Below, one piece after another: positions 1 through 64,000 of a stretch of DNA of 64,000 nt (positions within the stretch are counted from its first letter, which is position 1; each line of letters starts with the position of its first letter). Under the pieces are notes generated by a model. That model was not told the DNA's origin. It searched no databases and saw only the letters and a list, made by a program, of their open reading frames with translations. Both the position numbers and the translations under genes were made by a program. Location of the stretch: positions 1,643,486 through 1,707,485 of the forward strand of contig NC_017094.1 in assembly GCF_000284315.1 (NCBI RefSeq). Direction: 5' to 3'. The stretch is from Leptospirillum ferrooxidans C2-3 (GTDB lineage: Bacteria > Nitrospirota > Leptospirillia > Leptospirillales > Leptospirillaceae).

Positions 1-1464
1 GTCAGAAAAATCCAGAATGATGGCGCACTTTACTTTGGTCCATTTGTTTCCCCTGGAGCTCTCAAGGATACATTAAGGCTCGTAACCCGAACATTTCCCC
101 TGGCTTCCTGCGAAATCCCGCTGGACGGATCGACCGAAAGACCTTGTGTCGAGTACCAGATACAGAGATGTCTCGGACCATGCGCCGGCCTTGTTTCCAT
201 TCCGGACTACCGGAAAGTCGCCAATGAGGTCCGGCTATTTCTCGAGGGAAAAAATGATGACCTGCTCAGGGCCCTTCATCAGGAAATGACAACACTTGCA
301 AAAGATCTGCGATTTGAAGAGGCTGCAAAAATACGGGACAGATTCCTAAACGTTTCAATGATTCAGGAAAAACAAGGCATTTCCTTCGACATTCAACATT
401 CTGTGGATGTCGTGGCAATCGTTCGGGACGTCCCTTTTGTTCTCATAGAGGTTCTTCAGCTTCGGGGAGGATCGGTGAGTGGAAAACGGGAGATTGATTT
501 AAAAAATGGTGAAGAAGCCACCGATTCTGAACTTCTTGGAGCTTTTTTCGATCAATATTATGGCAAGGACCTCTCGACCATACCGGACGAGATTCTCATT
601 GGAAGTCCCCTGTCTGAAGAAGAGCTCATGAGTCTCAGCTGGCTCACCGAAAAGAAAGGTGGGAAAGTAAGAATCCACCATCCACTTCGTGGAGACAGAA
701 AAATCCTTCTGGATCTTTCCATCAAAAATGGTCAGGAAGCACTTATTGAACAGAAAAAACAAAAAGGGGCTTTCAAGGAAGCACTTATTGAACTTGCAGA
801 AATTCTGGGGCTCGAAGCTCCTCCATCCCTGATGGCTTGTGTTGACATATCCAATATAGGGGATGCTTTTCCCGTCGCATCGTACGTTACTTTCCGGGAT
901 GGCAAACCAGAAAGGTCCGGCTATAGGAAATTCAGGATCCAGCTTGAAAAAGGACAGGATGACTTCAAAATGCTCGCACATGTGATGGAACGCCAATTCA
1001 AGGAAAACCCGCTTCCGGATCTCTTGGTCATCGATGGTGGACCGGGACAGCTTGGTGCCTGTGTTGAAAGGCTCCAGGAAATGTCGGTTCTTCCTGTCTC
1101 CCGGGGCGTTGTCTCCATTGCAAAAGAACGCTTCAGAACAGGAAAGCTTGAACGCATTTTCATCCCGGGAATGGAAAACCCGGTCATTCTCCCTCCACAC
1201 AGTAAAGCAACCCATATTCTGGTCCACATGAGAGACGAGGCCCATCGATTTGCCATTACCTACCATCGATCCCTCAGGGAAAACATCCTGAGAGAGTCAA
1301 GACTTCTCAAAATTCCCGGAATCGGACCCGAGCGTGAAAAAAAGTTGCTGAAAGAGTTCCGCTCGTTCAACGCGATCATGGCCGCTCCCGTCGAAGAGAT
1401 CATGCGCGTTGCCGGAGTCTCCCAAAAGGTGGCCCAAGCGATCCTTGATATGGGGAAAGACTGA
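1..1464 (+). CDS. uvrC: UvrABC excinuclease subunit C, 5'-truncated by the window edge
   Basis: UvrC makes the dual incisions in nucleotide excision repair together with UvrB. The frame is open from base 1, so the first ATG at 286 is internal. The translated start carries the end of the GIY-YIG region and the family signature around YFGPF and RCLGPCAG. A UVR motif with FEEAAKIRDR lies near bases 300-350 and contacts UvrB. The RNase H-like endonuclease domain follows, with DISNIGD near 843 and VIDGGPGQLG near 1030, and then a C-terminal helix-hairpin-helix region with IPGIGPEREKKLL. The catalytic tyrosines of the GIY-YIG domain lie outside the window. The next gene starts two bases after the stop, so the two are probably cotranscribed. 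Confidence 0.97.
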   Translation, partial: VRKIQNDGALYFGPFVSPGALKDTLRLVTRTFPLASCEIPLDGSTERPCVEYQIQRCLGPCAGLVSIPDYRKVANEVRLFLEGKNDDLLRALHQEMTTLAKDLRFEEAAKIRDRFLNVSMIQEKQGISFDIQHSVDVVAIVRDVPFVLIEVLQLRGGSVSGKREIDLKNGEEATDSELLGAFFDQYYGKDLSTIPDEILIGSPLSEEELMSLSWLTEKKGGKVRIHHPLRGDRKILLDLSIKNGQEALIEQKKQKGAFKEALIELAEILGLEAPPSLMACVDISNIGDAFPVASYVTFRDGKPERSGYRKFRIQLEKGQDDFKMLAHVMERQFKENPLPDLLVIDGGPGQLGACVERLQEMSVLPVSRGVVSIAKERFRTGKLERIFIPGMENPVILPPHSKATHILVHMRDEAHRFAITYHRSLRENILRESRLLKIPGIGPEREKKLLKEFRSFNAIMAAPVEEIMRVAGVSQKVAQAILDMGKD

Positions 1465-1466
1465 AC

Positions 1467-4400
1467 ATGTTTACAAAACTTCTTCTTGTCGGGTCAGGAC
1501 TGCTCATTGTCAGTCTTGGCACCATCCTGAGAAAATACGTTGACCCTCTTTTTGACGACTACCCGCTTCTTGCGACTCTTGCGCTAGGACTCGTCATACT
1601 GACCTTTATCACAGCGATCATGATCACCAGCACAAACTACGCAAAGCCTTTGCCCGTTCGTTCGAAAAAGAAAAGACCCGGAGACACTCCCCCTCCGCCC
1701 ATCTCATTTTTTCTGGAATGGGGAATCATTGCCTCAATCATGACCATGATAGGGATTCATTTTTCAAGTTCTCAGTCAACCCTCGCATGGGGACTCTGGA
1801 TAACAAGCGGAACAATTTTCATTTCCTGCCTGTTTTTCCTGATGATTCCCTCAACAATCCCCCAACAGCTTCCCGGAGGAGAAGTCGGAACCCAGCAAAA
1901 CATCCTGCATCTTCCTCCTGGAGCCTTTGCATTCTGGACAACCTCCATTTTTACCGGTGTATTTTTCCTTGTGATGGGTGCCGTTCTGAAGCCCTACGCA
2001 ACGGTTGCCTCAATTGCCTCATTTGGTGTCGGAACCGGATGGTGCATTTCTGCCTTGACCTTCGCCATTCTCACAGGAATTCTCCTGGGAGGAATAACGA
2101 TCGTACAGGGCGGGAATAATAAAAAACTTGTTCCTGAAGAAAATTTCACGACATTTCAAGGGAATCAGGAATTCAAGCTCTCCATGATGAAAGCCTATTC
2201 TGACTTTATCAACCATCAGGGTCTATTCAGCGCAGAACACAACGGTATTCTTCTATGGGGGGGAACTCCGGCTGGCAGAAACACCATTGTCCGGTCATTT
2301 GCAGGAGAATCAGGCAGAGCTTTTTTAGAACTCAAACTATCAGGGTTCAACCTCCTCGAAAAGCATATCCTCAAAGAACAGTTACAAAGATTCTTCAGAA
2401 AGATCAAGCCACTGCAACCAGCCGTTCTCCATATAACAGACTATGACGAAATACTCGGGACAGCTGACGGAGCTCTTCCCCCACCCTTCGATGCGATCAG
2501 GGATCTCCTCGAAGAACTTCTTCGCTTGAAAAATACATTGGTCGTCGCAACAGTTCCATCCCTTACAGGGATACCGGATGATTTTAAAACATCTCCTCTG
2601 ATGCATTGGGTTATAGAAGTGCCTTTACCTGACCCATCAAGCAGATCAAGTCTTTTAAAAAGGATTTTACAAATTGAGGCCAAGAAAAAAGAGGCACTGG
2701 CTGGAGATATCTCGTTAATATCAGAAGAAATGGTGAACGGGTACGATCTCAAAAAGCTTGGAGAAATGATGGACGGCTTCAGCATTGAAGTCATCGAGGA
2801 GGTCGTCCAAAACGCTCTCAATACTGCACGAGAACTGAAACGGGCACTTAGGCAACTCGATCTCGATGTGTCGATCCGCAAAAAGAAGCAGGGTATCAAG
2901 GACCCGACAATTGGACCGATGGAAGCCATTCGTGCATTGCTGACCCCGGAAAAGATCCGGTTGACGCTGATTGAAAAAGCCGTTGAGGTGGCACTCCAGA
3001 ACAAAAGAAGGTCAAGGGAGCCGATCATCATCGTTGGGCCGGACCCTATTCTCAGAATGCAGATCATTCAGCTTCTGGCAGAAAGGGAGCTTTTCAGTTT
3101 CAATGCCCTTCTCCAGAAGGAGCTTTCCAGGAACAGTCTTGCTGCGATGAGAAACTTCATCATCCAGTCCAGGAAAAAACGCCCGGCTATCCTCTACATT
3201 GATCCTATCGAGCTGCTATTCCCCCGGGTGCAGCTCTCAAACTTTGGGTACCATGGTGAAATTTACAATCAGAAAGTCATTGAGCTGACCCAGGTCCTTC
3301 AGGACAAACAATACTGGTTTGTCGGAAGCAATCCGCAAATCTCCAGTATCGACCCAATGATTCTCAGAAAGCTGACAAAGGTGATCGATATCAATGAACT
3401 GCAAAGGGAACTCATCGGGCAAATCGAAGAACATGCCCTGGCACAGATCCTCGATGGAGTTCCGTTGGAACAAGTCGATCTCAGCCAGTTTCTAAAAGAA
3501 CCCATTATACCAACAGAAAACCATCCGCAAGAGATGAAGGAGCCGCTCGAGCCACTCCAGAAACATCCCAACATTCAGCTTAATCTTCCCGAGCTTCCGA
3601 CAACATTGATCCCTGGCTATTTTGGAAGAGATGAAGTCCAGGAAGAGATTCTCTCCGTCCTCGACAGCTCCAAGTTGAAGATCCGCACAGGTGGTTCAAA
3701 ACTGCTTGGAAGCTTCTTCTTTATTGGACCCAATCAGACGGGAAAGAAAACGATGGCCCAAGCCATCTCTGAATTTCTCTACAAAAAACCAAAAAGCTTG
3801 ATTTATCGGGACATGAGTCTTTACGAAGAGCTCTATTACTCAGAACAGTTCATTCGCAAACCTGTGCTTGAGCGATCCCCCGTCAATGTACCGGAGGGTT
3901 TGTGGGACATTCTGAAAGAAAATCCCGACCAGTTGCTCTACCTCGACAATATTGAACGAGCCCATCCATCGGTCTGGTCGTCCGTGGAAGATCTGCTCAG
4001 GACCGGTGCCCTGCACTGGCAAAAACAGGAACTTTCACTGGCAAACATGACGATTGTCATGTCGACAACACTCTTTTCCCCTCAGGAAATTGCGGCTCTT
4101 GATGTGGAAGACAGAGCAAGTGAACTGGCAAGGATTGTCCAAAAGAATGACAGGCGTCTTGCATATCTCCCGGTTTTCCAGACACCGTTTCTCTCTCTGG
4201 TAGACAGAATCGTTCCCTTTGTCCCCTATTCCGAAAAGGATCTCAGAAACGCCATTGAGTATGAGATCAATCGTATTCTGAGATCCTTCCTTGAAGGGAA
4301 ATCAGGAAACATTACGATTTCGACCGATATGGGGCTTGTAGACGGCATATTCACTCTGGTGGAACAAAAGCATCCGGATTTTTCAAAAGCCAGAACCATG

Positions 4401-4559
4401 ACACAAAACCTCATGCTCCCCATACTCCACAAACTGGAGGGGAAAATAGCCTCAAATGGTCCCCCCGAAGAAATCGTCCTGTATTGGAACGGCACCAAGA
4501 TCGACATGATCTCCAACACCCATGTACAATCCATTCCCGAACCTCTAAGCGCTGGATAG
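1467..4559 (+). CDS. Membrane-anchored protein with three AAA+ modules (two degenerate)
   Basis: I do not recognise a named family for this 1030-residue protein. Residues 1-215 hold about six hydrophobic segments (near 4-21, 34-56, 83-103, 107-127, 153-174, 180-212). Three AAA+ modules follow. Module 1 (about 255-470) has the P-loop position GGTPAGRNT, where the essential Lys is Asn, and Walker B-like LHITDYDE; its lid region resembles FtsH/Cdc48. Module 2 (about 515-650) has GPDPILRM in place of a P-loop and LYIDPIE as Walker B. Module 3 (about 715-1000) resembles the ClpB/ClpA second ring, with intact GPNQTGKKT (754-762) and YLDNIERAHP. Where ClpB has FLNRIDEIV, this protein has FLSLVDRIV, so the usual arginine finger seems absent. 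It starts two bases after uvrC. The role is unknown; a membrane-tethered remodelling or scaffold protein is an inference. Confidence 0.85.
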   Translation: MFTKLLLVGSGLLIVSLGTILRKYVDPLFDDYPLLATLALGLVILTFITAIMITSTNYAKPLPVRSKKKRPGDTPPPPISFFLEWGIIASIMTMIGIHFSSSQSTLAWGLWITSGTIFISCLFFLMIPSTIPQQLPGGEVGTQQNILHLPPGAFAFWTTSIFTGVFFLVMGAVLKPYATVASIASFGVGTGWCISALTFAILTGILLGGITIVQGGNNKKLVPEENFTTFQGNQEFKLSMMKAYSDFINHQGLFSAEHNGILLWGGTPAGRNTIVRSFAGESGRAFLELKLSGFNLLEKHILKEQLQRFFRKIKPLQPAVLHITDYDEILGTADGALPPPFDAIRDLLEELLRLKNTLVVATVPSLTGIPDDFKTSPLMHWVIEVPLPDPSSRSSLLKRILQIEAKKKEALAGDISLISEEMVNGYDLKKLGEMMDGFSIEVIEEVVQNALNTARELKRALRQLDLDVSIRKKKQGIKDPTIGPMEAIRALLTPEKIRLTLIEKAVEVALQNKRRSREPIIIVGPDPILRMQIIQLLAERELFSFNALLQKELSRNSLAAMRNFIIQSRKKRPAILYIDPIELLFPRVQLSNFGYHGEIYNQKVIELTQVLQDKQYWFVGSNPQISSIDPMILRKLTKVIDINELQRELIGQIEEHALAQILDGVPLEQVDLSQFLKEPIIPTENHPQEMKEPLEPLQKHPNIQLNLPELPTTLIPGYFGRDEVQEEILSVLDSSKLKIRTGGSKLLGSFFFIGPNQTGKKTMAQAISEFLYKKPKSLIYRDMSLYEELYYSEQFIRKPVLERSPVNVPEGLWDILKENPDQLLYLDNIERAHPSVWSSVEDLLRTGALHWQKQELSLANMTIVMSTTLFSPQEIAALDVEDRASELARIVQKNDRRLAYLPVFQTPFLSLVDRIVPFVPYSEKDLRNAIEYEINRILRSFLEGKSGNITISTDMGLVDGIFTLVEQKHPDFSKARTMTQNLMLPILHKLEGKIASNGPPEEIVLYWNGTKIDMISNTHVQSIPEPLSAG

Positions 4560-4727
4560 ACACCACTTGCAGCCATCATTTTCACCCATTTCTTTCCAGA
4601 GATGCCTGATTTCATTGACACCGGAACGGTCGCATGTTTAAATCTGAACTGTCCCTCAAAAGAATGAAACGCAAGAAAAACAGCATGAAGCTTTTCTTGG
4701 CAGGCTGTTTCTATACGTAACCTTTAA

Positions 4728-6149
<1,422 letters not shown>

Positions 6150-6210
6150 AAGATATCATTTCTGATCGAACCAAGATCTCGGAAGTGAAGGGAATCACAA
6201 TTTGGTCTTG

Positions 6211-6262
6211 ACCGGCTCCTTTCTGTTCGTCTTTTCAGCAGGAGGAGCCGGTTTTCATTTTT
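6211..6262 (+). terminator. Intrinsic terminator-like hairpin after thiC
   Basis: A ten-base stem (6211-6220 with 6243-6252, CCGGCTCC against GGAGCCGG at its core) is followed by TTTTCATTTTTT. It probably ends thiC transcription. The run of T leads straight into the ribosome binding site of the next gene at 6264, so it could also act as an attenuator for the methionine genes. Confidence 0.7.
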
Positions 6263-6275
6263 TGGAGGCAAAAAG

Positions 6276-6971
6276 ATGCCAAGCATGAGGCTTGGGGCTC
6301 CGGTATTTTTCAACAATATTCCTTTTCAGATTGAGGAACGCCAGATCCTCCGGGAAATGAGAATACCCAAAAAGTCTTTCCTCAAGGATCTCGATGAGCC
6401 GGGACTGGCAGCCCAAATCAAAAAGGCAATCGATGAAGGATACCGACTGATCCACGGAATGGGAGTTTTCAGGACGCTTTCCCTGACCGGAATCGAAGAT
6501 AAAAAAGTTCTTGCCCGGGAAACAAGCACATTGTTTGTTGGCGAAAAGATGGTTAAACTGCTTAAAAACTGCGACTATGCAACGCTTCTTGTCGCAACGA
6601 TCGGCCCCCAGGTTGAAAATCGGGTCGATGAACTTGCCTCCAGCGAACCGGCTTATTCCTACTTTTTGGAGCGGGTGGGCGCATGGATGGCCGATTACAT
6701 GGGAATCATCATTGATCACGCCATTGAAAAAGAAATTATTCGGTTCGGATACAAGAAAACATTCCGCTTTGGCGTTGGTTATGGAGATTGGCCACTTTCC
6801 ACCCAGACTGAGGTCATGGAACTGACCCAAGCCAATAAAATCGGAATTTCCCTGAACGAATCCTTCATCATGTCACCCCGACTTTCCGTTTCGGCAGTTA
6901 TTGGATGGGAAAGAATCATTGAGGGACAAAAACTGGCCAATGAGCCGGAAAGCGAGAACGAAGAACAGTGA
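6276..6971 (+). CDS. Stand-alone methionine synthase reactivation (AdoMet-binding) domain protein
   Basis: This matches the vitamin B12-dependent methionine synthase activation domain (PF02965 type), which uses AdoMet to remethylate inactivated cob(II)alamin on MetH. In E. coli the domain is the C-terminal module of MetH; here it is a separate 231-residue protein. The visible signature is RFGVGYGDWPLSTQ near residue 170, followed by LNESFIMSPRLSVSAVIGWE, the region that contacts AdoMet and cobalamin. GGAGG sits nine bases before the ATG. The stop overlaps the GTG start of the MetH core gene (GTGA), implying translational coupling and likely one-to-one production. A reductant partner such as flavodoxin is not encoded nearby. 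Confidence 0.88.
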   Translation: MPSMRLGAPVFFNNIPFQIEERQILREMRIPKKSFLKDLDEPGLAAQIKKAIDEGYRLIHGMGVFRTLSLTGIEDKKVLARETSTLFVGEKMVKLLKNCDYATLLVATIGPQVENRVDELASSEPAYSYFLERVGAWMADYMGIIIDHAIEKEIIRFGYKKTFRFGVGYGDWPLSTQTEVMELTQANKIGISLNESFIMSPRLSVSAVIGWERIIEGQKLANEPESENEEQ

Positions 6972-9454
6972 AGCCCCTGCTTGAACGCTTGAAATATGAA
7001 GTTCTGCTCCTGGATGGATCCATGGGAGCTCTCCTCCAATCCCGGGGACTTCCCGCAGGATACGCGCCCGATCTCTGGAACATTGAAAAGCCCCAAGAGA
7101 TTCAGGCCGTCCACACCGAATACGTCAATGCCGGCTCAGACATCATTTTGACCAATACCTTTGGAGCCTCAAGACTCAGGCTTTCTGAGTACAACGCACA
7201 GGATCGCATCAGGGAGATCAATTTTCAGGCGGTCGATCTGGCCCAAAGGGCCTCAAGAGGAAAAGCCTACGTTGCCGGAGACATCGGACCATCCGGGACG
7301 ACCATTGCTCCCTTTGGAGATCTTCCTTTTGATGATGCCATAGCGATCTTTTACGAGCAGGCAAAGCTCCTTCTGGAAGCGGGCGCCGATCTCATCGCCA
7401 TAGAGACAATGTTTGACATTCAGGAAATGAGAGCAGCCCTTATCGGTGTTCGGGAAGCAACCAATGGTCGAATTCCCCTCATGGCCCTCATGACATTCAA
7501 TATGGACGGAATTACCGACTCCGGCTCTGACCCAGAAACAGCCGCCAGTGTTCTGGAAGGCTTTGGCGTCGACATCATGGGTCTAAACTGCTCCGTTGGT
7601 CCTGAAGCCATGGTTCCCGTTGTCTCAAGGCTTGGACAAACGACCGACACCTTCATCGCCGTTGAACCCAATGCGGGACTTCCTGTACACCGGAACGGAG
7701 AAACACTCTATCTGACCGGAGCTGAAGAAGTTGCCAAATTTGCTCCCTCATTTGTCGAAGCCGGTGCCAATATCATTGGCGGTTGCTGTGGGACAACGCC
7801 AGAATACATAAGGATCCTGGCCAAAACGGTCAAGGGAGCCTCTCCCATCTCTAGACCAACGCCCTCCCTTCTCAAGATCTCTTCCAGAACCAGCATGACC
7901 CTGATCGGAGATGGGGTTCCCTTTCTCATTGTTGGAGAAAAAATCAACCCCACCGGTAAAAAGATCTTTTCAGAGGCCATCGCAAATGGTCAAGTCGACC
8001 TGATCGTTGCGGAAGCCAGAAAAGAGGCCGAGGCAGGAGCCGGGGCACTTGACGTCAATGTTGGGGTACCGCTCGTCAATGAAGCGGAGATGATGGCAAA
8101 AGCCATCACCGCCATTCAGAATGTCGTCTCTTTACCACTGGTCATTGACTCATCGTATGCATCTGCCCTTGAATCCGGCCTGAAACTTTACCCCGGAAGG
8201 GCTCTGGTCAACTCCGTTAATGCAGAGGATGAAAGACTTGAAGAAGTTTTGCCCCTGATCCGGAAATACGGAGCAGCCGTTATTGCCCTCGTCTCTGGAG
8301 ACAATATCCCTGAAACAGCGGCCGAACGCATGAAAAATGCTGAAAAGATCCTTCGGAGAGCGGAAGAACTAGGACTCAAACCCCGGGATCTGATCTTTGA
8401 CACACTCGCATTAACTGTCAGTGCAGTCCAGGAGGCCGCAAAACAAACACTTGATACGATTACCCTTATCAAGAAGGAACTTCGACTTCCGACCATATTG
8501 GGCCTTTCCAACGTCTCCTTTGGTCTTCCAGCCAGAAAGATTGTCCATAACAATTTTCTCTCCATGGCGATCGGCGCGGGTCTAGATGCAGCGATTTGTG
8601 ACCCGTACGACCAGGTACTTCATCAGACCATTGCCGCATCATCGCTCTTCGCAAGGCGCGATCCCGACTGCCGGATCTACCTGAACAAGGCAGCCGCCTG
8701 GACACCTGCCCAGGGTAACCATCCCGCGTCAAAGGAGGCTGCGCCCAAAACGACATCTGAAGCGATTCGACAGGCTATTCTCGAAGGAGAAAGAGATGGG
8801 ATCGCGGCTCTTTGTCAAAAAGGGCTTGACGAAGGTCTTTCGGCTTTTACAATCTTTCTGGACATCATGACCCCAGCAATACGCCACCTCGGAGATCTTT
8901 TTGGTCAAAGAGTCAAATTCATACCGCATCTGATCGCTGGAGCAGACGCCATGAAAAAAGGCGTTGAAGTCCTCCAGCCACATCTGGAAGCGGATGGTCC
9001 GGTCGAACCCAAGGGTTGTGTGGTGTTTGCAACAGTCAAGGGAGACATTCACGATATCGGAAAAAACATCTGTATCCTGATGCTTAGAAACTTCGGGTTC
9101 TCTGTCATTGACCTTGGCCGGAATGTTCCCCTTGACGATATCCTCGCTGCGGCTGAAAAACATCAGGCGCAAATCATTGCACTGAGTGCATTGATGACCA
9201 CCACCATGATGCAGATGAAAACCGCTATTGAAACCATTCGGGAGAAAAATCTTCCCTACAAGGTCATGGTCGGTGGAGCGGTCGTCACGCCCAAGTTTTC
9301 AACAGAAATCAAAGCGGACGGTTATGGAAAAGATGTCGGGGATGTCGTTCCATTGGCAGAAAAACTGATCAGTGCCTTTTCCGGACTGGATGTTCCCGTC
9401 GCCTCATCAGGCTCCGGTAGTGATTCTGAGGCCATCGTAGGCCGCAAAAACTGA
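6968..9454 (+). CDS. metH: Cobalamin-dependent methionine synthase, core without reactivation domain
   Basis: MetH transfers a methyl group from methyltetrahydrofolate to homocysteine through cobalamin. The 828-residue protein has three parts: an N-terminal homocysteine-binding barrel with zinc ligands in GLNCSVGPE and GGCCGTTPEY; a pterin-binding barrel from about residue 310 (GEKINPTGKK, DVNVGVPLVNE); and the B12 cap plus Rossmann domain with DIHDIGKN near residue 695, whose His coordinates cobalt. The protein ends after the B12 domain, where longer enzymes continue into the reactivation domain supplied here by the preceding gene. It starts with GTG, overlapping that gene by four bases. Its last 48 bases overlap the end of a convergent gene. 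Confidence 0.95.
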   Translation: MKPLLERLKYEVLLLDGSMGALLQSRGLPAGYAPDLWNIEKPQEIQAVHTEYVNAGSDIILTNTFGASRLRLSEYNAQDRIREINFQAVDLAQRASRGKAYVAGDIGPSGTTIAPFGDLPFDDAIAIFYEQAKLLLEAGADLIAIETMFDIQEMRAALIGVREATNGRIPLMALMTFNMDGITDSGSDPETAASVLEGFGVDIMGLNCSVGPEAMVPVVSRLGQTTDTFIAVEPNAGLPVHRNGETLYLTGAEEVAKFAPSFVEAGANIIGGCCGTTPEYIRILAKTVKGASPISRPTPSLLKISSRTSMTLIGDGVPFLIVGEKINPTGKKIFSEAIANGQVDLIVAEARKEAEAGAGALDVNVGVPLVNEAEMMAKAITAIQNVVSLPLVIDSSYASALESGLKLYPGRALVNSVNAEDERLEEVLPLIRKYGAAVIALVSGDNIPETAAERMKNAEKILRRAEELGLKPRDLIFDTLALTVSAVQEAAKQTLDTITLIKKELRLPTILGLSNVSFGLPARKIVHNNFLSMAIGAGLDAAICDPYDQVLHQTIAASSLFARRDPDCRIYLNKAAAWTPAQGNHPASKEAAPKTTSEAIRQAILEGERDGIAALCQKGLDEGLSAFTIFLDIMTPAIRHLGDLFGQRVKFIPHLIAGADAMKKGVEVLQPHLEADGPVEPKGCVVFATVKGDIHDIGKNICILMLRNFGFSVIDLGRNVPLDDILAAAEKHQAQIIALSALMTTTMMQMKTAIETIREKNLPYKVMVGGAVVTPKFSTEIKADGYGKDVGDVVPLAEKLISAFSGLDVPVASSGSGSDSEAIVGRKN

Positions 9455-10270
9455 TGGTGGCAGCATTTTCGATAACTCATCATGCTCGATTGAGTGGGAG
9501 AGATGTGTAATATAGGCTCTGCGCGGCTTTAAACGATCGACCAGTTCAAGTGCCTCATGAATTCCAAAATGGGATTCATGAGGTTCATACTTCACCGCAC
9601 CGACAATCAATGTTTCAACTCCATACAATGCTTCCCATGATTCATCCGGTATTCCCTTGCAATCGGTCAGGTAGACCAGATCGTTGATCCTTACGGCATG
9701 ATTCATCACGGGTCCATGATAAACCGGAAATGAGATGACCTTCATTCCCAGAATATCGATCGGACCGGAGATTTCATGAGGAATCAGTTTTGGCCTTGAC
9801 AGCCCTCCCCTGTTTGCCTCGGAAAAAGCATAAGGAAACATCATCTGTACGCGAGAGAGTGTGTAAGCATCCGCATAGACAGGGATCTCTCTCTTCTGGA
9901 TGTAATTGAACACTCTTAACTCATCCAATCCCAGAACATGGTCAGCATGAGGATGAGTAAAGATGACTCCGTCAATGGCAACGATTCCATTTTTCAGGGA
10001 TTGATACCGGAGGTCAGGAGCAGTGTCGATCAGGAGGTTTTTTCCGGAATGATGCACAATGATGGAAGATCGTGTCCGGTGATTTTTTTTATTGGAAGAA
10101 AGGCAGACAGGACAGGAACAACCGATAACAGGAACACCCGAAGAAGCTCCCGTACCCAAAAAAAGAACATCCACAGCATCCGCTCCGGGAAAGATATGAT
10201 CACTCATCTCAGACCCGGAGGGAAGGGAGGACTTTTGTGAATCAGGGAACGACGGTAAAGATGCGGACAT
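9407..10270 (-). CDS. MBL-fold metallohydrolase, PhnP-like
   Basis: The protein carries the metallo-beta-lactamase signature THPHADH at residues 105-111, preceded by FLGTGASSGVPVIGC and a CxCPVC cluster typical of the PhnP subgroup, which binds an extra zinc. PhnP is a cyclic ribose phosphodiesterase of phosphonate breakdown, but no phn genes lie nearby, so the substrate here is unknown. The start is uncertain: the longest frame gives 287 residues and overlaps the upstream cyclophilin gene by 29 bases, while an internal Met at 10207 would remove the overlap. Neither has a clear ribosome binding site. It is probably cotranscribed with the cyclophilin gene and typA on the minus strand. Confidence 0.85.
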   Translation of the reverse strand: MSASLPSFPDSQKSSLPSGSEMSDHIFPGADAVDVLFLGTGASSGVPVIGCSCPVCLSSNKKNHRTRSSIIVHHSGKNLLIDTAPDLRYQSLKNGIVAIDGVIFTHPHADHVLGLDELRVFNYIQKREIPVYADAYTLSRVQMMFPYAFSEANRGGLSRPKLIPHEISGPIDILGMKVISFPVYHGPVMNHAVRINDLVYLTDCKGIPDESWEALYGVETLIVGAVKYEPHESHFGIHEALELVDRLKPRRAYITHLSHSIEHDELSKMLPPSVFAAYDGLRITTGA

Positions 10271-10925
10271 GGTTGATGACCACAGGCGTTACCGGGCGAT
10301 CTCTTCGATCGGTCGGAACAAGAGAAATGGCATCAGCAACATCTTGTCCGGAAACCACCTCTCCAAAGATCGTATAATTTCCGGCCAACCAAGGAGCGGG
10401 AGCCACAGTAATGAAGAACTGGCTACCGTTTGTATTCGGTCCGGCATTCGCCATCGCAAGGACGCCTTTTTTGGTAAAATCCCTAGTCGGATCAATTTCA
10501 TCATTGAACTGATAACCTGGACCACCCATTCCATTCCCCAGGGGGTCTCCACCCTGAATCATGAAATTCTTGATCACACGGTGAAAAATCAAACCATCAT
10601 AGAAATTGCGCTTGACCATTTCCCTGGATTGCGGATCAAGAAACTCTTTTTTCCCGGTTGCCAGACCAACAAAGTTTTCAACCGCATGGGGAGCAGACTG
10701 CTTCAGCAACAAACAGGTTATTTTCCCCATCGACGTATCAAATTCGGCATATTCACCAGGAGCCAATGATGATCCTGATGCCTGTGCATTTTCCATTCCA
10801 GCTCCAGTCATGAATAAAATCCCCGTTAATAAAATCAAGCCCCAGGATCCGAGTCTGCTCCATGATAAAAACGAACTTGCCACTTCAGAGAACACTCCCC
10901 GGCTTGTCAGATTTGATCCATTCAT
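10242..10925 (-). CDS. Exported cyclophilin-type peptidyl-prolyl isomerase
   Basis: Cyclophilins catalyse cis-trans isomerisation of peptide bonds before proline. The motifs FHRVIKNFMIQGGDP and MANAGPNTNGSQFFIT, and the PAPWL segment bearing the tryptophan typical of cyclosporin-sensitive forms, are all present. A hydrophobic stretch around residues 28-43 followed by AQASG suggests a signal sequence, so the protein probably acts in the periplasm (227-residue precursor). The start overlaps the typA stop by four bases (ATGA), with AGGAAA upstream, which suggests coupled translation. Confidence 0.93.
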   Translation of the reverse strand: MNGSNLTSRGVFSEVASSFLSWSRLGSWGLILLTGILFMTGAGMENAQASGSSLAPGEYAEFDTSMGKITCLLLKQSAPHAVENFVGLATGKKEFLDPQSREMVKRNFYDGLIFHRVIKNFMIQGGDPLGNGMGGPGYQFNDEIDPTRDFTKKGVLAMANAGPNTNGSQFFITVAPAPWLAGNYTIFGEVVSGQDVADAISLVPTDRRDRPVTPVVINHVRIFTVVP

Positions 10926-12781
10926 TTTTTTCCTGCCCTTTTCCGATCGTTTTCAGAAAGTAGCTTCTTCCGAATTCTGAGATTTTCCGGTGTAACTTCC
11001 AGAATCTCATCCTCTTCAAGAAACTCGAGTGTCTGCTCAAGGCTCATCAGACGCGGTGGCGTTAAAACAATGGCTTCCTCCGCATTCGAAGACCGAATAT
11101 TGTTGAGGTGTTTCTTCTTGCAGGGATTCACAGCAAGATCCGTCGGACGGGAATGCGCACCAATAACCATCCCTTCATAAACCTTCACTCCGGGATTCAG
11201 GAACAATACACCACGTTCCTGAACATTGACCATGGCGTAGGCTACGGTCTCCCCTTGTTCCATGGAAATCAGTGCTCCGTTAACCCGGCCGGGAATCTCT
11301 CCCTTGAAGTCACCATAGCCATGAAATGTATGTGTCAAAAGGCCAGTTCCCCTGGTATCGGAAAGGAACTCACTTCTGTACCCGAGGAGTCCTCTTGCGG
11401 GGATCAGGAATTCAAGGCGAACGTGACCACCTCTCTGGGGGGCCATGTTCAGCATCTCCCCTTTCCGTGGGCCGAGCTTTTCCATGACGGTTCCGACATA
11501 TTCTTCCGCAACATCAATGACGAGATACTCGTAGGGCTCTTGCTTTGATGCTCCTTCGCCCTTGAAAAGAACTTTTGGCCTGGAGACCTGGAACTCGTAG
11601 CCTTCCCGTCTCATGGTTTCGATCAGGATCCCAAGGTGAAGCTCACCGCGACCGGATACCTTGAAGGAATCGGGGCTGTCTGTCTCTTCCACCCGAAGCG
11701 CCACATTCGACCGGATCTCCTTGAAAAGACGGTCCCTGAGATTTCGGGAGGTCACAAACTTCCCTTCCTGACCGGCAAGAGGAGAATTGTTCACCAAAAA
11801 TTCCATGGAAATGGTCGGCTCGCCAATCTCGATGGGGGGGAGCTCACCAACTGTGGTCAAGTCAGAGAGGATATCGCCAATCCGCAGATCCGGGAAAGCC
11901 GCAACCAGAATGATATCTCCGGCCCTTGCAGAAGGAACCTCAACTTTTTTCAATCCCTCAAAGGACATGATCTTCTTGACCTTACCGCGCTCGATGATTT
12001 CACCATTCACAACGCGACCGATTGTTTCAGCATTTGTGACTTTTCCACGGATGACGCGTCCAAGAGCACACTGTCCGATATAGGAGTCATACTCAAGGCT
12101 GGTCACCTGCATCAGAAACGGTCCGTTGACATCAACAGCAGGAGGAGGTGTGAAATTGATGATGGTCTCAAAAAGGGGAATCAGATTCTCGGATGGAGTG
12201 GAAAGATCCATCGTCGCATAGCCCTTCTTGGCCGATGCATAGACTACCGGAAAGTCCATCTGCTCATCGGTGGCACCGAGCTCGACAAAAAGACTAAAGA
12301 CATCATTCAATGCTTCAACAGGTCTCGCGTCCGGGCGGTCGATCTTGTTCAGGACTACAATCGGCTTCAACCCCATTGAAAGGGCCTTGTTCAGCACGAA
12401 TCTCGTCTGTGGCATGGGGCCATCGTATGCGTCAACCACAAGGAGAACCCCGTCCACCATTGTCATTGTCCGTTCCACTTCACCGGAGAAGTCCGCATGG
12501 CCAGGAGTATCGACAATGTTAATCTTATAGTCGCCATAGTGAACGGATGTGTTCTTTGCAAGAATAGTGATTCCCCGCTCTTTTTCAAGGGCGTTTGAAT
12601 CCATTACTCGCTCTTCAACAACCTCGTTCTCCCGAAAAACATGCCCTTGCTGGAGAAGTTTGTCCACAAGAGTCGTTTTTCCATGGTCAACATGGGCGAT
12701 AATCGCGATATTCCTTGAGTGCAAGAGATTTTCTGGTGAGGCTGATGGTACCGATGACGAAAGAGATGATGGGGTTTCCAT
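10922..12781 (-). CDS. typA: Ribosome-associated GTPase TypA/BipA
   Basis: TypA is a translational GTPase of the EF-G superfamily, linked to ribosome assembly and stress growth. The G1 motif AHVDHGKTT lies near residue 30, followed by RGITILAKN (G2), DTPGHADF (G3) and [10 protein letters not shown] (G4). The C-terminal half carries EF-G-like domains and the BipA-specific end with [10 protein letters not shown]. At 619 residues it has the normal family length. A short extra N-terminus of serines and prolines precedes the G domain. It is the first gene of a minus-strand run that continues into the cyclophilin and PhnP-like genes. Confidence 0.97.
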
Positions 12782-12921
12782 AATGGAGAAGATCCTCGCA
12801 ATTTTTAAGTCAGTTTAATCGTTTCAAATCGCTTTATTCTAGACAAAAAGAAGACTGAAGTCAACGTCTATTAAATCAATTCCTTATGAAACAATATTTT
12901 TTAAATCATGACATCCATCTT

Positions 12922-14133
12922 CTAGGAAATCACAAATGCCAGACATTTCAGATATTCCAGCTCTCCCATTGCGGGCACAATCGGGTGATCCGGACCAGAT
13001 CCTCCTTTGTAAACAAGTTTCCCCGAGCGTCTCTTTTTCTTTAACAGGCTTCGTACAATCCCCAGCAGTTCATCTCCTTCCAAAAGGGCCGAACAGGAAC
13101 ACGTCACCAGAATTCCGCCCGGGCGAACAAGATCTATGGCTAGCTGGTTCGCTGCGTAATACCCTCTTACACCCTCTTCCTTTTTTTTGCGACTCTTGAT
13201 GAAGGCTGGAGGGTCCATAACCACTGCATCGTATTTTTTCCCGGATCTGATGGACTCTTCAGCCCATTCAAAAAAATCCTGTTTGATCACGGTACTGCTC
13301 ACATTCGAAAAGGCGGACAGATTTTCACGGTAACATTCGAGTGCCGAGAAAGAAGTATCCACACCGGTCACATGATCCGCTCCCTGGGAGGCGGCCGCCA
13401 TCGACCAGGAGCCAACATGGCAAAAGGCATCAAGAACATCACTGTGTCTAAAAAAATGGGAGATGGAATCGATATTGCGCCGCTGATCCAGAAAAAGACC
13501 TGTCTTCTGTCCTTCCCTAAAAGGAAACCTCACAGCCATATCCCTTATACGAACAGACAGCACCAGGGGGATCTCTCCTTCGATCAGATCATCCCCGATC
13601 GGAAGACCCTCAATGGATCTTGAATGAACAGAGCGGTCCACCCTGATTCCTCGCGGAGAGAATCGATTCTGGAGAACTGCGAGGATTTCCGGCAAGTAGG
13701 CTTCCATTGCCAGAGTGGTTACCTGCACAACCAGAAAATCATCATACCGGTCTACAATCAGCCCCGGCAGGAAGTCTCCTTCGGAATGAACAACTCGATA
13801 CAGTGTCCCCTGACAAAGTTGATTCCGCAGAGAAATGGCCTGATCAATCGTCTTTTCCAGATAAGATGGGAATCCATTCCATTCCTGGCAAAAGGGGTCA
13901 AGAAGGCGAGCCGCAATCAGTGTCTGTGGATTATAGATCGCCCGGCCCAGAAACCTTCCCTGCTGAGATTCGACCGAAACAAACAACGGAATCTCCTGAG
14001 AACGCTTCTCCAAGATTGCGACCTCGTTTGAGAAGACCCATAAATGGCCGGATAGAAGTCTTCTTTCTTCACCCTTTTTAAGGATCAGGCGCCCCTCATG
14101 CTCTCCCCGATCCTTGATAACAACAGAATCCAT
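12922..14133 (-). CDS. RlmI-like class I SAM-dependent rRNA methyltransferase
   Basis: It resembles RlmI, which makes m5C1962 in 23S rRNA. An N-terminal PUA-like domain (LILKKGEERRLLSGHLWVFSNEV) is followed by the methyltransferase core with GQKTGLFLDQR, a SAM-binding motif around DAFCHVGSWS, and the catalytic MDPPAF. A cysteine pair in TCSCS near the end matches the m5C chemistry of the family. The frame extends upstream to 14202, but I prefer the Met at 14133: it follows GGGGAG and begins just before the PUA domain. The rRNA target in this organism is inferred from the family. Confidence 0.88.
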   Translation of the reverse strand: MDSVVIKDRGEHEGRLILKKGEERRLLSGHLWVFSNEVAILEKRSQEIPLFVSVESQQGRFLGRAIYNPQTLIAARLLDPFCQEWNGFPSYLEKTIDQAISLRNQLCQGTLYRVVHSEGDFLPGLIVDRYDDFLVVQVTTLAMEAYLPEILAVLQNRFSPRGIRVDRSVHSRSIEGLPIGDDLIEGEIPLVLSVRIRDMAVRFPFREGQKTGLFLDQRRNIDSISHFFRHSDVLDAFCHVGSWSMAAASQGADHVTGVDTSFSALECYRENLSAFSNVSSTVIKQDFFEWAEESIRSGKKYDAVVMDPPAFIKSRKKKEEGVRGYYAANQLAIDLVRPGGILVTCSCSALLEGDELLGIVRSLLKKKRRSGKLVYKGGSGPDHPIVPAMGELEYLKCLAFVIS

Positions 14134-14355
14134 AGCGATATTGCTCCCCATATGCAGATTGTCCAGAAAAACAGAAAATAGCATTGTACAAGCCATTACC
14201 ATTTTTCACAAAACTCACAAAACAAAGTAGATCCATTCAAAAAACTTCCTCAGATCAAGAGCCCTCTTCCACTTGGAGGAAATCTCGGGTATTGTCCATA
14301 GGGTTGTCGAAATGCATTTCAACCCATTTTTCACACGTTAACAAAAAAGGATTCC

Positions 14356-14949
14356 ATGAGAACGCAATTCCGACTGATAACAATCAACTTGATCATGGTT
14401 GTCATTGCATTATTCTTTTATTTTCAAAAGAACGCCTCTGCATTCGATCTTCAGCTTATGGGGGACATGACCGCCGCAGTCAAAAGTCCTCTCGACAACC
14501 AGACCGCCATCGCAGGTGGAGGAACTGTCCGGCTTGCTTGGGAATATGCTCCGGACTGGAATATAACCCTGACCGGTAGTGCCTATTTTTTCCCGACATC
14601 AACTCCAGGAGGAGTGAATCCGATGACCTATGCCCCAACTTCAGGGGGAATGGTTTCAATTATTCCGGTAACAGTTGGTGTCCAACATATTTTCGCTCGC
14701 TTCGTCAGAAAAAAATATGACTTTTACGGTGTTCTCGATGGTGGAGGCGCACTCGAATACAATTTTGGCGTCGGACACTCGGCACCAGAACCATTTGTGG
14801 ACGGAGGATTGGGATTCGGAACAAAAGAGTTTTTCATCGAAGAGCGGGCAGAATCCATGCTGAATGCCTTTGGATCGATCCCAAACTCTCCTTCAGGGCC
14901 ACTGCTTCTTTTCACAACATCGATAGGTGTTCATTTCTTCCAATTTTGA
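14356..14949 (+). CDS. Small outer-membrane beta-barrel-like protein
   Basis: I recognise no named family. The 197-residue protein has a signal peptide (hydrophobic residues 8-24, cleavage near NASA-F) and then alternating polar and hydrophobic strands rich in Gly and aromatic residues. It ends in VHFFQF; a C-terminal phenylalanine is typical of proteins inserted by the BAM machinery. A similar size and ending occur in the protein at 44891-45529, so the two may belong to one loose family. The last 38 bases overlap the end of recO on the other strand. Confidence 0.7.
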   Translation: MRTQFRLITINLIMVVIALFFYFQKNASAFDLQLMGDMTAAVKSPLDNQTAIAGGGTVRLAWEYAPDWNITLTGSAYFFPTSTPGGVNPMTYAPTSGGMVSIIPVTVGVQHIFARFVRKKYDFYGVLDGGGALEYNFGVGHSAPEPFVDGGLGFGTKEFFIEERAESMLNAFGSIPNSPSGPLLLFTTSIGVHFFQF

Positions 14950-15718
14950 CCGATAATGGAGCTTTCCCCAAAAAGGGGAGAGTTTGAGAAAAGGTCCAAT
15001 GGTGCACATGCCAGGAAATCAACTGATCGACCAGTTCCAATAGATGTCCCTCCTGATGATCTGAGAGCACCACCCGTTCTGAACCTTGCAGGTCTTCGCC
15101 TGAAAATCTCTCCAGGATTCTCAGTATGTCTGCCTGACAGACAGGTTCCCGGCTTTTTTCACCATCCATCCTGCTGCAGTCACGACACCTCACCCGTCCG
15201 CTTTCAGGATCAAACCGCACTTTTCCAAGCAAAATATCCAAACCACAACCATGACAGACAGGAGCCAATGGTCCGAAACCCAACACCCTGAGCATCCTTG
15301 CGGAAAAGCGAATCCAAAGCAAAGCATGCCGCTCCCGCTCCTTATCCAGAAGACACAGATAATGGAGGAAAAGCTCAAAAAGGGCAGGTTCCTGAACATG
15401 AGGGGGCAGAAGGGAAAGAATCGCCCGAACCGGCAAACCTGCCCAAAGAAGTTTGTCGTAATCATTGCGAATACCTGAAAATGGATCGATCACATTGGCT
15501 TTATGAAGGCGAAAAAGGCTGTCGGGGGTATGATGCCTCCCCAATAGGGCAGAAAAGGTCAGAGGAGACAACGCAGAGCCGAACCGGTTCCCCGTTGCGT
15601 TTGCACCTCTCGCAAAACCGGTGAGGAGGCCTTCTTCCAGAGAAAAAAAGGTCACGACCCTGTCGTCATCGCCATAACGGACAGACCGAAGGATGAGAGC
15701 ATATCGTTCAAACGCCAA
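14912..15718 (-). CDS. recO: DNA repair protein RecO
   Basis: RecO loads RecA onto SSB-coated DNA in the RecF pathway. The N-terminal OB-fold is visible as ALILRSVRYGDDDRVVTFFS, with LLTGFARGA after it, and a zinc-finger region has CHGCGLD and CRDCSR (two CxxC pairs). Length (268) is normal. The start is TTG, chosen because GGAGGGGG lies five bases upstream and because it begins directly at the OB-fold. It follows era by 40 bases, a common gene order. Confidence 0.92.
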   Translation of the reverse strand: MAFERYALILRSVRYGDDDRVVTFFSLEEGLLTGFARGANATGNRFGSALSPLTFSALLGRHHTPDSLFRLHKANVIDPFSGIRNDYDKLLWAGLPVRAILSLLPPHVQEPALFELFLHYLCLLDKERERHALLWIRFSARMLRVLGFGPLAPVCHGCGLDILLGKVRFDPESGRVRCRDCSRMDGEKSREPVCQADILRILERFSGEDLQGSERVVLSDHQEGHLLELVDQLISWHVHHWTFSQTLPFLGKAPLSVKIGRNEHLSML

Positions 15719-15758
15719 GAACCCCCTCCATCCCCCGGAAAAAGGTGATCAAAAAAAT

Positions 15759-16712
15759 TTACTCCCCGATATAACCAAGTTCCCTCAGGATTCTGGGGTT
15801 GTCCCGCCAAGCCGGTTCAACCTTGACAAGCATCCTTAAAAAAACTTTTCCACCGACAAGACGCTCGATCTCAAGCCGTGCCTTTTCACTCACCTCCCGG
15901 ATTCTCTCACCACCACTTCCGATCATGATGGCCTTTTGGGAGTCCCTCTCGACAATGATCACACCCCGGATCGTCGTAATTCCCCTGGGGCCTTCCGGTT
16001 CGATATACTCCTCGATCATCACGGCACTTTGATGAGGAACCTCCTCCCTGAGACTCCAGAAAATCTTTTCCTGAATCAGCTCGCGAACAAGCTGCCTGAC
16101 TGTCTGGTTCGTATAGAGTTCAGGATCAAAAAGGTTTTCCCCTTCAGGAAGATGGCGGAACACAACGTCCAGAAAGCGGTCAAGGTTCTTGCTTTTAGCG
16201 CCGGACACAGGAATGATTTCTGCGGGAAGTCCCCATGATTCAATCTCAAGGAGTTTGGGAATCATCCCATGACCTCCTGTCTTGTCCATTTTGGTTGCCG
16301 CAATCAGGAGGGGACGACCATCAAGGATCGGCAGAAGCAGATCCCTCATTCTCGCAATATCATCTCGCGATGGCATCGGGTCAAGGCTGATCACCCATAC
16401 GATCACATGCGCCCCGAGAAGAGCTTCTCTGGACATGTCAATCATGAGATGGTTGAAGGCATGGGAAAGCCGATGAATCCCCGGGGTGTCCAGAAAAACG
16501 ATCTGCCCTCTCGGCTCGGTCAGGATTCCCCGAATCAGCGTGCGGGTCGTCTGGGGAATCGGGGAGATGGCCGACACCTTTTCACCAACGAGCGCATTGA
16601 CAAGTGTAGACTTGCCGGCATTCGGCAATCCAACCATTGCCACCAGACCACATTTATAGGGGTCGGAAGAACCTCCATCCGAACCCAGATCATCAATATC
16701 GATTTCTCTCAC
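15759..16712 (-). CDS. era: GTPase Era
   Basis: Era is a ribosome-assembly GTPase that binds the 3' end of 16S rRNA. G1 is GLPNAGKS (residues 28-35), G3 is DTPGIHR and G4 is ATKMDK. The C-terminal KH domain has MIGSGGERIREVSEKAR. The start is GTG, with GGAGG six bases upstream. An N-terminal extension of about 20 residues (MREIDIDDLGSDGG) precedes the G domain. The typical family C-terminus (VKVEPAWRDN) is present. Confidence 0.96.
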   Translation of the reverse strand: MREIDIDDLGSDGGSSDPYKCGLVAMVGLPNAGKSTLVNALVGEKVSAISPIPQTTRTLIRGILTEPRGQIVFLDTPGIHRLSHAFNHLMIDMSREALLGAHVIVWVISLDPMPSRDDIARMRDLLLPILDGRPLLIAATKMDKTGGHGMIPKLLEIESWGLPAEIIPVSGAKSKNLDRFLDVVFRHLPEGENLFDPELYTNQTVRQLVRELIQEKIFWSLREEVPHQSAVMIEEYIEPEGPRGITTIRGVIIVERDSQKAIMIGSGGERIREVSEKARLEIERLVGGKVFLRMLVKVEPAWRDNPRILRELGYIGE

Positions 16713-16818
16713 ACTAGACCTCCAGGAAACAGTTAGTCACGATCCATCACATCTGTGGACTGCCCACAGGGACGAACCATACGAAGCAATCCATTCTACC
16801 ATGTATCGGGACTGTATC

Positions 16819-16932
16819 AAAAACAGACATTCCATCCTGGCACGGATTCTGTTAAAAACAGACTTTCCAGTCTGGAATTATTTCCGGACATAAATGATCC
16901 CGCAAACAGATTCCAAGGGCATTCTTGCGGGA
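16819..16932 (+). promoter_or_regulatory. Paired 22-base repeats and hairpin upstream of the SDR gene
   Basis: Two copies of a 22-base sequence beginning AAAAACAGAC lie at 16819-16840 and 16854-16875. They match at 19 of 22 positions with a 35-base period, and each is preceded by CTGT, which makes short CTGT/ACAG inverted repeats. An eight-base perfect stem (16898-16905, TCCCGCAA, with 16925-16932, TTGCGGGA) follows, 43 bases before the start codon. The pattern suggests an operator pair and a leader hairpin. No regulator is recognised. Confidence 0.4.
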
Positions 16933-16974
16933 ATTTCTTGAAGAACCATTTTCCAACCGATAAATGAGGATAGA

Positions 16975-17751
16975 ATGGCAGGGATATTCATCACAGGAGC
17001 AACATCCGGGCTGGGATGGGCGTTGGCCATTGAAGCCGTCAAAGAAGGACTTCCGATCGGAATCATCGGTCGACGACGGGAGAGGCTCGACATTCTTTCC
17101 AAGCTTCTGGACGAAAAGGGAGCGGCTGTTTTTCGGGCAGAAGCTGATGTAACGGACAAATCCCAAATCGAAAGGATCGCGAAAGACTTCATATCCATCC
17201 AAGGAGCACCGGATCTGTTGATTGCCAATGCCGGGGTCCGGGGGACATCACAAGACTTTCCCGGGTCAAATGATTTGGCAATGGAGACCAATTATTTCGG
17301 AACCATCAATACCATACTGCCGTTTATCCCTGCCATGGTCGAAAGAGGACAAGGCCATATTCTTGTCATATCCAGTCTCGCCTCAAAACTGTCTCTGCCG
17401 GGCTCGGGAACATACTGCGCATCCAAGGCGGCCATTGACCGATGGGCCGGCTCCGAAAGATTCCATCTCTCGCCTTTGGGTGTTTTTTTGACCATTGTTT
17501 CTCCCGGGTTCATCCAGACGGAGATGACAAGAGACAACCCTTACCCGATGCCGTTCATTATGAGTGCATCCAGAGCGGCCGAAATCATTTTCCGGGAGAT
17601 TCATTCCAAAAAAGGAACCAGGAAAGAAATTCGCTTTCCCTTTGCACTATCTGCCGCCATTACCTTGTTGAACATGCTTCCGTCCCCTTTTCAAGAAAGG
17701 ATTTTAAACAGAAAACAGACACGCCACCACTACCGTCGAGCATCTCATTGA
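16975..17751 (+). CDS. Short-chain dehydrogenase/reductase
   Basis: It is a classical SDR of 258 residues. The nucleotide-binding motif TGATSGLG is at residues 7-14, with an arginine-rich turn after beta 2 (GRRRER) that favours NADP. NAG is at 85-87, a serine near 133, and Y147-x3-K151 completes the catalytic set. The substrate is unknown. It stands alone between era and the GDP-mannose genes, 97 bases before manC, and could be cotranscribed with them. The upstream region has repeats annotated separately. Confidence 0.9.
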   Translation: MAGIFITGATSGLGWALAIEAVKEGLPIGIIGRRRERLDILSKLLDEKGAAVFRAEADVTDKSQIERIAKDFISIQGAPDLLIANAGVRGTSQDFPGSNDLAMETNYFGTINTILPFIPAMVERGQGHILVISSLASKLSLPGSGTYCASKAAIDRWAGSERFHLSPLGVFLTIVSPGFIQTEMTRDNPYPMPFIMSASRAAEIIFREIHSKKGTRKEIRFPFALSAAITLLNMLPSPFQERILNRKQTRHHYRRASH

Positions 17752-17848
17752 AAGTCCAATCAAAATAATCCACTTGCCCTTCAAATGGCATAATGATAAA
17801 AATTGGAAGCTCTTTTCCTCTCACTAACATTCTCAGGAGACCAGACAC

Positions 17849-19321
17849 ATGTGGCATGGCATCATTATGGCGGGCGGCTCGGGAACACGCTTTTGGCCTT
17901 TAAGCCGTGAACTTTATCCTAAGCAGTTCCTCTCCCTCGTCGGCGAAAAAAGCCTTCTCCATGGCACGGTCAACCGCCTCCTTCCCCTGTTCCCCCAGGA
18001 ACAGGTCTGGATCATGGTCGGAACAAAACACGAATCCGAAACCAAGCGGACACTCTCAAGTCTTCCCAAAGGCTCTTCAGGACAGCTCTCTCCCCGGATA
18101 TTTGTGGAACCCCAATCCAAAAACACTCTCCCCCCTCTCGCCCTTGCCTCTGCTTTTATAAAAAAGATGGATCCCGAGGGAGTCTTGTGCGTAATGGCAA
18201 GCGATCATCTGATTTCCCCTGAAGAAAAGTTTCTTGCCCTCATGAAGCAGGCATGCCTGACTGTCGAACAAAATGACGTCATCCTGACGTTTGGGATTCC
18301 TCCCAAACGCCCGGAAACAGGCTTCGGGTATATCGAAAAAGGATCCCCCGTAGACACCGGAAAATTCGGGCAGGCCCCTTGTTTTCATGTCACCAAGTTT
18401 GTCGAGAAACCGTCCAGGCCTGTCGCCGAAGCGTTTTTCAAGGATAAAACCCACCTCTGGAACAGTGGCATGTTTGTGTTCAGGGCCACCGTTTTTCTCG
18501 AAGAGATCCGGAAATACCAGCCCAAACTCCATTCCCTCGTCGAGGCACTCGAGGTGACCATCGGAACACCCTCCGAAGAGCAGGCGATCAGGGACTTCTA
18601 TACACAGGCCCCCAACATCTCCGTCGACTATGGGATCATGGAACACTCAACCTGCGTCTGGACAATGGCCAGCGAAATTGACTGGAAAGATGTCGGCAGT
18701 TTCAATGCCCTGGACGAAATTTCTGATCATGACGAAAAAGGCAATGTGCTCAGGGGAAACGTCATCGCGATCGATAGCGAGGATTCCATCATTTTCGGAG
18801 ACAAGCGGGTCATCGCGACCATTGGCATTAAAAATCTCGTGATCGTGGATACCGACGATGCCACCCTCATATCCACAAAGGACGACCTGCAGAAAGTCCG
18901 GGAAGTTGTTTCCGAACTCAAGGGGAAAAAGCGCGTCGAGGCACTAGAGCACAGGACCACACATCGCCCCTGGGGCCACTACACCATCATTGATCAGGGC
19001 CCCCACTACAAAATCAAGAGGGTCACGGTCAATCCGGATGCCAGGCTTTCACTCCAGATGCACCTTCATCGCTCCGAGCACTGGGTTGTGACTTCGGGAA
19101 CTGCCCGGGTCACCCTTGACGACCAGGAGGTCTATCTCCACGTGAACCAGAGCATTGATATTCCCAAAACCGCCAGACACAGGATTTACAACCCCGGCAA
19201 GGTTCCTCTGGTCATCATTGAAGTCCAGAACGGAGAGTATCTGGAAGAAGACGATATCATCCGCTTTCAGGACGACTACAACCGAATCAAGTCGGTCAAC
19301 CCCCAGGGAGAGTCATGCTGA
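17849..19321 (+). CDS. manC: Mannose-1-phosphate guanylyltransferase / mannose-6-phosphate isomerase
   Basis: This bifunctional enzyme makes GDP-mannose and interconverts mannose-6-phosphate with fructose-6-phosphate, for polysaccharide synthesis. The N-terminal nucleotidyltransferase begins MAGGSGTRFWPLSRELYPKQF-like, and VEKPSRP and SGMFVFR follow. The C-terminal cupin (about residues 370-485) has the metal-binding HLHRSEHW and ends in the usual EVQNGEYLEEDDIIRFQDDY. AGGAG precedes the start by nine bases. It overlaps manB by seven bases, so the two form a GDP-mannose unit. Confidence 0.95.
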   Translation: MWHGIIMAGGSGTRFWPLSRELYPKQFLSLVGEKSLLHGTVNRLLPLFPQEQVWIMVGTKHESETKRTLSSLPKGSSGQLSPRIFVEPQSKNTLPPLALASAFIKKMDPEGVLCVMASDHLISPEEKFLALMKQACLTVEQNDVILTFGIPPKRPETGFGYIEKGSPVDTGKFGQAPCFHVTKFVEKPSRPVAEAFFKDKTHLWNSGMFVFRATVFLEEIRKYQPKLHSLVEALEVTIGTPSEEQAIRDFYTQAPNISVDYGIMEHSTCVWTMASEIDWKDVGSFNALDEISDHDEKGNVLRGNVIAIDSEDSIIFGDKRVIATIGIKNLVIVDTDDATLISTKDDLQKVREVVSELKGKKRVEALEHRTTHRPWGHYTIIDQGPHYKIKRVTVNPDARLSLQMHLHRSEHWVVTSGTARVTLDDQEVYLHVNQSIDIPKTARHRIYNPGKVPLVIIEVQNGEYLEEDDIIRFQDDYNRIKSVNPQGESC

Positions 19322-20736
19322 AAAACCTTCCATCCCGCATCTTCCGGGAATACGATATCCGAGGTGTGGCAGAAACCGAATTGACAGACGAAATCATCGA
19401 CGCGATCGGAACGGCCTATGGGCAGATGGTCCTTGAGTGCGGGGGGAAAACAATCTCCATCGGTCGTGACGTCAGGGTAAGCTCCGAAAGGATCCTGAAA
19501 AGCTTTTCAGAGGCCATTACCCGACTGGGAATTCATATCCTCGACATTGGCATCGTCCCGACCCCGCTTCTCTATTTTTCCCTTTTCCATCTTCCGGTTG
19601 ATGGAGGCGTCATGATCACGGCAAGCCACAACCCTCCACAGGATAACGGCCTGAAGCTTGCCATCGGCCAGGAGACGATTCATGGATCTCGCATCATGGA
19701 AATCAGGGAGAGAATAGAACGCCCATCAGCACCACCTTCCGTCGAAAAGAAAGGTCTCATCCGCCCGGTACCTGTCAGAAATAGCTATATCAGTGAAATC
19801 CGTGAAAGGACATCCCCCTTGCCGGCCTTCATGGGAAGACCTATTCGCGCCGTTATCGACTGCGGAAATGGAACGGGAGGACTTGTTGCAAGAGATCTGT
19901 ACAACGCTCTTGGTGTCAGGACAGAGCTCCTTTTTGAACGGCCCGACGGAAACTTCCCCAACCATCATCCCGATCCAAGCGTTCCGGAAAATCTTGAAAC
20001 CCTGATAGCGGAGGTCATCAAACAAAAAGCGGATATAGGCATTGCTTTTGACGGGGATTCCGATCGTATCGGGGTCGTTACCGGAAAAGGGGAGATTCTC
20101 TACGGTGACCAGTTGATGGTCCTTTTCTCCGAACAAGTCCTCAAACGCAACCCTGGAGCGATGATCATCTCGGAAGTCAAGGCATCGAAGGTCCTTTATG
20201 ATGAGATCGCCCGAATGGGAGGAAAGCCGCTCATGTGGAAAGCGGGACACTCCGTGATCAAGGCCAAAATGAAGGAAGAAGGAGCTCCACTCGCGGGAGA
20301 GATGAGCGGACATATTTTCTTCAAGGATGGCTACTTTGGCTTTGACGATGCCTTGTACGCCGGTGTCCGGATTCTTCAGTTCATGGTGGAGAAGCAGAAA
20401 TCACTAAGCGAGCTTCTGTCCGGGATTCCCAAGACAGCAAACACTCCTGAACTTCGGATGGATTGTCCGGACGCACTGAAGTTCAAGCTGGTCGATACCT
20501 TGAAATCTCTGTTGAGGGATTCAGGCTCTTCTTTTGTGGATATTGATGGAGTCAGGGTTGAATACCCCGATGGCTGGGGACTGGTCAGGGCGAGTAACAC
20601 CCAACCCGCACTCGTGTTAAGATTCGAGGGACCAACCGTCGAAAGAAGAGATGAAATCCGAAACAACATCGAATCCATGCTTCAAAAAGCAAAAGAGCTC
20701 ATGGTGGGAGAGAATCCGGCCATAAATACATTTTGA
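19315..20736 (+). CDS. manB: Phosphomannomutase/phosphoglucomutase
   Basis: It interconverts mannose-6-phosphate and mannose-1-phosphate, the substrate of the preceding enzyme. The active-site phosphoserine motif TASHNP is near residue 103, the metal-binding loop FDGDSDRIG near 245, the sugar-specificity loop GEMSGHIFF near 325, and the phosphate-binding RASNTQP near the C-terminus. Length (473) is typical of AlgC-type enzymes. It overlaps manC by seven bases, with GGGAG as ribosome binding site. Confidence 0.94.
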   Translation: MLKNLPSRIFREYDIRGVAETELTDEIIDAIGTAYGQMVLECGGKTISIGRDVRVSSERILKSFSEAITRLGIHILDIGIVPTPLLYFSLFHLPVDGGVMITASHNPPQDNGLKLAIGQETIHGSRIMEIRERIERPSAPPSVEKKGLIRPVPVRNSYISEIRERTSPLPAFMGRPIRAVIDCGNGTGGLVARDLYNALGVRTELLFERPDGNFPNHHPDPSVPENLETLIAEVIKQKADIGIAFDGDSDRIGVVTGKGEILYGDQLMVLFSEQVLKRNPGAMIISEVKASKVLYDEIARMGGKPLMWKAGHSVIKAKMKEEGAPLAGEMSGHIFFKDGYFGFDDALYAGVRILQFMVEKQKSLSELLSGIPKTANTPELRMDCPDALKFKLVDTLKSLLRDSGSSFVDIDGVRVEYPDGWGLVRASNTQPALVLRFEGPTVERRDEIRNNIESMLQKAKELMVGENPAINTF

Positions 20737-20779
20737 TCCGGAAAAAATAACACGGGCAAATACAACGTGGAAAGGAGTG

Positions 20780-20807
20780 CGCACCCCCAGACAGAAGGGA
20801 GTGTGCG
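20780..20807 (+). promoter_or_regulatory. Hairpin covering the ribosome binding site of the His/Met-rich protein
   Basis: CGCAC (20780-20784) can pair with GTGCG (20803-20807) and the adjoining CCC with GGG (20797-20799). This buries the AAGGGAG Shine-Dalgarno sequence just before the GTG at 20808. It may limit translation until opened; this is inference from base pairing only. Confidence 0.3.
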
Positions 20808-21278
20808 GTGACGATCATGAAAAAAAGACTCTCTCTTCTGGCTGCATTTTTTATTTTGTTAACAGGACCATCACTCCTTCAGGCAAAATCACCCGAACCT
20901 CTTTCCCTCAGGATTTTAAACCACCATGACCACGACAAGATTCATGGAAATACCATCCGGCTAGTTCTCATGCCATCACCCTCTCCCGATCACCACCACC
21001 CCATACACCTCCATGCCTACGTCAATGGACGAATGGCAACCATGATCACGATCAATTCACCCAAAAAGGTGATCACATTGCACCACCTTCCAAAGGGAAA
21101 AGATGTGATTTCCTTTGTTCAGGCCAATCCAATGACACACAAAGAAATGGATAATGATATGGCTGGAATGGATATGAGCGATGAGGATATGGGAGATATG
21201 GGTGGCGGAAATCAAAAGACCAAAGGGAAGAACGTCGACAAGTCCGCTCTCCAAACCCTTACCGTTCTTGTCCAGTAA
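20808..21278 (+). CDS. Exported histidine- and methionine-rich protein
   Basis: No named family is recognised. The precursor is 156 residues from GTG at 20808; an ATG at 20817 is an alternative start. A signal peptide ends near LLQA-KSPEP. The mature part has histidine clusters (NHHDHD, DHHHPIHLH) and a methionine/aspartate-rich stretch near residues 110-135 with several M-x-M or D-M repeats (DMAGMDMSDEDMGDMGGG). These resemble copper- or silver-binding periplasmic proteins, so metal binding outside the inner membrane is likely but unproven. It converges on the NsrR-like gene. Confidence 0.7.
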   Translation: MTIMKKRLSLLAAFFILLTGPSLLQAKSPEPLSLRILNHHDHDKIHGNTIRLVLMPSPSPDHHHPIHLHAYVNGRMATMITINSPKKVITLHHLPKGKDVISFVQANPMTHKEMDNDMAGMDMSDEDMGDMGGGNQKTKGKNVDKSALQTLTVLVQ

Positions 21279-21301
21279 GGTGCAACAGCTCCAGGAAGAC
21301 C

Positions 21302-21787
21302 TTATCCACCGGCTGGAAGTGACTTCAAGGCCGTGGACCGCTTGGGAACATCGGGCTTGATATTTAAAAGTGGTTGCAACTGGACATGGTTCTTCGACAC
21401 TTCCCCGATGGTATAAGAGTCGAGCTCTTCCATAAACTTCTTCATCGCATTGGACAAAACCCCTTTCAGGTAGCAGGCCGAATCGATCGGGCACTTCCCG
21501 GGAACGCCATCGAGACATTCGACAAGATAAAAATCCGGCTCGCACATTCGGACAACTTCGCCAAGCGTAATCTTGTCTGTTGCCTCATTATGATACAGAC
21601 CTCCCTGTCGACCTCTGATGGAGTGTACAAGCCCCTTTGCAGCAAGATTCTGGACGACTTTCATCAAGTGGTTTTTCGATATTCCATAACTTCTGGCGAT
21701 CTCGGAGATGTTTGAGCGTCTTCCGGGGTTTGCAGACAGGTATAAAAGAACACGAAGGGAATAATCGGTATATTGCGTCAATTGCAT
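21302..21787 (-). CDS. Rrf2-family [Fe-S] regulator, NsrR-like
   Basis: Rrf2 proteins sense NO, redox state or iron through an iron-sulphur cluster. The N-terminal winged helix (MQLTQYTDYSLRVLLYLS; ISEIARSYGISKNHLMKVV) is closest to NsrR. The cluster cysteines are at 91, 99 and 105 in LVECLDGVPGKCPIDSAC, which matches NsrR spacing rather than IscR. NsrR represses NO-detoxifying genes. None is adjacent, so its targets are unknown. The gene is preceded by CAGGAG and lies next to a Crp/Fnr-family gene on the same strand. Confidence 0.85.
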   Translation of the reverse strand: MQLTQYTDYSLRVLLYLSANPGRRSNISEIARSYGISKNHLMKVVQNLAAKGLVHSIRGRQGGLYHNEATDKITLGEVVRMCEPDFYLVECLDGVPGKCPIDSACYLKGVLSNAMKKFMEELDSYTIGEVSKNHVQLQPLLNIKPDVPKRSTALKSLPAGG

Positions 21788-21854
21788 GTGCCACTCCTGA
21801 TTGCCTTACTTAAGGGATCCAGACCAACCTGTTTCTGTGAAACGACAGGATACC

Positions 21855-22583
21855 CTAGTCCTTTTCGTTTTCCCAAGTTTCAAACGTCATCTTCATAAAA
21901 TAATCTGGAGAGAGGACCAGAACTCTCCCCCGTTCAGATAAATCGAGAATCCCTTCCTTTTCCCACAGCCTGGTCAGGCGAATAGTGCTTTCCACACTCG
22001 TTCCTGCCATCAACGACAGGCTTTTTCGGGTGACTTGAAGCTCAACCGGGCCATGGCCTTTCAAAATTGGGTCTATCTCGCGATTTTTCTTGCATAACGA
22101 TACGATGACCCTGGCAAGCCGAATCTTGACCGGTTCGGGGGAAATCAAAAGACGCGACTGAAGCTCCTGAATACGAATTCCAATTTCCCTGAAAAACCCT
22201 CTCCGAAACGATCGGTCCAAAACCAGGGCGTTACGAACCTTCTCTCCGCTAAACGCTTCCAGAATAGCGGGCCTCTCCGCTCGGGCCGTGGCGGGATAAG
22301 GAAACTCGCCCAAAACAGCAAAACCTCCCAAAAATTCACCTGCTTCCAGTCTCTCTGTAATAAAAGGGTTACCGAAGGGACTTTCTTTCAGCATCACGAT
22401 ACATCCCTGTCGAACAAGATAGAGGTAATCGGCAGAATCCCCCTGATGAAAAAGAATACCATCTTTTCTGAGAACCACGCGTCTGTCCGGCGAATTCTGA
22501 TTAAACCAGTCCATAACGGAAATGTCTTCCAAACCCATCCTCCAAAAACGCAAAGGGATCTCTGTCGATATGACGTCTATCAT
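21855..22583 (-). CDS. Crp/Fnr-family transcription regulator
   Basis: A cyclic-nucleotide-binding-like barrel (about residues 30-140, with ILFHQGDSADYLYLVRQG) is followed by a C-terminal Crp-type winged helix (VTRKSLSLMAGTSVESTIRLTRLWEKEGIL). No N-terminal cysteine cluster is seen, so it is not a classical oxygen-sensing Fnr. The effector is unknown. Three starts are possible (22583, and internal Met codons near residues 16 and 24); the Met at residue 16 directly follows GGAGG, too close to decide. It is divergent from the two-helix membrane protein at 22656. Confidence 0.85.
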   Translation of the reverse strand: MIDVISTEIPLRFWRMGLEDISVMDWFNQNSPDRRVVLRKDGILFHQGDSADYLYLVRQGCIVMLKESPFGNPFITERLEAGEFLGGFAVLGEFPYPATARAERPAILEAFSGEKVRNALVLDRSFRRGFFREIGIRIQELQSRLLISPEPVKIRLARVIVSLCKKNREIDPILKGHGPVELQVTRKSLSLMAGTSVESTIRLTRLWEKEGILDLSERGRVLVLSPDYFMKMTFETWENEKD

Positions 22584-22655
22584 ACTCCCCGGGAAACGGA
22601 CTGGGGAGAATGACAGAATACAGGTGTTTCATATTTGGATAATAAGGAGGCTAAT

Positions 22656-23228
22656 ATGGAAACTTCACCTGAAAACATACCCGGTGCCCCTCCTGTCAGA
22701 ACTCTTTCCCAAGTCAGACAGGCTGCGGCCATTTGTCCTTTCTGCATTTTGGGAATAGCCCTGATTTTCTGGGCCAAGCCTTCATCTGGGGCCACTGTTA
22801 CGGGTCTCGCCCTATGGACCGTTATCATGCAGGGTTTTTCGGCAATTTTTCTGGTTCTCCTCTTCAGAGCTGCAAAAGCTGTCGGCGACACTCTTGAGGA
22901 AAGAAAAGTCGTCCAGAAAATCCCATTATCTGAGAGGGATCTATTGGATAAAGCCTATCGATTGGGACGCTACGCACCAATCGATACAAAACCCCATCCG
23001 GAACACCTGCCAGACTGGATAGAGCATAACGAAACTATTCTCAAATCAGTCATGGCAACCTTCGAGGAAAGACACATCATCTCCCCGACGGTCAAGGAGA
23101 AAGTGCGAGAGAGATTCCACAAGGGTGTTTCCGAATTGATCGCTTCCCAACCCGATGGAGGGAATTCTTTTGCCGTATCCAAAAGTGAAGTCCAAAACAT
23201 GATCGACCGGCTCTTTTCCAAAATATAA
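22656..23228 (+). CDS. Two-helix membrane protein of unknown function
   Basis: Not recognised. The start is set by AAGGAGG just before the ATG at 22656; the frame opens slightly earlier at a TTG. The 190-residue protein has two hydrophobic segments (about 25-45 with CPFCILG, and 55-75), then a charged cytoplasmic-type tail of about 110 residues. A CPFC pair sits at the start of the first helix and could be redox-active or metal-binding. It is divergent from the Crp/Fnr-like gene, which may control it. Confidence 0.65.
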   Translation: METSPENIPGAPPVRTLSQVRQAAAICPFCILGIALIFWAKPSSGATVTGLALWTVIMQGFSAIFLVLLFRAAKAVGDTLEERKVVQKIPLSERDLLDKAYRLGRYAPIDTKPHPEHLPDWIEHNETILKSVMATFEERHIISPTVKEKVRERFHKGVSELIASQPDGGNSFAVSKSEVQNMIDRLFSKI

Positions 23229-23241
23229 CGCCGCTTCCCTT

Positions 23242-25935
23242 TCACCCTTCGGATTGCATGTTTTCCGGCAAAAGGTTATTGACCAGGGAAAAAAGTTCAA
23301 GATTCAACCTGGATGTGGATTCTCTGGAAAGATCCTCCGGAGAAACCGGAAAACCAAAACGAAGGGTGATTTTCCGGGGCACCGGGAAGCGCTTGTTCCT
23401 GGGGTAAGCCTCGAAACTTCCAATGATCCCAACCGGTATGACGGGACAGGGGAAGGCCCCCAAAAGATGGGCTGTTCCTGGCCGGAACATCTTGATCTTC
23501 CCATCATGGGAGCGGTCGCCTTCGGGAAATACAAGAATCCCCTTCCCTTCTTCCAGCATTCGATAAGAGACCCTGAGAGCGGACGAAGCCTTGTCCGGAT
23601 CAATGGATATCACTCCAAAGGGATCCTTCAAGGGATGGATCCTGGGATGATCAAAAATGGGGGAAAACCCCAAAAGCACCGTTCTCGAAAGGATTTCATC
23701 CGGCAGAGCCGCTGAAATCAGGAAGCCATCCAGATAGCTTCCATGATTGGCGACAATGACAAACGGACCATCCGGCCAAATGGCTTTTTCACCGTTAAAT
23801 GTCTCGTAGATCCAACCTTTATCCGTCTTTTCGAACCGGGGAAGATTGGCTCGAAAAAAAATCGAAGAGGTCCCCCGCAAAAAAAGATGGAACGCCTTGA
23901 GACCGGAAGATAGGCTTTGCCCGTCTGGAGAAAGTGGGCGATGAGGCACCTCTGCCAATTCCTTTTCAGTCAGGGGTGTCTCCCAATAATGACCTTCAAG
24001 CGTCTTTTTTTCTGCCACCTTAAGACCATTTGCCCAAAGAGATACGGCAACCATCAGATCCTTGACCGTCAAAAGATTGTTCAAGAGGGCATCCTCTGGA
24101 ATTCTTGCTCCGAATCCTTCTTCCAGAGCCGAAACCAGCTCAAGTCTTCCAAGAGAATCAAGTCCCAGATCGATTTCCAGGTGGTCTTCCATTCTGACTG
24201 GGCGCTTGATTGTCAAAACCTCATTCAGGATGGTAAAGGTTTTCTGTTCTATCGGATCCACATCCTTCGGAAGGGGTTCCTTTCCCTCATTTTGCTTCTC
24301 AGACTCCAGCTCCTCAACGATTTCAGGGAGAAGATACCGCTTGAGCTTCATCAATCTCGTTCTTGGCAATGGGTCCCTGACAATCGAAAAGCCACCCAAT
24401 CTGCTGTGAGAAGGCAGGGACTGCTGCATCAGGTTAAACATATCCGTGACGATGGGAACAATATTGGTTCGCCCGGAGCGCTGAAAACTTTCAATATCGG
24501 GACGAACAAGCAACCATGGGACTCCCTTTCGAAGGGTTACAGCGATTTCTGAAACCAACGGGTCCGATATCCAGCGAGACTCGATCGCTTCAGGCTGGAT
24601 TTTTTTCCCGTTTGGAAGAACCAGAAGCTCTTTCAAACGTCCGGTCAGGGTCAGGTAACCATCGGACAAATCTCCCCTGTCCCCGGTAGAGAACCATCCA
24701 TCCTGATCGACCAGGGATTCGCGCCTATACCGGTCAAGCCAATAGGATGTTGCCACATTCTCTCCCTTGACCTGTACCTCCCCGGCTTCGGATATCCTTA
24801 CGGAAACACCATCAAGAGGCCTGCCGACAGATCCGATCCGAAAGGCTTCCGGAATATTGAAAGAAACGACCGGGGAGGTTTCGGTCAAGCCATATCCCTC
24901 CAAAAGCATAAGACCAAACCCCATAAAATCTTCAATGATGGCCCGATCAAGAGGGGCTCCACCAGATGATAGTGCCCTCAATGACTGCCCGAATCGGGCA
25001 TGAACCGCAGGAAAAGCCATTTTCCCGATGGAAGGGAATCCCGTCCTGGAGAGATTTCTCACCATTGGAGCCAAAATCTTTTTTGCCACAAACTCCTTGA
25101 TGGTCCCCTTTTGACGGACTCCTTCCATCAGTTTTTGGTGAAAACCCTCCCAAATCGCCGGCACTCCCGGAAATAGGGCGATATTCTGATTGGAAAGACA
25201 CCATGCAATCGTTTTCGGGTGGTTGTCCGGAACAAAAACAGGAACAGCTCCCAGCAGAATCGGAAGATGAAAAAGTCCCATCGCCGGATAGGCGTGATGA
25301 AGAGGCAACATTCCGAGAACTTTGTCCCCTTTTCGGTAAACATGAAGCTTCTCGAAAGAGAAAACATCGGACAGAATGTTTTTGTGTGTCAGAGGGACTC
25401 CCTTTGCATTCCCGGTCGTTCCGGATGTCATCAAAAGAAATGCCACATCATCCGTCTTTCCCTGTACACACCTTTTCCCGAGAGCATTGATAGCCGCATC
25501 TCCTTCACCGGAAGACAGGGGAGACTCAGTGGACACACTGACAACTTCGCCCCCCCACACACCCGTTAGAGATGAGACGGCTTGCGAGATCACCACCATG
25601 CGATCAGCCTCAAAGTTCTTGAGGTGAAAGCCCATTTCGGCAGGAGGCATCAGATGGTCGATCGCCATGACAGTCGCACCCCGTCCAAGGATCGCCATGG
25701 CCGCAAGGATCCAGGTCATTCCGGGTGGCCCCGTCAACCCCACGACCATACCCGGGTCAACCCTGATCTGATCCATCAGTTGCCCCACCCTGGCAGAGGC
25801 CATCCGTCCATCATAAGCCACTGGAAACAGTTGCCCGTCTTTCTGGACAACGTCCACTCCCAAAACGTCTCCGGGCTCTTCCTTTATCCTGCGAAAAAAA
25901 CCTTCGAACAGGGTTTGAGGACGATCCATGGTCAT
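23242..25935 (-). CDS. Acyl-activating enzyme, acyl carrier domain and PlsC acyltransferase in one chain
   Basis: The 897-residue protein has three parts. An AMP-forming ligase (about 1-540) has the MTSGTTGNAKGVP loop near residue 170, GYGLTETSP and a TGDRGD motif. An acyl carrier domain follows, with DLGLDSLGRLEL near residue 594, whose serine should carry phosphopantetheine. A PlsC-type glycerophosphate acyltransferase ends the chain, with NHGSYLD (H-x4-D, near 732) and FPEGDRS near 805. E. coli Aas joins a PlsC and a ligase in the opposite order and has no carrier domain. The likely role is to activate fatty acids and transfer them to lysophospholipid or another acceptor. Overlap with the next gene upstream is four bases (ATGA). 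Confidence 0.88.
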   Translation of the reverse strand: MTMDRPQTLFEGFFRRIKEEPGDVLGVDVVQKDGQLFPVAYDGRMASARVGQLMDQIRVDPGMVVGLTGPPGMTWILAAMAILGRGATVMAIDHLMPPAEMGFHLKNFEADRMVVISQAVSSLTGVWGGEVVSVSTESPLSSGEGDAAINALGKRCVQGKTDDVAFLLMTSGTTGNAKGVPLTHKNILSDVFSFEKLHVYRKGDKVLGMLPLHHAYPAMGLFHLPILLGAVPVFVPDNHPKTIAWCLSNQNIALFPGVPAIWEGFHQKLMEGVRQKGTIKEFVAKKILAPMVRNLSRTGFPSIGKMAFPAVHARFGQSLRALSSGGAPLDRAIIEDFMGFGLMLLEGYGLTETSPVVSFNIPEAFRIGSVGRPLDGVSVRISEAGEVQVKGENVATSYWLDRYRRESLVDQDGWFSTGDRGDLSDGYLTLTGRLKELLVLPNGKKIQPEAIESRWISDPLVSEIAVTLRKGVPWLLVRPDIESFQRSGRTNIVPIVTDMFNLMQQSLPSHSRLGGFSIVRDPLPRTRLMKLKRYLLPEIVEELESEKQNEGKEPLPKDVDPIEQKTFTILNEVLTIKRPVRMEDHLEIDLGLDSLGRLELVSALEEGFGARIPEDALLNNLLTVKDLMVAVSLWANGLKVAEKKTLEGHYWETPLTEKELAEVPHRPLSPDGQSLSSGLKAFHLFLRGTSSIFFRANLPRFEKTDKGWIYETFNGEKAIWPDGPFVIVANHGSYLDGFLISAALPDEILSRTVLLGFSPIFDHPRIHPLKDPFGVISIDPDKASSALRVSYRMLEEGKGILVFPEGDRSHDGKIKMFRPGTAHLLGAFPCPVIPVGIIGSFEAYPRNKRFPVPRKITLRFGFPVSPEDLSRESTSRLNLELFSLVNNLLPENMQSEG

Positions 25936-27347
25936 AACCTCTTTCCTTTTGCTGGAGCTAATTCAATTGTTTCATGAAGTTTTGGCATCGCCATATTGTT
26001 CCACCCGATGGATGGAAGCTTTTCGGAAAATCCGGTCATGGATCGTTTCTCTCCATGAACCAGAAAAACCTGATCCGGGACCTGCATACTTGAGCACCAG
26101 GCAAGCAGGTCCCCCTGGTCGGCATGGGCCGAAAACCCATTGATCATGTGCGTCTGGATCCGGACATCGCGCATCTCCCCAAGAAGACGGACTTTCTTTT
26201 CTCCATCCACAATCGCCCGGCCAAGGGTCCCTTCCGCCTGATAACCAACAAATATCAAAGATGATAAGGGATTATCAATATGTCGCTCAAGATGATAAAC
26301 AATCCTTCCTCCGGAAATCATTCCCGAGCCCGCCATAATGACAGCATCCCGCCTGACAGCGTTGATCTCCTGGGAGTCGTGAATGGAACGTGCTGTCACA
26401 AGTCCCGGGAAAGAAAACGGGTCAATCCCCTGGGAAATAAAAGACTCCAGCTCGGGAGAAAGTTCACTGCGAAAGCGTTCGAAGACCTCCGTCGCTGACA
26501 GGGCCATCGGCGAATCCAGAAAAAAGAAAGTCCCCGGCGGGACTCTTTCTTCCCGGAAAAACTGTCCGAACACCCACAGAAGTTCCTGAGCCCTTTCCAA
26601 TGCAAATGTCGGAATCAGGACATTGCCACCACCAGCCAATGTTTGGGCCAAAACACGGGCCAGCTCCTCAATCGAGCCCTCTCTGGATCGATGGAGTCGA
26701 TCACCATAGGTCGTCTCAACCAGAACATAATCAGAATCCAATGGAGGAGACCATGGCTTGACCAACGAAACATTTTTCGGACCGATATCTCCTGAAAACA
26801 GGATTCTGGTTGTCGCCCCTTTCTCCCGAACCGAAACCTGGATAGACGCTGAGCCGAGAATATGGCCGGCATCATGAAAGGTTGCCGTTACATCAGGATG
26901 GAGCTTCACAGGCGTTTTGAGGGCAACCGTCTGAAACAGAGCCATCGTCTCGATCACATCGGAAATATTATAGGAAGCGTCATCTCTCTTGTGGATGATT
27001 CCTTTTGCATGGTTATGCCGCCTGTCTCTCGCTTCCTCATGAAGATGTGCAGCATCCTGGAGAACAATTCCTGAGAGAAGCCGTGTGGGTTGGGTGGAGT
27101 AGATCGGTCCACGAAACCCTTGCCGGAAAAGGAGTGGAAGCCTTCCACAATGGTCAAGATGGGCATGAGTCAGCAGAACCGCATCAATTTCACGAGGATC
27201 AAATCCAAAAGGATCCGACTCGCCACCAAAAAGCTCATCCGCCCCCTGAAAAAGACCACAGTCCACAAGAAGTCGAAACCCGTCCATTTCAAGGAGGTGA
27301 CAGGAACCGGTTACACAAGATGCCGCGCCATGAAAAGAAATTTTCAT
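25932..27347 (-). CDS. MBL-fold beta-CASP RNA-processing nuclease
   Basis: A metallo-beta-lactamase domain with THAHLDHCG (HAHLDH at 61-66) and FSGDIG is followed by the beta-CASP insertion, with FLDSPMA and SGMISGGR. The C-terminal NGFSAHADQGDL supplies the last metal ligand. This is the bacterial CPSF73-like subgroup of about 470 residues, generally thought to cut RNA; the target is unknown. It overlaps the ligase-acyltransferase gene by four bases, an odd pairing with no clear functional link. Confidence 0.9.
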   Translation of the reverse strand: MKISFHGAASCVTGSCHLLEMDGFRLLVDCGLFQGADELFGGESDPFGFDPREIDAVLLTHAHLDHCGRLPLLFRQGFRGPIYSTQPTRLLSGIVLQDAAHLHEEARDRRHNHAKGIIHKRDDASYNISDVIETMALFQTVALKTPVKLHPDVTATFHDAGHILGSASIQVSVREKGATTRILFSGDIGPKNVSLVKPWSPPLDSDYVLVETTYGDRLHRSREGSIEELARVLAQTLAGGGNVLIPTFALERAQELLWVFGQFFREERVPPGTFFFLDSPMALSATEVFERFRSELSPELESFISQGIDPFSFPGLVTARSIHDSQEINAVRRDAVIMAGSGMISGGRIVYHLERHIDNPLSSLIFVGYQAEGTLGRAIVDGEKKVRLLGEMRDVRIQTHMINGFSAHADQGDLLAWCSSMQVPDQVFLVHGEKRSMTGFSEKLPSIGWNNMAMPKLHETIELAPAKGKRL

Positions 27348-27443
27348 TAATCTTCCTTTCTGCCGAGAATCGGCAATGATAGGGGGTCTTTTTCCAGTTC
27401 ATTCTGGCAAAACAACAAAAACCCTCCAAAATCACTCAGTTGA

Positions 27444-30400
27444 TCAGGGATGTCTTCCATCAAAAAAAGCTTCCACCGCTCTGATCGTGTCGAAGGGAAA
27501 GATGATTTTGAACACTCCCTGATCCTTCGTCAGGCGGGGCGGGAGAAGCCCCCTGAGAAAGAGAAAAGTGCCTCCACCAAAATCCCTCTCATAGGAATAG
27601 CTCGCTCCGATACATGCCTTCATATGGCGATGAAGTGCTACCGTATAAAGAAGAGCCTGAAGAAAGTACCCACCCGAAGTGAGGGCATCACGAAGGCTTT
27701 CTTGTGAATAGTCCATCGGGTTTGGTCCAAGGTCATTTGTCTTGTAATCCACAAAGGCAACCCGTCCTTCATGAAAGAAAAAAAGATCGACCGCTCCTGA
27801 TAGCATTCCGTTCAAATCGGCATAAGCACTCGATTCCAAGCCCCATTTCTCCGGCAAAGGGACCGAAAGATTTCTTAACAACGCGTAAAATCGTGAAAGG
27901 TTGTATTGCTCCATCGGAAAAGAAAATGCCAGTTCCGTGACCTTTTTTTCCCTTGGAATCTCCCCTATTTTCAATGAAGCCCCATCGATCGGAGTTGTTC
28001 TGCAGGCAGCGACCATCTCCAAAGCGTTTTTCAGATCATCCTTTTCCAAAAATCCACGAAGCTCAAGCCGAGACCGGACGAACCCGATCCATTTTTCACC
28101 CTCAGTATCCATATCGGCATTTTCCAAAAGTTCATGGATCAATGTTCCCGTCCTGGCCCCCCTCGCCAAACCTCCCCGTGGAGACTGTTTCTCGAAAAAC
28201 ACATCACGCTCCGGAAAAGGATCTTCGGCAAAAGACTGATCCTCGAAAAAATGCGCCATTGAAGTAAAACTCTCATGAATCCAGCCTCTTCGATCCGGAA
28301 AAAATCCTTTTTCAAACGCAGGCCCAGTCAAAACAGTCTGGTCTTTTAGAATCGTCTCCTGCAAAAACGGTTCCGAGAGCCCCTCGAACATCTCAAGGGG
28401 TTCTGCAACAATTGTCCCGCCCGAAAGATCCTCCGCCATTTTTGCCAGGATCCAGGGCGTCAGAGGGTGATCTCCAGAAAGCTTATCTTCCAGAACCTTT
28501 TCGGGGTTCTCAGGAGAAAACGTTTTCATCATACCCAAAAGCAGCCACAAAAAAGGTGATGGTTCGGAAACAGGAAGAAAACCTCCCTTTTTAGACTGAT
28601 CATTTAAAACAATGCTGACATGGTATCGTGCCCTGGTCAGTGCAACATAAAGGATTCTGAGTTCCTCTGAAAAAGAGTCTTTCCTCGATTCTTCCATTGT
28701 CTCAGGGTCCATTTCATCCTCAAACCAAAGAGAGGGAAGTGAGACAGAAGAAATCGACGGCTCCCTTTTCTTTAATGGAAAAGAAATCTTTCCGGGTTTC
28801 AGAACAAAAGGACAAAAAACCATATCAAACTCAAGCCCCTTGGCTTTGTGAACGGTCATGATCCGGACAGCATTGGCTGCTCCTTCCGCCCTTAAGATCT
28901 CTTCCTCACCGGCAGGAAGTTCGTCCGATCTGCGAATGGCTCGGGAAAAACGCGCAAGAAGCCGCTCCGGAAGGAGATTCTCCTGGGACTCCCACAGATT
29001 CAAGAGCTCAAGAAGATGATTCAGGTTGATCCATTTTCTTTTTCCATCAATGCGTCCTGCAAGATTGTTCTCAATCGACAGGGCGGAAATCATGGATATC
29101 CCCATTCGATAGATCCCCGATGACTCCCATTCCTTTCTGAGAAGGGAAAAGCTCCTGAGTTTCTCCTCTCTGGATGGGAGGTCCGAGCTCAAATTCTTAA
29201 GAGACTGATAGTCCTCACCCACGAGTTCGCTTGTCAACGCGGCAAGAATACCGGAAAAACCTCCCTGGCCAAGGATAGCCAAGAGAATCCACTCAAGCTC
29301 CCTGGCTTCAGATGAATCCAGGACAGAACCATCTTTCTCCACAAGAGAGGGAATACCAAGGAGGGACAATTCTTTTTCAATCTCATGCGCTTCCCTTGTT
29401 TTCCGGACCAGAACGGCAATTTCCGAGGGCAAAACAGGTTTTTCTCCCATCCTGGAGTTTGACTCCGGGCAAAGGATACGGTGAATTTCCCGAGCTGTGG
29501 ATCTGGCAACGAGAACGTCCTCCGGACTTCGGAGTGTGTCGTCGGCCTCCGGATGGGACCCTCCCTTTCGGGGTAAAGACTCCTTGACCAGAATCCGCAT
29601 GGGGGCTATCCGCTTTCCGGAGACCTCCAGAAAGCTGTTTCGAGATGAAGCACAGTAGACCTCTGGAGCCAGAACATGTGGATTCGAAAAGGGAGATGGA
29701 TGATTGGAATAAAGAAAATTCAGGGCTGAAAGGAGGGAAGAGGATTGTCGATACGAGGACAAAAGACCGTATACATGCCCCCCCATTTTCTCTCTGAATC
29801 GAATGTAGCTTTGAAGATCTGCCCCCCTGAAGTGATAAATGGATTGCTTTGGATCACCCACAAAAACCATTGATGGTGTGGGCAAGAGGGAATCTCCCGA
29901 ATCGTTTTTTCCAATTTTCAACAGAAGGGAAATCTGACTGGGATCAGTATCCTGAAATTCATCGACCAGAAAAACCTTAAATTTGGACCGGATTGCCGCA
30001 AGGATGAGCCTGGAATCCGGGGAGTCAGGATTTTCTTTCTCCTCCTTCTCAAGAATTCCGAGAAGGAGCAAAAGAGCATCATCCTGGAAACGGATTTGAG
30101 CGGCTTTCTTATTCTCTTCGAGGATTTTGCCGACATGGTCCATCATTCGCCGGACAAAGGCTTTCGATGCTTCCTCCCATCTTTCACGCAGAAAATCCAT
30201 CGAAGCGGAAAGCTCCACAAGGGCTTTTTTGAGCACGGGATTCTGGGTTTTTTGAGCATCAAGAGCCCCCTTTATCTTGAGGGACTGGTCGCTCTTTGCG
30301 CAGAGGATGTTGAACGGAAAGTCCGCATCTGACAAGAGCTTGGTCCGCTCGGACGAATGATCCTCAACAGATAATTCATTCACAATCTGTTTCTTCTCAA

Positions 30401-31157
30401 AAACCTGAGCAAAGGCTTCTTCAAGAAGGTCTATTCCCGGCCCGGACAATAGCTCCGGATCCGATACCGGCCACCCTCCCTGGGCAAGAGAAATGACTCG
30501 TGAGGTCAAGCGGGAAGGGTCAGGCTTCGGATTTTCAAGGAAATCCCCATTGTAGAAGGCAAGTGTTGTGATCCCCTTTTGAAACCAGTACCTTCTGAGT
30601 GCCGGATGGATCCGCTCAAGGTCATCTCTCAAAAAGCGGGCGGTTGCCTCAAAAACATACGGTTCCGTCCGGGTGACAACCTCCCTTTCTTCTGTTATAC
30701 CCGCAAGATGCATGATCTCAGAGAGCAGCCCCTGGTAGAAGGAATGGATCGTCCGGATCACCACGCGGTCAAAATCCAGTATGGCTCGTTCGATTCTGGA
30801 GGAAGCCTCTTCAGGAGAAACATTCTCCAGAAGATCAAGAAGAGGTGGAATGGGTTGAGGAAAAACCTCTGAACCAGTCGAAGCGCCCCGTCGTGAGAGA
30901 TAGGATCTCAGGCCAAGGAGCTCTTTTCTGATTCTTTTCAGAAGCTCCTGAGTCGCGGCCCTGGTAAAGGTAATCACGGCTATCTTGTCCACCGGGTGGT
31001 TCCAGACGATAATCGCCTTGAGAAACAGGACCGAAAGTAGAGTGGTTTTTCCAGTACCAGCACTTGCCTCCACCAAGTGAAGCCCGCCTTCTTCAATCCC
31101 GAAGGGATCATTTATCACTGGATCAATCGGCATTGATCGTCTTTTTCTTTTTTTCAT
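27444..31157 (-). CDS. recB: Exodeoxyribonuclease V beta subunit RecB
   Basis: RecB is the 3'-5' helicase and nuclease of RecBCD, which resects double-strand breaks. The 1237-residue protein has the UvrD-type helicase with Walker A EASAGTGKT (30-38), VDEFQDTD near 402 and MTVHKAKGLEFD. The C-terminal nuclease has GTLIHELLE, SGAVDLF and FVDYKTND near 1139, so all expected metal and catalytic residues (H, D, D, K) are visible. It overlaps recC by 35 bases. The first Met codon could be at 31157 or, eight residues later, at 31133. Confidence 0.95.
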   Translation of the reverse strand: MKKRKRRSMPIDPVINDPFGIEEGGLHLVEASAGTGKTTLLSVLFLKAIIVWNHPVDKIAVITFTRAATQELLKRIRKELLGLRSYLSRRGASTGSEVFPQPIPPLLDLLENVSPEEASSRIERAILDFDRVVIRTIHSFYQGLLSEIMHLAGITEEREVVTRTEPYVFEATARFLRDDLERIHPALRRYWFQKGITTLAFYNGDFLENPKPDPSRLTSRVISLAQGGWPVSDPELLSGPGIDLLEEAFAQVFEKKQIVNELSVEDHSSERTKLLSDADFPFNILCAKSDQSLKIKGALDAQKTQNPVLKKALVELSASMDFLRERWEEASKAFVRRMMDHVGKILEENKKAAQIRFQDDALLLLLGILEKEEKENPDSPDSRLILAAIRSKFKVFLVDEFQDTDPSQISLLLKIGKNDSGDSLLPTPSMVFVGDPKQSIYHFRGADLQSYIRFREKMGGHVYGLLSSYRQSSSLLSALNFLYSNHPSPFSNPHVLAPEVYCASSRNSFLEVSGKRIAPMRILVKESLPRKGGSHPEADDTLRSPEDVLVARSTAREIHRILCPESNSRMGEKPVLPSEIAVLVRKTREAHEIEKELSLLGIPSLVEKDGSVLDSSEARELEWILLAILGQGGFSGILAALTSELVGEDYQSLKNLSSDLPSREEKLRSFSLLRKEWESSGIYRMGISMISALSIENNLAGRIDGKRKWINLNHLLELLNLWESQENLLPERLLARFSRAIRRSDELPAGEEEILRAEGAANAVRIMTVHKAKGLEFDMVFCPFVLKPGKISFPLKKREPSISSVSLPSLWFEDEMDPETMEESRKDSFSEELRILYVALTRARYHVSIVLNDQSKKGGFLPVSEPSPFLWLLLGMMKTFSPENPEKVLEDKLSGDHPLTPWILAKMAEDLSGGTIVAEPLEMFEGLSEPFLQETILKDQTVLTGPAFEKGFFPDRRGWIHESFTSMAHFFEDQSFAEDPFPERDVFFEKQSPRGGLARGARTGTLIHELLENADMDTEGEKWIGFVRSRLELRGFLEKDDLKNALEMVAACRTTPIDGASLKIGEIPREKKVTELAFSFPMEQYNLSRFYALLRNLSVPLPEKWGLESSAYADLNGMLSGAVDLFFFHEGRVAFVDYKTNDLGPNPMDYSQESLRDALTSGGYFLQALLYTVALHRHMKACIGASYSYERDFGGGTFLFLRGLLPPRLTKDQGVFKIIFPFDTIRAVEAFFDGRHP

Positions 31158-34100
31158 CCACGACAGATCCCAAGATGGGGGAAAAGACTCTCAATGCCAT
31201 TTTCTCTGAAGGCAGAAGTTGCTCAGGGTCAGAACCAGGTAGTCTTGTCCAAGGAGAGGCTTTTGCATATAAAATCATTTCCTCGGGAGAAATATCCGGT
31301 GTTTTTTGTTGAGAGATCCAAATTTTTTCAGCTTTTTCCAATGCCTTTCGACGATCGGCCCCGTTGGGATCACCCCATGGAAATCTCGGATCAAAAGAGA
31401 AATCCGAACTCACTTTCCCCGACTTTGGCTTGGCTTCTTTTTTTCTGAACTTTTTCCAACAGTCTGCATACTCCCAAGAACTTTTCAAAAAGATTGGAAC
31501 AGGAAAAATTTCTCCATAACAGAAAATGGCAAAAAGATCCTGAAGAGCTCTTTTTGCACCCCCTTTAACACAATAGGACTCGCTCCCGGAACCGGAGAGA
31601 GAATAGATCGTTGAAACAACGATCTTGTCCTGAAAACAGAGACTCAGCAACAAATGGTCCACCCATAAGGACAAGATATCTCTTTTGGAATGATAATAGG
31701 GGAAAAACATAACATGATGAACATCATCCCCTTTTAGGAACACCTGCCCATCAAGGCTTCCATGAAAACGGAACGTCTGGCCGATCATCTCCGGAATGCT
31801 CGAAAGAGACAACTCATGAAGAGGAATTTCCGAGCCCGGATATTGAGAAAAGAGAAAATCCTTCTCCTTCCATAACCTAAAAACAGAAGAGGAAAGGCTT
31901 TCAAAAACACTCCCGGAGGCGCTTCCATGCGGCAAAAAACCAAAAGGGGTTAAAAAACTTTTGGGAGGGATCTCTCCGTCGTGTTCATTCAAATAGGAAA
32001 AGATCGTCTTTCCCAGGAACCTCGATTCCATCAGTCCCGGTACAAATGGATCGTTTGAAGCAAGAGAGGAAAGGGTATTCTTGAGGGCACCCCCTCCCCA
32101 GGATGACCAGAAAAATCGGGCAGGATTCCTGAAAAACCCTTTCAGATCATCCAATTCGATTTCCATCGGGCAACATGCGGGAATATCTTCACTCAGATCA
32201 TCGGGGAGAGGTATGGAAGGGAATCCGGTGTTTTGGACAGACTCTTTTTTCTGGGAAAACCCTTCTACCAAAGACCATCTTTTTACCAAATTTTCGCATT
32301 CAGGTTTCATTGCCCTGATCCAATCGATCAGATGTCCAAGAGGAACCGATGGAAGGATCTCGTCGAAGGGCTCCTGTCCTGTCCCAGAGTAACTGATGAA
32401 AAGAGAATCTTTCGCAGACAGGACAGACTCCAGAAACATCCCCTGATCATCCTCCCTTCTCGAATGATCACCTGATCTTGGCGCATTCATCAAAGGATCA
32501 AATGAGACCATTCTGTCTTTCAGGGTAAAAAGCTCTGAATTCATCCCGAGAAGAGCCAGGAATCGGGATGAGATTCCTCTTGATGACACGATGGGAGCAA
32601 AGGTCACGCCATGCCCCATTTTCCCGGGAGAGTCTCCTTTAGCCATTTTCATCTGATGTTCAAGCATTCGGAGAAAACCGTCATATGGAATTTTCAGAGA
32701 AGCCATTCGGCTTGCTTCATTTTCATCATCGACAGGAGATAACATTCTGGAAAAGGATATCAGGGCAGTATAAATCTCGGGCTCTTTGATTCCAAAATCA
32801 TCAGTGAAGAGATTCATAGCCATCCAGGATGCCGTTTCTCCCCAAAAGAATCCGCTTTCTTCATCCGGCAGACGATGGGCCAGATCCAGAACAAGCTTTA
32901 TGAAAACCTGAAACTTTTCAAGAACAGGGGCCACTTCCCAAAGGTCCCCTCCGTCAAAGGGCATCATATCTTCCACAGGAGCGGACTGGGCAAAAGGAAA
33001 CGATAACAGAAGGCGCTCCACACCCCAAAAAAAGGTATTGAGGGCAGGCTCGGGCGAGCCGAATGCTTCTCTCGTCTCCGGAGAAATTCCCCACCAGACA
33101 GGAAGCCGGGAAATCCAACGCTCAATCCTCTCGACTTCCTCTTGATCCAGCCCAAAACGCTCTCTCGAATAGGGGTGATCAAGAAGTGCCATCACCTCAG
33201 AAGCGGAACATTTTCCCCGGGCCACTCTGGCACAATTTTCAAGGTATTTGAAACTTTCCCCACCCCCCCTTTTTCCGACAATCCGATAGGGAATCTCTCC
33301 AACCTCCCCGATTTTTTTCTGAAAAACCGCATCAATGAAGGGAGCAAAAAGTTCAATATCAGACACCATCACCAAAACATCCGACGACATCAGGGAACTG
33401 TCCCGTCTAAAAGACAAAACAATCTCATGATAAAGCGCCTGAACCTCCCCCATGGGAGTTCTTGATACAACAATTCTCAGAGAGTGATCCAAGGGAGCAT
33501 CTGAAAAATCAAGCCCGGACCGGTCATTGATGATTTCAGACTGTATCTTTGAAAGGATGGTTTCCCTATCGGGAATGGAAAAAAACTCTTCAGTCTGACC
33601 GGACCTGGAAAGACAGAGATCCCTCATCCTGACAAATTGGGCACCTAGTGCCCTAGTCAATGGATTGACTGCAGCTCCCTGGGCATCTCCCGGAAGCTGA
33701 TCAGAGAATCCTGGCAAAAGAAAAATGGGTGTGGCCTGCCATTGATAGAGAACAACATCTGTCAGGATGGAGAGATCTTTCAGAAAATCCAGAAAAGAAG
33801 GTGGGAGGAGAGAGTGCCCTATGACATGTACCGGGGTTTTCAAAAAAGACTTCCCCTTAAGAGACTCCGGTGATGCTCTCACAAGCCTTGAAAATCGTTC
33901 GAGGAGAGAAACCCTGTGAAGTGGAGTTTTCTGGATCAGGCTTCTCCAAAGATCGGACCAGGGATCTTGATGATGTTGGTCTTTTTCCCAAATAAGGATC
34001 CAGTCAGGCCTGTAGATCAATATCCGGTCAAAAATCTCTGCCAGTGTTATGGCCAGTTCCCATTGGGACGGAATGTCCCCAGGAAGAGGGATTCCATCTG

Positions 34101-34428
34101 GCAAGCGAATCGCGTTGCCGGATTCTTCTCTTTTCGAAAAAAGCTCCATCAGAGAAAACGACATGGATATTTTCGACAATGGATTATTGGGAGGTGCGTC
34201 AGGAAAGCATTCGGAGAGAACGCTCCAGAGAAAATTTCCGGGGGGAGTGATTGTGATCCCACTAAAAATACCCAGTTCTTTTGCCAGGAGAGTTTGGAGA
34301 TGAAAAGACTTCAATGAGGTATCTACAAGAATTTTTTCAGACTCAAATGGAGAGCGCAGGCGTTTGATTTTCCGGGCTAACTCTTTTCCCAGCCTTTCAG
34401 GATCGTTTCCCGAAACAACCCACAACAT
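31123..34428 (-). CDS. recC: Exodeoxyribonuclease V gamma subunit RecC
   Basis: RecC is the inactive helicase-like subunit that recognises Chi and splits the DNA strands. Identity rests on the conserved central block: VTFAPIVSSRGI, LLGMNSELF, SGDHSRREDDQGMFLE and FISYSGTG, all in the E. coli RecC order. Length (1101) fits. GGAG lies nine bases before the ATG. The gene is followed by recB in an overlapping pair. No recD is found on either side, unlike the usual recC-ptr-recB-recD order. Confidence 0.92.
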   Translation of the reverse strand: MLWVVSGNDPERLGKELARKIKRLRSPFESEKILVDTSLKSFHLQTLLAKELGIFSGITITPPGNFLWSVLSECFPDAPPNNPLSKISMSFSLMELFSKREESGNAIRLPDGIPLPGDIPSQWELAITLAEIFDRILIYRPDWILIWEKDQHHQDPWSDLWRSLIQKTPLHRVSLLERFSRLVRASPESLKGKSFLKTPVHVIGHSLLPPSFLDFLKDLSILTDVVLYQWQATPIFLLPGFSDQLPGDAQGAAVNPLTRALGAQFVRMRDLCLSRSGQTEEFFSIPDRETILSKIQSEIINDRSGLDFSDAPLDHSLRIVVSRTPMGEVQALYHEIVLSFRRDSSLMSSDVLVMVSDIELFAPFIDAVFQKKIGEVGEIPYRIVGKRGGGESFKYLENCARVARGKCSASEVMALLDHPYSRERFGLDQEEVERIERWISRLPVWWGISPETREAFGSPEPALNTFFWGVERLLLSFPFAQSAPVEDMMPFDGGDLWEVAPVLEKFQVFIKLVLDLAHRLPDEESGFFWGETASWMAMNLFTDDFGIKEPEIYTALISFSRMLSPVDDENEASRMASLKIPYDGFLRMLEHQMKMAKGDSPGKMGHGVTFAPIVSSRGISSRFLALLGMNSELFTLKDRMVSFDPLMNAPRSGDHSRREDDQGMFLESVLSAKDSLFISYSGTGQEPFDEILPSVPLGHLIDWIRAMKPECENLVKRWSLVEGFSQKKESVQNTGFPSIPLPDDLSEDIPACCPMEIELDDLKGFFRNPARFFWSSWGGGALKNTLSSLASNDPFVPGLMESRFLGKTIFSYLNEHDGEIPPKSFLTPFGFLPHGSASGSVFESLSSSVFRLWKEKDFLFSQYPGSEIPLHELSLSSIPEMIGQTFRFHGSLDGQVFLKGDDVHHVMFFPYYHSKRDILSLWVDHLLLSLCFQDKIVVSTIYSLSGSGSESYCVKGGAKRALQDLFAIFCYGEIFPVPIFLKSSWEYADCWKKFRKKEAKPKSGKVSSDFSFDPRFPWGDPNGADRRKALEKAEKIWISQQKTPDISPEEMILYAKASPWTRLPGSDPEQLLPSEKMALRVFSPILGSVVDEKKKKTINAD

Positions 34429-34838
34429 CCCATAGACTCCAGTTTATTGACCTTTGATTAAACAACCGGGGATCTCCTGATACCCTAAAAGGATAGGGAA
34501 CATTAAATAAAAAAGAAACTCTTGCATAATAATATTGAAGGAAGGCGATTATGACAGACAGGAAAACTTCATCAAGCGGGCAGATCCCATTCGGAAACAT
34601 TCAACACTTTTGAGGAAAAACGATTCGGGCTTCTCTTCCCTTTTGGAGCTGTTCCGGAAAAAATGTCTACTGAAAATCAGGTTCACAATCAGAAATGGAA
34701 CCGGATGACTTCCGAATGCCAACCTTCTTCTGGGGAAAGCACCATCAGGAGCCCCCCCCCGGAAGAGCCTCATAATCACCTGTCGGCAAGCTGTCGGGAA
34801 TCCACTTGACCGGATGGTCCAACAAAGAACTGCCAACA
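34429..34838. other. Gene-free interval between recC and the chemoreceptor
   Basis: About 410 bases with no convincing gene. A minus-strand reading frame fills part of it but has no family resemblance, no ribosome binding site and unusual composition. A run of nine C occurs at 34752-34760. The recC promoter probably lies near 34440-34540. Confidence 0.5.
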
Positions 34839-35927
34839 CTAAACTTTGGCTGTGGACACTTCTGTTTCCGCTTTCCTGGCGAGTGCATCAAGAGCTGAAA
34901 TCACCTTTAGGCTTTCACTCTCCATCCGGTCCATGGCCATGAGTGTTTCCGAAACATTCTCCCTTACCGTTGCTTCAATAGCCCTCTTGGCCTCTGAATG
35001 AACCGCCTCATGGGGTCGTTCAATGGACTGGAATTCTGGATAGGAAATGAACATTTTTCTTCCTTCCCCTTCGTAATACCATCGTCCCAGACGGCAGGAT
35101 GTATGGCTTGCAAAATCTTCGACTTTTTTCGTCGACATACCAAAAACAAATCGGTAGACATCGAACTTGAAAATCAGGTGATCCAGCTTGGTCAACTCAA
35201 GGAAGCTTCTCACAGATGCGGCGGAGACCGTTTGTTCAATCTCTCTCGACAATCCGCGAATAGACATCATCTCTCCCGAAACGGTCTCACCCTCCCGGTT
35301 CAGATTTTCAGAATCCTTTGACCAGGACTCCATCTGGGATTTTGTCTGCAACGTTTCCGCCTGAATGGTGGAAACGAGTGTCGCAATTTCATTGGTGGCA
35401 CTTCTCGTACGTTCTGCAAGTTTTCTGACTTCGTCAGCAACAACAGCAAACCCCCTCCCCTGCTCTCCGGCCCGAGCCGCTTCAATAGCCGCGTTCAAAG
35501 CCAGAAGGTTCGTTTGCCCAGAAACATCCTTGATCAACTGGACAATTCCACTGATCTGACCGGTTCGTTCATTCAGTTGATCGACATTTTTTGAATTTTT
35601 TCGGGTATCGATGGAAATCTGAAGGATGCTTTTCGAAAGATTCGAGACCATTGACTCGGCTTTTTCCACAAGTGATGCCGAAAGGGCAATACGTTCACGT
35701 TCCTTGGCCATAGATTCGGAAAATACCTTGAAAGAAGCCTGAATTTCCGTCAGGGACTGCCCGAACACCCCCATTTTTTCAAAAAGGTCACGAACAGAAG
35801 AGAGTTCATTCTTAAGAGACTCGTTTTCTTTCAAGATCCGACTGGTTTCCTCGTCCAATGCCATCAGAGCTTCTCCTTGTGTTTCCATAGATTGAAATAG
35901 CCGAAAAAATTGAGATACCACTTTCAT
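34839..35927 (-). CDS. Soluble methyl-accepting chemotaxis protein with C-terminal CZB domain
   Basis: The 362-residue protein has no membrane segment. An N-terminal coiled coil (about 20-115) leads to the signalling hairpin tip, [37 protein letters not shown], which contacts CheA and CheW. The C-terminus is a chemoreceptor zinc-binding domain with histidines near [12 protein letters not shown] and [16 protein letters not shown] domains bind zinc and are linked to sensing of oxidants or zinc, so this is likely a cytoplasmic receptor. The signalling arms are short, with few heptads. The start is taken at the ATG rather than the TTG before it. Confidence 0.9.
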
Positions 35928-36217
35928 CAAAGATCAAAAAACCATGATCAGAATGCCAGAAATGCTTATCCATGCATAGCATCTCTTCGGGTCATCATAG
36001 ACTTTCCTTAACGCCCGGGAATGGATACTTTCGTATCGTCTTTAAGTGCGAAAGGAATCGCTGTCCCCTTTATGGAAGAACTTTCGGGTTCGACTTATCC
36101 GATGATCCTTGCTCCGTGATATGAAATTCTTTCTTTTAAGAAGACTCTTTTGACGGGCGACAGGTTCTGATATCAAAGGTACCCTTTCAGGAGATTTCCT
36201 TAAAAAACCTCTTGAAT

Positions 36218-36268
36218 TTGACAGCCTTCCCGGCCGCAAGATAAAATATGAACATGATAATGAATCTC
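36218..36268 (+). promoter_or_regulatory. Sigma-70-type promoter with Fur-like box ahead of FTR1
   Basis: TTGACA (36218-36223) and TAAAAT (36242-36247) are separated by 18 bases. Just downstream, the 19-mer at 36250-36268 (GAACATGATAATGAATCTC) matches the Fur consensus at 14 of 19 positions. A repressor bound there would cover the transcription start. This fits iron control of the permease genes. Confidence 0.6.
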
Positions 36269-36290
36269 ACTTGTAGGGGAGAAGAAGGTC

Positions 36291-37121
36291 TTGATTGAGA
36301 CATATTTGATCCTCGTCCGGGAAACACTCGAAGCATCACTTCTTGTTGGCATCCTTCTGTCCACACTGAAAAGACTGGGAGACCGGAAGGGACAGAGATT
36401 TGTCCTGATGGGTACCGGTGTAGCGGTCGCGTGTTGCCTCGTTCTGGGGGTTCTTGCGGATCATCTCGAATCATTTCTCTCCGGGAATGCCAAAAATATT
36501 CTTGATGTATGTGTTTTTTTCCTGCCAACGATATTCCTTTCCTACATGGTGATATGGATGGCGAAAAACGGGCGGGAACAGGGAGGAGCCCTCAAGGAAA
36601 AGGCTACTGCCGCGATCAAGACGGAGAATGTATGGATTTTATTTTTACTGGCTTTCATGGGTGTCTTCAGGGAGGGTCTTGAAACGGTCCTTTTTCTATG
36701 GGGGATCTCCCTTCAGTCCGCTCCAGGAGAATCCATAGCCGCTCCAATGGCTGCTGGCCTTGCCGGATCCGCAACGGCTATCCTTCTTGTCCTCATCCTA
36801 TTCAAATCAACCGCACATATCCCCATTTCGACATTTCTCAGAATCTCGTCGATACTCCTGATCGTCATGGCCGGAGGAATGCTTGCAGCCGGAACAGGGC
36901 GACTTGTCGCCATGGGAATTCTTCCTCCGATTATCTTCCAGACATGGGATACAAGCAGGATCCTGAACGAACACTCTTATTTTGGAGGGATGCTTGCGGA
37001 CTTTCTGGGTTACAGGTCAAAACCGCCCCTCATCATGATCCTCACAGTATCCGTCTATCTGACAGGAATGTTTCTGTTGTTGCGACGGGCGGAACAGTCC
37101 GGAAAAAAACCGGCCCATTGA
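36291..37121 (+). CDS. FTR1-family iron permease
   Basis: FTR1-type permeases move iron across the inner membrane. The 276-residue protein has about seven hydrophobic segments and the two family R-E-x-x-E motifs, RETLE at 10-14 and REGLE at 127-131, both in membrane helices. The start is TTG with AGGGGAG upstream; no in-frame ATG is nearer and the first REXXE follows at the expected distance. A Fur-like box lies 23 bases upstream. The next gene, 12 bases away, encodes an exported cupredoxin-like protein that may oxidise or pass iron to the permease, as in EfeUO and FtrABCD systems. Confidence 0.9.
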   Translation: MIETYLILVRETLEASLLVGILLSTLKRLGDRKGQRFVLMGTGVAVACCLVLGVLADHLESFLSGNAKNILDVCVFFLPTIFLSYMVIWMAKNGREQGGALKEKATAAIKTENVWILFLLAFMGVFREGLETVLFLWGISLQSAPGESIAAPMAAGLAGSATAILLVLILFKSTAHIPISTFLRISSILLIVMAGGMLAAGTGRLVAMGILPPIIFQTWDTSRILNEHSYFGGMLADFLGYRSKPPLIMILTVSVYLTGMFLLLRRAEQSGKKPAH

Positions 37122-37133
37122 CCCGGGAGAAAA

Positions 37134-37499
37134 ATGTCCAGACCTAAGACAATCATTGCTCGTTGCACCCTATTTGCCATCGGCCTCGTCTTGATAGTTC
37201 CATCCGCTCTAACCGCCCAAAACACCGACGACGTTCCGCTGACGTTACAACACCATCAGTTCATTCCGGAAAAAATTTCGGTTTTACCCAATAAACGTTT
37301 TGTCATTGTCCTTGAGAACAAGGACAATCATCCGGAAGAGTTTGAAAGCTACGATCTTGAGTTTGAGATTCTCGTCCTTCCCCACAAAACCATCCGGGTT
37401 CCCGTTCGCCCATTACCAAAGGGAACTTACGCTTTCTTCGGGGATTTCCACCCCAAGACGGCCAAGGGGGTGGTCTCCGTCGGAGACTCTTCCCCCTAA
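37134..37499 (+). CDS. Exported cupredoxin-like protein, partner of FTR1
   Basis: A signal peptide (residues 9-27, cleavage near LTAQ) is followed by a small beta-sandwich of the cupredoxin_1 type, similar to the N-terminal domain of EfeO. Candidate metal ligands are HH (42-43), the glutamates in HPEEFESYDLEF, and the histidine in GDFHP near the C-terminus. The type-1 copper cysteine is missing. It probably binds iron or copper in the periplasm and feeds the permease encoded 12 bases upstream. The ribosome binding site is GGGAG. Confidence 0.75.
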   Translation: MSRPKTIIARCTLFAIGLVLIVPSALTAQNTDDVPLTLQHHQFIPEKISVLPNKRFVIVLENKDNHPEEFESYDLEFEILVLPHKTIRVPVRPLPKGTYAFFGDFHPKTAKGVVSVGDSSP

Positions 37500-37517
37500 G
37501 ATTCGGACAAAATCCTC

Positions 37518-38174
37518 TCAGTGGGCAATGACAGGAACCCAACCTTTGCCATTCCAGTAAAGCCCCCGCCTGACAAGTTCCCGTTTGGGATGAACAATAT
37601 ACGCACCTGAAGGCAAAACCTCTGTGAGCGAATGCTCATCTGCCTGTATCACTTCCCCCCCATCAGGACCATGAACCTGTTTTTCAGGGGACATCTCAGC
37701 GGCCTTTTTCTCGGCCTTTTCTTCCCTGGCAAGTTTTTTCTCCCTTTTTTTCTGAATCTTGGCCCATTGCGAAGCAATCATCACCAGGTCTCCCTGATAG
37801 CGATATCGGTACGGGTGTCCAAAGAAGGGATGAACCCACCCCGGGCCAGTCTGACCGCCTGGAGCATACTCAACCGTCCGGGAATAGTTCGTCAGATAAT
37901 AATGACCGGGAGAATGGGGTGGGATCGATAACCGGAGAAACTCCGTAAAACTGATCCGGTGATCCGTGGTAAAAGCCGAATAACCGACCAGAATCAAATG
38001 GTCCGGAGGAACAGGCGGTGGGACTTGAATGACGTAAAACTGAGTCGATTTTTGATCAAGCAAGAGATTCTTATTGGGAGAGCCCCCTTGAAAAGAAGTA
38101 CACCCTGACAAAAGTGAAACCAAAACTCCGATATGAACCAAACGACCTATCTTTATCAACGAAGCATCCCCCAT
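37518..38174 (-). CDS. Lipoprotein with Lys/Glu/Ala-rich helix
   Basis: Not recognised. From the ATG at 38174, chosen for GGAG nine bases upstream, it has a signal sequence with lipobox LLSGC (Cys25), so it is a likely outer-membrane or periplasmic lipoprotein. The middle has an aromatic and proline-rich stretch (HPFFGHPYRYRYQGD), then a charged helix (KKREKKLAREEKAEKKAAE), and a C-terminus ending in GLYWNGKGWVPVIAH. It converges on the cupredoxin gene with 18 bases between the stops. Confidence 0.7.
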   Translation of the reverse strand: MGDASLIKIGRLVHIGVLVSLLSGCTSFQGGSPNKNLLLDQKSTQFYVIQVPPPVPPDHLILVGYSAFTTDHRISFTEFLRLSIPPHSPGHYYLTNYSRTVEYAPGGQTGPGWVHPFFGHPYRYRYQGDLVMIASQWAKIQKKREKKLAREEKAEKKAAEMSPEKQVHGPDGGEVIQADEHSLTEVLPSGAYIVHPKRELVRRGLYWNGKGWVPVIAH

Positions 38175-38419
38175 AACACATTCTCCACTCACCCAAAGTT
38201 CAAGTCCTTTGGAGCCCTGCTAGCAAAGCTCCTTCTCCATTCTGTCTTTAGAGTTCATCTTTTGCAAGACAATTGCTTGCTCAAAAAGGCCCAGCACTCT
38301 TCCCACCGACCAGAATCCGGTCAATACAGAGAATCGGGTGATAAAACATCCCTGATTCTGGTAGACTCGACCAAATTGAAGGTGATAAAAAAACCTATTT
38401 TAAAAGGCAGATCAGAAAG

Positions 38420-39727
38420 ATGGACCCAGAACAGTTTATTCGTGGCTTTAGAGAATCATCTCCCTACATTCACCGATTTCGGGGACAGACATTTGTCATC
38501 AGTCTGGAAGATGAATCTCTTTCCGACGGAACACTTTCCTCCATCGCAAGTGATGTCGCTCTTTTAAGAAGCCTCGGGATCGGCATCATTCTCGTTTTTG
38601 GAGCCTTCTCAAGGATCAAATATCTTCTTGAAAAAAACAGGCTGCATGTAGAAACCACACCATCCGGTCAGGTCACAACAGAAAACATTCTCGGGGTCAT
38701 CAGGGAAGCTGTCGGAAGTGTCCGTTTCGAGATTGAGTCCGCACTCTCAAGCGGTGGAGACAACTCTTCCATGAGTGGCGCACAGCTGAAAGTCGTCAGT
38801 GGAAACTATGTGATCGCGAGACCCATGGGTGTCATCAATGGGGTAGACCATTATTTTACAGGGAAGCCCAGACATATCCGGGCCGATTTCATCAAGTCCC
38901 ACATCGCTTCGGGAGAAGTTGTCCTGATTTCTCCACTGGGAGTCTCCCTGTCCGGGGAACTTTTTTTTCTTGACAGCCGGGATGTTGCCCAAGCGGTTGC
39001 GGAAGAGATCAGGGCCCAAAAACTTTTGTTTCTCTTGAATGAAGAAGGAATTCCCGAACGGAAGGGACAATCGACCAGAGAGCTGACCTCAAAGGAAGCG
39101 AAGGCCCTCCTTCTCCGGGAAACGCTTTCACCCAACCAAAAAGACCATCTTGGCCGGGCGATCGATACGGTCTCGGCAGGGGTCGACAGGGTTCATCTTG
39201 TCAATCGGCTTCAAGATGGAGCTCTGTTGCTGGAACTGTTTACAAGAGATGGGTGCGGAACACTGATCTCTGCCGATCCATTCGAATCCATCATGCAGGC
39301 AACTCTTGAAGACATCCCCGGAATTCTTGAAATCATCCGCCCACTTGAAGCATCCGGCATTCTGAAAGGTCGCAACCGGGAAACGATCGAAACGGATATT
39401 TCCCTATTTTCTGTTACAAGGCGAGATAGAAACATTATCGGCTGCGGAGCGCTTTATCCGTTTTTCGACCAGAAGATGGGGGAGCTGGCCTGTCTTGCCG
39501 TCCATCCAGACTATAGAAGATGCGGACGAGCGGGAAACCTTCTCTCATGGTTTGAAAAGAAAGCCAGGGAAAATGGACTGGAATCCATTTTTGTCCTGTC
39601 AACACAAACAGGCCACTGGTTCTCGGAACGGGGATTTTCCCCCTGTCGGCTAGAGGATATTCCCCCTTCCAGAAGGGCCAGCTACAACCATCAGCGAAAA
39701 AGCCTGATCCTCAAAAAAAATCTATAG
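38420..39727 (+). CDS. argA: N-acetylglutamate synthase ArgA
   Basis: ArgA catalyses the first step of arginine synthesis. The 435-residue protein has an N-terminal amino-acid-kinase-like domain (about 1-280), which in this family binds arginine for feedback inhibition, and a C-terminal GNAT acetyltransferase with LAVHPDYRRCGRAGNLL as the acetyl-CoA loop. The start MDPEQFIRGFRESSPYIHRFRG matches the family N-terminus. No other arg genes are adjacent. It is divergent from the lipoprotein, with about 245 bases between. Confidence 0.93.
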   Translation: MDPEQFIRGFRESSPYIHRFRGQTFVISLEDESLSDGTLSSIASDVALLRSLGIGIILVFGAFSRIKYLLEKNRLHVETTPSGQVTTENILGVIREAVGSVRFEIESALSSGGDNSSMSGAQLKVVSGNYVIARPMGVINGVDHYFTGKPRHIRADFIKSHIASGEVVLISPLGVSLSGELFFLDSRDVAQAVAEEIRAQKLLFLLNEEGIPERKGQSTRELTSKEAKALLLRETLSPNQKDHLGRAIDTVSAGVDRVHLVNRLQDGALLLELFTRDGCGTLISADPFESIMQATLEDIPGILEIIRPLEASGILKGRNRETIETDISLFSVTRRDRNIIGCGALYPFFDQKMGELACLAVHPDYRRCGRAGNLLSWFEKKARENGLESIFVLSTQTGHWFSERGFSPCRLEDIPPSRRASYNHQRKSLILKKNL

Positions 39728-39764
39728 TCAAAATCAGAAGTTTCAAGCCATAAGGATATTCTGG

Positions 39765-42038
39765 TCAGGGTGCCATCGAGTAAATTTTCCACCATGAACT
39801 TCTGGATCCCTTTTCAGCCTTTGCCCGATAAAGAGCCTCATCCGCCTGTCTCATCAAAAGGTCCGGATCAGTCTCCCCTTCAGTGTATATCGTTAGACCA
39901 AGACTCAATCCGATTGATACGTTTTCCCCTGTTGGCAGAGCTACAGGCATTTCGATCAGCTCCCTGAATCTGTCAAGAAAACCGATCAAATCTTCATTCG
40001 GTTCGAGGTTTTCCAGAATCAGGACAAATTCATCCCCCCCGAGCCGGGCAATATAGTCTTCAGCTCGGAGAGAAGCTTTCATCCGCAGCGCCATTTCCCG
40101 AAGCAGGATATCTCCGGCAGCATGACCAAAAAGATCATTCACCGCCTTGAAGTCATCGAGGTCCAGGATACAGACGACAAGAGGAGTTGCCCCCTCCCTT
40201 GCCCGTTCAATGGACAGAGGAAGCGCTTCTTGCAGGTCCTTGCGATTTCCCAGCCCAGTCAGGAAATCCGTCCGAACCTCCTGATGCAAAATCATCTGAC
40301 GTTCCCTGACCTCATGAATATCCCGGAAAGCAACAATCAGAACATCCTCATCTGAAATATGAGAAAAACCTCCTGATATAGACATCCATATTTTCTCTCC
40401 AGAAGGCATCCTTAATTCTGACTCCCTGTCCAGAACAACCCCTTTTTGGGTCACCTCATCGAGAAACAAGTCCCGGTCATTTGGATCTGCCCAAAAAGAA
40501 AGGAGAGGCCTCCCTATCCATGGCTGAATATCGAGTTGAAACAGTGTTCCCACCGAAGGATTTGCATATAGAAGAACTGAGTCGCTTTTTCTTGAAATGA
40601 TCATCGGAAGGGGCAGAGTCTCAACGATTAACCGGAAAAGCTGTTCCCTCTCCTGTATCCTCTGCTCCAGAAAAACCCTTTCGGAAATATCCTGAAGGGA
40701 AACGATCATTCCCGAGATGGGGTTCTGGATAGAAACCCTGTTTGCAATAAGAGTCCTTTTCTGTCCATTTGCACAAAAAGTAATATCCTCTCTCCTCAGT
40801 TCCGAATCCTCCGAAAAGGAAGCCCCATCCTCTGAAAACAGGTTAAAGCACCCAGAATCAAAAAACTCATCCACAGATCTCCCGATCAAATCCGGTGGAG
40901 CAACTCCTAATAATTCACCCAATTTCTGATTGGATAGAGCAAAATATCCTTTTGGATCGACAATAAAGACCGGAACAGGCAGAGAATCGAGAAGAAGCTG
41001 TAGAAAAAGAAGCTGACCGCTTAACTCCCTGGTCTTTTGGTCCAGATCCCTTGTTCTCTCCTCCACCCTGGACTCAAGGGTACGATTAATATGCTCGAGC
41101 TGCTCCATCACCGACCTTCGTTCAAGGGTCAACACATTGACCAGAATAACGGCAAAGCCGGTCATCATTCCAAGAAGCTCCATACCGATCATTGCATCTT
41201 GGGGGTTTTTCACGAGATGGGCAAAAGGGCCATAGCCCATGGCCGTTGCCCCGAATTGAAGGAAAAGAATGATCCCCAGAAAAGAAAAGACCTTCCTCTG
41301 GGACATTGTCATGGCTACCCATACCAGAAACGGAAGAAACATGCCTGTCAAACCAAGGCTTGTCATTTCCGGGAGACCCGGGAAAAAATAGACGGCCCAA
41401 CCAACAAGCAGCAAGGCGAGAATCGCACCCCCCATGAGAAGATCGGATCTTTTGGAAAAGGAGGGATGAATTCTGGAATTCTCAGGAAAAAACCATGTAA
41501 AAATAGCTGGAGACAACATGAGGATGCTGCAGGAATCGCTGGTCCACCAGGCAAGCCATGATTCAACGAATGACATACCAGTGTTTTCAGAAGAAAGCTT
41601 AACCATTACCAGAGATCCCACAATGGATGTCACACCACTGCCCAAAACACCCATTCCCCCAAGAAATCGGTATACATCCCGGGCTGTCGTGAAATCTTTC
41701 CAGGGACTCTTTCCACGGTGAAGGAATCCTGCTCCCAATAATGGTCCCATGGTATTCCCCAGTGCGATCAGGAGTGCTTGGGGAATAGACCAGTGGAGAA
41801 AAAACGCATTGCCCAGAAAAGCTCCCAAAAAGACTCCGGGAGCCATCGCGAATCCGTAAATGAGGATAGCAAATACAGCAACGGCAGCAGGAGGCCAAAA
41901 AGGAGAAAAATGGGGAAAAAGCAATCCGACAGAAAAAACAAGAAGGAGATATGAGAACAGGACCAAAAAATTTCCATACAGGAATGTCTTTGGTGAGATT
42001 GCGAGAGGAAATTGGCTTGTTGTGTCAGTCTCTTTCAT
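39765..42038 (-). CDS. Diguanylate cyclase with MASE1 membrane sensor and two PAS domains
   Basis: The 757-residue protein has an N-terminal MASE1 membrane region (about eight helices, residues 25-300), a short coiled coil (305-340), PAS domains near 345-455 and 470-580, and a C-terminal GGDEF domain. The active-site GGDEF lies near 664-668 and is intact. The inhibitory I-site RAED lies five residues before it. It should therefore make c-di-GMP with product inhibition, in response to a membrane or PAS-sensed signal. No EAL domain is present. It stands alone and converges on argA. Confidence 0.93.
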   Translation of the reverse strand: MKETDTTSQFPLAISPKTFLYGNFLVLFSYLLLVFSVGLLFPHFSPFWPPAAVAVFAILIYGFAMAPGVFLGAFLGNAFFLHWSIPQALLIALGNTMGPLLGAGFLHRGKSPWKDFTTARDVYRFLGGMGVLGSGVTSIVGSLVMVKLSSENTGMSFVESWLAWWTSDSCSILMLSPAIFTWFFPENSRIHPSFSKRSDLLMGGAILALLLVGWAVYFFPGLPEMTSLGLTGMFLPFLVWVAMTMSQRKVFSFLGIILFLQFGATAMGYGPFAHLVKNPQDAMIGMELLGMMTGFAVILVNVLTLERRSVMEQLEHINRTLESRVEERTRDLDQKTRELSGQLLFLQLLLDSLPVPVFIVDPKGYFALSNQKLGELLGVAPPDLIGRSVDEFFDSGCFNLFSEDGASFSEDSELRREDITFCANGQKRTLIANRVSIQNPISGMIVSLQDISERVFLEQRIQEREQLFRLIVETLPLPMIISRKSDSVLLYANPSVGTLFQLDIQPWIGRPLLSFWADPNDRDLFLDEVTQKGVVLDRESELRMPSGEKIWMSISGGFSHISDEDVLIVAFRDIHEVRERQMILHQEVRTDFLTGLGNRKDLQEALPLSIERAREGATPLVVCILDLDDFKAVNDLFGHAAGDILLREMALRMKASLRAEDYIARLGGDEFVLILENLEPNEDLIGFLDRFRELIEMPVALPTGENVSIGLSLGLTIYTEGETDPDLLMRQADEALYRAKAEKGSRSSWWKIYSMAP

Positions 42039-42750
42039 CTGAACCCGGCAAGATAACCATCATTTTCCTATCGATTAAAGACTTCAACCTTTTATTTCAA
42101 CCAAGAACAGCTCCTTGCTCCAACATTACCAGAAAACACCCCCATGACAACAACCATTTTCTAATTTCCAAGAACAATATGTTCCGGAAAAAGGGAGGGA
42201 TGGATTCAAAAACATTTTTGTCGCATTGATGAAAATAAAAGTTTTATTATTTTTTGGAACAAACTGGGAAAACATCTCTAAGGAGATTTCAGCTTGAAAT
42301 CATTCAAAAAAGAGAAGGCATGTTCGGTTGACACCATTTTTTTTCCTCCCCCAAAAATGTCCGGATTTTGGACATAGAGGCCGACAGGCTTGTTTCATGT
42401 TACGAAAAGATCAATATCCACAGCCTTATCCACAGTCCCTCAGAAATGGATGTGAGAACAAGACACTGCAATTGGGGTTTGCAATAAACATTTTCATAAA
42501 AACCCAATCAGAACCTAATAAAAGTGATTATTCAAAGGATCTGGACTGGGTTAAATATTTAGTGAAACTTGGGGAGCAACATTGGAAATCTTCAGGGAGT
42601 TTTTAAACGTGAACTCAAAAATTCATTGCGGAACCACTCCTGAATTAACTTATCTTGAATTTATGGGATGAGTCCTGAGGGGCTGCATCAACAATTGCCG
42701 TCCTGTCTTCTGATGCGACACTAGACGTTCTTTATGTTTATTCATTCTCG
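42039..42750. other. Gene-poor AT-rich interval with two DnaA-like boxes
   Basis: About 710 bases without a supported gene. It holds the promoter region of the diguanylate cyclase and two adjacent DnaA-like boxes: ATATCCACA (42414-42422, one mismatch) and TTATCCACA (42426-42434, perfect). A frame of 92 residues beginning with TTG at 42328 has no family resemblance. Confidence 0.5.
42414..42434 (+). promoter_or_regulatory. Tandem DnaA-like boxes
   Basis: A near-perfect and a perfect DnaA box (consensus TTATCCACA) lie in the same orientation with starts 12 bases apart in an AT-rich interval. No dnaA, dnaN or gidA gene is nearby, so this is not an obvious origin. DnaA titration, DnaA-dependent control or chance remain possible. 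Confidence 0.35.
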
Positions 42751-43149
42751 TTAAACAGGATCATGTCTCATAGCCTGTACCACCATCAGTGTATCCGTGT
42801 ATTGCTGAAAGCGGATGATCCGGAAATCACGCACCCAGTAGACATGGGCAAAGGCTGCTTTCATAGACTTTCCCGTGGTTTTGTTGATTCCACAATACTC
42901 CCCGATAGCAACAATTGCATCTCCCGCATCGAGATAATGTGAAACAATCGCCTCCCACGAATTCCATTCGATCCGAAAAGGCTCGAACACATCTTTTATG
43001 ACTGTTTCTGCACCAATATAAATGCCTCCTCCGGGAAATCCCTCGTTCTGCATCCAGATAATATTGGGATCGAAGATTTCCAGAATGGCTTTGCGATCAC
43101 GAGCGGCAAATGCTCCATACAGATTTCTGACAATATCGAGATTTTGCAT
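42751..43149 (-). CDS. SnoaL/NTF2-like protein
   Basis: A small alpha+beta barrel protein of the SnoaL-like (ketosteroid isomerase-related) superfamily, shown by YGAFAARDRKAILEIFDPNIIW near the start and by YTDTLMVVQAM at the end. Such proteins act on varied small molecules, so the function is unknown. The start at 43149 is chosen because AAGGAAG precedes it; the frame extends eleven residues upstream. It lies in the same region and strand as the ABM-like gene. Confidence 0.75.
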   Translation of the reverse strand: MQNLDIVRNLYGAFAARDRKAILEIFDPNIIWMQNEGFPGGGIYIGAETVIKDVFEPFRIEWNSWEAIVSHYLDAGDAIVAIGEYCGINKTTGKSMKAAFAHVYWVRDFRIIRFQQYTDTLMVVQAMRHDPV

Positions 43150-43212
43150 GTTCTTCCTTTCTGAGATTGGGGCAGAAGGCAAAGAAGAAAATACCTCCAG
43201 AAGGACGGGGTA

Positions 43213-43436
43213 TTATCTCCCATGGCGGCGTTGATAGTCACCAATATAACCGCCAAGGCATAGGGAAAAACCATGAAGCTGGCTCTCGGAGTCAGTGAAA
43301 GTGAAAGCTCCTGAAGCGACGGGAACTTTCTTGAGTCGCCCCAATCGTCTCTGACGATCACAAGGAGCTCAAGAACACCTTCTGAAAGCTTTTTCAAGGG
43401 ACGCACTCGTATAAGGTTGGTCGATTTTCTCACCAC
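43213..43436 (-). pseudogene. Possible decayed gene fragment
   Basis: One minus-strand frame reads plausibly from about 43436 (ELLVIVRDDWGDSRK), and a second frame continues with GAFTFTDSESQLHGFS and GGYIGDYQRRHGR before a stop at 43213. Joined, they look like one protein with a frameshift near 43325. No family is recognised, so this is tentative. Confidence 0.25.
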
Positions 43437-43636
43437 CTCAAGTTATTGGCAATTTATGATCGACATTGGCACTGAAACCTGGTAAACCTGTAAAACTCTA
43501 TTCAGCCAGTTTTTTGCTTTGTACCCATAAAAATGTGTGGGTATTACCATATATTGAACGGAAATAGGAACCATAACATGACCGATACGAAAATGGTTTT
43601 TATTCACCAAACAGTATTTGAATGAAAATAAGCCTC

Positions 43637-43942
43637 TCATGGTATGGCACCTTCAAACACTATTTCAAAGTGCTCAACTGTGGGAAATGGGTCATAAAAA
43701 TGATGAAGCAATTGTTTCCATTCCTGATATTGAATAGACTGCCGAAAGCCTTTTGTGTGGTCTTCAAGCCGGTTCCAGTTGACGAGCAGAACATATTTGT
43801 CCGGCGCTTCAAGACTCCGTTGCAACTGATGAGAAATATATCCAGGAGTAGATGAAATAATGTCCTGCGCCGTCTCAAACGCCTGTTCAAAAGCCACATG
43901 CTCTCCATTACGAATATTGAGCATCGCAATTTCAAGAATCAT
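43637..43942 (-). CDS. Antibiotic-biosynthesis-monooxygenase (ABM) fold protein
   Basis: A 101-residue dimeric ferredoxin-like protein of the ABM superfamily: MILEIAMLNIRNGEHVAFEQAF at the start, GYISHQLQRSLEAPDKYVLLVNW in the middle and HFYDPFPTVEHFEIV at the end. Family members include small monooxygenases and heme-degrading enzymes. No cofactor site can be assigned. GGGAG precedes the ATG. The neighbourhood is sparse and AT-rich, with decayed genes on both sides. Confidence 0.8.
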   Translation of the reverse strand: MILEIAMLNIRNGEHVAFEQAFETAQDIISSTPGYISHQLQRSLEAPDKYVLLVNWNRLEDHTKGFRQSIQYQEWKQLLHHFYDPFPTVEHFEIVFEGAIP

Positions 43943-44443
43943 TTTTCAATCTCCCTTTCACAAAAGCGAAGGAATAACGGAAGTAACACCTCACTCGGAT
44001 AAACTCAACCGCTGGTTTCGGTCCGATACTGGCAAAATGTCTGGCAGAATCTGGATCAGATCATAAATGATGGCGGGGGTGGATTGATTTTTCTTGCCGG
44101 AATTTCGACACCCATAAAGTGCGGATGGCAAAAAACAACCATAATGTGCCGTTAACGCCATTTTATGGTTGTACTCACAACTCGTTCTGGCGATTACTTC
44201 CCCCAATGCAGACACCTCAAGAATTTCGATAATATCTTCTTGCTCCCCCCGTCAGGACTTCCGCAAAGATGCGTTCAAGACGGAGAGACAAAACCTGCGG
44301 AGTGTGACTTCAGAACGGGTTGAATTTCATCAAGCCTCTTTAGTGATGGGTGTGGCGCATTGATAAACTGCATAGCATGTATACCTAAGGATGAACAGGA
44401 AAATCTCTCGACCGCACGAGTTTTGCAAGAGGCTCGACTCAAC
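43943..44443. other. Gene-free interval with a long inverted repeat
   Basis: No intact gene is supported. A minus-strand frame (stop near 43991) reads EILEVSALGEVIARTSCEYNHK and may be a remnant, but it has no start and no firm family match. A large palindrome lies at 44135-44172. Confidence 0.4.
44135..44172. repeat. 38-base inverted repeat centred on GTTAAC
   Basis: Perfect ten-base arms (ACAACCATAA at 44135-44144, TTATGGTTGT at 44163-44172) flank an 18-base core that itself contains the palindrome GTTAAC. It could be a regulator-binding site or the end of a lost mobile element. Confidence 0.6.
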
Positions 44444-44887
44444 TTATTTTTTTAATGGAACTTTAGGTGGATGATCACTTCCAATTCCTCCTGCCATACA
44501 AAGATTCCCTTTAAAAACAACCTGTTTGATGAGTGATGTTTTTTGGTTTACATCAAAACATGTTGTACAGGAAAGCTTCTCGATCTGAGTATTCGTATAT
44601 GTTCCCTAAGAGTTATAGCAGTCGGAGTAATTTGCATATGTCTGGCTGAAAACCAGAGTGCACAATTTATGGTAGATCTATACAGTATCCCACCTGGGGT
44701 AGTTATTTGCTTGTCTGGATAGTCCCACACAGTAAAAATTCCCTGTTACCTTTCCCGATCCATGCCTGTACGCCCTTTTTATAATCCGATTCCGTTGCAC
44801 ATCCGCTCGTGATAAGGGAAAAAACAACAAAAAATGAAACAACGGCAGATGTTCAAAATAAAGATAGCCTTTATTCACTTTTAACAT
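44444..44887 (-). pseudogene. Decayed lipoprotein gene with multiple frameshifts
   Basis: Three minus-strand frames together read as one small lipoprotein. The first has FFVVFSLITSGC, a lipobox, followed by ATESDYKKGVQAWIGKGNREFLL. The second has DYPDKQITTPGG. The third has TYTNTQIEKLSCTTCFDVN and QVVFKGNLC and ends at 44444. This order (lipobox, short helix, PDK segment, C-x2-C, KGNxC) resembles a common small lipoprotein type. The frames are broken by at least two shifts and in-frame stops. The first ATG follows the stop of the outer-membrane-type gene by four bases, so the two were once an operon. Confidence 0.55.
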
Positions 44888-44890
44888 CCT

Positions 44891-45529
44891 TTAAAAATAA
44901 AGGTGGAAACCAAGTGAGACAGGAAGAGAAATAAGGGTATATGGGGTGTTACCGACTGTAGCTCCCATCGGGGCTGGATTAATCTGAAGATAAGTTGACA
45001 GTTCAGGGTATTCCGGCAATGCGTACTCCAACCCAAAACCCGGAAGTAGAGCATAACCGAACTTTGGCCCACCTATCTCTGGAACAATATCCAAATCTCC
45101 ATAAAAAACAAAATGCTTCCTTTCCACTATTGGAATCATCCCTTGAACCTGAAATGTCGTTAACTGATAGGTATTTTGGACAGCGTCCTGAAGATTTTGC
45201 CCACCCGGAAAAGAAGAATGGATGAGACCAACTCCGCCTTCCATCCCAAACCATCGGTTAACCCAATATCTAATGTCAACAAAACCGGAATAAATAGCGT
45301 CGTTGGCAGGCATCCAGCTAAGCCCTAGTCCTACTTTCCCGTTATTGAGATAGAGATCACCGCTAAGGTTTGATGGATTCTGCCCAATCTGTTGTCCATT
45401 TTTTTGAGATTGCGGATCTCCCTGGACAGTTTGTGCGTTAGTCAGGGTTTCCCCAAACGAAAGGGATCTGTTAGAGAAGACAAGTGCAACACAAAATGCC
45501 ATTAGAAAAGAAACGCTTCTGCTTGTCAC
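44891..45529 (-). CDS. Outer-membrane beta-barrel-like protein
   Basis: Not a recognised family. The start is GTG with AAGGAGG six bases upstream. A signal peptide (cleavage near LSFGE) is followed by a polar stretch rich in Gln and Asn, then Gly/aromatic-rich strands, and a C-terminal LGFHLYF with the terminal aromatic residue expected of a BAM substrate. Size and ending resemble the protein at 14356-14949. It is ten bases downstream of a small uncertain gene and four bases upstream of the decayed lipoprotein, so it was probably the middle gene of a small operon. Confidence 0.7.
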   Translation of the reverse strand: MTSRSVSFLMAFCVALVFSNRSLSFGETLTNAQTVQGDPQSQKNGQQIGQNPSNLSGDLYLNNGKVGLGLSWMPANDAIYSGFVDIRYWVNRWFGMEGGVGLIHSSFPGGQNLQDAVQNTYQLTTFQVQGMIPIVERKHFVFYGDLDIVPEIGGPKFGYALLPGFGLEYALPEYPELSTYLQINPAPMGATVGNTPYTLISLPVSLGFHLYF

Positions 45530-45539
45530 TCATCCCTCC

Positions 45540-45917
45540 TTAGGTTGAGTCGATAAAATGCTGTAAATCAGTAGCGACTAAAAATTGAAAAGCCCATCGA
45601 TCTTCTCGAGAAAGGGCGTTTCCGACACAACTTATTTTAACCCGGGGAATTCGATGACTGAACTGAACCTTACCCTGAACTCGCACCTTTTGCCAAATCT
45701 TTTGGAACAGAGTGGGGGGAAAGGAACTCACAGGCGTCTCATTTCCGAATCTCTGGCAGGGTCTTGTCTCAGTTTCTTCGGGTGACGAACATCTCCATGG
45801 CCAATCTGGATTCAATCGAACCAACCCATTATCTTCTTTAACATTAACGGTTAAAGATATTACATTGGAGTGTGAGCTATGCGGAGTATCTATGGCTGAC
45901 ATCAGGAAGGATCGCAT
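45540..45917 (-). CDS. Uncertain small protein, weakly PilZ-like at its end
   Basis: The frame opens inside the tRNA gene, so a start at an internal Met (45917 or 45902) is assumed. The last third, with VRVQGKVQFSHRIP and REDRWAFQFL, faintly resembles the end strands of a PilZ domain. The N-terminal c-di-GMP motif (RxxxR, D/NxSxxG) is not visible. Its stop lies ten bases before the next start, as in an operon. It may be decayed or spurious. Confidence 0.3.
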   Translation of the reverse strand: MRSFLMSAIDTPHSSHSNVISLTVNVKEDNGLVRLNPDWPWRCSSPEETETRPCQRFGNETPVSSFPPTLFQKIWQKVRVQGKVQFSHRIPRVKISCVGNALSREDRWAFQFLVATDLQHFIDST

Positions 45918-46030
45918 CGGGAATTGTTGGCAGGAGATTAGCTTCGCAAGAAAAAAACAACCCAACCAAAGGGTATTTATAGAAAAAGCACTTTCAATTC
46001 GATATTTTTGCTGAGAATGGCTCTGATATT

Positions 46031-46105
46031 TGGAGCGGGATATGGGATTCGAACCCACGACCTTCAGCTTGGGAAGCTGACACTCTACCGCTGAGTTAAT
46101 CCCGC
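46031..46105 (-). tRNA. tRNA-Gly (CCC)
   Basis: The reverse strand folds as a full cloverleaf: acceptor GCGGGAT/ATCCCGC, D arm with AGCGGTAGAGT, anticodon stem TCAGC/GCTGA around loop TTCCCAA (anticodon CCC), T arm with GGTTCGAATCC, discriminator T and an encoded CCA at 46031-46033. It reads GGG glycine codons. Confidence 0.95.
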
Positions 46106-46180
46106 TTAGGATGCTCAGAAATATTTATCACGAGTTGATCCCAATTGCAAACAGGGGGTGACAATCCTACAATCGACTGA

Positions 46181-46417
46181 CTAGAGACATGTTGGAAACA
46201 ATAACGACCCTCCTCCAACAAAACCAATAATTTCCACCCGGTCGCCGGGATTCAGCCCGGTTTGATGCCACTCCTCCTTTTGAAGGATCAGCAAATTCAG
46301 TTCGACCACCACCTGACGATCGGCAAAACCGAGCTCTTCCAAAAGCACCGTAACCGTTTTTCCTCTGGAAAAAACGTAGGGATCCCCGTTGACATAGATA
46401 TGTTCATCATCGCTCAT
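46181..46417 (-). CDS. thiS: ThiS sulphur-carrier protein with residues beyond the diglycine
   Basis: ThiS carries sulphur as a C-terminal thiocarboxylate for thiazole synthesis. The ubiquitin-like fold is evident in IYVNGDPYVFSRGKTVTVLLEELG and DRVEIIGFVGGG. The protein then continues eight residues (SLLFPTCL) to the stop at 46181, whereas ThiS normally ends at the diglycine. Activation by ThiF would need the end trimmed. The start at 46417 is supported by AGGAGG. No thiG or thiF is nearby; thiC is at 4.7 kb. A frame extension upstream to 46465 is unlikely. Confidence 0.85.
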   Translation of the reverse strand: MSDDEHIYVNGDPYVFSRGKTVTVLLEELGFADRQVVVELNLLILQKEEWHQTGLNPGDRVEIIGFVGGGSLLFPTCL

Positions 46418-46545
46418 CAAAAATTTGCCTCCTGAGAATTCGAAAGTGACACATGGAGCGATCACAAGAGATTGAAAGATTTTGTTGACCCAATCCGTTA
46501 CAATGGATGGTAGCGGAATTCCTGTCTTAGGGTCAAAGGATTAAA

Positions 46546-47532
46546 ATGAAGCATCTATTCTTCTCCCATCTCCCAAGAGTGCTTTTTGCGGCAAAGTTAA
46601 TGTTTGTCACGGGTGTTTCTTATCTTTTGGCTGACAGTGTGGATCAAGCAGTCAAAAACAGCATCCTTCCACCCATGACCATCAAGGACAATAACCAATC
46701 TGCCAACATTGAAACGTTCCATGCACCAACAGCCTCCGAGCTGGGCCTTATTGCCTCAAGGAATCCATTCAGCCCTGACCTGAGGGGAAAAAGCTATGCC
46801 AACATCCTTGCCGATCTCTACCCCCAAGCGGGAAGAGGATCGGACTCTGCCCCCAGGGATGCTGAAGTTGTCGCTCTCGGAAACTGGATGAACGGTAAGG
46901 TTCCCATTCTTGAACCAAAGATGATCAAGCTAAGACTTGTCGGCACCGTTCTGGCAGGAAAGGCAACATCAGGCGCCGTTATCGATTCACTGGATCCGGA
47001 AAAACAAAAGTTTTACCGAATCCATGACGTTATTATTCCCGGGAAAATATCGCTCGTCGCTGTAAGAAAAGAGTATGTCGTCTTGCAGGTCGGAAAAGGG
47101 TATGGAATTCTGAAAGCCCATTACGATCAGGAGGACGATGCCGGTCAGGTCCTTCCGGACAAGGGAACGGCCTCTGTCAGTGCCCATGGCATTCACAAGA
47201 TCGATGACCACCACTGGCTTGTCGAAGCAAGAGCCATACAGTTTGCGACAAAAAACCTGAGTTCCCTTCTCTTGCAGGCCAGAGCCGTACCGGATTTTAC
47301 AGGTGGCCATCCCGATGGGTTCCGGATGGTCAACATACAGTCAGGGAGCCTTTTTCAGGAGCTTGGTCTCGCACAGGGAGATGTCATACGTTCTATCAAC
47401 GGTCTCTCGATGAATGATCCACAGAACTTCATGAAAGCACTGTCGACTCTTCAAAGTGCAACCAATGTCCAGATCAATCTATTGCGAAATGGGGCTCCCC
47501 AGACTTTTGACTATCAGATACAGTCGGAATGA
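46546..47532 (+). CDS. gspC: Type II secretion protein GspC
   Basis: GspC links the inner-membrane platform to the secretin. The 328-residue protein has an N-terminal membrane segment (about 10-30), a periplasmic homology region (LRLVGTVLAGKATSGAVI, FYRIHDVI) and a C-terminal PDZ domain (GFRMVNIQSGSLFQELGLAQGDVIRSING). It heads the secretion operon. The next gene, the secretin, begins 33 bases later. Confidence 0.88.
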   Translation: MKHLFFSHLPRVLFAAKLMFVTGVSYLLADSVDQAVKNSILPPMTIKDNNQSANIETFHAPTASELGLIASRNPFSPDLRGKSYANILADLYPQAGRGSDSAPRDAEVVALGNWMNGKVPILEPKMIKLRLVGTVLAGKATSGAVIDSLDPEKQKFYRIHDVIIPGKISLVAVRKEYVVLQVGKGYGILKAHYDQEDDAGQVLPDKGTASVSAHGIHKIDDHHWLVEARAIQFATKNLSSLLLQARAVPDFTGGHPDGFRMVNIQSGSLFQELGLAQGDVIRSINGLSMNDPQNFMKALSTLQSATNVQINLLRNGAPQTFDYQIQSE

Positions 47533-47565
47533 TCCTTTTTTCATTGTGATAAGGAATAAATAAAG

Positions 47566-49239
47566 ATGCATTTTCTCATCCCGGAAATAAAACGATCAAA
47601 ACTCGCATCACTCCTTTTGCTGATTCTTTTTCTTTCAGACGGAAGCCGTCTGCAAGCCTCCACCAATCCACTGAACCTGGCGACACAGGAAAAGACAAAA
47701 CCTCCCAAAGACCCTTTGATCATCAAACCCTCTGCCCCTACTCCGCTTGACATGGAAAACTCCGTTTCCCTGAACTTCCGAAACGTAGATATATCTGTCC
47801 TCGTTCGATTCATGAGCAATCTCATGAATAAGAACATTGTCATGGACGAGCGGGTCAAGGGGAAAATCTCCATTCTCTCCCCTAACAGGATCAGCATTGA
47901 CCGGGCATTCCAGATCTTCAAGCAATCCCTGCGGATGAAAGGCTTCGAGGCCGTTACCAAAAAAGGCATGATTTTTATTGTTCCTGCCAATCAAGCCCCG
48001 CAAGACAGGGAACTCTTTCTTTTCACCCTCGAGAACACCAGTGCCAAATCCATCGCAAAAACCATCAACAGCATCCTTTCTAAAGGCTTCCAGCCTCCGC
48101 CTGTTGGAGCGGTCTCTTCCGGAGGACTGATCGGAATGGTCCAGATTGTTCCGGACAGTCCATCCAATAGCCTGATCATTTCAGCCACACCCCACGACTA
48201 TCACCTGATCAAGGCTCTTTTGCGCAATCTGGACCATCCTCCCGGAGAGGTTTACGTCAAGGCTTCCCTGATCGAGATCTCAACAGACAAACTTCAGAAT
48301 ATCCAGGTCAATCTTTTGGGAGCTGTTACCGGAGCCAATGGATCAGGCGTAGTGGGAGGCACAAACTACGGGATGGTGGGTGGAACGGTCAACGGAGCGG
48401 TCGGAAACAGTCTGACAGGAACCACAGGAACAACGACTGCCAGCGGTGCTGCCGGAGCAGCATCCTACCTCTCGGGACTCACCGGACTTGTTGCGGGAGT
48501 GCTGACCGGTGGAACGTTTACCTATGGGGGAGTGAGCTACCCGTCCATTGGATCACTGCTCAATGCTCTTCAAACAGATACAGACGTCAGGACCCTTTCC
48601 ACTCCGGAAATTCTGGCCACAGACTCGCAAAAGGCCAAGATTACAGTTGGTGAGGACGTTCCTTTTATTACCGGACAAAGCCAGACGGTTGGCGGAAACG
48701 TCATGACAATGATCCAGCGCCAGAATGTGGGTATAACCCTTGAAATCACCCCACATATCCTTGCCCACAACAGAGTTCGCCTTCAACTCAAGCAAACGAT
48801 ATCGGCCCTTACAAATGCCTCCCAGCTGATCGGAACAATCGCCGTTGGTCCGACCACAACCAAACGGGCCACTACGACAACACTGACGATTGCTTCCGGC
48901 CAAACGATTGTGATCGGTGGACTGATCTCGTCTGTCGTCACCAAAAACAAGTCCACGATCCCGTGGCTTGGAGACATTCCCGTCCTGGGGTACCTGTTTT
49001 CAAACACCACCAATGAAAAGCAACGGGATGATCTCCTGATCTTTCTCACTCCCTATGTCATCAAGTCCAATTATTCCTATGCCAAGATCGATCTGGGCGC
49101 ACCGTCCATCCTGAAGAGATACTCCCGCCACCAGCATCTGATCGAAACATTAACCCCCAAGATTAAACCTGGAACGGTATCCGACGATACTTTTCTGGAA
49201 ACGGTCAATCTTCCAGGGGAAAAAGGAACTCCGGAGTGA
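47566..49239 (+). CDS. gspD: Type II secretion secretin GspD, short form
   Basis: GspD forms the outer-membrane channel. After a signal sequence, an N0 domain (about 62-145, SVSLNFRNVDISVLVRFMS) is followed by only one further N-type domain (about 146-222), then the secretin core (VYVKASLIEIS; VPFITGQSQTVGG; VIGGLISSVVTKNKSTIPWLGDIPVLGYLF). A Gly/Thr-rich insertion lies near 245-315. At 557 residues it is about 100 shorter than the usual form with N0-N1-N2-N3. No lipobox is seen, so targeting may not need a pilotin. Confidence 0.93.
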   Translation: MHFLIPEIKRSKLASLLLLILFLSDGSRLQASTNPLNLATQEKTKPPKDPLIIKPSAPTPLDMENSVSLNFRNVDISVLVRFMSNLMNKNIVMDERVKGKISILSPNRISIDRAFQIFKQSLRMKGFEAVTKKGMIFIVPANQAPQDRELFLFTLENTSAKSIAKTINSILSKGFQPPPVGAVSSGGLIGMVQIVPDSPSNSLIISATPHDYHLIKALLRNLDHPPGEVYVKASLIEISTDKLQNIQVNLLGAVTGANGSGVVGGTNYGMVGGTVNGAVGNSLTGTTGTTTASGAAGAASYLSGLTGLVAGVLTGGTFTYGGVSYPSIGSLLNALQTDTDVRTLSTPEILATDSQKAKITVGEDVPFITGQSQTVGGNVMTMIQRQNVGITLEITPHILAHNRVRLQLKQTISALTNASQLIGTIAVGPTTTKRATTTTLTIASGQTIVIGGLISSVVTKNKSTIPWLGDIPVLGYLFSNTTNEKQRDDLLIFLTPYVIKSNYSYAKIDLGAPSILKRYSRHQHLIETLTPKIKPGTVSDDTFLETVNLPGEKGTPE

Positions 49240-49245
49240 TGAACC

Positions 49246-50964
49246 ATGGCTGGAGATAACCTGAAGGAGCAGATCCTCTCATTGATGGTTCCTTCAATCG
49301 ATGGCTCAAACTTGAAAAACCAGCTCTCCTTGGCCGAATGGCTGGGCCCCCAGGGAGAAAATCAGGATGAGTTGTGGAAAAAATGGGCAAACATCCAAAA
49401 CTATCCATACCTCACAGAGTTTAGCCTGGACTCCATGGAGCCAGAACTATTGGCGAATCTCCCCATCGGATTTCTCAAGCAACATCTCCTCTTGCCAACT
49501 CATCACATCGAACAGAAACGGACAATCCAACTCATTCTTGGCTCACCCAAGAGTTTTTTTGCTATTGAGCCGGTGAAAACCATCCTGAGAGAACAGGATC
49601 CGGATATACGCTTTGATTTTGCACTCATGTCACCATCAAAACTTCTGACATTGATCAACAACGCCTACGAACGATATACACAAAGCCAGACATCGGAGGT
49701 TTTATCAGGAGTCTCCACTGAAACGGAAGAAATGAAGGATCTTTCGTCCATTCAGGAGACCATCGACCTTCTTGACGCCAAGGATGATGCACCAATGATC
49801 CGGTTGGCCAACTCCATTCTGGCCCAATCCATTCGCCAAAAGGCCTCTGATATCCACATCGAACCCTTTGAGAAGGATCTCATGGTTCGGTATCGAGTCG
49901 ACGGAGTCCTCTTCAACGTGCTTTCCATACCGCAAAAGATTCAGTCCGGGCTGGTTTCAAGATTCAAGTTGATGGCCAATTTGAACATTGCAGAAAAAAG
50001 ACTTCCCCAGGATGGAAGAATCAGGATCAAGACCGGTGGACGGGATATTGACATAAGAGTTTCTACGCTCCCGGTCAGACATGGAGAACGTGTTGTCCTT
50101 CGTATTCTGGAACAGGGCACATTACTTCTGCCACTTTCATCAATCGGATTTGATGACCACGATCTTTCAACACTGGCAGGGCTCATTCGCCTGACACACG
50201 GAATCATTTTGGTAACAGGGCCCACGGGGGCGGGAAAAACAACCACTCTGTACGCCATCTTAAACACGATCAACAGCCCTGATAAAAACATCATCACGAT
50301 TGAAGACCCCGTCGAATATCAGCTTCAGGGAATAGGACAAATCCAGGTCAACCCCAAAATTCAGCTCACTTTTGCAACAGGTCTCCGATCCATTCTCCGT
50401 CAGGATCCCGACGTCATCCTGATTGGAGAGATCCGGGATGGAGAAACCGCCGAAATCGCCATTCAGGCCTCTTTGACCGGCCATCTCGTTTTCTCAACAC
50501 TCCACACCAATGACGCCCCCTCTGCCATTACCCGACTGATAGACATGGGTACTGAACCTTTTCTGATTTCAACAAGTGTCAAGGCTGTCATAGCACAGAG
50601 ACTCGTGAGGAAAATCTGCCCGGACTGTCGGGAAAGCTACATTCCTGAAGGTATAGAACTTTATCGAATAGGCATCACACAGGACCAGCTGCCTCCGGAA
50701 GGACTCTTTAGGGGAAAAGGATGTGTTCGCTGCATGAATACCGGTTATCGCGGCAGGCAGGGGATTTACGAGCTACTGATCATCGACCCAGAAATTGCCC
50801 AGCTGATCAATCTTAAAACAGACACTGCCACAATCAGGAACCGAGCAAAAGAAAAAGGAATGACCACGCTTCTTGAGGATGGAAAACGAAAAATCCTTCT
50901 GGGCATCACGACGACTGAAGAGGTTCTGAGAGTCGCACTGTCTGAAGTCTCCGTTGAGCAATAA
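49246..50964 (+). CDS. gspE: Type II secretion ATPase GspE
   Basis: GspE is the cytoplasmic ATPase that powers pseudopilus assembly. The 572-residue protein has an N-terminal GspE/PilB domain, then the ATPase core with Walker A GPTGAGKTT near 325-333, the Asp box IEDPVEYQL, Walker B ILIGEIRDGETAE and the His box LHTNDAP. A C-terminal zinc-binding region has CPDC and CVRC. Six bases separate it from gspD. Confidence 0.96.
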   Translation: MAGDNLKEQILSLMVPSIDGSNLKNQLSLAEWLGPQGENQDELWKKWANIQNYPYLTEFSLDSMEPELLANLPIGFLKQHLLLPTHHIEQKRTIQLILGSPKSFFAIEPVKTILREQDPDIRFDFALMSPSKLLTLINNAYERYTQSQTSEVLSGVSTETEEMKDLSSIQETIDLLDAKDDAPMIRLANSILAQSIRQKASDIHIEPFEKDLMVRYRVDGVLFNVLSIPQKIQSGLVSRFKLMANLNIAEKRLPQDGRIRIKTGGRDIDIRVSTLPVRHGERVVLRILEQGTLLLPLSSIGFDDHDLSTLAGLIRLTHGIILVTGPTGAGKTTTLYAILNTINSPDKNIITIEDPVEYQLQGIGQIQVNPKIQLTFATGLRSILRQDPDVILIGEIRDGETAEIAIQASLTGHLVFSTLHTNDAPSAITRLIDMGTEPFLISTSVKAVIAQRLVRKICPDCRESYIPEGIELYRIGITQDQLPPEGLFRGKGCVRCMNTGYRGRQGIYELLIIDPEIAQLINLKTDTATIRNRAKEKGMTTLLEDGKRKILLGITTTEEVLRVALSEVSVEQ

Positions 50965-50991
50965 ACGATGAACATGGTCAGGCAATAAAAC

Positions 50992-52197
50992 ATGCCTATT
51001 TTTGTTTATGAAGGAATTAGCCCGTCCGGCAAACGATCCACAGGGCTGATTGATGCCGACAGTTCCCGCCATGCCCGACAGAAGCTCCGTGCCCAGGGAA
51101 TAACCGCGCTCAGGATCGATACACAGGACGCAGGGAAGTCCTCGACCGATACAGGAACCAGCAGTGGCAGAGTCAAGGCAAAAGAGCTGACCGCATTTAC
51201 AAGGCAGCTGGCAACACTCATCGGTGCGGGGATACCAATCGTGGACTCTCTTGCTGCCATTCTTGACCAGGGGATGGAGGGTCATTTTCAGGAGATCATC
51301 GCTTCCGTCAGGGAAGATGTGAAAGGAGGCCGTTCACTAAATGGCGCTCTTGAAAAATATCAAAAAATCTTTTCCCCGATTTTCATAAACATGATCCGAG
51401 CAGGAGAAGAGTCCGGAACCCTTGAAATCATGCTTGACCGCATTGCGGATTTTCAGGAAAAAAGCCAGGAAACGAGAAGAAAAGTTCTTGGAAGCCTTTT
51501 TTATCCCATCATTCTCATGTGTGTCGGCATTTTGATGGTTCTGTTTCTCCTCACCGTCGTCATGCCCAGAATCACCAGCATTTTTGAGGGACTGAAAGCG
51601 ACACTGCCCCTTCCCACCCGGATTCTTCTGGCTGTTTCCGGTACTCTCAGGAACCATGCACTGATCTTTCTCGGAGCAACCATATTTCTGATACTCGCCG
51701 GAATCCGTCTAGCAAAGACGCAAAAACGGCAATTGGACGAAATTCTTTTAAAAATACCTCGAGTTGGTCCGTTGATCACTTCAGACCAGGTTGCCCGCTT
51801 TGCAAGAACTATGTCGGTTCTCCTGAAAGGAGGGGTCTCACTCCAAAGAGCCCTTGAAATTGCGGAGACAGTCGTGACCAACCAAATTTTGAAAGAGGCT
51901 GTTTCCCGGGCAAGAGAGCTTGTCAGGAACGGAGAATCCCTCGGGGGAAGCCTCCGCCAATCCCCTTATTTTCCCAGGCTTGCGGTTGCAATGATCCAGA
52001 CAGGGGAACGATCCGGGCAACTCGAAGAACTCCTTCTGAAAACAGCCCAGGGCTATGAGTCCGAGGTTGGACAAATCGTCGCAACCATTACTTCAATCGT
52101 TGAGCCTGTCATGATATTATTAATCGGATCGATGGTCCTTTTCATGGTTCTTTCAGTTTTGCTCCCCATTTTTGAAATGAGTCAGGCTGTCCAGTAA
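50992..52197 (+). CDS. gspF: Type II secretion inner-membrane protein GspF
   Basis: GspF is the polytopic platform protein that contacts GspE. Two repeated T2SSF domains (about 70-190 and 270-390) each end in a membrane helix; hydrophobic segments lie near 167-190, 222-240 and 370-392. The start MPIFVYEGISPSGKRSTGLIDA and the repeats FTRQLATLIGAGIPIVDSL and FARTMSVLLKGGVSLQRAL are classical. Length (401) is normal. Confidence 0.96.
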   Translation: MPIFVYEGISPSGKRSTGLIDADSSRHARQKLRAQGITALRIDTQDAGKSSTDTGTSSGRVKAKELTAFTRQLATLIGAGIPIVDSLAAILDQGMEGHFQEIIASVREDVKGGRSLNGALEKYQKIFSPIFINMIRAGEESGTLEIMLDRIADFQEKSQETRRKVLGSLFYPIILMCVGILMVLFLLTVVMPRITSIFEGLKATLPLPTRILLAVSGTLRNHALIFLGATIFLILAGIRLAKTQKRQLDEILLKIPRVGPLITSDQVARFARTMSVLLKGGVSLQRALEIAETVVTNQILKEAVSRARELVRNGESLGGSLRQSPYFPRLAVAMIQTGERSGQLEELLLKTAQGYESEVGQIVATITSIVEPVMILLIGSMVLFMVLSVLLPIFEMSQAVQ

Positions 52198-52238
52198 TAA
52201 ACAACGAACAAAACACAAGATCGACACGAGGAAAAAAC

Positions 52239-52697
52239 ATGTCTGTCCTTACCATCAAGAAAAGAAACCTTTATTCGGACTCAGGGTTTACGCTGATCGA
52301 GATCATGGTGGTTATCTTCATCATTGCCCTTCTCGCTGCGCTTGTTGTTCCCAAAATCATCGGCCGTACCGAGGAAGCCAAAAGGGTGGCGGCAAAGGCA
52401 CAGATCAGGGAAATCGAAAACGCCCTGAGCCTTTACCATCTGGACAACGGGACATACCCTTCAACAGAACAGACGCTTGATGCACTGATCAAAAAGCCAT
52501 CGACACCGCCCATACCGACAAACTATAAAGCGGGAGGATATATCTCAAAGATACCGAAGGATCCCTGGGGTCGTCCCTATATCTACCTCTCCCCGGGAAA
52601 TCATGGAGACTTTGACCTCTATTCCTACGGAGCCGACGGTGCCAAGGGAGGCAAGGGCAACAACGCCGATATCGAATCCTGGGCCCTTGAAAACTGA
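52239..52697 (+). CDS. gspG: Major pseudopilin GspG
   Basis: GspG is the main subunit of the pseudopilus. A 16-residue leader ends in SDSG and is followed by FTLIEIMVVIFIIALLAALVV-type hydrophobic residues, with Glu at +5 after the prepilin-peptidase site. The C-terminal part has DPWGRPYIYLSPG and the calcium-site region DLYSYGADG. The prepilin peptidase gene is not in this window. The stop overlaps the next start by one base. Confidence 0.96.
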   Translation: MSVLTIKKRNLYSDSGFTLIEIMVVIFIIALLAALVVPKIIGRTEEAKRVAAKAQIREIENALSLYHLDNGTYPSTEQTLDALIKKPSTPPIPTNYKAGGYISKIPKDPWGRPYIYLSPGNHGDFDLYSYGADGAKGGKGNNADIESWALEN

Positions 52698-53695
52698 TGT
52701 CCCAACTTCCTCGTTTTCTCAAGAAAAAAAATGCAATCAAAGCCAGTCTGGCGAGCATTTCCCCTGCCATTCGGGACAATTTTGAGCATCTTTCAAAAGC
52801 GTTTGAAAAGCAGCCTCCCCTTCCGAAAAGAGAGAGCTTTTTTATGCGCCCGTCTGCTCTCGTACTCTGGGGAACAATCACTTTTTTCGTTTTCCTGGCA
52901 AAAGGATTCCCCTCTGACGACTTGGCCAACTTTTTGCTGACACTCCCCTCGCCAGAAATCCAGATGCGTGCTGAATCGGCCATCTACCACCCTCCTCTTG
53001 GAGTCTCCTATCGGGATATGACCATCACGGCACCAACCAATGATGGCCCGATTTCCTTGGACTTCGACAGGGCCAGGGGAAATATAGACCTTGTCACCCT
53101 CGTTTCAGGAAAACCGAGATACAATTTTGATGTAAAGATGTATGGAGGAGAGTTCAAGGGCAGACTCAGACGATTTTACCGGGGAAAAGTCAGCCATTTG
53201 AAAGGGACCACTATCCATCCGATTGACCTGTCCACAACCCGAAAACTGACTCATCAGGATCTGTCTGGGCTGATGGACCTTCAAACCGACTATACCTGGA
53301 AAACAGGCATGGAAGACAAGGGGCATGGGATTCTCTCCCTTTCCATTGCCAAGCTGGTGGTCCGCTCCCTCAACATGAACGGATTCCCTCTTCCCCCCAT
53401 TTCGTTTACTCATGTTCATGGGATGATCAGGATGAAAAATGGACTTGGCCATATCGAGACACTGAATGCGGATGGTCCAATGGCTCACTTGACCGGAAAA
53501 GGCGATATCGCCCTTGCCAATCCTTATCCTCGATCCATTGTCAACCTTGATTTTGACATCTCTCTCCGGGGAGAGCTCGCAAAGATCCCTCTTCCCTCCA
53601 TCACGGGAAAAAACGGCGCGGCCATACATCTTCACCTGTCAGGAGCACTGGGCTCGCCTCAGGTATCCCTTAACGGCATCGTTCTTCCCCGCTAG
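52697..53695 (+). CDS. gspN: Type II secretion protein GspN
   Basis: GspN occurs in a subset of secretion systems and is thought to act in the periplasm. The 332-residue protein has one N-terminal membrane segment (about 52-70, ALVLWGTITFFVFLAKG) and then a beta-rich domain (YRDMTITAPTNDG; GGEFKGRLRRFYRG; HLHLSGALGSPQVSLNG). Identification rests on position and on the repetitive strand pattern. It overlaps gspG by one base. Confidence 0.75.
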   Translation: MSQLPRFLKKKNAIKASLASISPAIRDNFEHLSKAFEKQPPLPKRESFFMRPSALVLWGTITFFVFLAKGFPSDDLANFLLTLPSPEIQMRAESAIYHPPLGVSYRDMTITAPTNDGPISLDFDRARGNIDLVTLVSGKPRYNFDVKMYGGEFKGRLRRFYRGKVSHLKGTTIHPIDLSTTRKLTHQDLSGLMDLQTDYTWKTGMEDKGHGILSLSIAKLVVRSLNMNGFPLPPISFTHVHGMIRMKNGLGHIETLNADGPMAHLTGKGDIALANPYPRSIVNLDFDISLRGELAKIPLPSITGKNGAAIHLHLSGALGSPQVSLNGIVLPR

Positions 53696-53706
53696 CGAGA
53701 AGTCTC

Positions 53707-55041
53707 ATGGCAGATACATATTTACTGACCCGATTTTCAGATGACGACCTCGAAGCCTATATTGCCCGGAGGGATCGGTCATCCTGGGAAATCCAAAATC
53801 ACTTCCGTTGGCCGATCTCTCCAAAAGATTTTCTGGACCCGGAAAAACCGCTGAAGATTCCAGAACTTGACGACCTGCTTGCTGGAAAAAATGTCATTTC
53901 CATTCTTTTTTGGCCCCCCGAACTCTCCATTTCCGAATCTTTCATGCTCCCATCCCTTTTGAAGCAGGAATTGCTTCCTGCTTGTGAAAATGAAATGGAC
54001 GCACTGATACCTTGGCCGATCGAACAATGCCAAACAGCCATCAGAACGACAAGGGAGATCAATTCCTACCGGGTTTTCGCCCTGACAACTCCGAAAGCTC
54101 CAATGGAAACAGCCATAAGGAAGCTTGCCGACCACCACCTCGAACCCAAGCATATTTTTCCGGAATCCCTGCTTCTTGCAGAAACCCAGCCAAAAGAGAG
54201 CCTTTCAGAAAAAAACCAGAAAGAGTTCACGCTTCTCTGCCAGGAGCAGATAACCCGAATGCTGATCCTCGTTCTTGATGGAGATTTTCCAGTCAAAGAG
54301 CTGGTGATCAGAGATCCATCCCCGGAAGAACGGATCCGACAGCTTGAAAATATCTTCTTTGCATTTTCCATGGAAGGCCAGTTGTTACGAATAGGAAATG
54401 GGGCTACCCCGCTCCAAAAGCTCCCATCCAAAGGGGCCAATGAAGACGCTGCGATCATGACCGGTCTGAAATATCTTTTTCCGGACGGAAGTCTCAGACG
54501 GGATCTTCCTGATTTCCGGACTGGAACACTAGCCTCCGAACATGAGAAAAAATTCCTCATCAAACAGCTCCGTCCATTTGTTCTCCTGACGACCCTTTTC
54601 ATTCTGGCAATGGGTTTCGATGGATGGGTCCATTATGAAGCCATCAAGTCCCATGTATTGGCGGAAAAAAACTTGATCAGATCGATTGCATCAAAAGCAT
54701 TGGACACATCGCAGATTGTCGACCCTATTGCCCAGATGGAGCAAAAAGAAAAGAATCTCAAAAAACAAAGCCGGATGCTGTCAAGAGGAACGGATATTAT
54801 TGAGCTCTTGAGGGCCATTTCCATCGCACCTCCCAACAACATGACTTTTGAGCTGGTTTCACTCTCCATAGGAGCAAAAAGTCTCAACCTATCGGGAAAA
54901 ACCGATAGTTTTGAGCATGTGGAAACCATCAGGACTGAACTTCTGAAAAACCCGCACATCAAAAAATTGTCCGTGCAAAGTGCCAGACTGGGCATTGACC
55001 ATAGAACAGTGACTTTCAGGATGGGAGGAACTCATGACTGA
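53707..55041 (+). CDS. gspL: Type II secretion protein GspL
   Basis: GspL anchors GspE to the membrane through an actin-like cytoplasmic domain. Here an N-terminal domain of about 290 residues is followed by a membrane helix (about 294-312, PFVLLTTLFILAMGFDG), a coiled coil and a periplasmic ferredoxin-like domain (about 370-440). Sequence similarity is low, but order, topology and length (444) fit. It overlaps gspM by eight bases. Confidence 0.8.
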   Translation: MADTYLLTRFSDDDLEAYIARRDRSSWEIQNHFRWPISPKDFLDPEKPLKIPELDDLLAGKNVISILFWPPELSISESFMLPSLLKQELLPACENEMDALIPWPIEQCQTAIRTTREINSYRVFALTTPKAPMETAIRKLADHHLEPKHIFPESLLLAETQPKESLSEKNQKEFTLLCQEQITRMLILVLDGDFPVKELVIRDPSPEERIRQLENIFFAFSMEGQLLRIGNGATPLQKLPSKGANEDAAIMTGLKYLFPDGSLRRDLPDFRTGTLASEHEKKFLIKQLRPFVLLTTLFILAMGFDGWVHYEAIKSHVLAEKNLIRSIASKALDTSQIVDPIAQMEQKEKNLKKQSRMLSRGTDIIELLRAISIAPPNNMTFELVSLSIGAKSLNLSGKTDSFEHVETIRTELLKNPHIKKLSVQSARLGIDHRTVTFRMGGTHD

Positions 55042-55636
55042 AAGATATCTGTCCATTCTCTCTCCCATTTTTGCTCCTATCAGAAAGTACTCCATCCCTC
55101 TCCGAGAGCGTTGGGAAAAATTGACCGCAAGAGAGAGAAGCCTCCTGGCCATCATGCTGTCCCTTCTCGCCCTCTATCTCATCTCAACTCTTTTGACATC
55201 CCTTTTTCTTGATCCCTATGAAGAAGCCCTTTCCGATGAGACAGCCCTTAAGGAAGAGGTCCAAAAAGCCAGCCAGATCTCATCCCATCTTCGGCAAATA
55301 CAGTCCTCCATCAATGAACGCTCCCATCTGTTAAGCTCGGATAACGCCGGGTTTTCCCTGATTTCCTATCTGGAGCAGGAAGCGAGGCATTCTCAAATCT
55401 CAACATCAGTCTCCCAAATGACTCCCAGAAACCTTCCTTCCGAAGGTGGCTATCCTTCGGTGATGGTCAGCCTGCACCTTGAAAAGGTTGACCTGGCCCA
55501 TGTCCTCATCTTTATAGCCCGAATCCAGCGGGCCCCTCACCTTCTCCGGATCACGCACATTTCCCTTGAGCGCAGATTCGACCAGCATGACCTTCTTGAC
55601 GTGCGAATCGATGTACAAACCATCCAGCCCTCATAA
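55034..55636 (+). CDS. gspM: Type II secretion protein GspM
   Basis: GspM pairs with GspL in the inner membrane. A short cytoplasmic N-terminus with LTARERSLL, typical of the family, is followed by one membrane helix (about 37-60), a coiled-coil-like stretch and a small periplasmic domain (about 105-200). The 3' end overlaps the gspK start by 26 bases. Confidence 0.82.
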   Translation: MTERYLSILSPIFAPIRKYSIPLRERWEKLTARERSLLAIMLSLLALYLISTLLTSLFLDPYEEALSDETALKEEVQKASQISSHLRQIQSSINERSHLLSSDNAGFSLISYLEQEARHSQISTSVSQMTPRNLPSEGGYPSVMVSLHLEKVDLAHVLIFIARIQRAPHLLRITHISLERRFDQHDLLDVRIDVQTIQPS

Positions 55637-56627
55637 ATCAGACGAAGGGTTCGCCCTAGTCATGGTGCTGTTCATGGTTGTTCTACTGACACTTCTGGTC
55701 TTTCGGATCATCGATCGAGCAGAATCCTTCCTGAGGGAATCAGAAATTTTCCATGACAACACACAAGCCTATTATCTCGCCCGATCAGGGATCGAGGCGG
55801 GCAAGCTCGAAATTATCGGAAGCTCCCTCGCAGCTGTAAAAAGTGGACAGAACTACACCGGCCTTGATCAGCCATGGGCGACGCCCCTGATCAATTTTCC
55901 CGTTGCATCAAACATGTTTCTTTCTGGCATCGTCACCGATGAAGACTCAAAGATCAATCTGAATCAGATCTCCACCAATGGAATCCCCAATCTTCATAGA
56001 GTTGGACAACTCGAAAAGCTGTTCACACTACTGGGTCTTCCCATATCGGTGATTCCGGCCATTGAAGTCTGGGTTTCCGGGACAGGAACCAGCCAGCCGC
56101 CCCCTGCAGGAGCATATGCTTCCCAAATTCCTCCCTACAGGCCCCATGGAGCCCCCATGGATGTCCTCTCAGAGCTCCACCAGGTGATGGGAATGACCGA
56201 ATCGCAATTTCAGGCGCTAGAACCCTACATCACAGCTGAATCTGATGGGGTGGTGAACCTGAATACCGCATCCGAAACGGTCATAGAGTCCCTCGATCCG
56301 TCCATGACTCCTCAAATCGCGGCTTCCATCACCCAGTCCAGACCTTTTCGAACAATGCAGGCCGTCTCACAGGTCGTTCCACCGGCCGTCCTTGCAAATA
56401 TCCAGGGCGACATTACCATCGTCTCCCAAACATTCTCCATATCCGCAGTCGGCATTACCGGAAATACCAGACAGGCGGCAAGGGCCTACCTGACGGTCAA
56501 TGGAAGTCAGGCTCAATACTTATCCTTTCGTGTTGGAGGGAACCGACTTCTTGGACAGATTGAATCCTTGATCGAAAGTGCGCCACAATCTTCACAAACC
56601 ACCAATCTTTCCATTCCTTCCCCTTAG
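55611..56627 (+). CDS. gspK: Minor pseudopilin GspK
   Basis: GspK caps the pseudopilus tip with GspI and GspJ. The start at the ATG 55611 gives a short leader ending DEG followed by FALVMVLFMVVLLTLLVF; like other GspK proteins it lacks Glu at +5. The body contains the helix-hairpin-helix-like SAM region (VNLNTASETVIESL). Length is 338. No gspH, gspI or gspJ gene is found around it. The frame extends upstream to a TTG at 55566, which has no support. Confidence 0.88.
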   Translation: MYKPSSPHKSDEGFALVMVLFMVVLLTLLVFRIIDRAESFLRESEIFHDNTQAYYLARSGIEAGKLEIIGSSLAAVKSGQNYTGLDQPWATPLINFPVASNMFLSGIVTDEDSKINLNQISTNGIPNLHRVGQLEKLFTLLGLPISVIPAIEVWVSGTGTSQPPPAGAYASQIPPYRPHGAPMDVLSELHQVMGMTESQFQALEPYITAESDGVVNLNTASETVIESLDPSMTPQIAASITQSRPFRTMQAVSQVVPPAVLANIQGDITIVSQTFSISAVGITGNTRQAARAYLTVNGSQAQYLSFRVGGNRLLGQIESLIESAPQSSQTTNLSIPSP

Positions 56628-56703
56628 TCAAAAAGACCTATCGATCCTGAGGAGTGACTGTGCAAGAATAAGACCTCAGCCTTATCAATCCGGAGGATCC
56701 CGA

Positions 56704-57309
56704 ATGGAAGAAAACAAAGGAATCGGAGAGCTTTTTGATGAAGCCGAAACATTTCGGCTGACAGGAAAGCTGATCGATGCCATCGCGCTTTACCGTCAGA
56801 TTCTGATCAGAATTCCCAATGCACCTATGGTGCTTCGCCGTCTGGCAGAGTGTCTGATTGAAAAGGGTGTCCCCCAGGAAGCAATTTCTGCGTTGGAAGA
56901 TGCCATACGACTTGACCCTGAAGAACCGTCCCAGTATCACACCCTTGCCGGGGCGCTAAGGGGAAGAGGAAGAATGAATGATGCCCTTCTTATTTATCGA
57001 AAGGCCGTTGATCGTTCTCCGGGGAATATTACATACCTTGTCGATCTGGCCTGGTGCATGGCCGATATCGGAGCTATGGGAAAAGATCGCACCCTTCAGG
57101 AAAAAGCATTAGAAGTCCTTACAAAGGCTCATGAAATCAATGATCGGGATCCAGGAATATGGGATGGATTAGCCGGAATATACAAAGATCTTGGAAATAG
57201 GGAAAAAGCGATTGAATGTGTCAGGAAAGCCCTTGAACTTGATCCTTATGATACTGACAGGATTGAACTCCTTGAAAGATTATCCATGCAAAAGGCCACC
57301 AATAACTGA
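56704..57309 (+). CDS. Tetratricopeptide-repeat protein
   Basis: A 201-residue protein made of about five TPR units (AIALYRQILIRIPNAP; AISALEDAIRLDPEEPSQ; ALLIYRKAVDRSPGNI; ALEVLTKAHEINDRDPG; AIECVRKALELDPYDT). It has no signal peptide, so it is probably cytoplasmic. GGAGG nine bases before the ATG at 56704 sets the start. It follows gspK by 76 bases on the same strand and may be an accessory or scaffold protein for the secretion system. Confidence 0.85.
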   Translation: MEENKGIGELFDEAETFRLTGKLIDAIALYRQILIRIPNAPMVLRRLAECLIEKGVPQEAISALEDAIRLDPEEPSQYHTLAGALRGRGRMNDALLIYRKAVDRSPGNITYLVDLAWCMADIGAMGKDRTLQEKALEVLTKAHEINDRDPGIWDGLAGIYKDLGNREKAIECVRKALELDPYDTDRIELLERLSMQKATNN

Positions 57310-57422
57310 CTCCATCCCGCTCCATGTTGAAATCTCCCAGTTCTTTCTTTAAACTGTGGGGGAATCGGGCAAGTGGTGCCCGGACATCGTTGACTTTATG
57401 GCCTTACACCAAAGGAGCCCAA

Positions 57423-57740
57423 ATGCTGATCAGAAAGATCTCTTCCCTGTTCGTCGCGTTTGCGTTTATGGGAGCAATCTCCCTGACCGCAGCGCCAGTT
57501 TCTTTTGCCGCAGATGCAACAGCACCCGCAGCTCCTGCCGCCAGTGCACCAGCAGCTCCCGCAGCTCCTGCCGCACATCATGCCAAGAAGCACATGAAAA
57601 AGCGACATGCACGTCATGGTTGCAACCATCACAGCAAGTATTATCGCCGTCATCATCGTTGCTATCCAAAGCATCACCATTATGCCAAACACCATCATCA
57701 CATGAGACATCACCACAAGAAGCATCACCACAACGGGTAA
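57423..57740 (+). CDS. Secreted histidine-rich peptide, possible MNIO precursor
   Basis: A 105-residue protein from the ATG at 57423, set by AAGGAG. It has a Sec signal peptide (cleavage near VSFA-AD, residue 29), an Ala/Pro repeat segment (31-51) and a basic C-terminus with 22 histidines, mostly in HH or HHH clusters. Two cysteines, C67 and C80, sit in HGCNHH and HHRCYPK. It is likely a periplasmic or secreted metal binder. The next gene encodes an MNIO/DUF692 enzyme, a family that oxidises cysteines in small metal-binding peptides such as bufferins, which also carry signal peptides. This makes it a candidate substrate, though a terminator separates them. Confidence 0.7.
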   Translation: MLIRKISSLFVAFAFMGAISLTAAPVSFAADATAPAAPAASAPAAPAAPAAHHAKKHMKKRHARHGCNHHSKYYRRHHRCYPKHHHYAKHHHHMRHHHKKHHHNG

Positions 57741-57757
57741 TATTCAACCCGAACATG

Positions 57758-57783
57758 AAGGGGGGATTTCCCCCCTTTTTTTT
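57758..57783 (+). terminator. Intrinsic terminator after the histidine-rich peptide
   Basis: A GC stem (AAGGGGGG against CCCCCCTT with loop ATT) is followed directly by a run of T. It is a textbook Rho-independent terminator and ends the peptide transcript before the MNIO gene. Confidence 0.92.
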
Positions 57784-58029
57784 CCACTCGAACCACCACA
57801 CACCTCCAGCACTCATCCGATCAAGAATCCCTAACAAATACCCATCGGATCCACTTTTTCACTCACAAGACCAGACATGATCCAATCTTCCGATGAATCA
57901 TTTGAACGAGACAATCAAAAGGAAAGACCTCCGGATTTTTGAAATCCAATCCGCTAAAATCCGATAATGATAAAGTTGAGAAATACGTCCACAGAGGGCT
58001 CCATCCATCACAGTCAAGGATACTGATCA

Positions 58030-59445
58030 ATGCCCAAAACGGATCTCCCCAAACTTCCATTGAGCCATCCGTATAAAATCGGAATCTCTACAGACCTCTA
58101 TTTCCCCCCCATCGATGCCCTCTACCACTCACTCACCGGCGTCGGTGAGACTCATCCATCAGAAAATCTGCCTGACTATATAGAGATTTTTCGCGGCCGA
58201 ACGGTTGACATGAAAAAAACCCGGGAAGAAACGATTCCCAAAAGGATTCCCCTCACCTATCACGGAGATGCCCTTTGGTACACCCAGACGAATTTCAGGG
58301 AACAACCTGCAACAAGACAGGAAATCATACGGGCGAATGCCCATATGGACGCACTCGAATCCGAATGGATGATTCACGAGTGTGCACATAAATCGTTTGG
58401 GGGAAGAACCTTTGGAACATACCTCCCGCCACTTTTCTCAAGAGAGTCGGCCCACCAGATCAGGGAAAACACCTTGTGGCTCATGGAGCAAATGGAAGGA
58501 CGACAGTTGATTGTCGAAATTCCACCCTTTCCGTTTTTTCTGGCGGGATCCATGCATCCTGGAGAATTTTTCCATTCGATCCTCAAGGAAACATCTATTG
58601 GACTGGGACTCGATATAGGTCACTTGATCACAATGCTCGAAGCTCTCGGAATCAAACCCCAACCCGAGGCCATCACCTCATGGATCAATCATTACCTCCC
58701 CATCGAACATGTCATGGAAATCCATATGGGAGGGCTCTCCTTATTTAAAAATTCGGAAATAACGCTTCACCAGGATGACCACACTGCTCCCATTCCCCAA
58801 CTATTATGGGAATCCCTCGAGGCTGTCTGCCGTTATTGCCCAATGAAGAATCTCAAGGGGCTGGCGATTGAAGTCGACAATAAAGAGATTGCAACCATTC
58901 TCCCGGAATTCCAGAAGTTTTATCGACTGATACAAGATTCAGCCATTCCGCTTGAATCCCTGTCACTTTCAAACAGGGAACGCCAAGCCATTACGCCTTT
59001 GAACCTTTACTCTTTGGATCCTGATGCCCTGGAATTGGAGTATCAAGATTTGTCCGCATATCTTTCCAGGCAAACATCAAACACCTCCCAATTCATTCAA
59101 GGCTTCCCCAATATTTACAGAGATTCCATCTACCCTTATGAAATATGGTCTTTTGGTGGAGAAATCGAAGCCATCTTTCCTGACACAATGAACGTCATAC
59201 GCTTTTTTCTAAAAGACCCCCAACAATCTTTTGTCGAATACTTTCATCAGGATCTTCTTTCGGAAATATTTCCCTTTGATTTTCTGGTGGTCAAGGTCCT
59301 GAAGTTCCAGGAATGGATTGGCAAACTCGCTTCAGAGGGAATATTCCCTGTCGACGTCCAAGACATTGCAATCCAGACATCCCGTCGGGAAGGAAGAAGA
59401 GCTCTGGATGACCAGGCATTGATTAATGGGGATGAGCTGGCGTGA
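58030..59445 (+). CDS. MNIO (DUF692) enzyme with C-terminal partner-like domain
   Basis: The first 300 residues match the MNIO (DUF692) TIM barrel, whose members bind two or three iron atoms and oxidise cysteine in peptides (MbnB, TglH, bufferin enzymes). Candidate ligands are H78 (LTYHGD), H116 and H120 (MIHECAH), E163, D195 and H198 (LGLDIGHL), E230 and H232 (MEIHMGG), D250 and H251 (QDDHT) and E281 (IEVDN). MNIO proteins are usually about 280-300 residues; here about 165 more follow. That tail (IYRDSIYPYEIW, IFPDTMNVIRFFL) resembles the DUF2063-type partner, normally a separate protein that binds the substrate peptide. AAGGA precedes the start. The nearest small gene is the histidine-rich peptide upstream. 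Confidence 0.8.
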   Translation: MPKTDLPKLPLSHPYKIGISTDLYFPPIDALYHSLTGVGETHPSENLPDYIEIFRGRTVDMKKTREETIPKRIPLTYHGDALWYTQTNFREQPATRQEIIRANAHMDALESEWMIHECAHKSFGGRTFGTYLPPLFSRESAHQIRENTLWLMEQMEGRQLIVEIPPFPFFLAGSMHPGEFFHSILKETSIGLGLDIGHLITMLEALGIKPQPEAITSWINHYLPIEHVMEIHMGGLSLFKNSEITLHQDDHTAPIPQLLWESLEAVCRYCPMKNLKGLAIEVDNKEIATILPEFQKFYRLIQDSAIPLESLSLSNRERQAITPLNLYSLDPDALELEYQDLSAYLSRQTSNTSQFIQGFPNIYRDSIYPYEIWSFGGEIEAIFPDTMNVIRFFLKDPQQSFVEYFHQDLLSEIFPFDFLVVKVLKFQEWIGKLASEGIFPVDVQDIAIQTSRREGRRALDDQALINGDELA

Positions 59446-59556
59446 CAAAATTCAACATACTCTGACGTTTTGATGAACCGATTAAAGATATCCGGGAATC
59501 AAGGGGACTAGGTCTAATCATTCTGTTTTGATAGAATCCGATCGCCCGACCTTATA

Positions 59557-59574
59557 TATCGATTACAATCGATA
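59557..59574. promoter_or_regulatory. Palindromic operator-like site upstream of the CheW-CheZ gene
   Basis: TATCGATT and AATCGATA form a perfect eight-base inverted repeat with a two-base spacer, 91 bases before the start codon in an otherwise empty AT-rich interval. This is the size expected for a dimeric repressor or activator site. The regulator is unknown. Confidence 0.5.
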
Positions 59575-59664
59575 AAAAGATTCACCAATGTACCAAGCTG
59601 TTGTGAAGTCCTAAACACCCGGAAGCCATACGCCGGGGCGACCCTTCCGAAGAAAGAGGCTATC

Positions 59665-60729
59665 TTGCAGCTATTTACCTTTCCATTAACAAAGGACATT
59701 CTTGTTGGTGTCAGACTTGACGATATCCTTAAAATTCTCAAAGGGGAACAGCTGACTTTTGAATCACCGGGAGGTCTTCAAACCGGAACCATTCATGAAA
59801 ATGGACACCAGACTCCAGTTTTTGATTTCAAACGAGCTTTCGAAAAAGAGGACAGCCAATCGCTTCCCGCCAGACTCTTAGTCATCGCTTTTTCAAATGG
59901 CGCTCGCTTTGGCATCGCCACGACCAAAATCGGAAAAGTGATCAGGGAAAAGACTCCCAACGAACGAAAAACACTGGAAAAATTGGGTCTCCCATTCTTA
60001 AGCTATTCTGACACCATTGACTCCATACCTGTTTACGTTTTTGATGTCCATTCCTTTGAACAGCATATGGGACTTCCAGTGTTATCCTCATTCGTACAAT
60101 CAGAGAAAGAAAAAACTCAAATGACAAACGATGAATCTCGGGGTCTGCCCAAACAAGATGATGCCAGTGCCGATTTATTGAATCAGGTTGGAAAGACTGC
60201 AAGAGAAATCCAGAAGATCCTCTCCATGTCAGACTCGATGATGGATACGATGAAAATGATGGAGACTCATCTTCCCCAAACATCCACAGGGCTTGAGGCC
60301 GTATCCAAAATGACGGAAGAGGCAGCACACAAGCTCCTTGAGGGGTTCGAAAAATCACTGGAGACCAACAGGGAGCTTCGAGAAGCTGTACAAAGAATGA
60401 AAGAAAGCCCCAAGACACTTCAGGCAGAGCTGCAATCCGTTGAAACACTCCTTTCCGAAGAAGAAGAACGAATCCTTCATGGATTTGAAGCGATGGTCTT
60501 TCAGGATCTGGTTGGACAAAATATCCGGAAAATGACCGGGACATTAAATGACCTCCAAAACAAACTCCTTACGATCCTTGTCGAACTTTCTCCACAATCC
60601 AAACATGAAGCACCTGAAGATAAAGGATCCTCTGCTCCGATAGAAGCTCTTGATCTCAAGGGAACGGGTCATCCGACCGATGTCAATCAGACAGATGTTG
60701 ATAAACTGCTTTCCGAATTTGGGTTTTAG
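59665..60729 (+). CDS. CheW-CheZ fusion protein
   Basis: The N-terminal 140 residues resemble CheW (GTIHENGHQTPVFDFKRAF; LLVIAFSNGARFGIATTKI), the adaptor linking receptors to CheA. The C-terminal part resembles CheZ, the CheY-P phosphatase: a long helical region with the active-site segment FQDLVGQ, where D281 and Q285 match E. coli D143 and Q147, and a C-terminal VDKLLSEFGF that matches the CheY-binding tail. The 354-residue protein thus joins an array adaptor to a phosphatase. The start is TTG with AAAGAGG six bases upstream. No other che genes are adjacent; a soluble receptor lies at 34.8 kb. Confidence 0.75.
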   Translation: MQLFTFPLTKDILVGVRLDDILKILKGEQLTFESPGGLQTGTIHENGHQTPVFDFKRAFEKEDSQSLPARLLVIAFSNGARFGIATTKIGKVIREKTPNERKTLEKLGLPFLSYSDTIDSIPVYVFDVHSFEQHMGLPVLSSFVQSEKEKTQMTNDESRGLPKQDDASADLLNQVGKTAREIQKILSMSDSMMDTMKMMETHLPQTSTGLEAVSKMTEEAAHKLLEGFEKSLETNRELREAVQRMKESPKTLQAELQSVETLLSEEEERILHGFEAMVFQDLVGQNIRKMTGTLNDLQNKLLTILVELSPQSKHEAPEDKGSSAPIEALDLKGTGHPTDVNQTDVDKLLSEFGF

Positions 60730-61171
60730 CCTCCGAAACATCACAGGATCGTCATTAGGATCCCATGGGGAGCCATTTGAACAATAAGTGACCACCTAAT
60801 CCCTTCTTGGCCCGGCAGGGCATGATGGGGTTAGCGAACGACCGATTTTTCTGTTATCGTTTCCATACTATGACAGAGAATACAACGTGGTCTCTGTGGC
60901 GTCTGCGACGCCAAAATCTCCGATGGAGGACTCAGGGACCGTAGTGGCCTAGGGAAAATGCCCGGGAATAGGCAGATAAGATGGGAAAAACAATCTTTTT
61001 CTCGTATGTGCCTTAGAAACGGGAACGTACGCTCGGAAAACCGTAATCCCCCTTCGGAAACAGCAATGCGCTTTGGGAAGAAAAATTCTTCGCTTGTGGT
61101 AAGCTTACGCGATGGGAGATGGTCATTAAAATTAAGTAAGTCAATGTTTAAGAATATGATGAGGAGTTAGA
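60730..61171 (+). other. Gene-free leader holding a structured RNA candidate
   Basis: No protein gene is supported in these 442 bases. A reading frame at 60958-61170 has no family match and overlaps the RNA candidate. The interval holds the RNA structure at 60889-60973 and the promoter and leader of the YggX-like gene. Confidence 0.5.
60889..60973 (+). ncRNA. Structured RNA candidate with three-way junction
   Basis: Stem P1 (60889-60896, GGTCTCTG, with 60933-60940, CAGGGACC, one G-U pair) encloses two hairpins: P2, TGGCGTC/GACGCCA (60897-60913), and P3, TCTCC/GGAGG (60917-60929). A third hairpin, GCCTA/TAGGC (60947-60973), with inner GGG/CCC, follows directly. The compact junction suggests a folded leader or small RNA. 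I cannot match it to a known riboswitch, 6S, SRP, RNase P or tmRNA. It may be the leader of the YggX-like gene about 200 bases downstream. Confidence 0.45.
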
Positions 61172-61411
61172 ATGGCAATCGTTCATTGTACAAGGTGTGG
61201 GGCTGATGCTGAGGGTCTCGAACAACCTCCTTTCCCTTCAGGCTTTGGAAAAGAGGTACAGGATTCAGTCTGTAAAACGTGCTGGACTGCATGGGAAGAT
61301 ATGCGCGTAAAAGTGATCAACGAATATCGACTGAATCTGGGGACACCAGAGCACAGAACCATGCTCGTCAATATTACAAGGGACTTCCTGGGACTCAAAA
61401 AACCGGAATGA
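61172..61411 (+). CDS. YggX-like iron-trafficking/oxidative protection protein with four cysteines
   Basis: A 79-residue relative of YggX, which protects iron-sulphur enzymes. CTRCGADAEGLEQPPFP and WTAWEDMRVKVINEYRLNL, then TPEHRTMLVNITRDFLG, match the family. E. coli YggX has only one conserved cysteine, but here there are four in two CxxC pairs (C6, C9, C34, C37), suggesting a zinc- or iron-bound knuckle. GAGGAG precedes the ATG. It lies after the structured RNA candidate and before a bidirectional terminator. Confidence 0.82.
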   Translation: MAIVHCTRCGADAEGLEQPPFPSGFGKEVQDSVCKTCWTAWEDMRVKVINEYRLNLGTPEHRTMLVNITRDFLGLKKPE

Positions 61412-61440
61412 TTTCAGAAAGATCCTGAAGAACGCATAAC

Positions 61441-61469
61441 AAAAAGCCGGTTCAGAAGACCGGCTTTTT
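61441..61469. terminator. Bidirectional terminator
   Basis: AAAAAGCCGGT and ACCGGCTTTTT form a perfect stem with flanking A and T runs on both strands. It ends both the YggX-like gene and the convergent proline-dehydrogenase-like gene. Confidence 0.93.
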
Positions 61470-61473
61470 GATT

Positions 61474-62283
61474 TCAGATTTTTCCTATCTCCTGCAAGGC
61501 TTTTAGATGCTTCCTGGCTCCTGGCCCATATGGGAGGACAAGTGTAACAGGAAAGCCTCCTTCAAAAAGAAGGGACCGGATTCTATCCTCCCGCATTCCC
61601 AGCCACATCTGGAACTCCATCATTCTGGGATGGGCATTCTGGAGTCTCGATGCCCCTTGAAGAATCTCCTCATCATGAGTTGCGACAGCAAACATCGCCC
61701 CTTCGGAAAATAGCCACTCCATATAGCTTAAATATTTCCTTCGAATCTGATCCGGATCATTTGATCCTGACTCAAGAGATACGGGATATTGTCCCTTGAC
61801 GAGTCGGACTCTCGCTCTTTTGTTGAGGATGGTCTCAAGATCCTTCTCTGTTCGATCAAGTCTGGCTTGAAGAGTGATCGACAGGTGAGCAAACTTTTTT
61901 CTCAGTTCCAGAAAAGTTTCCATGGTCTCAGAAACTCTCTCACCTTCTTCCATATCGATCCAGCATCCGATCGAATAGTCTTCCGCAGCTGCTATAGCAG
62001 AACGAAGGTGATCCATCGAGCCATTGGACGAAGGGTATCCCGACTGTGACAAGGAAAAAGAAATTCCTCCCCGAATCATCGTCAAACCCATTTGATGGGA
62101 AAGCTCCCGAATCTCCTTCAGAAAAAGTTCCCCATCAGAATCGTTCTCTTCCGAAAGGATTGGCCAAAGGATTGTACCAATTCCTTCTTTGTTCAAAAGT
62201 TTTGCTCGGTCAAGTGCCTCTTGTCTTGTCTCCCCTGCCAAGTAAAGCATTTCTATATTTTTCGAAAACAAACTGTCGGACAT
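61474..62283 (-). CDS. Proline-dehydrogenase-fold protein lacking the usual C-terminal RR motif
   Basis: The 269-residue protein matches the FAD-dependent PRODH barrel: IDMEEGERVSETMETFLELR, ITLQARLDRTEKDLETI, RLVKGQYP (near 160), VATHDEEIL and EFQMWLGM. At the C-terminus, where true enzymes have a PYG..W..Y..RRL motif whose arginines bind proline, this protein has LPYGPGARKHLKALQE with no RR. The FAD-binding features remain, so it may use another substrate or be a divergent imine-forming enzyme. GGAG precedes the ATG. No P5C dehydrogenase gene is nearby. Confidence 0.78.
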   Translation of the reverse strand: MSDSLFSKNIEMLYLAGETRQEALDRAKLLNKEGIGTILWPILSEENDSDGELFLKEIRELSHQMGLTMIRGGISFSLSQSGYPSSNGSMDHLRSAIAAAEDYSIGCWIDMEEGERVSETMETFLELRKKFAHLSITLQARLDRTEKDLETILNKRARVRLVKGQYPVSLESGSNDPDQIRRKYLSYMEWLFSEGAMFAVATHDEEILQGASRLQNAHPRMMEFQMWLGMREDRIRSLLFEGGFPVTLVLPYGPGARKHLKALQEIGKI

Positions 62284-62332
62284 ATTTTTTCTCCATATTG
62301 AATCACCCTATTGATTTCAGACTATTACGATA

Positions 62333-64000
62333 CTAAAGGAATTCACCATCACTTGAAAGAAGTGATTCGATTTCTGTCAGATCAAGTCCCTCCGACAGCT
62401 CAAATGTCTCATCTGCCATCACTTTGGCAAACAGGGCCACCTTTTTTTCTTTTAACCTCGCAACATGCTCCTCAACAGTTCCTCTTGTCAGAAAACGGTA
62501 AACGAAGACTGTTTTATCCTGCCCCATACGATGAGCACGGTCTGTTGCCTGATTTTCAACTTGAGGATTCCACCATGGATCATAATGAAAAACATAGTCG
62601 GCATTCGTCAATGTTAAACCAACACCACCAGCCTTCAGACTTGACAAAAACAACCTTGGAGACAGTTCGTCATTATTTTGGAAAATCTCCACCATCCTTT
62701 GACGATCAACAAGTGATGTCCCCCCGTCAAGACGCAAAACGGGAATCCGTTCTGCCCTGAAGTACTCCTCAAAACGATCAAGAACTCCAACAAACTGAGA
62801 AAAAAGAATCACTCCATGGCCATCCTCCAGTGCTTCTGAGATTTTTTCTTTAACTATTTGAAACTTAGCGGGATTTTCAAAATCAAGAGGTGGATCACGC
62901 TTCACCAGATCAGGATGGCAACAGAACCTCCGGAGAGTCATCAAAAGAGAAAAAACACCCAGACGATAAGCTCCTCCGCTGATCCCTTTCAGACTATGGC
63001 GTCCATTCTCCTTAAGCTTCTTGTACTCTTGTCTCTCTTCAGGGGTCGGATCTATCCAATAGTCGATCATAATCTTTGGAGGAAGGTCTTTTAAGACATT
63101 CTCCTTTGTTCTTCTGAGAATCAAAGGAGCGATCAAAGATCGAAGAAGGGCGATCCGATCGGAATCCCATTTTCCAAATCCTCCCTCTTCGACGAATATC
63201 CTCTCAAATCGACGTCTGCTTCCCAAAAGACCAGGCATGACAAATGCAAATATCGACCAAAGATCCATAAGATGGTTCTCGATAGGCGTTCCGGACAAGG
63301 CGAGTTTGAAGGAAGACTTCAGGGAAAAGAGGGCAGAGGCAATTCCCGAAGCAGGATTTTTTATGACTTGGGCCTCGTCCAGAATAATGCCATGGAATCG
63401 GACCTTTACCATCTCCTCAAGATCATTTCGGACTGTACCATAGGTTGAAAGGATAACGTTTTGAAGAAGTGCCTGGTTCCATCGCTCCCATCTTCCAGCT
63501 CCATGGTGAATCGCTACCGTAAGGGTTGCCGCATATTTTGAAATTTCTTTTTCCCAATTAAACAGCAATGTTGCTGGAAGAACGATCAAGGTTGGAGGGA
63601 GAGTTTCGGAATGAGTTTTTGCACGCTCCGCTTCAAGTACAAGTTCTGAAAGGACTGTCAAGGTTTTTCCAAGTCCCATTTCATCCGCAAGAATACCTCC
63701 CAAGCCTGATAACCTGAGAGAGTGTATCCAGGCAACACCATCGATCTGGTACTCCCTTAGGGGAATCTTAACAGCTCCTTCAAGGAAGGAAGATTGCTTT
63801 GCGGACAAGGAGGACACTTTAAATGGAAATAAGCGGTCAACGAGTTCTTCATCCGGTAAAAACGGCAGATCGGGTCGACTTCGGAGGAGAATAGAAGCGT
63901 AATACTGACTGATGATGGATCGTCCATCTTTATCAGGCTCGAGCAAAAGAACCAGATCATGCATTTTTTGCTGAAACTCCTGATCCATCAAAACAGCAAA
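62333..64000 (-). CDS. SNF2-family helicase, truncated at the window edge
   Basis: The frame is open to base 64000, so the N-terminus is missing. The helicase core is complete: DEMGLGKT (motif I), DEAQVIKN (II), LSGTPIENHLMDLW (III), FSQFVGVLDRF and HRMGQDKTVFVYRF (VI). Bacterial members move along double-stranded DNA and act with polymerases or repair proteins, but the role here is unknown. Its stop lies 50 bases from the start of the PRODH-like gene on the same strand. Confidence 0.92.
   Translation of the reverse strand, partial: FAVLMDQEFQQKMHDLVLLLEPDKDGRSIISQYYASILLRSRPDLPFLPDEELVDRLFPFKVSSLSAKQSSFLEGAVKIPLREYQIDGVAWIHSLRLSGLGGILADEMGLGKTLTVLSELVLEAERAKTHSETLPPTLIVLPATLLFNWEKEISKYAATLTVAIHHGAGRWERWNQALLQNVILSTYGTVRNDLEEMVKVRFHGIILDEAQVIKNPASGIASALFSLKSSFKLALSGTPIENHLMDLWSIFAFVMPGLLGSRRRFERIFVEEGGFGKWDSDRIALLRSLIAPLILRRTKENVLKDLPPKIMIDYWIDPTPEERQEYKKLKENGRHSLKGISGGAYRLGVFSLLMTLRRFCCHPDLVKRDPPLDFENPAKFQIVKEKISEALEDGHGVILFSQFVGVLDRFEEYFRAERIPVLRLDGGTSLVDRQRMVEIFQNNDELSPRLFLSSLKAGGVGLTLTNADYVFHYDPWWNPQVENQATDRAHRMGQDKTVFVYRFLTRGTVEEHVARLKEKKVALFAKVMADETFELSEGLDLTEIESLLSSDGEFL

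Follow-up and report, generated by a model that had tools for sequence, protein, structure and literature searches.

The membrane protein X of Leptospirillum ferrooxidans C2-3 is, in the reading towards which we lean, an AAA+ pseudoenzyme peculiar to its lineage, anchored in the membrane and serving as a scaffold or adaptor that possibly lends an arginine finger to a partner. It is taken to be a pseudoenzyme because the residues for hydrolysis and the pore loops are gone from its three AAA+ modules, yet the gene is under purifying selection and is universal in its family. Almost all AAA+ proteins are interpreted as motors driven by ATP. X lies close to one end of the window, the 64,000-nucleotide stretch of DNA analysed here, in a genome that is a single contig of 2.56 Mb. 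It is a real gene, as the initial annotation had it, with an ATG start, a reading frame for 1030 amino acids and 20 homologues (Table 1).

Table 1. Coordinates in the window of gene X, its parts and the gene upstream of it
Feature	Position	Strand	Basis
uvrC, 3′ part, directly upstream of X	1..1464	+	Pfam domain search and neighbourhood comparison
Gene X, 1030-aa membrane protein with three AAA+ modules	1467..4559	+	ORF and 20 homologues
Six predicted transmembrane helices, residues 1-222	1467..2132	+	AlphaFold and hydropathy
Module 1, residues 223-478, FtsH/Cdc48-like AAA fold, catalytically dead	2133..2900	+	Profile, structure match, motif table
Degenerate P-loop of module 1, GGTPAGRNT	2259..2285	+	Alignment of homologues
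Module 2, residues 479-672, Cdc48-like AAA core	2901..3482	+	Profile, AlphaFold, conservation
Degenerate P-loop of module 2, GPDPILRM	3036..3059	+	R at Lys position, 19/19
Residues 577-609, Walker B Asp D579, then nearly invariant block	3195..3293	+	Alignment, conservation test
Residues 629-634, DPMILR, second region of homology with arginine finger R634	3351..3368	+	19/19
Module 3, residues 715-1010, ClpB-D2-like AAA+ fold and C-terminal small domain	3609..4496	+	Pfam, profile, structure
P-loop of module 3, GPNQTGKKT	3726..3752	+	GxxxxGK kept, S/T after K lost
Walker B of module 3, LYLDNIERAHP	3936..3968	+	Catalytic Glu to Asn, 19/19

Three AAA+ modules behind a membrane anchor

The six hydrophobic segments of the initial annotation are borne out by AlphaFold, which places helices at residues 2-20, 33-59, 79-99, 104-125, 153-174 and 179-209, and hydropathy agrees. 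The loop of residues 60-78 is charged, with six lysines or arginines, which fits an N-in/C-in topology, the two termini lying in the cytoplasm. No similar membrane domain was found at significant E outside the Leptospirillum family. The single candidate for such a domain elsewhere in the phylum (E 0.008) lies in a frame with stops and was taken as a chance match.

A full-length AlphaFold model built on an alignment of 19 sequences (mean pLDDT 75.2, pTM 0.37) has six long N-terminal helices followed by three alpha/beta units of AAA type, and a separate model was made of modules 1 and 2 (mean pLDDT 75.7, pTM 0.47); confidence in these models is modest. The AAA+ core fold is present in each module, with Pfam AAA and AAA_2 matches in all 19 sequences, so that the membrane-bound triple array proposed earlier is supported both by predicted structure and by the 20 homologues. 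Profile searches match module 1 to p97 and FtsH, and FtsH is also its top structural match (Z 17.3, 231 aligned residues, rmsd 3.8), with a chain of the Chlamydomonas Ycf2-FtsHi complex matching as well (Z 16.0). In profile searches module 2 comes closest to archaeal and eukaryotic Cdc48; after its core both AlphaFold models show a single helix (642-662) instead of the full lid that would be expected. The model of modules 1 and 2 aligns as a tandem with Pex1/6, Drg1 and p97/Cdc48 over about 360-390 residues with a large rmsd that probably reflects different hinge angles. Module 3 was rightly likened to ClpB D2, as its Pfam AAA_2 match (E 3e-13), its profile matches to ClpB and ClpC, and structural comparison with ClpB NBD2 (Z 21.4, 274 residues, rmsd 3.4) all agree. 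An NCBIfam search of X gave Clp and Cdc48 matches only, far under the curated cut-offs.

The catalytic motifs of the three modules in the 19 sequences were tabulated against five AAA+ proteins from the same genome, FtsH and an Mpa-like ATPase for modules 1 and 2 and the D2 modules of ClpB, ClpC and ClpV for module 3, all five of which are intact at the sites listed. (The intact Mpa/ARC-like proteasomal ATPase, at 638000-641000 of the genome, is thus encoded alongside FtsH, ClpB, ClpC and a ClpV-like protein.) In module 1 the position of the Walker A lysine is occupied by R, Q or C, that of the Walker B aspartate by T, P, V or E with D in one sequence only, and that of the Walker B glutamate by D or N; sensor 1 and both arginines of the second region of homology are lost. 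In module 2 the lysine is replaced by arginine and Walker B reads DP throughout, D579 being kept and the catalytic glutamate replaced by proline, and sensor 1 is lost. Loss of the P-loop lysine from both modules, noticed first in the single sequence, is therefore true of all the homologues aligned, none of which has a normal P-loop there; of the Walker B acidic residues said to be kept in the two modules, D579 stands and the others do not. No module combines the K and S/T of GxxxxGK[ST] with the Walker B glutamate in any of the 19 sequences. The aromatic-hydrophobic-glycine pore loop 1 is missing from modules 1 and 2 and the GYVG loop from module 3. With the catalytic residues lost from each, all three sites look unable, on the evidence of their motifs, to hydrolyse ATP by the usual mechanism, and with the pore loops missing, threading of substrate through them in the usual way is unlikely.

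Module 3 has retained the most. Its Walker A lysine is kept in 18 of 19 sequences (the homologue L043 has R) and its Walker B aspartate in 19, so weak or unusual ATP use may persist, and binding of nucleotide without hydrolysis is possible. Its P-loop, described earlier as intact, is not: the residue after the lysine is K, R, L, M or I and never S or T, and the T of GPNQTGKKT, a position held by E in 12 of the 19, comes one residue too late. The catalytic glutamate is asparagine in every sequence, giving DN, and sensor 1 Asn, sensor 2 Arg, the arginine finger (whose absence had been noted) and the GYVG loop are lost from all.

One alternative is that module 3 holds nucleotide stably and that X acts as an ATP/ADP sensor or a nucleotide-locked membrane ring. 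Change of the glutamate to asparagine with the Walker A lysine and Walker B aspartate kept is of the kind used to trap ATP in AAA+ proteins, and dynein AAA2 and NSF D2 are precedents for stable binding without hydrolysis. Binding should, however, be weaker with the Mg-coordinating hydroxyl and sensors 1 and 2 gone, and L043 departs even at the lysine; this alternative is considered unlikely. It is less likely again that module 3 is a working ATPase with modules 1 and 2 regulating it. Dynein and midasin have several AAA modules per chain, some of them without ATP hydrolysis, and the initial annotation had envisaged such a division of labour around one working site, for which the GxxxxGK and aspartate just described and a complete ClpB-D2 fold, small domain included, can be adduced. 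It is unsupported because glutamate, P-loop hydroxyl, both sensors, finger and pore loop have gone from module 3 in every full-length homologue, and in one of them the lysine too. X also differs from dynein and midasin in having three modules rather than six, of two AAA+ subtypes, and no intact site.

Module 2, with its dead ATP site, is the best-conserved part of X, and it keeps an arginine finger, R634, in all 19 sequences, a feature that had been overlooked. This combination is of the clamp-loader delta-prime type, delta-prime being a protein that lends its arginine finger in trans. Within the block of residues 577-609 is the nearly invariant motif VQLSNxxYHGExYNQKV, and 20 of the 30 residues at 580-609 are invariant in the family compared with a maximum of 17 per 30-residue window in 2000 shuffles that ignore the shared ancestry of the sequences. 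The block occupies the place of pore loop 2 and helix alpha3 in AAA proteins. AlphaFold pLDDT falls below 50 at the loop 588-596, as would be expected if a contact were missing from a model of the monomer.

Distribution, locus and selection

X has matches along its length in each of the 20 further genomes of the Leptospirillum family, acid-mine iron oxidisers, at 33-84% identity in the alignment, two of the homologues being split at contig ends. None of 40 genomes searched elsewhere in the phylum yielded the whole of X; the matches there mostly involve Clp-type proteins aligned to module 3. A family profile recovered it, at E 1e-30, in 21 of 21 Leptospirillum-family genomes versus 0 of 274 others of the phylum, and a GTDB scan with one genome per species, which depends on two patterns of conserved peptides, likewise returned the Leptospirillum family only. 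A phage origin was considered, and a scan of viral contigs gave no relative. Searches of the literature on Leptospirillum AAA proteins, on degenerate or pseudo AAA+ membrane proteins and on bacterial proteins with three AAA modules gave no description of the family. It is not mentioned in the portions consulted of a survey of acidophile proteostasis (PMC10490939) or of a multi-omics paper on L. ferriphilum (PMC5772234).

The gene order is uvrC, X, thiC, directly adjoining. Wherever both genes are visible in the family X is directly 3′ of uvrC; downstream, thiC and metH adjoin it only in the nearer relatives. The gap between uvrC and X is 2 nucleotides in L. ferrooxidans C2-3, stop and start overlap in 16 of 18 relatives, and in all 18 complete relatives the spacing is either 2 nucleotides or an overlap of 1 or 4, for which reason the two are probably translated together. 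Such proximity is what would commend a part for X in DNA repair, as a membrane tether for UvrC or the excision machinery. Unrelated genes can be packed just as tightly in an operon, however, and the genes upstream, named by reading their sequences, encode a prepilin-peptidase-like protein, PhoH, a membrane HD-hydrolase, YbeY, FtsY and AroE, a mixed housekeeping cluster that does not point to any single function. Pfam finds no DNA-binding domain in X or its homologues, and a role in repair is quite improbable.

X is under strong purifying selection. Omega, estimated between three close relatives, comes to 0.06-0.07 over the whole gene and to 0.01-0.02 in module 2, against 0.04-0.06 for uvrC and 0.02 for thiC, values that are rough because dS is close to saturation. 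The loss of three sets of catalytic motifs might suggest a decaying gene on its way to becoming a pseudogene, but this reading is ruled out by the selection and distribution data, as the frame is open in all 21 genomes apart from the two splits at contig ends, omega is about 0.07 and the module that has no P-loop lysine in any sequence is the best conserved.

Known systems and a possible role

FtsH resembles X in that a membrane anchor, here at the N-terminus as in FtsH, precedes a classic AAA module. X has six membrane helices, whereas FtsH usually has one or two, and it has two further AAA modules; neither X nor its homologues have a Pfam match to Peptidase_M41. The plant FtsHi proteins, inactive members of that family that work inside a hetero-oligomeric AAA+ complex, have lost the protease but reportedly retain, intact, a domain that matters for activity (PMC8197885), in contrast to X with no working Walker motifs. 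Module 3 shares fold and sequence relationship with the D2 of ClpB/Hsp100, but of the catalytic residues only the Walker A lysine and Walker B aspartate are left, the GYVG loop is gone, and X has no Clp N domain by Pfam. Modules 1 and 2 have the tandem fold of Cdc48/p97, in which both AAA modules are active; in X both sites are dead, there is no match to the Cdc48 N domain, module 2 is without most of the lid, and the protein is membrane-anchored. EccC/YukBA of type VII secretion likewise sits in a bacterial membrane and has at least three ATPase modules, of which some are degenerate. Its modules are of the FtsK/SpoIIIE type, however, whereas those of X are AAA and AAA_2, with no Pfam match to FtsK_SpoIIIE.

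In the pseudoenzyme reading, X would act without ATP hydrolysis of its own as a structural scaffold or adaptor on the cytoplasmic side of the inner membrane. Through the 577-609 block and R634 it may contact either itself or a partner. An active AAA+ protein of the cell is the most plausible candidate, and R634 could be lent to it in trans in the style of delta-prime; module 3 may still bind nucleotide without turnover. A more specific version, which we regard as doubtful, makes X the non-hydrolysing half of a membrane AAA+ machine, its module 2 finger reaching into the active partner's site and so switching the partner or positioning it at the inner membrane.

The keeping of three stripped modules in every genome of the family suggests that the AAA+ fold is used here as a scaffold or docking surface, and cautions that the automatic label 'AAA family ATPase' may misstate what a protein does. 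X offers a clear starting point in the search for a membrane AAA+ partnership peculiar to the Leptospirillum family.

Other features of the window

On the minus strand, 23242-25935 encodes an 897-amino acid protein with an AMP-binding domain, a carrier-protein domain and an acyltransferase, and 27444-34428 holds adjacent genes for a UvrD-type helicase (1237 amino acids) and a RecC-like protein (1101 amino acids), which are probably a RecBC-type exonuclease V. A type II secretion (gsp) cluster at 46546-55636 includes genes for a PDZ/GspC-like protein, the secretin GspD, GspE, GspF and GspG, after which come two genes without a Pfam match and then a GspM-like gene. Shortly after the secretion genes, at 58030-59445, is a gene with an MbnB/TglH/ChrH domain, of an enzyme family that modifies RiPP precursors.

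Follow-up and report, generated by a model that had tools for sequence, protein, structure and literature searches.

The gene at positions 58030-59445 of the window (the whole stretch of DNA that was analyzed, 64,000 nucleotides from Leptospirillum ferrooxidans C2-3) appears, with fair though not high confidence and on the basis of sequence comparison and a structural model, to encode a cytoplasmic MNIO (multinuclear non-heme-iron oxidative enzyme) with a partner-like helical domain of its own, acting on a substrate encoded in trans. The fused MNIOs of the Nitrospirota probably constitute a subfamily that works without a separate partner protein and whose substrate gene is not linked to that of the enzyme. 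The gene and its parts are as follows.

58030..59445, + strand: fused MNIO gene, 471 aa (PF05114 match, AlphaFold2 model, homologs in 136/396 Nitrospirota genomes)
58072..58938, + strand: predicted MNIO TIM barrel, about residues 15-303 (ligand conservation; top nine Foldseek matches are MNIO chains)
58939..59019, + strand: inter-domain linker, about residues 304-330 (pLDDT <50 at 310-325; the two ORFs of genome G263 break here)
59020..59427, + strand: predicted C-terminal all-helical domain, residues about 331-466 (model and alignment; G376, G377, D417, K422 and E454 invariant)

The MNIO barrel and its distribution in the Nitrospirota

By profile match and predicted fold, the product of 58030-59445 is an MNIO (DUF692) barrel, as the initial annotation had proposed. 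Pfam PF05114 (MbnB_TglH_ChrH) matches residues 49-285 of the 471-aa protein with 47 bits (cut-off 25), and the AlphaFold2 model, with a mean pLDDT of 89.8, finds DUF692/MNIO chains (TglH, MbnB, 3bww) as all of its nine best Foldseek matches in the PDB. Both the TIM barrel and the conserved iron ligands of the MNIO superfamily are present. The ligand set comprises H78, H116, E163, D195, H232, D249, H251, and E281, and the metal-binding role that had been assigned to such residues agrees with an alignment of 48 homologs, in which H78, E163, D195, H232, D249, H251, and E281 are invariant and H116 is nearly so. Six of these residues (H78, E163, D195, H232, D249, and H251) are identical in 7/7 aligned BufB enzymes from plasmid bufferin operons, H116 is matched in at least 90% of rows, and E281 is equated with BufB by motif position only. 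None of the NCBIfam equivalogs scores above its cut-off; the nearest are ApyH, which gives the best NCBIfam score for the Leptospirillum enzyme at 46 bits against a family cut-off of 400 bits, and BufB at 40 bits. No ApyA-like precursor was seen for the Leptospirillum MNIO.

The fused enzyme was detected in 136/396 sampled Nitrospirota genomes, about a third, from five families. It is found in 21/21 Leptospirillaceae genomes searched, with one MNIO per genome, and also in Nitrospiraceae, and the GTDB contigs with homologs include Leptospirillum MAGs and many Nitrospira, among them Ca. N. defluvii. The extra C-terminal domain noted earlier proved to be a confidently modeled helical tail that is kept in 55/56 homologs read through, the sole exception running into masked bases. 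In the phylogenetic tree, the sampled fused Nitrospirota forms make up one clade apart from BufB, and no related fused enzymes were found on plasmids or viral contigs. The same enzyme occurs throughout the nitrite-oxidizing Nitrospira, so that its range is not limited to acid, metal-rich habitats, and the suggestion that it is fitted to them is not supported.

Two other MNIO loci were observed in the course of these searches. Some Nitrospira (G113:C3, L152:2995-5612) possess, in addition to the fused MNIO, a bufferin-like operon made up of an exported small protein, a second MNIO, a DUF2063 partner, and a membrane protein. On a Piscinibacter gummiphilus plasmid (L157:3231-8585), the gene for a diverged MNIO is preceded by a 225-aa ORF, which may encode a partner, and followed by a gene for a carbamoyltransferase, an arrangement that recalls the std cluster of PMC13174530.

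The C-terminal helical domain and known MNIO architectures

In current MNIO research, an active field, control of the iron state and recruitment of the substrate are both ascribed to the partner protein. The initial annotation regarded the tail as a DUF2063-type partner fused to the enzyme, an assignment of which one part stood and another did not. Residues about 331-466, following the low-confidence linker at 310-325, form an all-helical domain that is confident in the AlphaFold2 model. A Pfam scan of 40 tails gave no match to PF09836 (DUF2063) or to any other family, and comparison of the tail profile with DUF2063 by hhalign gave a probability of 0.2% against 7 bufferin partners and 0.4% against 34 DUF2063 proteins, with an overall range of 0.2-2.6%. 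The comparison of the predicted tail structure that had been suggested as a check did not bring out DUF2063 either, since a Foldseek search of the PDB with the tail returned no match at E <= 0.001. Overall, Pfam, NCBIfam, hhalign, hmmsearch against decoys, and Foldseek yielded nothing significant for the tail as DUF2063. An RRE domain after the helical domain is likewise absent, the modeled tail being all-helical without an RRE-type beta sheet.

What remains of the assignment is an end-to-end profile alignment that scores above shuffles and decoys. When the tail was aligned end to end by hhalign with the DUF2063 N-terminal domain (34 proteins), about 130 columns were aligned in a register that runs through LxxLQ..., YR, FP, a conserved E, and an (A)D/NGD-PL end. 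The global score was 15.1 vs a maximum of 14.7 for 150 column shuffles and 9.8 for 27 real decoy profiles; this register had been seen by eye before the global hhalign comparison, and the global score is accordingly no independent prediction. The local score was equalled by 14/150 shuffles and 5/27 decoys, i.e., it lies within noise, and the global signal is therefore suggestive only. For a helical domain of the PME-type 2 or DUF2063-like kind, which would share its structure with 3dee or TglI but lack the sequence signature, the observations are this global score above the decoys on one side and the empty Foldseek search on the other. The tail could be a genuine if strongly diverged partner of the DUF2063/PME type, joined to the enzyme, and to this we give somewhat less than an even chance: the global score and the conserved motifs in register speak for such an origin, as does the position of the tail C-terminal to the barrel, which corresponds to the usual MNIO-partner gene order (PMC12452194), but the hhalign probabilities, the local score, and the lack of Pfam or Foldseek support speak against it, and the tail could instead be a ChrH-type bundle or an unrelated helical domain.

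A partner-like role of the tail is plausible on the basis of this end-to-end alignment, of the gene content of the family, and of one genome in which the tail is a separate ORF. No stand-alone DUF2063 gene was found in the Leptospirillaceae genomes, including the window's genome (G000), and among the Nitrospirota DUF2063 occurs in 31/396 genomes vs 136/396 with the fused MNIO. G263 encodes the barrel (314 aa) and the tail (156 aa) in two ORFs that overlap, with the break in the linker region (L146:6976-8357, G263:C33). This split is nested inside the fused clade in the tree, which marks it as a secondary split or a frameshift; one inserted C would join the frames, and a C run is located at the site. 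G263 is kept as supporting evidence only, because it is a single genome nested in the fused clade and a one-base frameshift would also produce the arrangement. A built-in partner is further supported by the conservation of the tail across five families and by the single clade of the fused forms.

Several known MNIO architectures are relevant to this layout. MNIO partners comprise DUF2063-RRE proteins and also shorter DUF2063-like "PME-type 2" proteins (PMC12452194). In the ChrH subfamily, the barrel bears a C-terminal helical bundle and DybH acts without a partner, whereas the Cyanobacteriota have the bundle as an independent polypeptide, MelHc, which is essential and accompanies MelH (PMC12636315). 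MovX is an MNIO with a fused RRE, and HvfB artificially joined to HvfC shows high activity and attains the mixed-valent diiron state (PMC13419390). One DUF692-DUF2063 fusion among 216 DUF2063 proteins had already been recorded in 2009 (PMC2954202). In view of the ChrH/DybH bundle, the MovX RRE, and the 2009 fusion, the Nitrospirota layout is not new in kind, and the earlier claim of a new layout is given up. Among the papers searched, none names MNIO together with Nitrospirota or DUF692 together with Nitrospira, and "Nitrospir" is absent from the main text of the MNIO landscape paper.

Of these systems, ChrH/DybH and MelH with MelHc resemble the Nitrospirota enzyme in combining a barrel with a C-terminal helical bundle without a separate partner gene, the bundles being compared by description, and MelH/MelHc represents a lineage with the bundle as a separate polypeptide, comparable to the overlapping tail ORF of G263. 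In contrast to ChrH/DybH, the Leptospirillum enzyme has no adjoining precursor gene and its genome has no protein ending in CPxCGxG: substrates of this ChrH type number 0 in G000, and any match is found in 7/61 genomes, with a similar result for a control pattern. Since no CPxCGxG protein is present in G000, the enzyme is not filed as a ChrH member. The bufferin and oxazolin systems, BufABC and HvfABC, share the superfamily and the iron ligands, and their substrates are exported; however, their separate DUF2063-RRE partner is co-operonic with a Cys-motif precursor, whereas the Nitrospirota tail is fused and displays no RRE. At the Leptospirillum MNIO locus, neither a co-transcribed Cys-motif precursor nor a DUF2063 partner was found, and a terminator lies between the enzyme gene and the His-rich gene upstream of it. 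The engineered HvfB-HvfC also has the partner at the MNIO C-terminus, but it is man-made and contains a full DUF2063-RRE, in contrast to the natural Nitrospirota form with a single helical domain.

Neighboring genes and candidate substrates

The region directly upstream of the enzyme contains the following features.

57423..57740, + strand: predicted secreted His-rich protein gene, 105 aa, with 22 His and C67 and C80 (ORF and 13-homolog alignment)
57615..57674, + strand: conserved His-rich core H-x-C-N-H-H-[ST]-[KR]-Y-[YW]-[RK]-[RK]-H-H-R-C-Y-P-x-H (13 homologs)
57757..57787, + strand: intrinsic terminator (GAAGGGGGGATTTCCCCCCTTT followed by a T run) separating the His-rich gene from the enzyme gene (-18.3 kcal/mol, z -3.0)

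The exported peptide with 22 His and two Cys that had been placed upstream of the enzyme is confirmed as an ORF with a predicted Sec signal; a Shine-Dalgarno-like AAGGAG at its start and a Sec-type N-terminus with VSFA/AD were both read by eye. No Pfam or NCBIfam family exists for the protein, which is specific to the family and has an invariant core of the CNHH-x5-RHHRCYP type. The gene is single-copy (strong match) in 20/21 Leptospirillaceae genomes and, in 18/18 genomes with both genes on one contig, precedes the enzyme gene by no more than 7.5 kb in the same orientation. Its adjacency to the enzyme, which had been named as a check, is confined to the window's genus, where the gap is about 0.3 kb. 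The gap widens to 1.8-1.9 kb in genera g2 and g4, where an opposite-strand GGDEF/CHASE3 gene and a small TPR gene intervene, and to 6.0-7.5 kb in g3, where an efflux operon and a multiheme cytochrome gene intervene. Genome G006 (g5, 99% complete) has the enzyme but lacks the His-rich gene, which was also not detected in the tested Nitrospiraceae genomes carrying the enzyme. The terminator is conserved in 3/3 genomes of the window's genus, its stem being kept and its loop changed in G001 and G002, which indicates that the His-rich gene is its own transcription unit.

An operon of the His-rich gene and the enzyme gene is rejected on the basis of this conserved terminator together with the lack of adjacency in the other genera. 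The enzyme might still oxidize C67 and/or C80 before export to give a bufferin-like periplasmic metal binder, in line with the invariance of both Cys in the motif over 13 homologs, the conserved single-copy occurrence upstream of the enzyme, and the Sec signals that bufferins and oxazolins likewise carry. This is nevertheless improbable, because the gene has its own conserved terminator, lies in other genera at a distance of 1.8-7.5 kb with opposite-strand genes in between, and is missing from G006 and from the tested enzyme-bearing Nitrospiraceae, and the enzyme has no RRE-like domain to read a signal peptide. No finding singles the His-rich protein out as the substrate; it is probably a syntenic neighbor and not the substrate, and it may itself buffer metals or protons.

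The substrate candidate with the closest genetic linkage in the Leptospirillum family is instead an exported lipoprotein with a CarboxypepD_reg-type domain. In 17/17 testable genomes of genera g2-g5, its gene comes immediately after the enzyme stop or overlaps it, and in the proteins of these genera C107, P108, and C134 are invariant besides the lipobox Cys. A copy is also kept in 3/3 genomes of the window's genus, where it is unlinked to the enzyme and in G000 is located 1.3 Mb away.

G000:C1:403429-404175 (about 403.4-404.2 kb; L134:5397-6236): unlinked two-Cys CarboxypepD_reg lipoprotein gene of G000, adjoining a cytochrome b561 gene

If this lipoprotein were the substrate, the MNIO would modify the CP and/or FxxC Cys in the cytoplasm before lipidation, as in the newly described DAG-RiPPs. 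The linkage in g2-g5, the three invariant residues, and the retained copies in the window's genus are consistent with such a reaction, and lipoproteins and proteins >30 kDa are among the substrates that MNIOs accept (PMC12636315). On the other hand, the lipoprotein was not detected in five tested Nitrospiraceae genomes with the enzyme, its two Cys in a beta-sandwich are most simply explained as a structural disulfide, and it carries no known MNIO motif, CPxCGxG being absent. As the link to the enzyme is broken in the window's own genus, the lipoprotein is regarded as a rather unlikely candidate and not as the established substrate.

In other lineages, the enzyme has other neighbors. In most Nitrospira loci, the stop of the enzyme gene overlaps the start of a gene for a tRNA-dihydrouridine synthase of the Dus type, and in the other Nitrospirota families yet other genes are found beside the enzyme. 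There is no gene whose linkage to the enzyme holds across all the families, and this favors a substrate encoded in trans; a conserved small precursor gene was likewise seen in none of them. The overlap with the Dus gene and the lack of a small precursor would also fit an enzyme that no longer modifies peptides and oxidizes another target, e.g., one related to RNA or a cofactor. Such a change of target is very doubtful, since the Dus linkage was not seen in Leptospirillum or the other families examined and the characterized MNIOs all act on peptides or proteins (PMC12636315, PMC12452194).

Two further genes of the window lie downstream of the enzyme. The product of the next gene (59665-60729), a neighbor in most genomes of the family, contains a CheZ domain (170-354, 68 bits) and a weak CheW-like N-terminus (14-94, below the cut-off), and is a possible CheW-CheZ fusion. 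A gene for a YggX-type Fe(II) trafficking protein (PF04362, 68 bits) is located at 61172-61411, and it belongs to the neighborhood of the enzyme in several other genera too.

Proposed mode of action and implications

For the preferred reading, a cytoplasmic MNIO with a built-in partner-like domain and a substrate encoded in trans, the following course of events can be proposed. Judging from the fold and the conservation of the ligands, the barrel would hold an iron cluster. Most likely, the tail lies against the barrel, shapes the pocket, and stabilizes the active iron state; in this way, it would do the job of the separate partner or of the ChrH bundle and render a separate partner gene unnecessary. 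The enzyme would then use O2 to oxidize a peptide or protein in an iron-dependent reaction located in the cytoplasm, in keeping with the MNIO superfamily, whose members bind 2-3 Fe. Because no RRE-type beta sheet is predicted in the tail, the substrate would probably be chosen through a motif near the modified residue, as in ChrH/DybH, some of whose substrates are lipoproteins or large exported proteins, and not through a leader or signal peptide. The substrate would be encoded in trans, and the His-rich protein would be a separately transcribed syntenic neighbor.

A more far-reaching proposal, which is rather unlikely as a whole, is that the enzyme is a natural partner-free MNIO that has spread vertically in the Nitrospirota and modifies an unlinked host protein, in Leptospirillum the periplasmic lipoprotein, as part of ordinary physiology and not of a secondary-metabolite pathway. 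The presence of a fused MNIO in about a third of the sampled Nitrospirota, including many nitrite oxidizers and the iron-oxidizing Leptospirillum group, raises the question of which protein they all modify. A natural single-chain MNIO with its tail would be a convenient model, given that HvfB-HvfC had to be fused artificially.

Follow-up and report, generated by a model that had tools for sequence, protein, structure and literature searches.

A CheZ-like domain fused to a divergent CheW domain in Leptospirillum ferrooxidans, and related CheW-CheZ fusions in its phylum

A gene at positions 59665-60729 on the forward strand of the window, the whole 64,000-nucleotide stretch of the Leptospirillum ferrooxidans C2-3 genome analyzed here, joins a CheW-derived domain to a CheZ domain in a single frame of 354 codons plus a stop, beginning with TTG. 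The preferred interpretation of this cheW-cheZ fusion gene, to which a probability of about 0.6 is assigned, is that its product is a CheZ-family phosphatase that acts on CheY-P and is borne by a CheW-derived domain, which docks at the array, probably without coupling. The Leptospirillum protein is the most derived form of the CheW-CheZ fusions in its phylum, and the occurrence of several such fusions in related bacteria suggests that the means of keeping the off-switch at the sensor cluster is part of the protein itself.

Gene structure and the CheZ domain

The N-terminal domain, supported by Pfam, hhalign, a structural model and dN/dS values, covers residues 1-135 (59665-60069, + strand, as for all coding features given below) and is followed by a variable linker of residues 136-165 (60070-60159), which is poorly conserved in the family alignment A1 and has within-genus dN/dS values of 0.55 and 0.45. 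A Shine-Dalgarno-like AGAAAGAGG (AAGAAAGAGG; 59651-59659, +) lies ahead of the TTG and is conserved in three same-genus sequences, in which the start region as a whole is near-identical. As this element and the start region are conserved, and orthologues start at the same position with TTG, GTG or ATG, the TTG start is supported. A perfect palindrome, TATCGATT-AC-AATCGATA, occupies 59557-59574, and palindrome-like matches with up to three mismatches appeared at least once in 18 of 100 shuffles of the window. Because it is present as a single copy in the genome and is absent from two same-genus orthologous upstream regions, its candidacy as a regulatory site was rejected. The sequence-only reading had placed the gene alone behind a palindromic site; the fusion gene does stand alone and the palindrome exists, but a regulatory role for the latter is unsupported.

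Judged by Pfam score and residue tests, the C-terminal half is an intact CheZ. Residues 170-354 (60172-60726) match the Pfam CheZ family (PF04344) with an E value of 1.9e-18 and 67.6 bits, above the cut-off of 30.7; the NCBIfam CheZ model PRK11166 gives an E value of 4.7e-13, under its own cut-off, and the best PDB sequence match is the solved E. coli CheZ 1kmi (1kmi_Z, E 2.8e-4). D281 (codon 60505-60507) and the catalytic glutamine Q285 (60517-60519) align with D143 and Q147 of E. coli CheZ, and both are invariant in A1 and in all residue-comparison rows. The putative C-terminal CheY-binding peptide, QTDVDKLLSEFGF (residues 342-354; 60688-60726), lines up with the C-terminus of E. coli CheZ, and the VDKLLSEFGF tail, recognized by sequence match, is likewise invariant in A1. 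Thus, the Pfam score and the alignment with E. coli CheZ, including that around the DxxxQ residues, bear out the earlier proposal of a CheZ-like phosphatase with D281, Q285 and a CheY-binding tail. A protein search found only one CheZ protein in the window genome, the two PF04344 stretches counted there being taken as two pieces of the fusion protein.

In E. coli CheZ, an aromatic pair in the hairpin binds short CheA, according to PMC7750401, which prints the pair as Phe-97 and Trp-98; the numbering W97/F98 used here was read from the E. coli CheZ sequence. Neither F nor W is found in the hairpin of any of the nine Leptospirillaceae CheZ rows (0/9), and the E. coli route via short CheA is therefore unlikely for this family. 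The organism's own cheA contains internal ATG codons, none of which has a convincing ribosome site upstream.

The CheW-derived domain and selection on both halves

The N-terminal half is a divergent CheW domain, on the joint evidence of an orthologue's Pfam score, an all-Pfam scan, hhalign comparison with controls, a template-free structural model and dN/dS values. The window protein itself falls under the Pfam CheW cut-off of 23.5 bits, both as a whole (E 0.058, 13.5 bits) and for residues 1-140 alone (E 0.01, 15.9 bits), and the orthologue L006 passes it over residues 2-132 (E 7.3e-7, 29.3 bits). A scan of 18 Leptospirillaceae N-domains against the whole of Pfam matched no family but CheW, in 6 of the 18 (best E 9.9e-8); the 12 without a match are taken as the 12 members of genus g5, because the six members from genera g1-g4 match or nearly match CheW elsewhere. 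In the g5 N-domains, some 20 residues in the region of the NLRG motif are missing. Alignment by hhalign of the 18 N-domains with 11 CheW domains scored 35.7 over 132 columns, compared with 17.5 for the best of 40 column-shuffled controls and 12.0 for the reversed control. Searched against PDB sequences, the N-domain profile A4 yielded no CheW match and one chance match (E 0.82), and the Leptospirillaceae rows were not picked up by a local CheW HMM made from A5.

A template-free AlphaFold2 model of residues 1-138, built from 6 sequences, reached a pLDDT of 60.8 and a pTM of 0.59; a full-length structure model (pLDDT 46) was set aside. The first 15 Foldseek matches of the N-domain model in the PDB are CheW or CheA-P5, the best at E 1.3e-3 and none under 0.001, and in a VIA comparison the first 11 rows are CheW or CheA-P5 with Z values of 3.5 to 5.6, unrelated rows reaching 2.9 at most. 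These values are modest, coming from a model of low-to-middling confidence, and they are useful mainly through the uniformity of the match list. The joining of an N-terminal CheW-like domain to CheZ, as originally proposed, is upheld by the L006 score, the hhalign score relative to its controls and the matches of the model; a CheW fold is suggested by the match list of the predicted structure, a hint tempered by the pLDDT and the best E value.

The residues that characterize CheW have been lost from this domain. In PMC3828127, R62 and E38 of E. coli CheW are described as a conserved salt bridge; R62A CheW keeps receptor and CheA binding with chemotaxis impaired or not supported, and changes at E38 weaken receptor binding. 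By profile alignment, the E38 and R62 positions fall on K23 and N46 of the window protein. Among the 18 family members, the E38 position is occupied by K in 10, R in 7 and N in 1, and the R62 position by N in 1, V in 2, G in 2, M in 1 and a gap in 12, never by R, so that neither residue is kept in any Leptospirillaceae N-domain (0/18). Both are kept in all of the other rows compared, namely 23/23 other fused CheW, 16/16 stand-alone CheW and 4/4 CheV. The replacement of E38 by K or R in 17 of the 18 would be expected to harm receptor binding. Given these losses, the case for array placement through the contacts known from CheW is stronger in the relatives than in the Leptospirillum protein.

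The N-domain has acquired invariant residues of its own across the family (M1, Q2, G15, R17, I24, G90 and R94); its identity outside the genus is approximately 23-31%. Both halves are under purifying selection: within the genus, the dN/dS values are 0.119 and 0.099 for the N-domain and 0.042 and 0.082 for the CheZ domain. For the window protein versus L005, synonymous sites have reached saturation in both domains, and the ratio is omitted. Constraint on the N-domain together with its new invariant residues points, at least within the genus, to an altered CheW and not a decaying one.

Genomic setting, distribution and origin of the fusions

The window genome (2.56 Mb, one contig) contains a flagellar/che locus (L071) comprising fliN, O, P, R, flhB, A, F, G, fliA, cheY, cheA, mcp, cheW, motA and motB, the gene names being the author's reading of the translations. 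In this locus, cheA directly follows cheY with no CheZ gene between them, and the fusion gene lies outside it. The chemoreceptor beside cheA (L071:11773-13464) carries a CxxCH motif (CLLCHG), which suggests a haem-binding sensor. A CheV gene is located elsewhere in the genome (L072), and there are 11 MCP matches; CheX and CheC were not found in the genome, the control searches for each having matched in 4 of 14 genomes. The sole CheB methylesterase domain found lies at G000:C1:1002299-1002826, within an open frame of 1722 aa.

The upstream neighbor of the fusion gene in the window (58030-59445, +) matches PF05114, the MbnB/TglH/ChrH RiPP-modification family, at E 2.4e-12, and its homologues also precede the fusion gene in a number of related genera. 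Farther upstream, 57324-57740 (+) encodes a 138-aa protein whose C-terminal half is very histidine-rich. In genus g5, simple ORF-and-BLAST labelling identifies the gene immediately before the fusion as an MCP gene in 7 of 12 loci; the chemoreceptor at L015:236-1336 is one such neighbor and carries MCPsignal and CZB (zinc-binding) domains. The window, unlike L015, has no MCP gene in this position. Downstream of the fusion gene in L006 is a gene for a 1047-aa GAF-PAS-GGDEF-EAL protein (L006:9198-12341), and a gene of similar size (~1040 aa) is found downstream of the fusion in L007, L008 and L009.

The homologue search proposed in the sequence-only reading found the fusion protein in 20 of 21 family genomes, the one lacking it being 70% complete, and in the matches of these 20 the joined frame is open and without stops; all 17 orthologues inspected at their start have the N-domain. 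Seven g5 genomes have a second, CheZ-only match. In the two of them examined, this is an additional, unfused CheZ that does not belong to a che locus (L109:7966-8601 and L111:6860-7492) and is flanked by what are presumably ABC-transporter-like and glycosyltransferase-like genes, and the protein ends in EYGV, not EFGF; five rows without the strict motif were dropped from the row set behind this comparison of CheZ ends.

In the phylum at large, a CheZ match is present in 233 of 395 sampled genomes, and a CheW-CheZ fusion is covered end to end by A2, a profile of 17 fusions, in at least 88 of the 395, spread over 15 family codes; another three seem to be truncated by the end of a contig. Both domains score over their Pfam cut-offs in the six fusions tested (L103, L104, L148, L152, L154 and L116). 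The usual setting of the fusion is cheR, cheY-like, cheY, cheW-cheZ, cheA, cheB and cheW, or close variants thereof, and a gene for a HEAT-repeat protein adjoins cheR in many che operons of the phylum (L148:10234-12213, PF13646 match). Other families have a free CheZ of approximately 200-240 aa adjoining cheY, in several cases between cheY and cheA. Within family f2, G038 and G021 carry the fusion, and G046 has a free CheZ in the same slot. The f9 fusions (L148:7448-8608 and L152:6288-7418) contain a HAMP-like stretch between CheW and CheZ, with matches to PF18947 (E 0.0015) and PF00672 (E 0.011-0.031) that are all under cut-off; this may hint at kinship between HAMP and the CheZ entry helix. 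In a plasmid collection, which provided the view beyond the phylum, none of the 290 records with a match covers 80% of a canonical fusion.

Literature searches, with subscription papers and domain-architecture databases mostly outside their scope, found no description of a CheW-CheZ fusion, and the architecture may be listed in such sources. The portions available of PMC10542144, PMC4742279, PMC9321776, PMC2577667, PMC5088516 and PMC9239204 make no mention of one.

The origin of the fusions was approached through trees of both domains, each of which holds long branches. The CheW-domain tree comprises 43 rows chosen by the author from matches to the local CheW HMM, excluding duplicates, CheA P5 and a single partial CheW, and with the Leptospirillaceae N-domains omitted as too divergent. 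In this tree, the canonical, f9 and f2 fused domains form separate well-supported groups on a weak backbone, and the canonical group holds one stand-alone CheW inside it; a topology that unites all fused domains is rejected (AU p 0.0018), as is one that unites canonical with f9 (p 0.00058). In the CheZ tree (42 rows; the free CheZ L156 and L165, without the motif, and the g5 free CheZ L110 left out), the Leptospirillaceae clade groups with the g5 free CheZ and weakly with free CheZ of what is presumably the Nitrospira type. A single clade of all fused CheZ is rejected here as well (AU p 3e-5), and placement of the Leptospirillaceae with any one fused group is not (canonical 0.116, f9 0.095, f2 0.051). 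A single origin of all fusions is thus disfavored by both trees, and the rejections favor more than one fusion event. Part of the pattern could stem from the splitting of an ancestral fusion or from exchange of its CheW part, since G046 of family f2 has a free CheZ where G038 and G021 have a fused one.

Proposed mechanism and comparison with known systems

In the proposed mechanism, the fusion protein would serve as the cell's CheY-P phosphatase, its N-domain would hold the phosphatase at an array partner, most likely the receptor tip or CheA P5, and in the Leptospirillaceae this domain would no longer couple receptor to kinase as a true CheW does. With CheZ held on the N-domain near an array partner, CheY-P would be destroyed near its site of production. 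In the other families, a fusion with a complete CheW would enter the array as an ordinary CheW unit carrying a phosphatase. Docking without coupling is plausible because R62A CheW, in the data cited above from PMC3828127, binds both partners yet fails in chemotaxis. The suggestion that CheY-P removal is placed at the array by another route than that of E. coli therefore has a mixed standing: it fits the phylum-wide fusion pattern and the missing hairpin pair in nine of nine rows, but the loss of E38 and R62 in all 18 Leptospirillaceae N-domains counts against it here. The wider proposition, that CheZ has been joined to CheW repeatedly within the phylum, that signal termination is thereby built into the array and that the Leptospirillaceae CheW is a docking, non-transmitting tether, is advanced tentatively, as somewhat less than an even bet.

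A less probable alternative holds that the N-domain is a re-purposed CheW remnant that binds outside the array, for instance to the motor, to a marker of the cell pole or to a c-di-GMP protein, and places CheZ elsewhere. Such a role would accommodate the loss of E38 and R62, the family-specific invariants present instead, the disappearance of CheZ from its usual slot between cheY and cheA and the GAF-PAS-GGDEF-EAL gene directly downstream in L006, with its similar-sized counterparts in L007-L009; the chemoreceptor gene that neighbors the fusion in 7 of 12 g5 loci and the array-contact residues kept by CheW relatives in the phylum argue for the array. The progressive erosion of the domain in g5 and its poor conservation across genera could also be read as signs of an appendage for stability or dimerisation only, left over from an ancestor bound to the array and playing no part in placement. 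However, within-genus dN/dS values of approximately 0.1, residues invariant across 18 members and the retention of the domain in every orthologue whose start was read make this improbable. As for a chance ORF or an annotation artefact joining two unrelated genes, which the TTG start and the weak CheW score might bring to mind, the joined frame is open in 20 of 21 family genomes with the same start position, and this conservation rules the idea out for practical purposes.

If the wider proposition of repeated CheW-CheZ joining holds, signal termination would be an integral part of the receptor array and not something that short CheA has to bring in. PMC7750401 describes CheZ as held at arrays by short CheA in E. 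coli and by ChePep in epsilon-proteobacteria, and in other groups as having no CheA-binding part, the holding factor not being known. A covalent CheW-CheZ fusion would be a simple and directly testable answer to how CheZ is held, and it offers a clean experimental test of whether it makes a difference that the phosphatase sits at the array. The Leptospirillaceae form raises the further question of whether CheW docking is separable from CheW signaling, as the R62A protein of PMC3828127 hints.

Compared with known systems, the C-terminal half shares with CheZ (E. coli, 1kmi, PF04344) the catalytic Asp and Gln, the FQDL core and the C-terminal CheY-binding peptide. E. coli CheZ is a free protein recruited by short CheA via the W97/F98 hairpin, whereas F and W are both absent from this hairpin in the Leptospirillaceae rows. 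With CheW (E. coli 2ho9; 2ch4; PF01584), the N-terminal half aligns over the full length by profile and may share the fold, as its model predicts, and it differs in lacking E38 and R62 and in being joined to CheZ. CheV is a CheW fused to a receiver domain (REC), and thus resembles the fusion as a CheW domain carrying another chemotaxis domain; the window genome has one CheV. However, CheV carries REC and keeps E38 and R62 (all four rows), and the fusion carries a phosphatase, no Pfam match to REC being found in the window protein, which has CheZ instead. The other CheW-CheZ fusions of the phylum have the same domain order, CheW then CheZ in one frame, with a longer linker (canonical) or a weak HAMP-like stretch (f9) in between; they keep E38 and R62 and lie mostly within a che operon, whereas the window gene stands alone.
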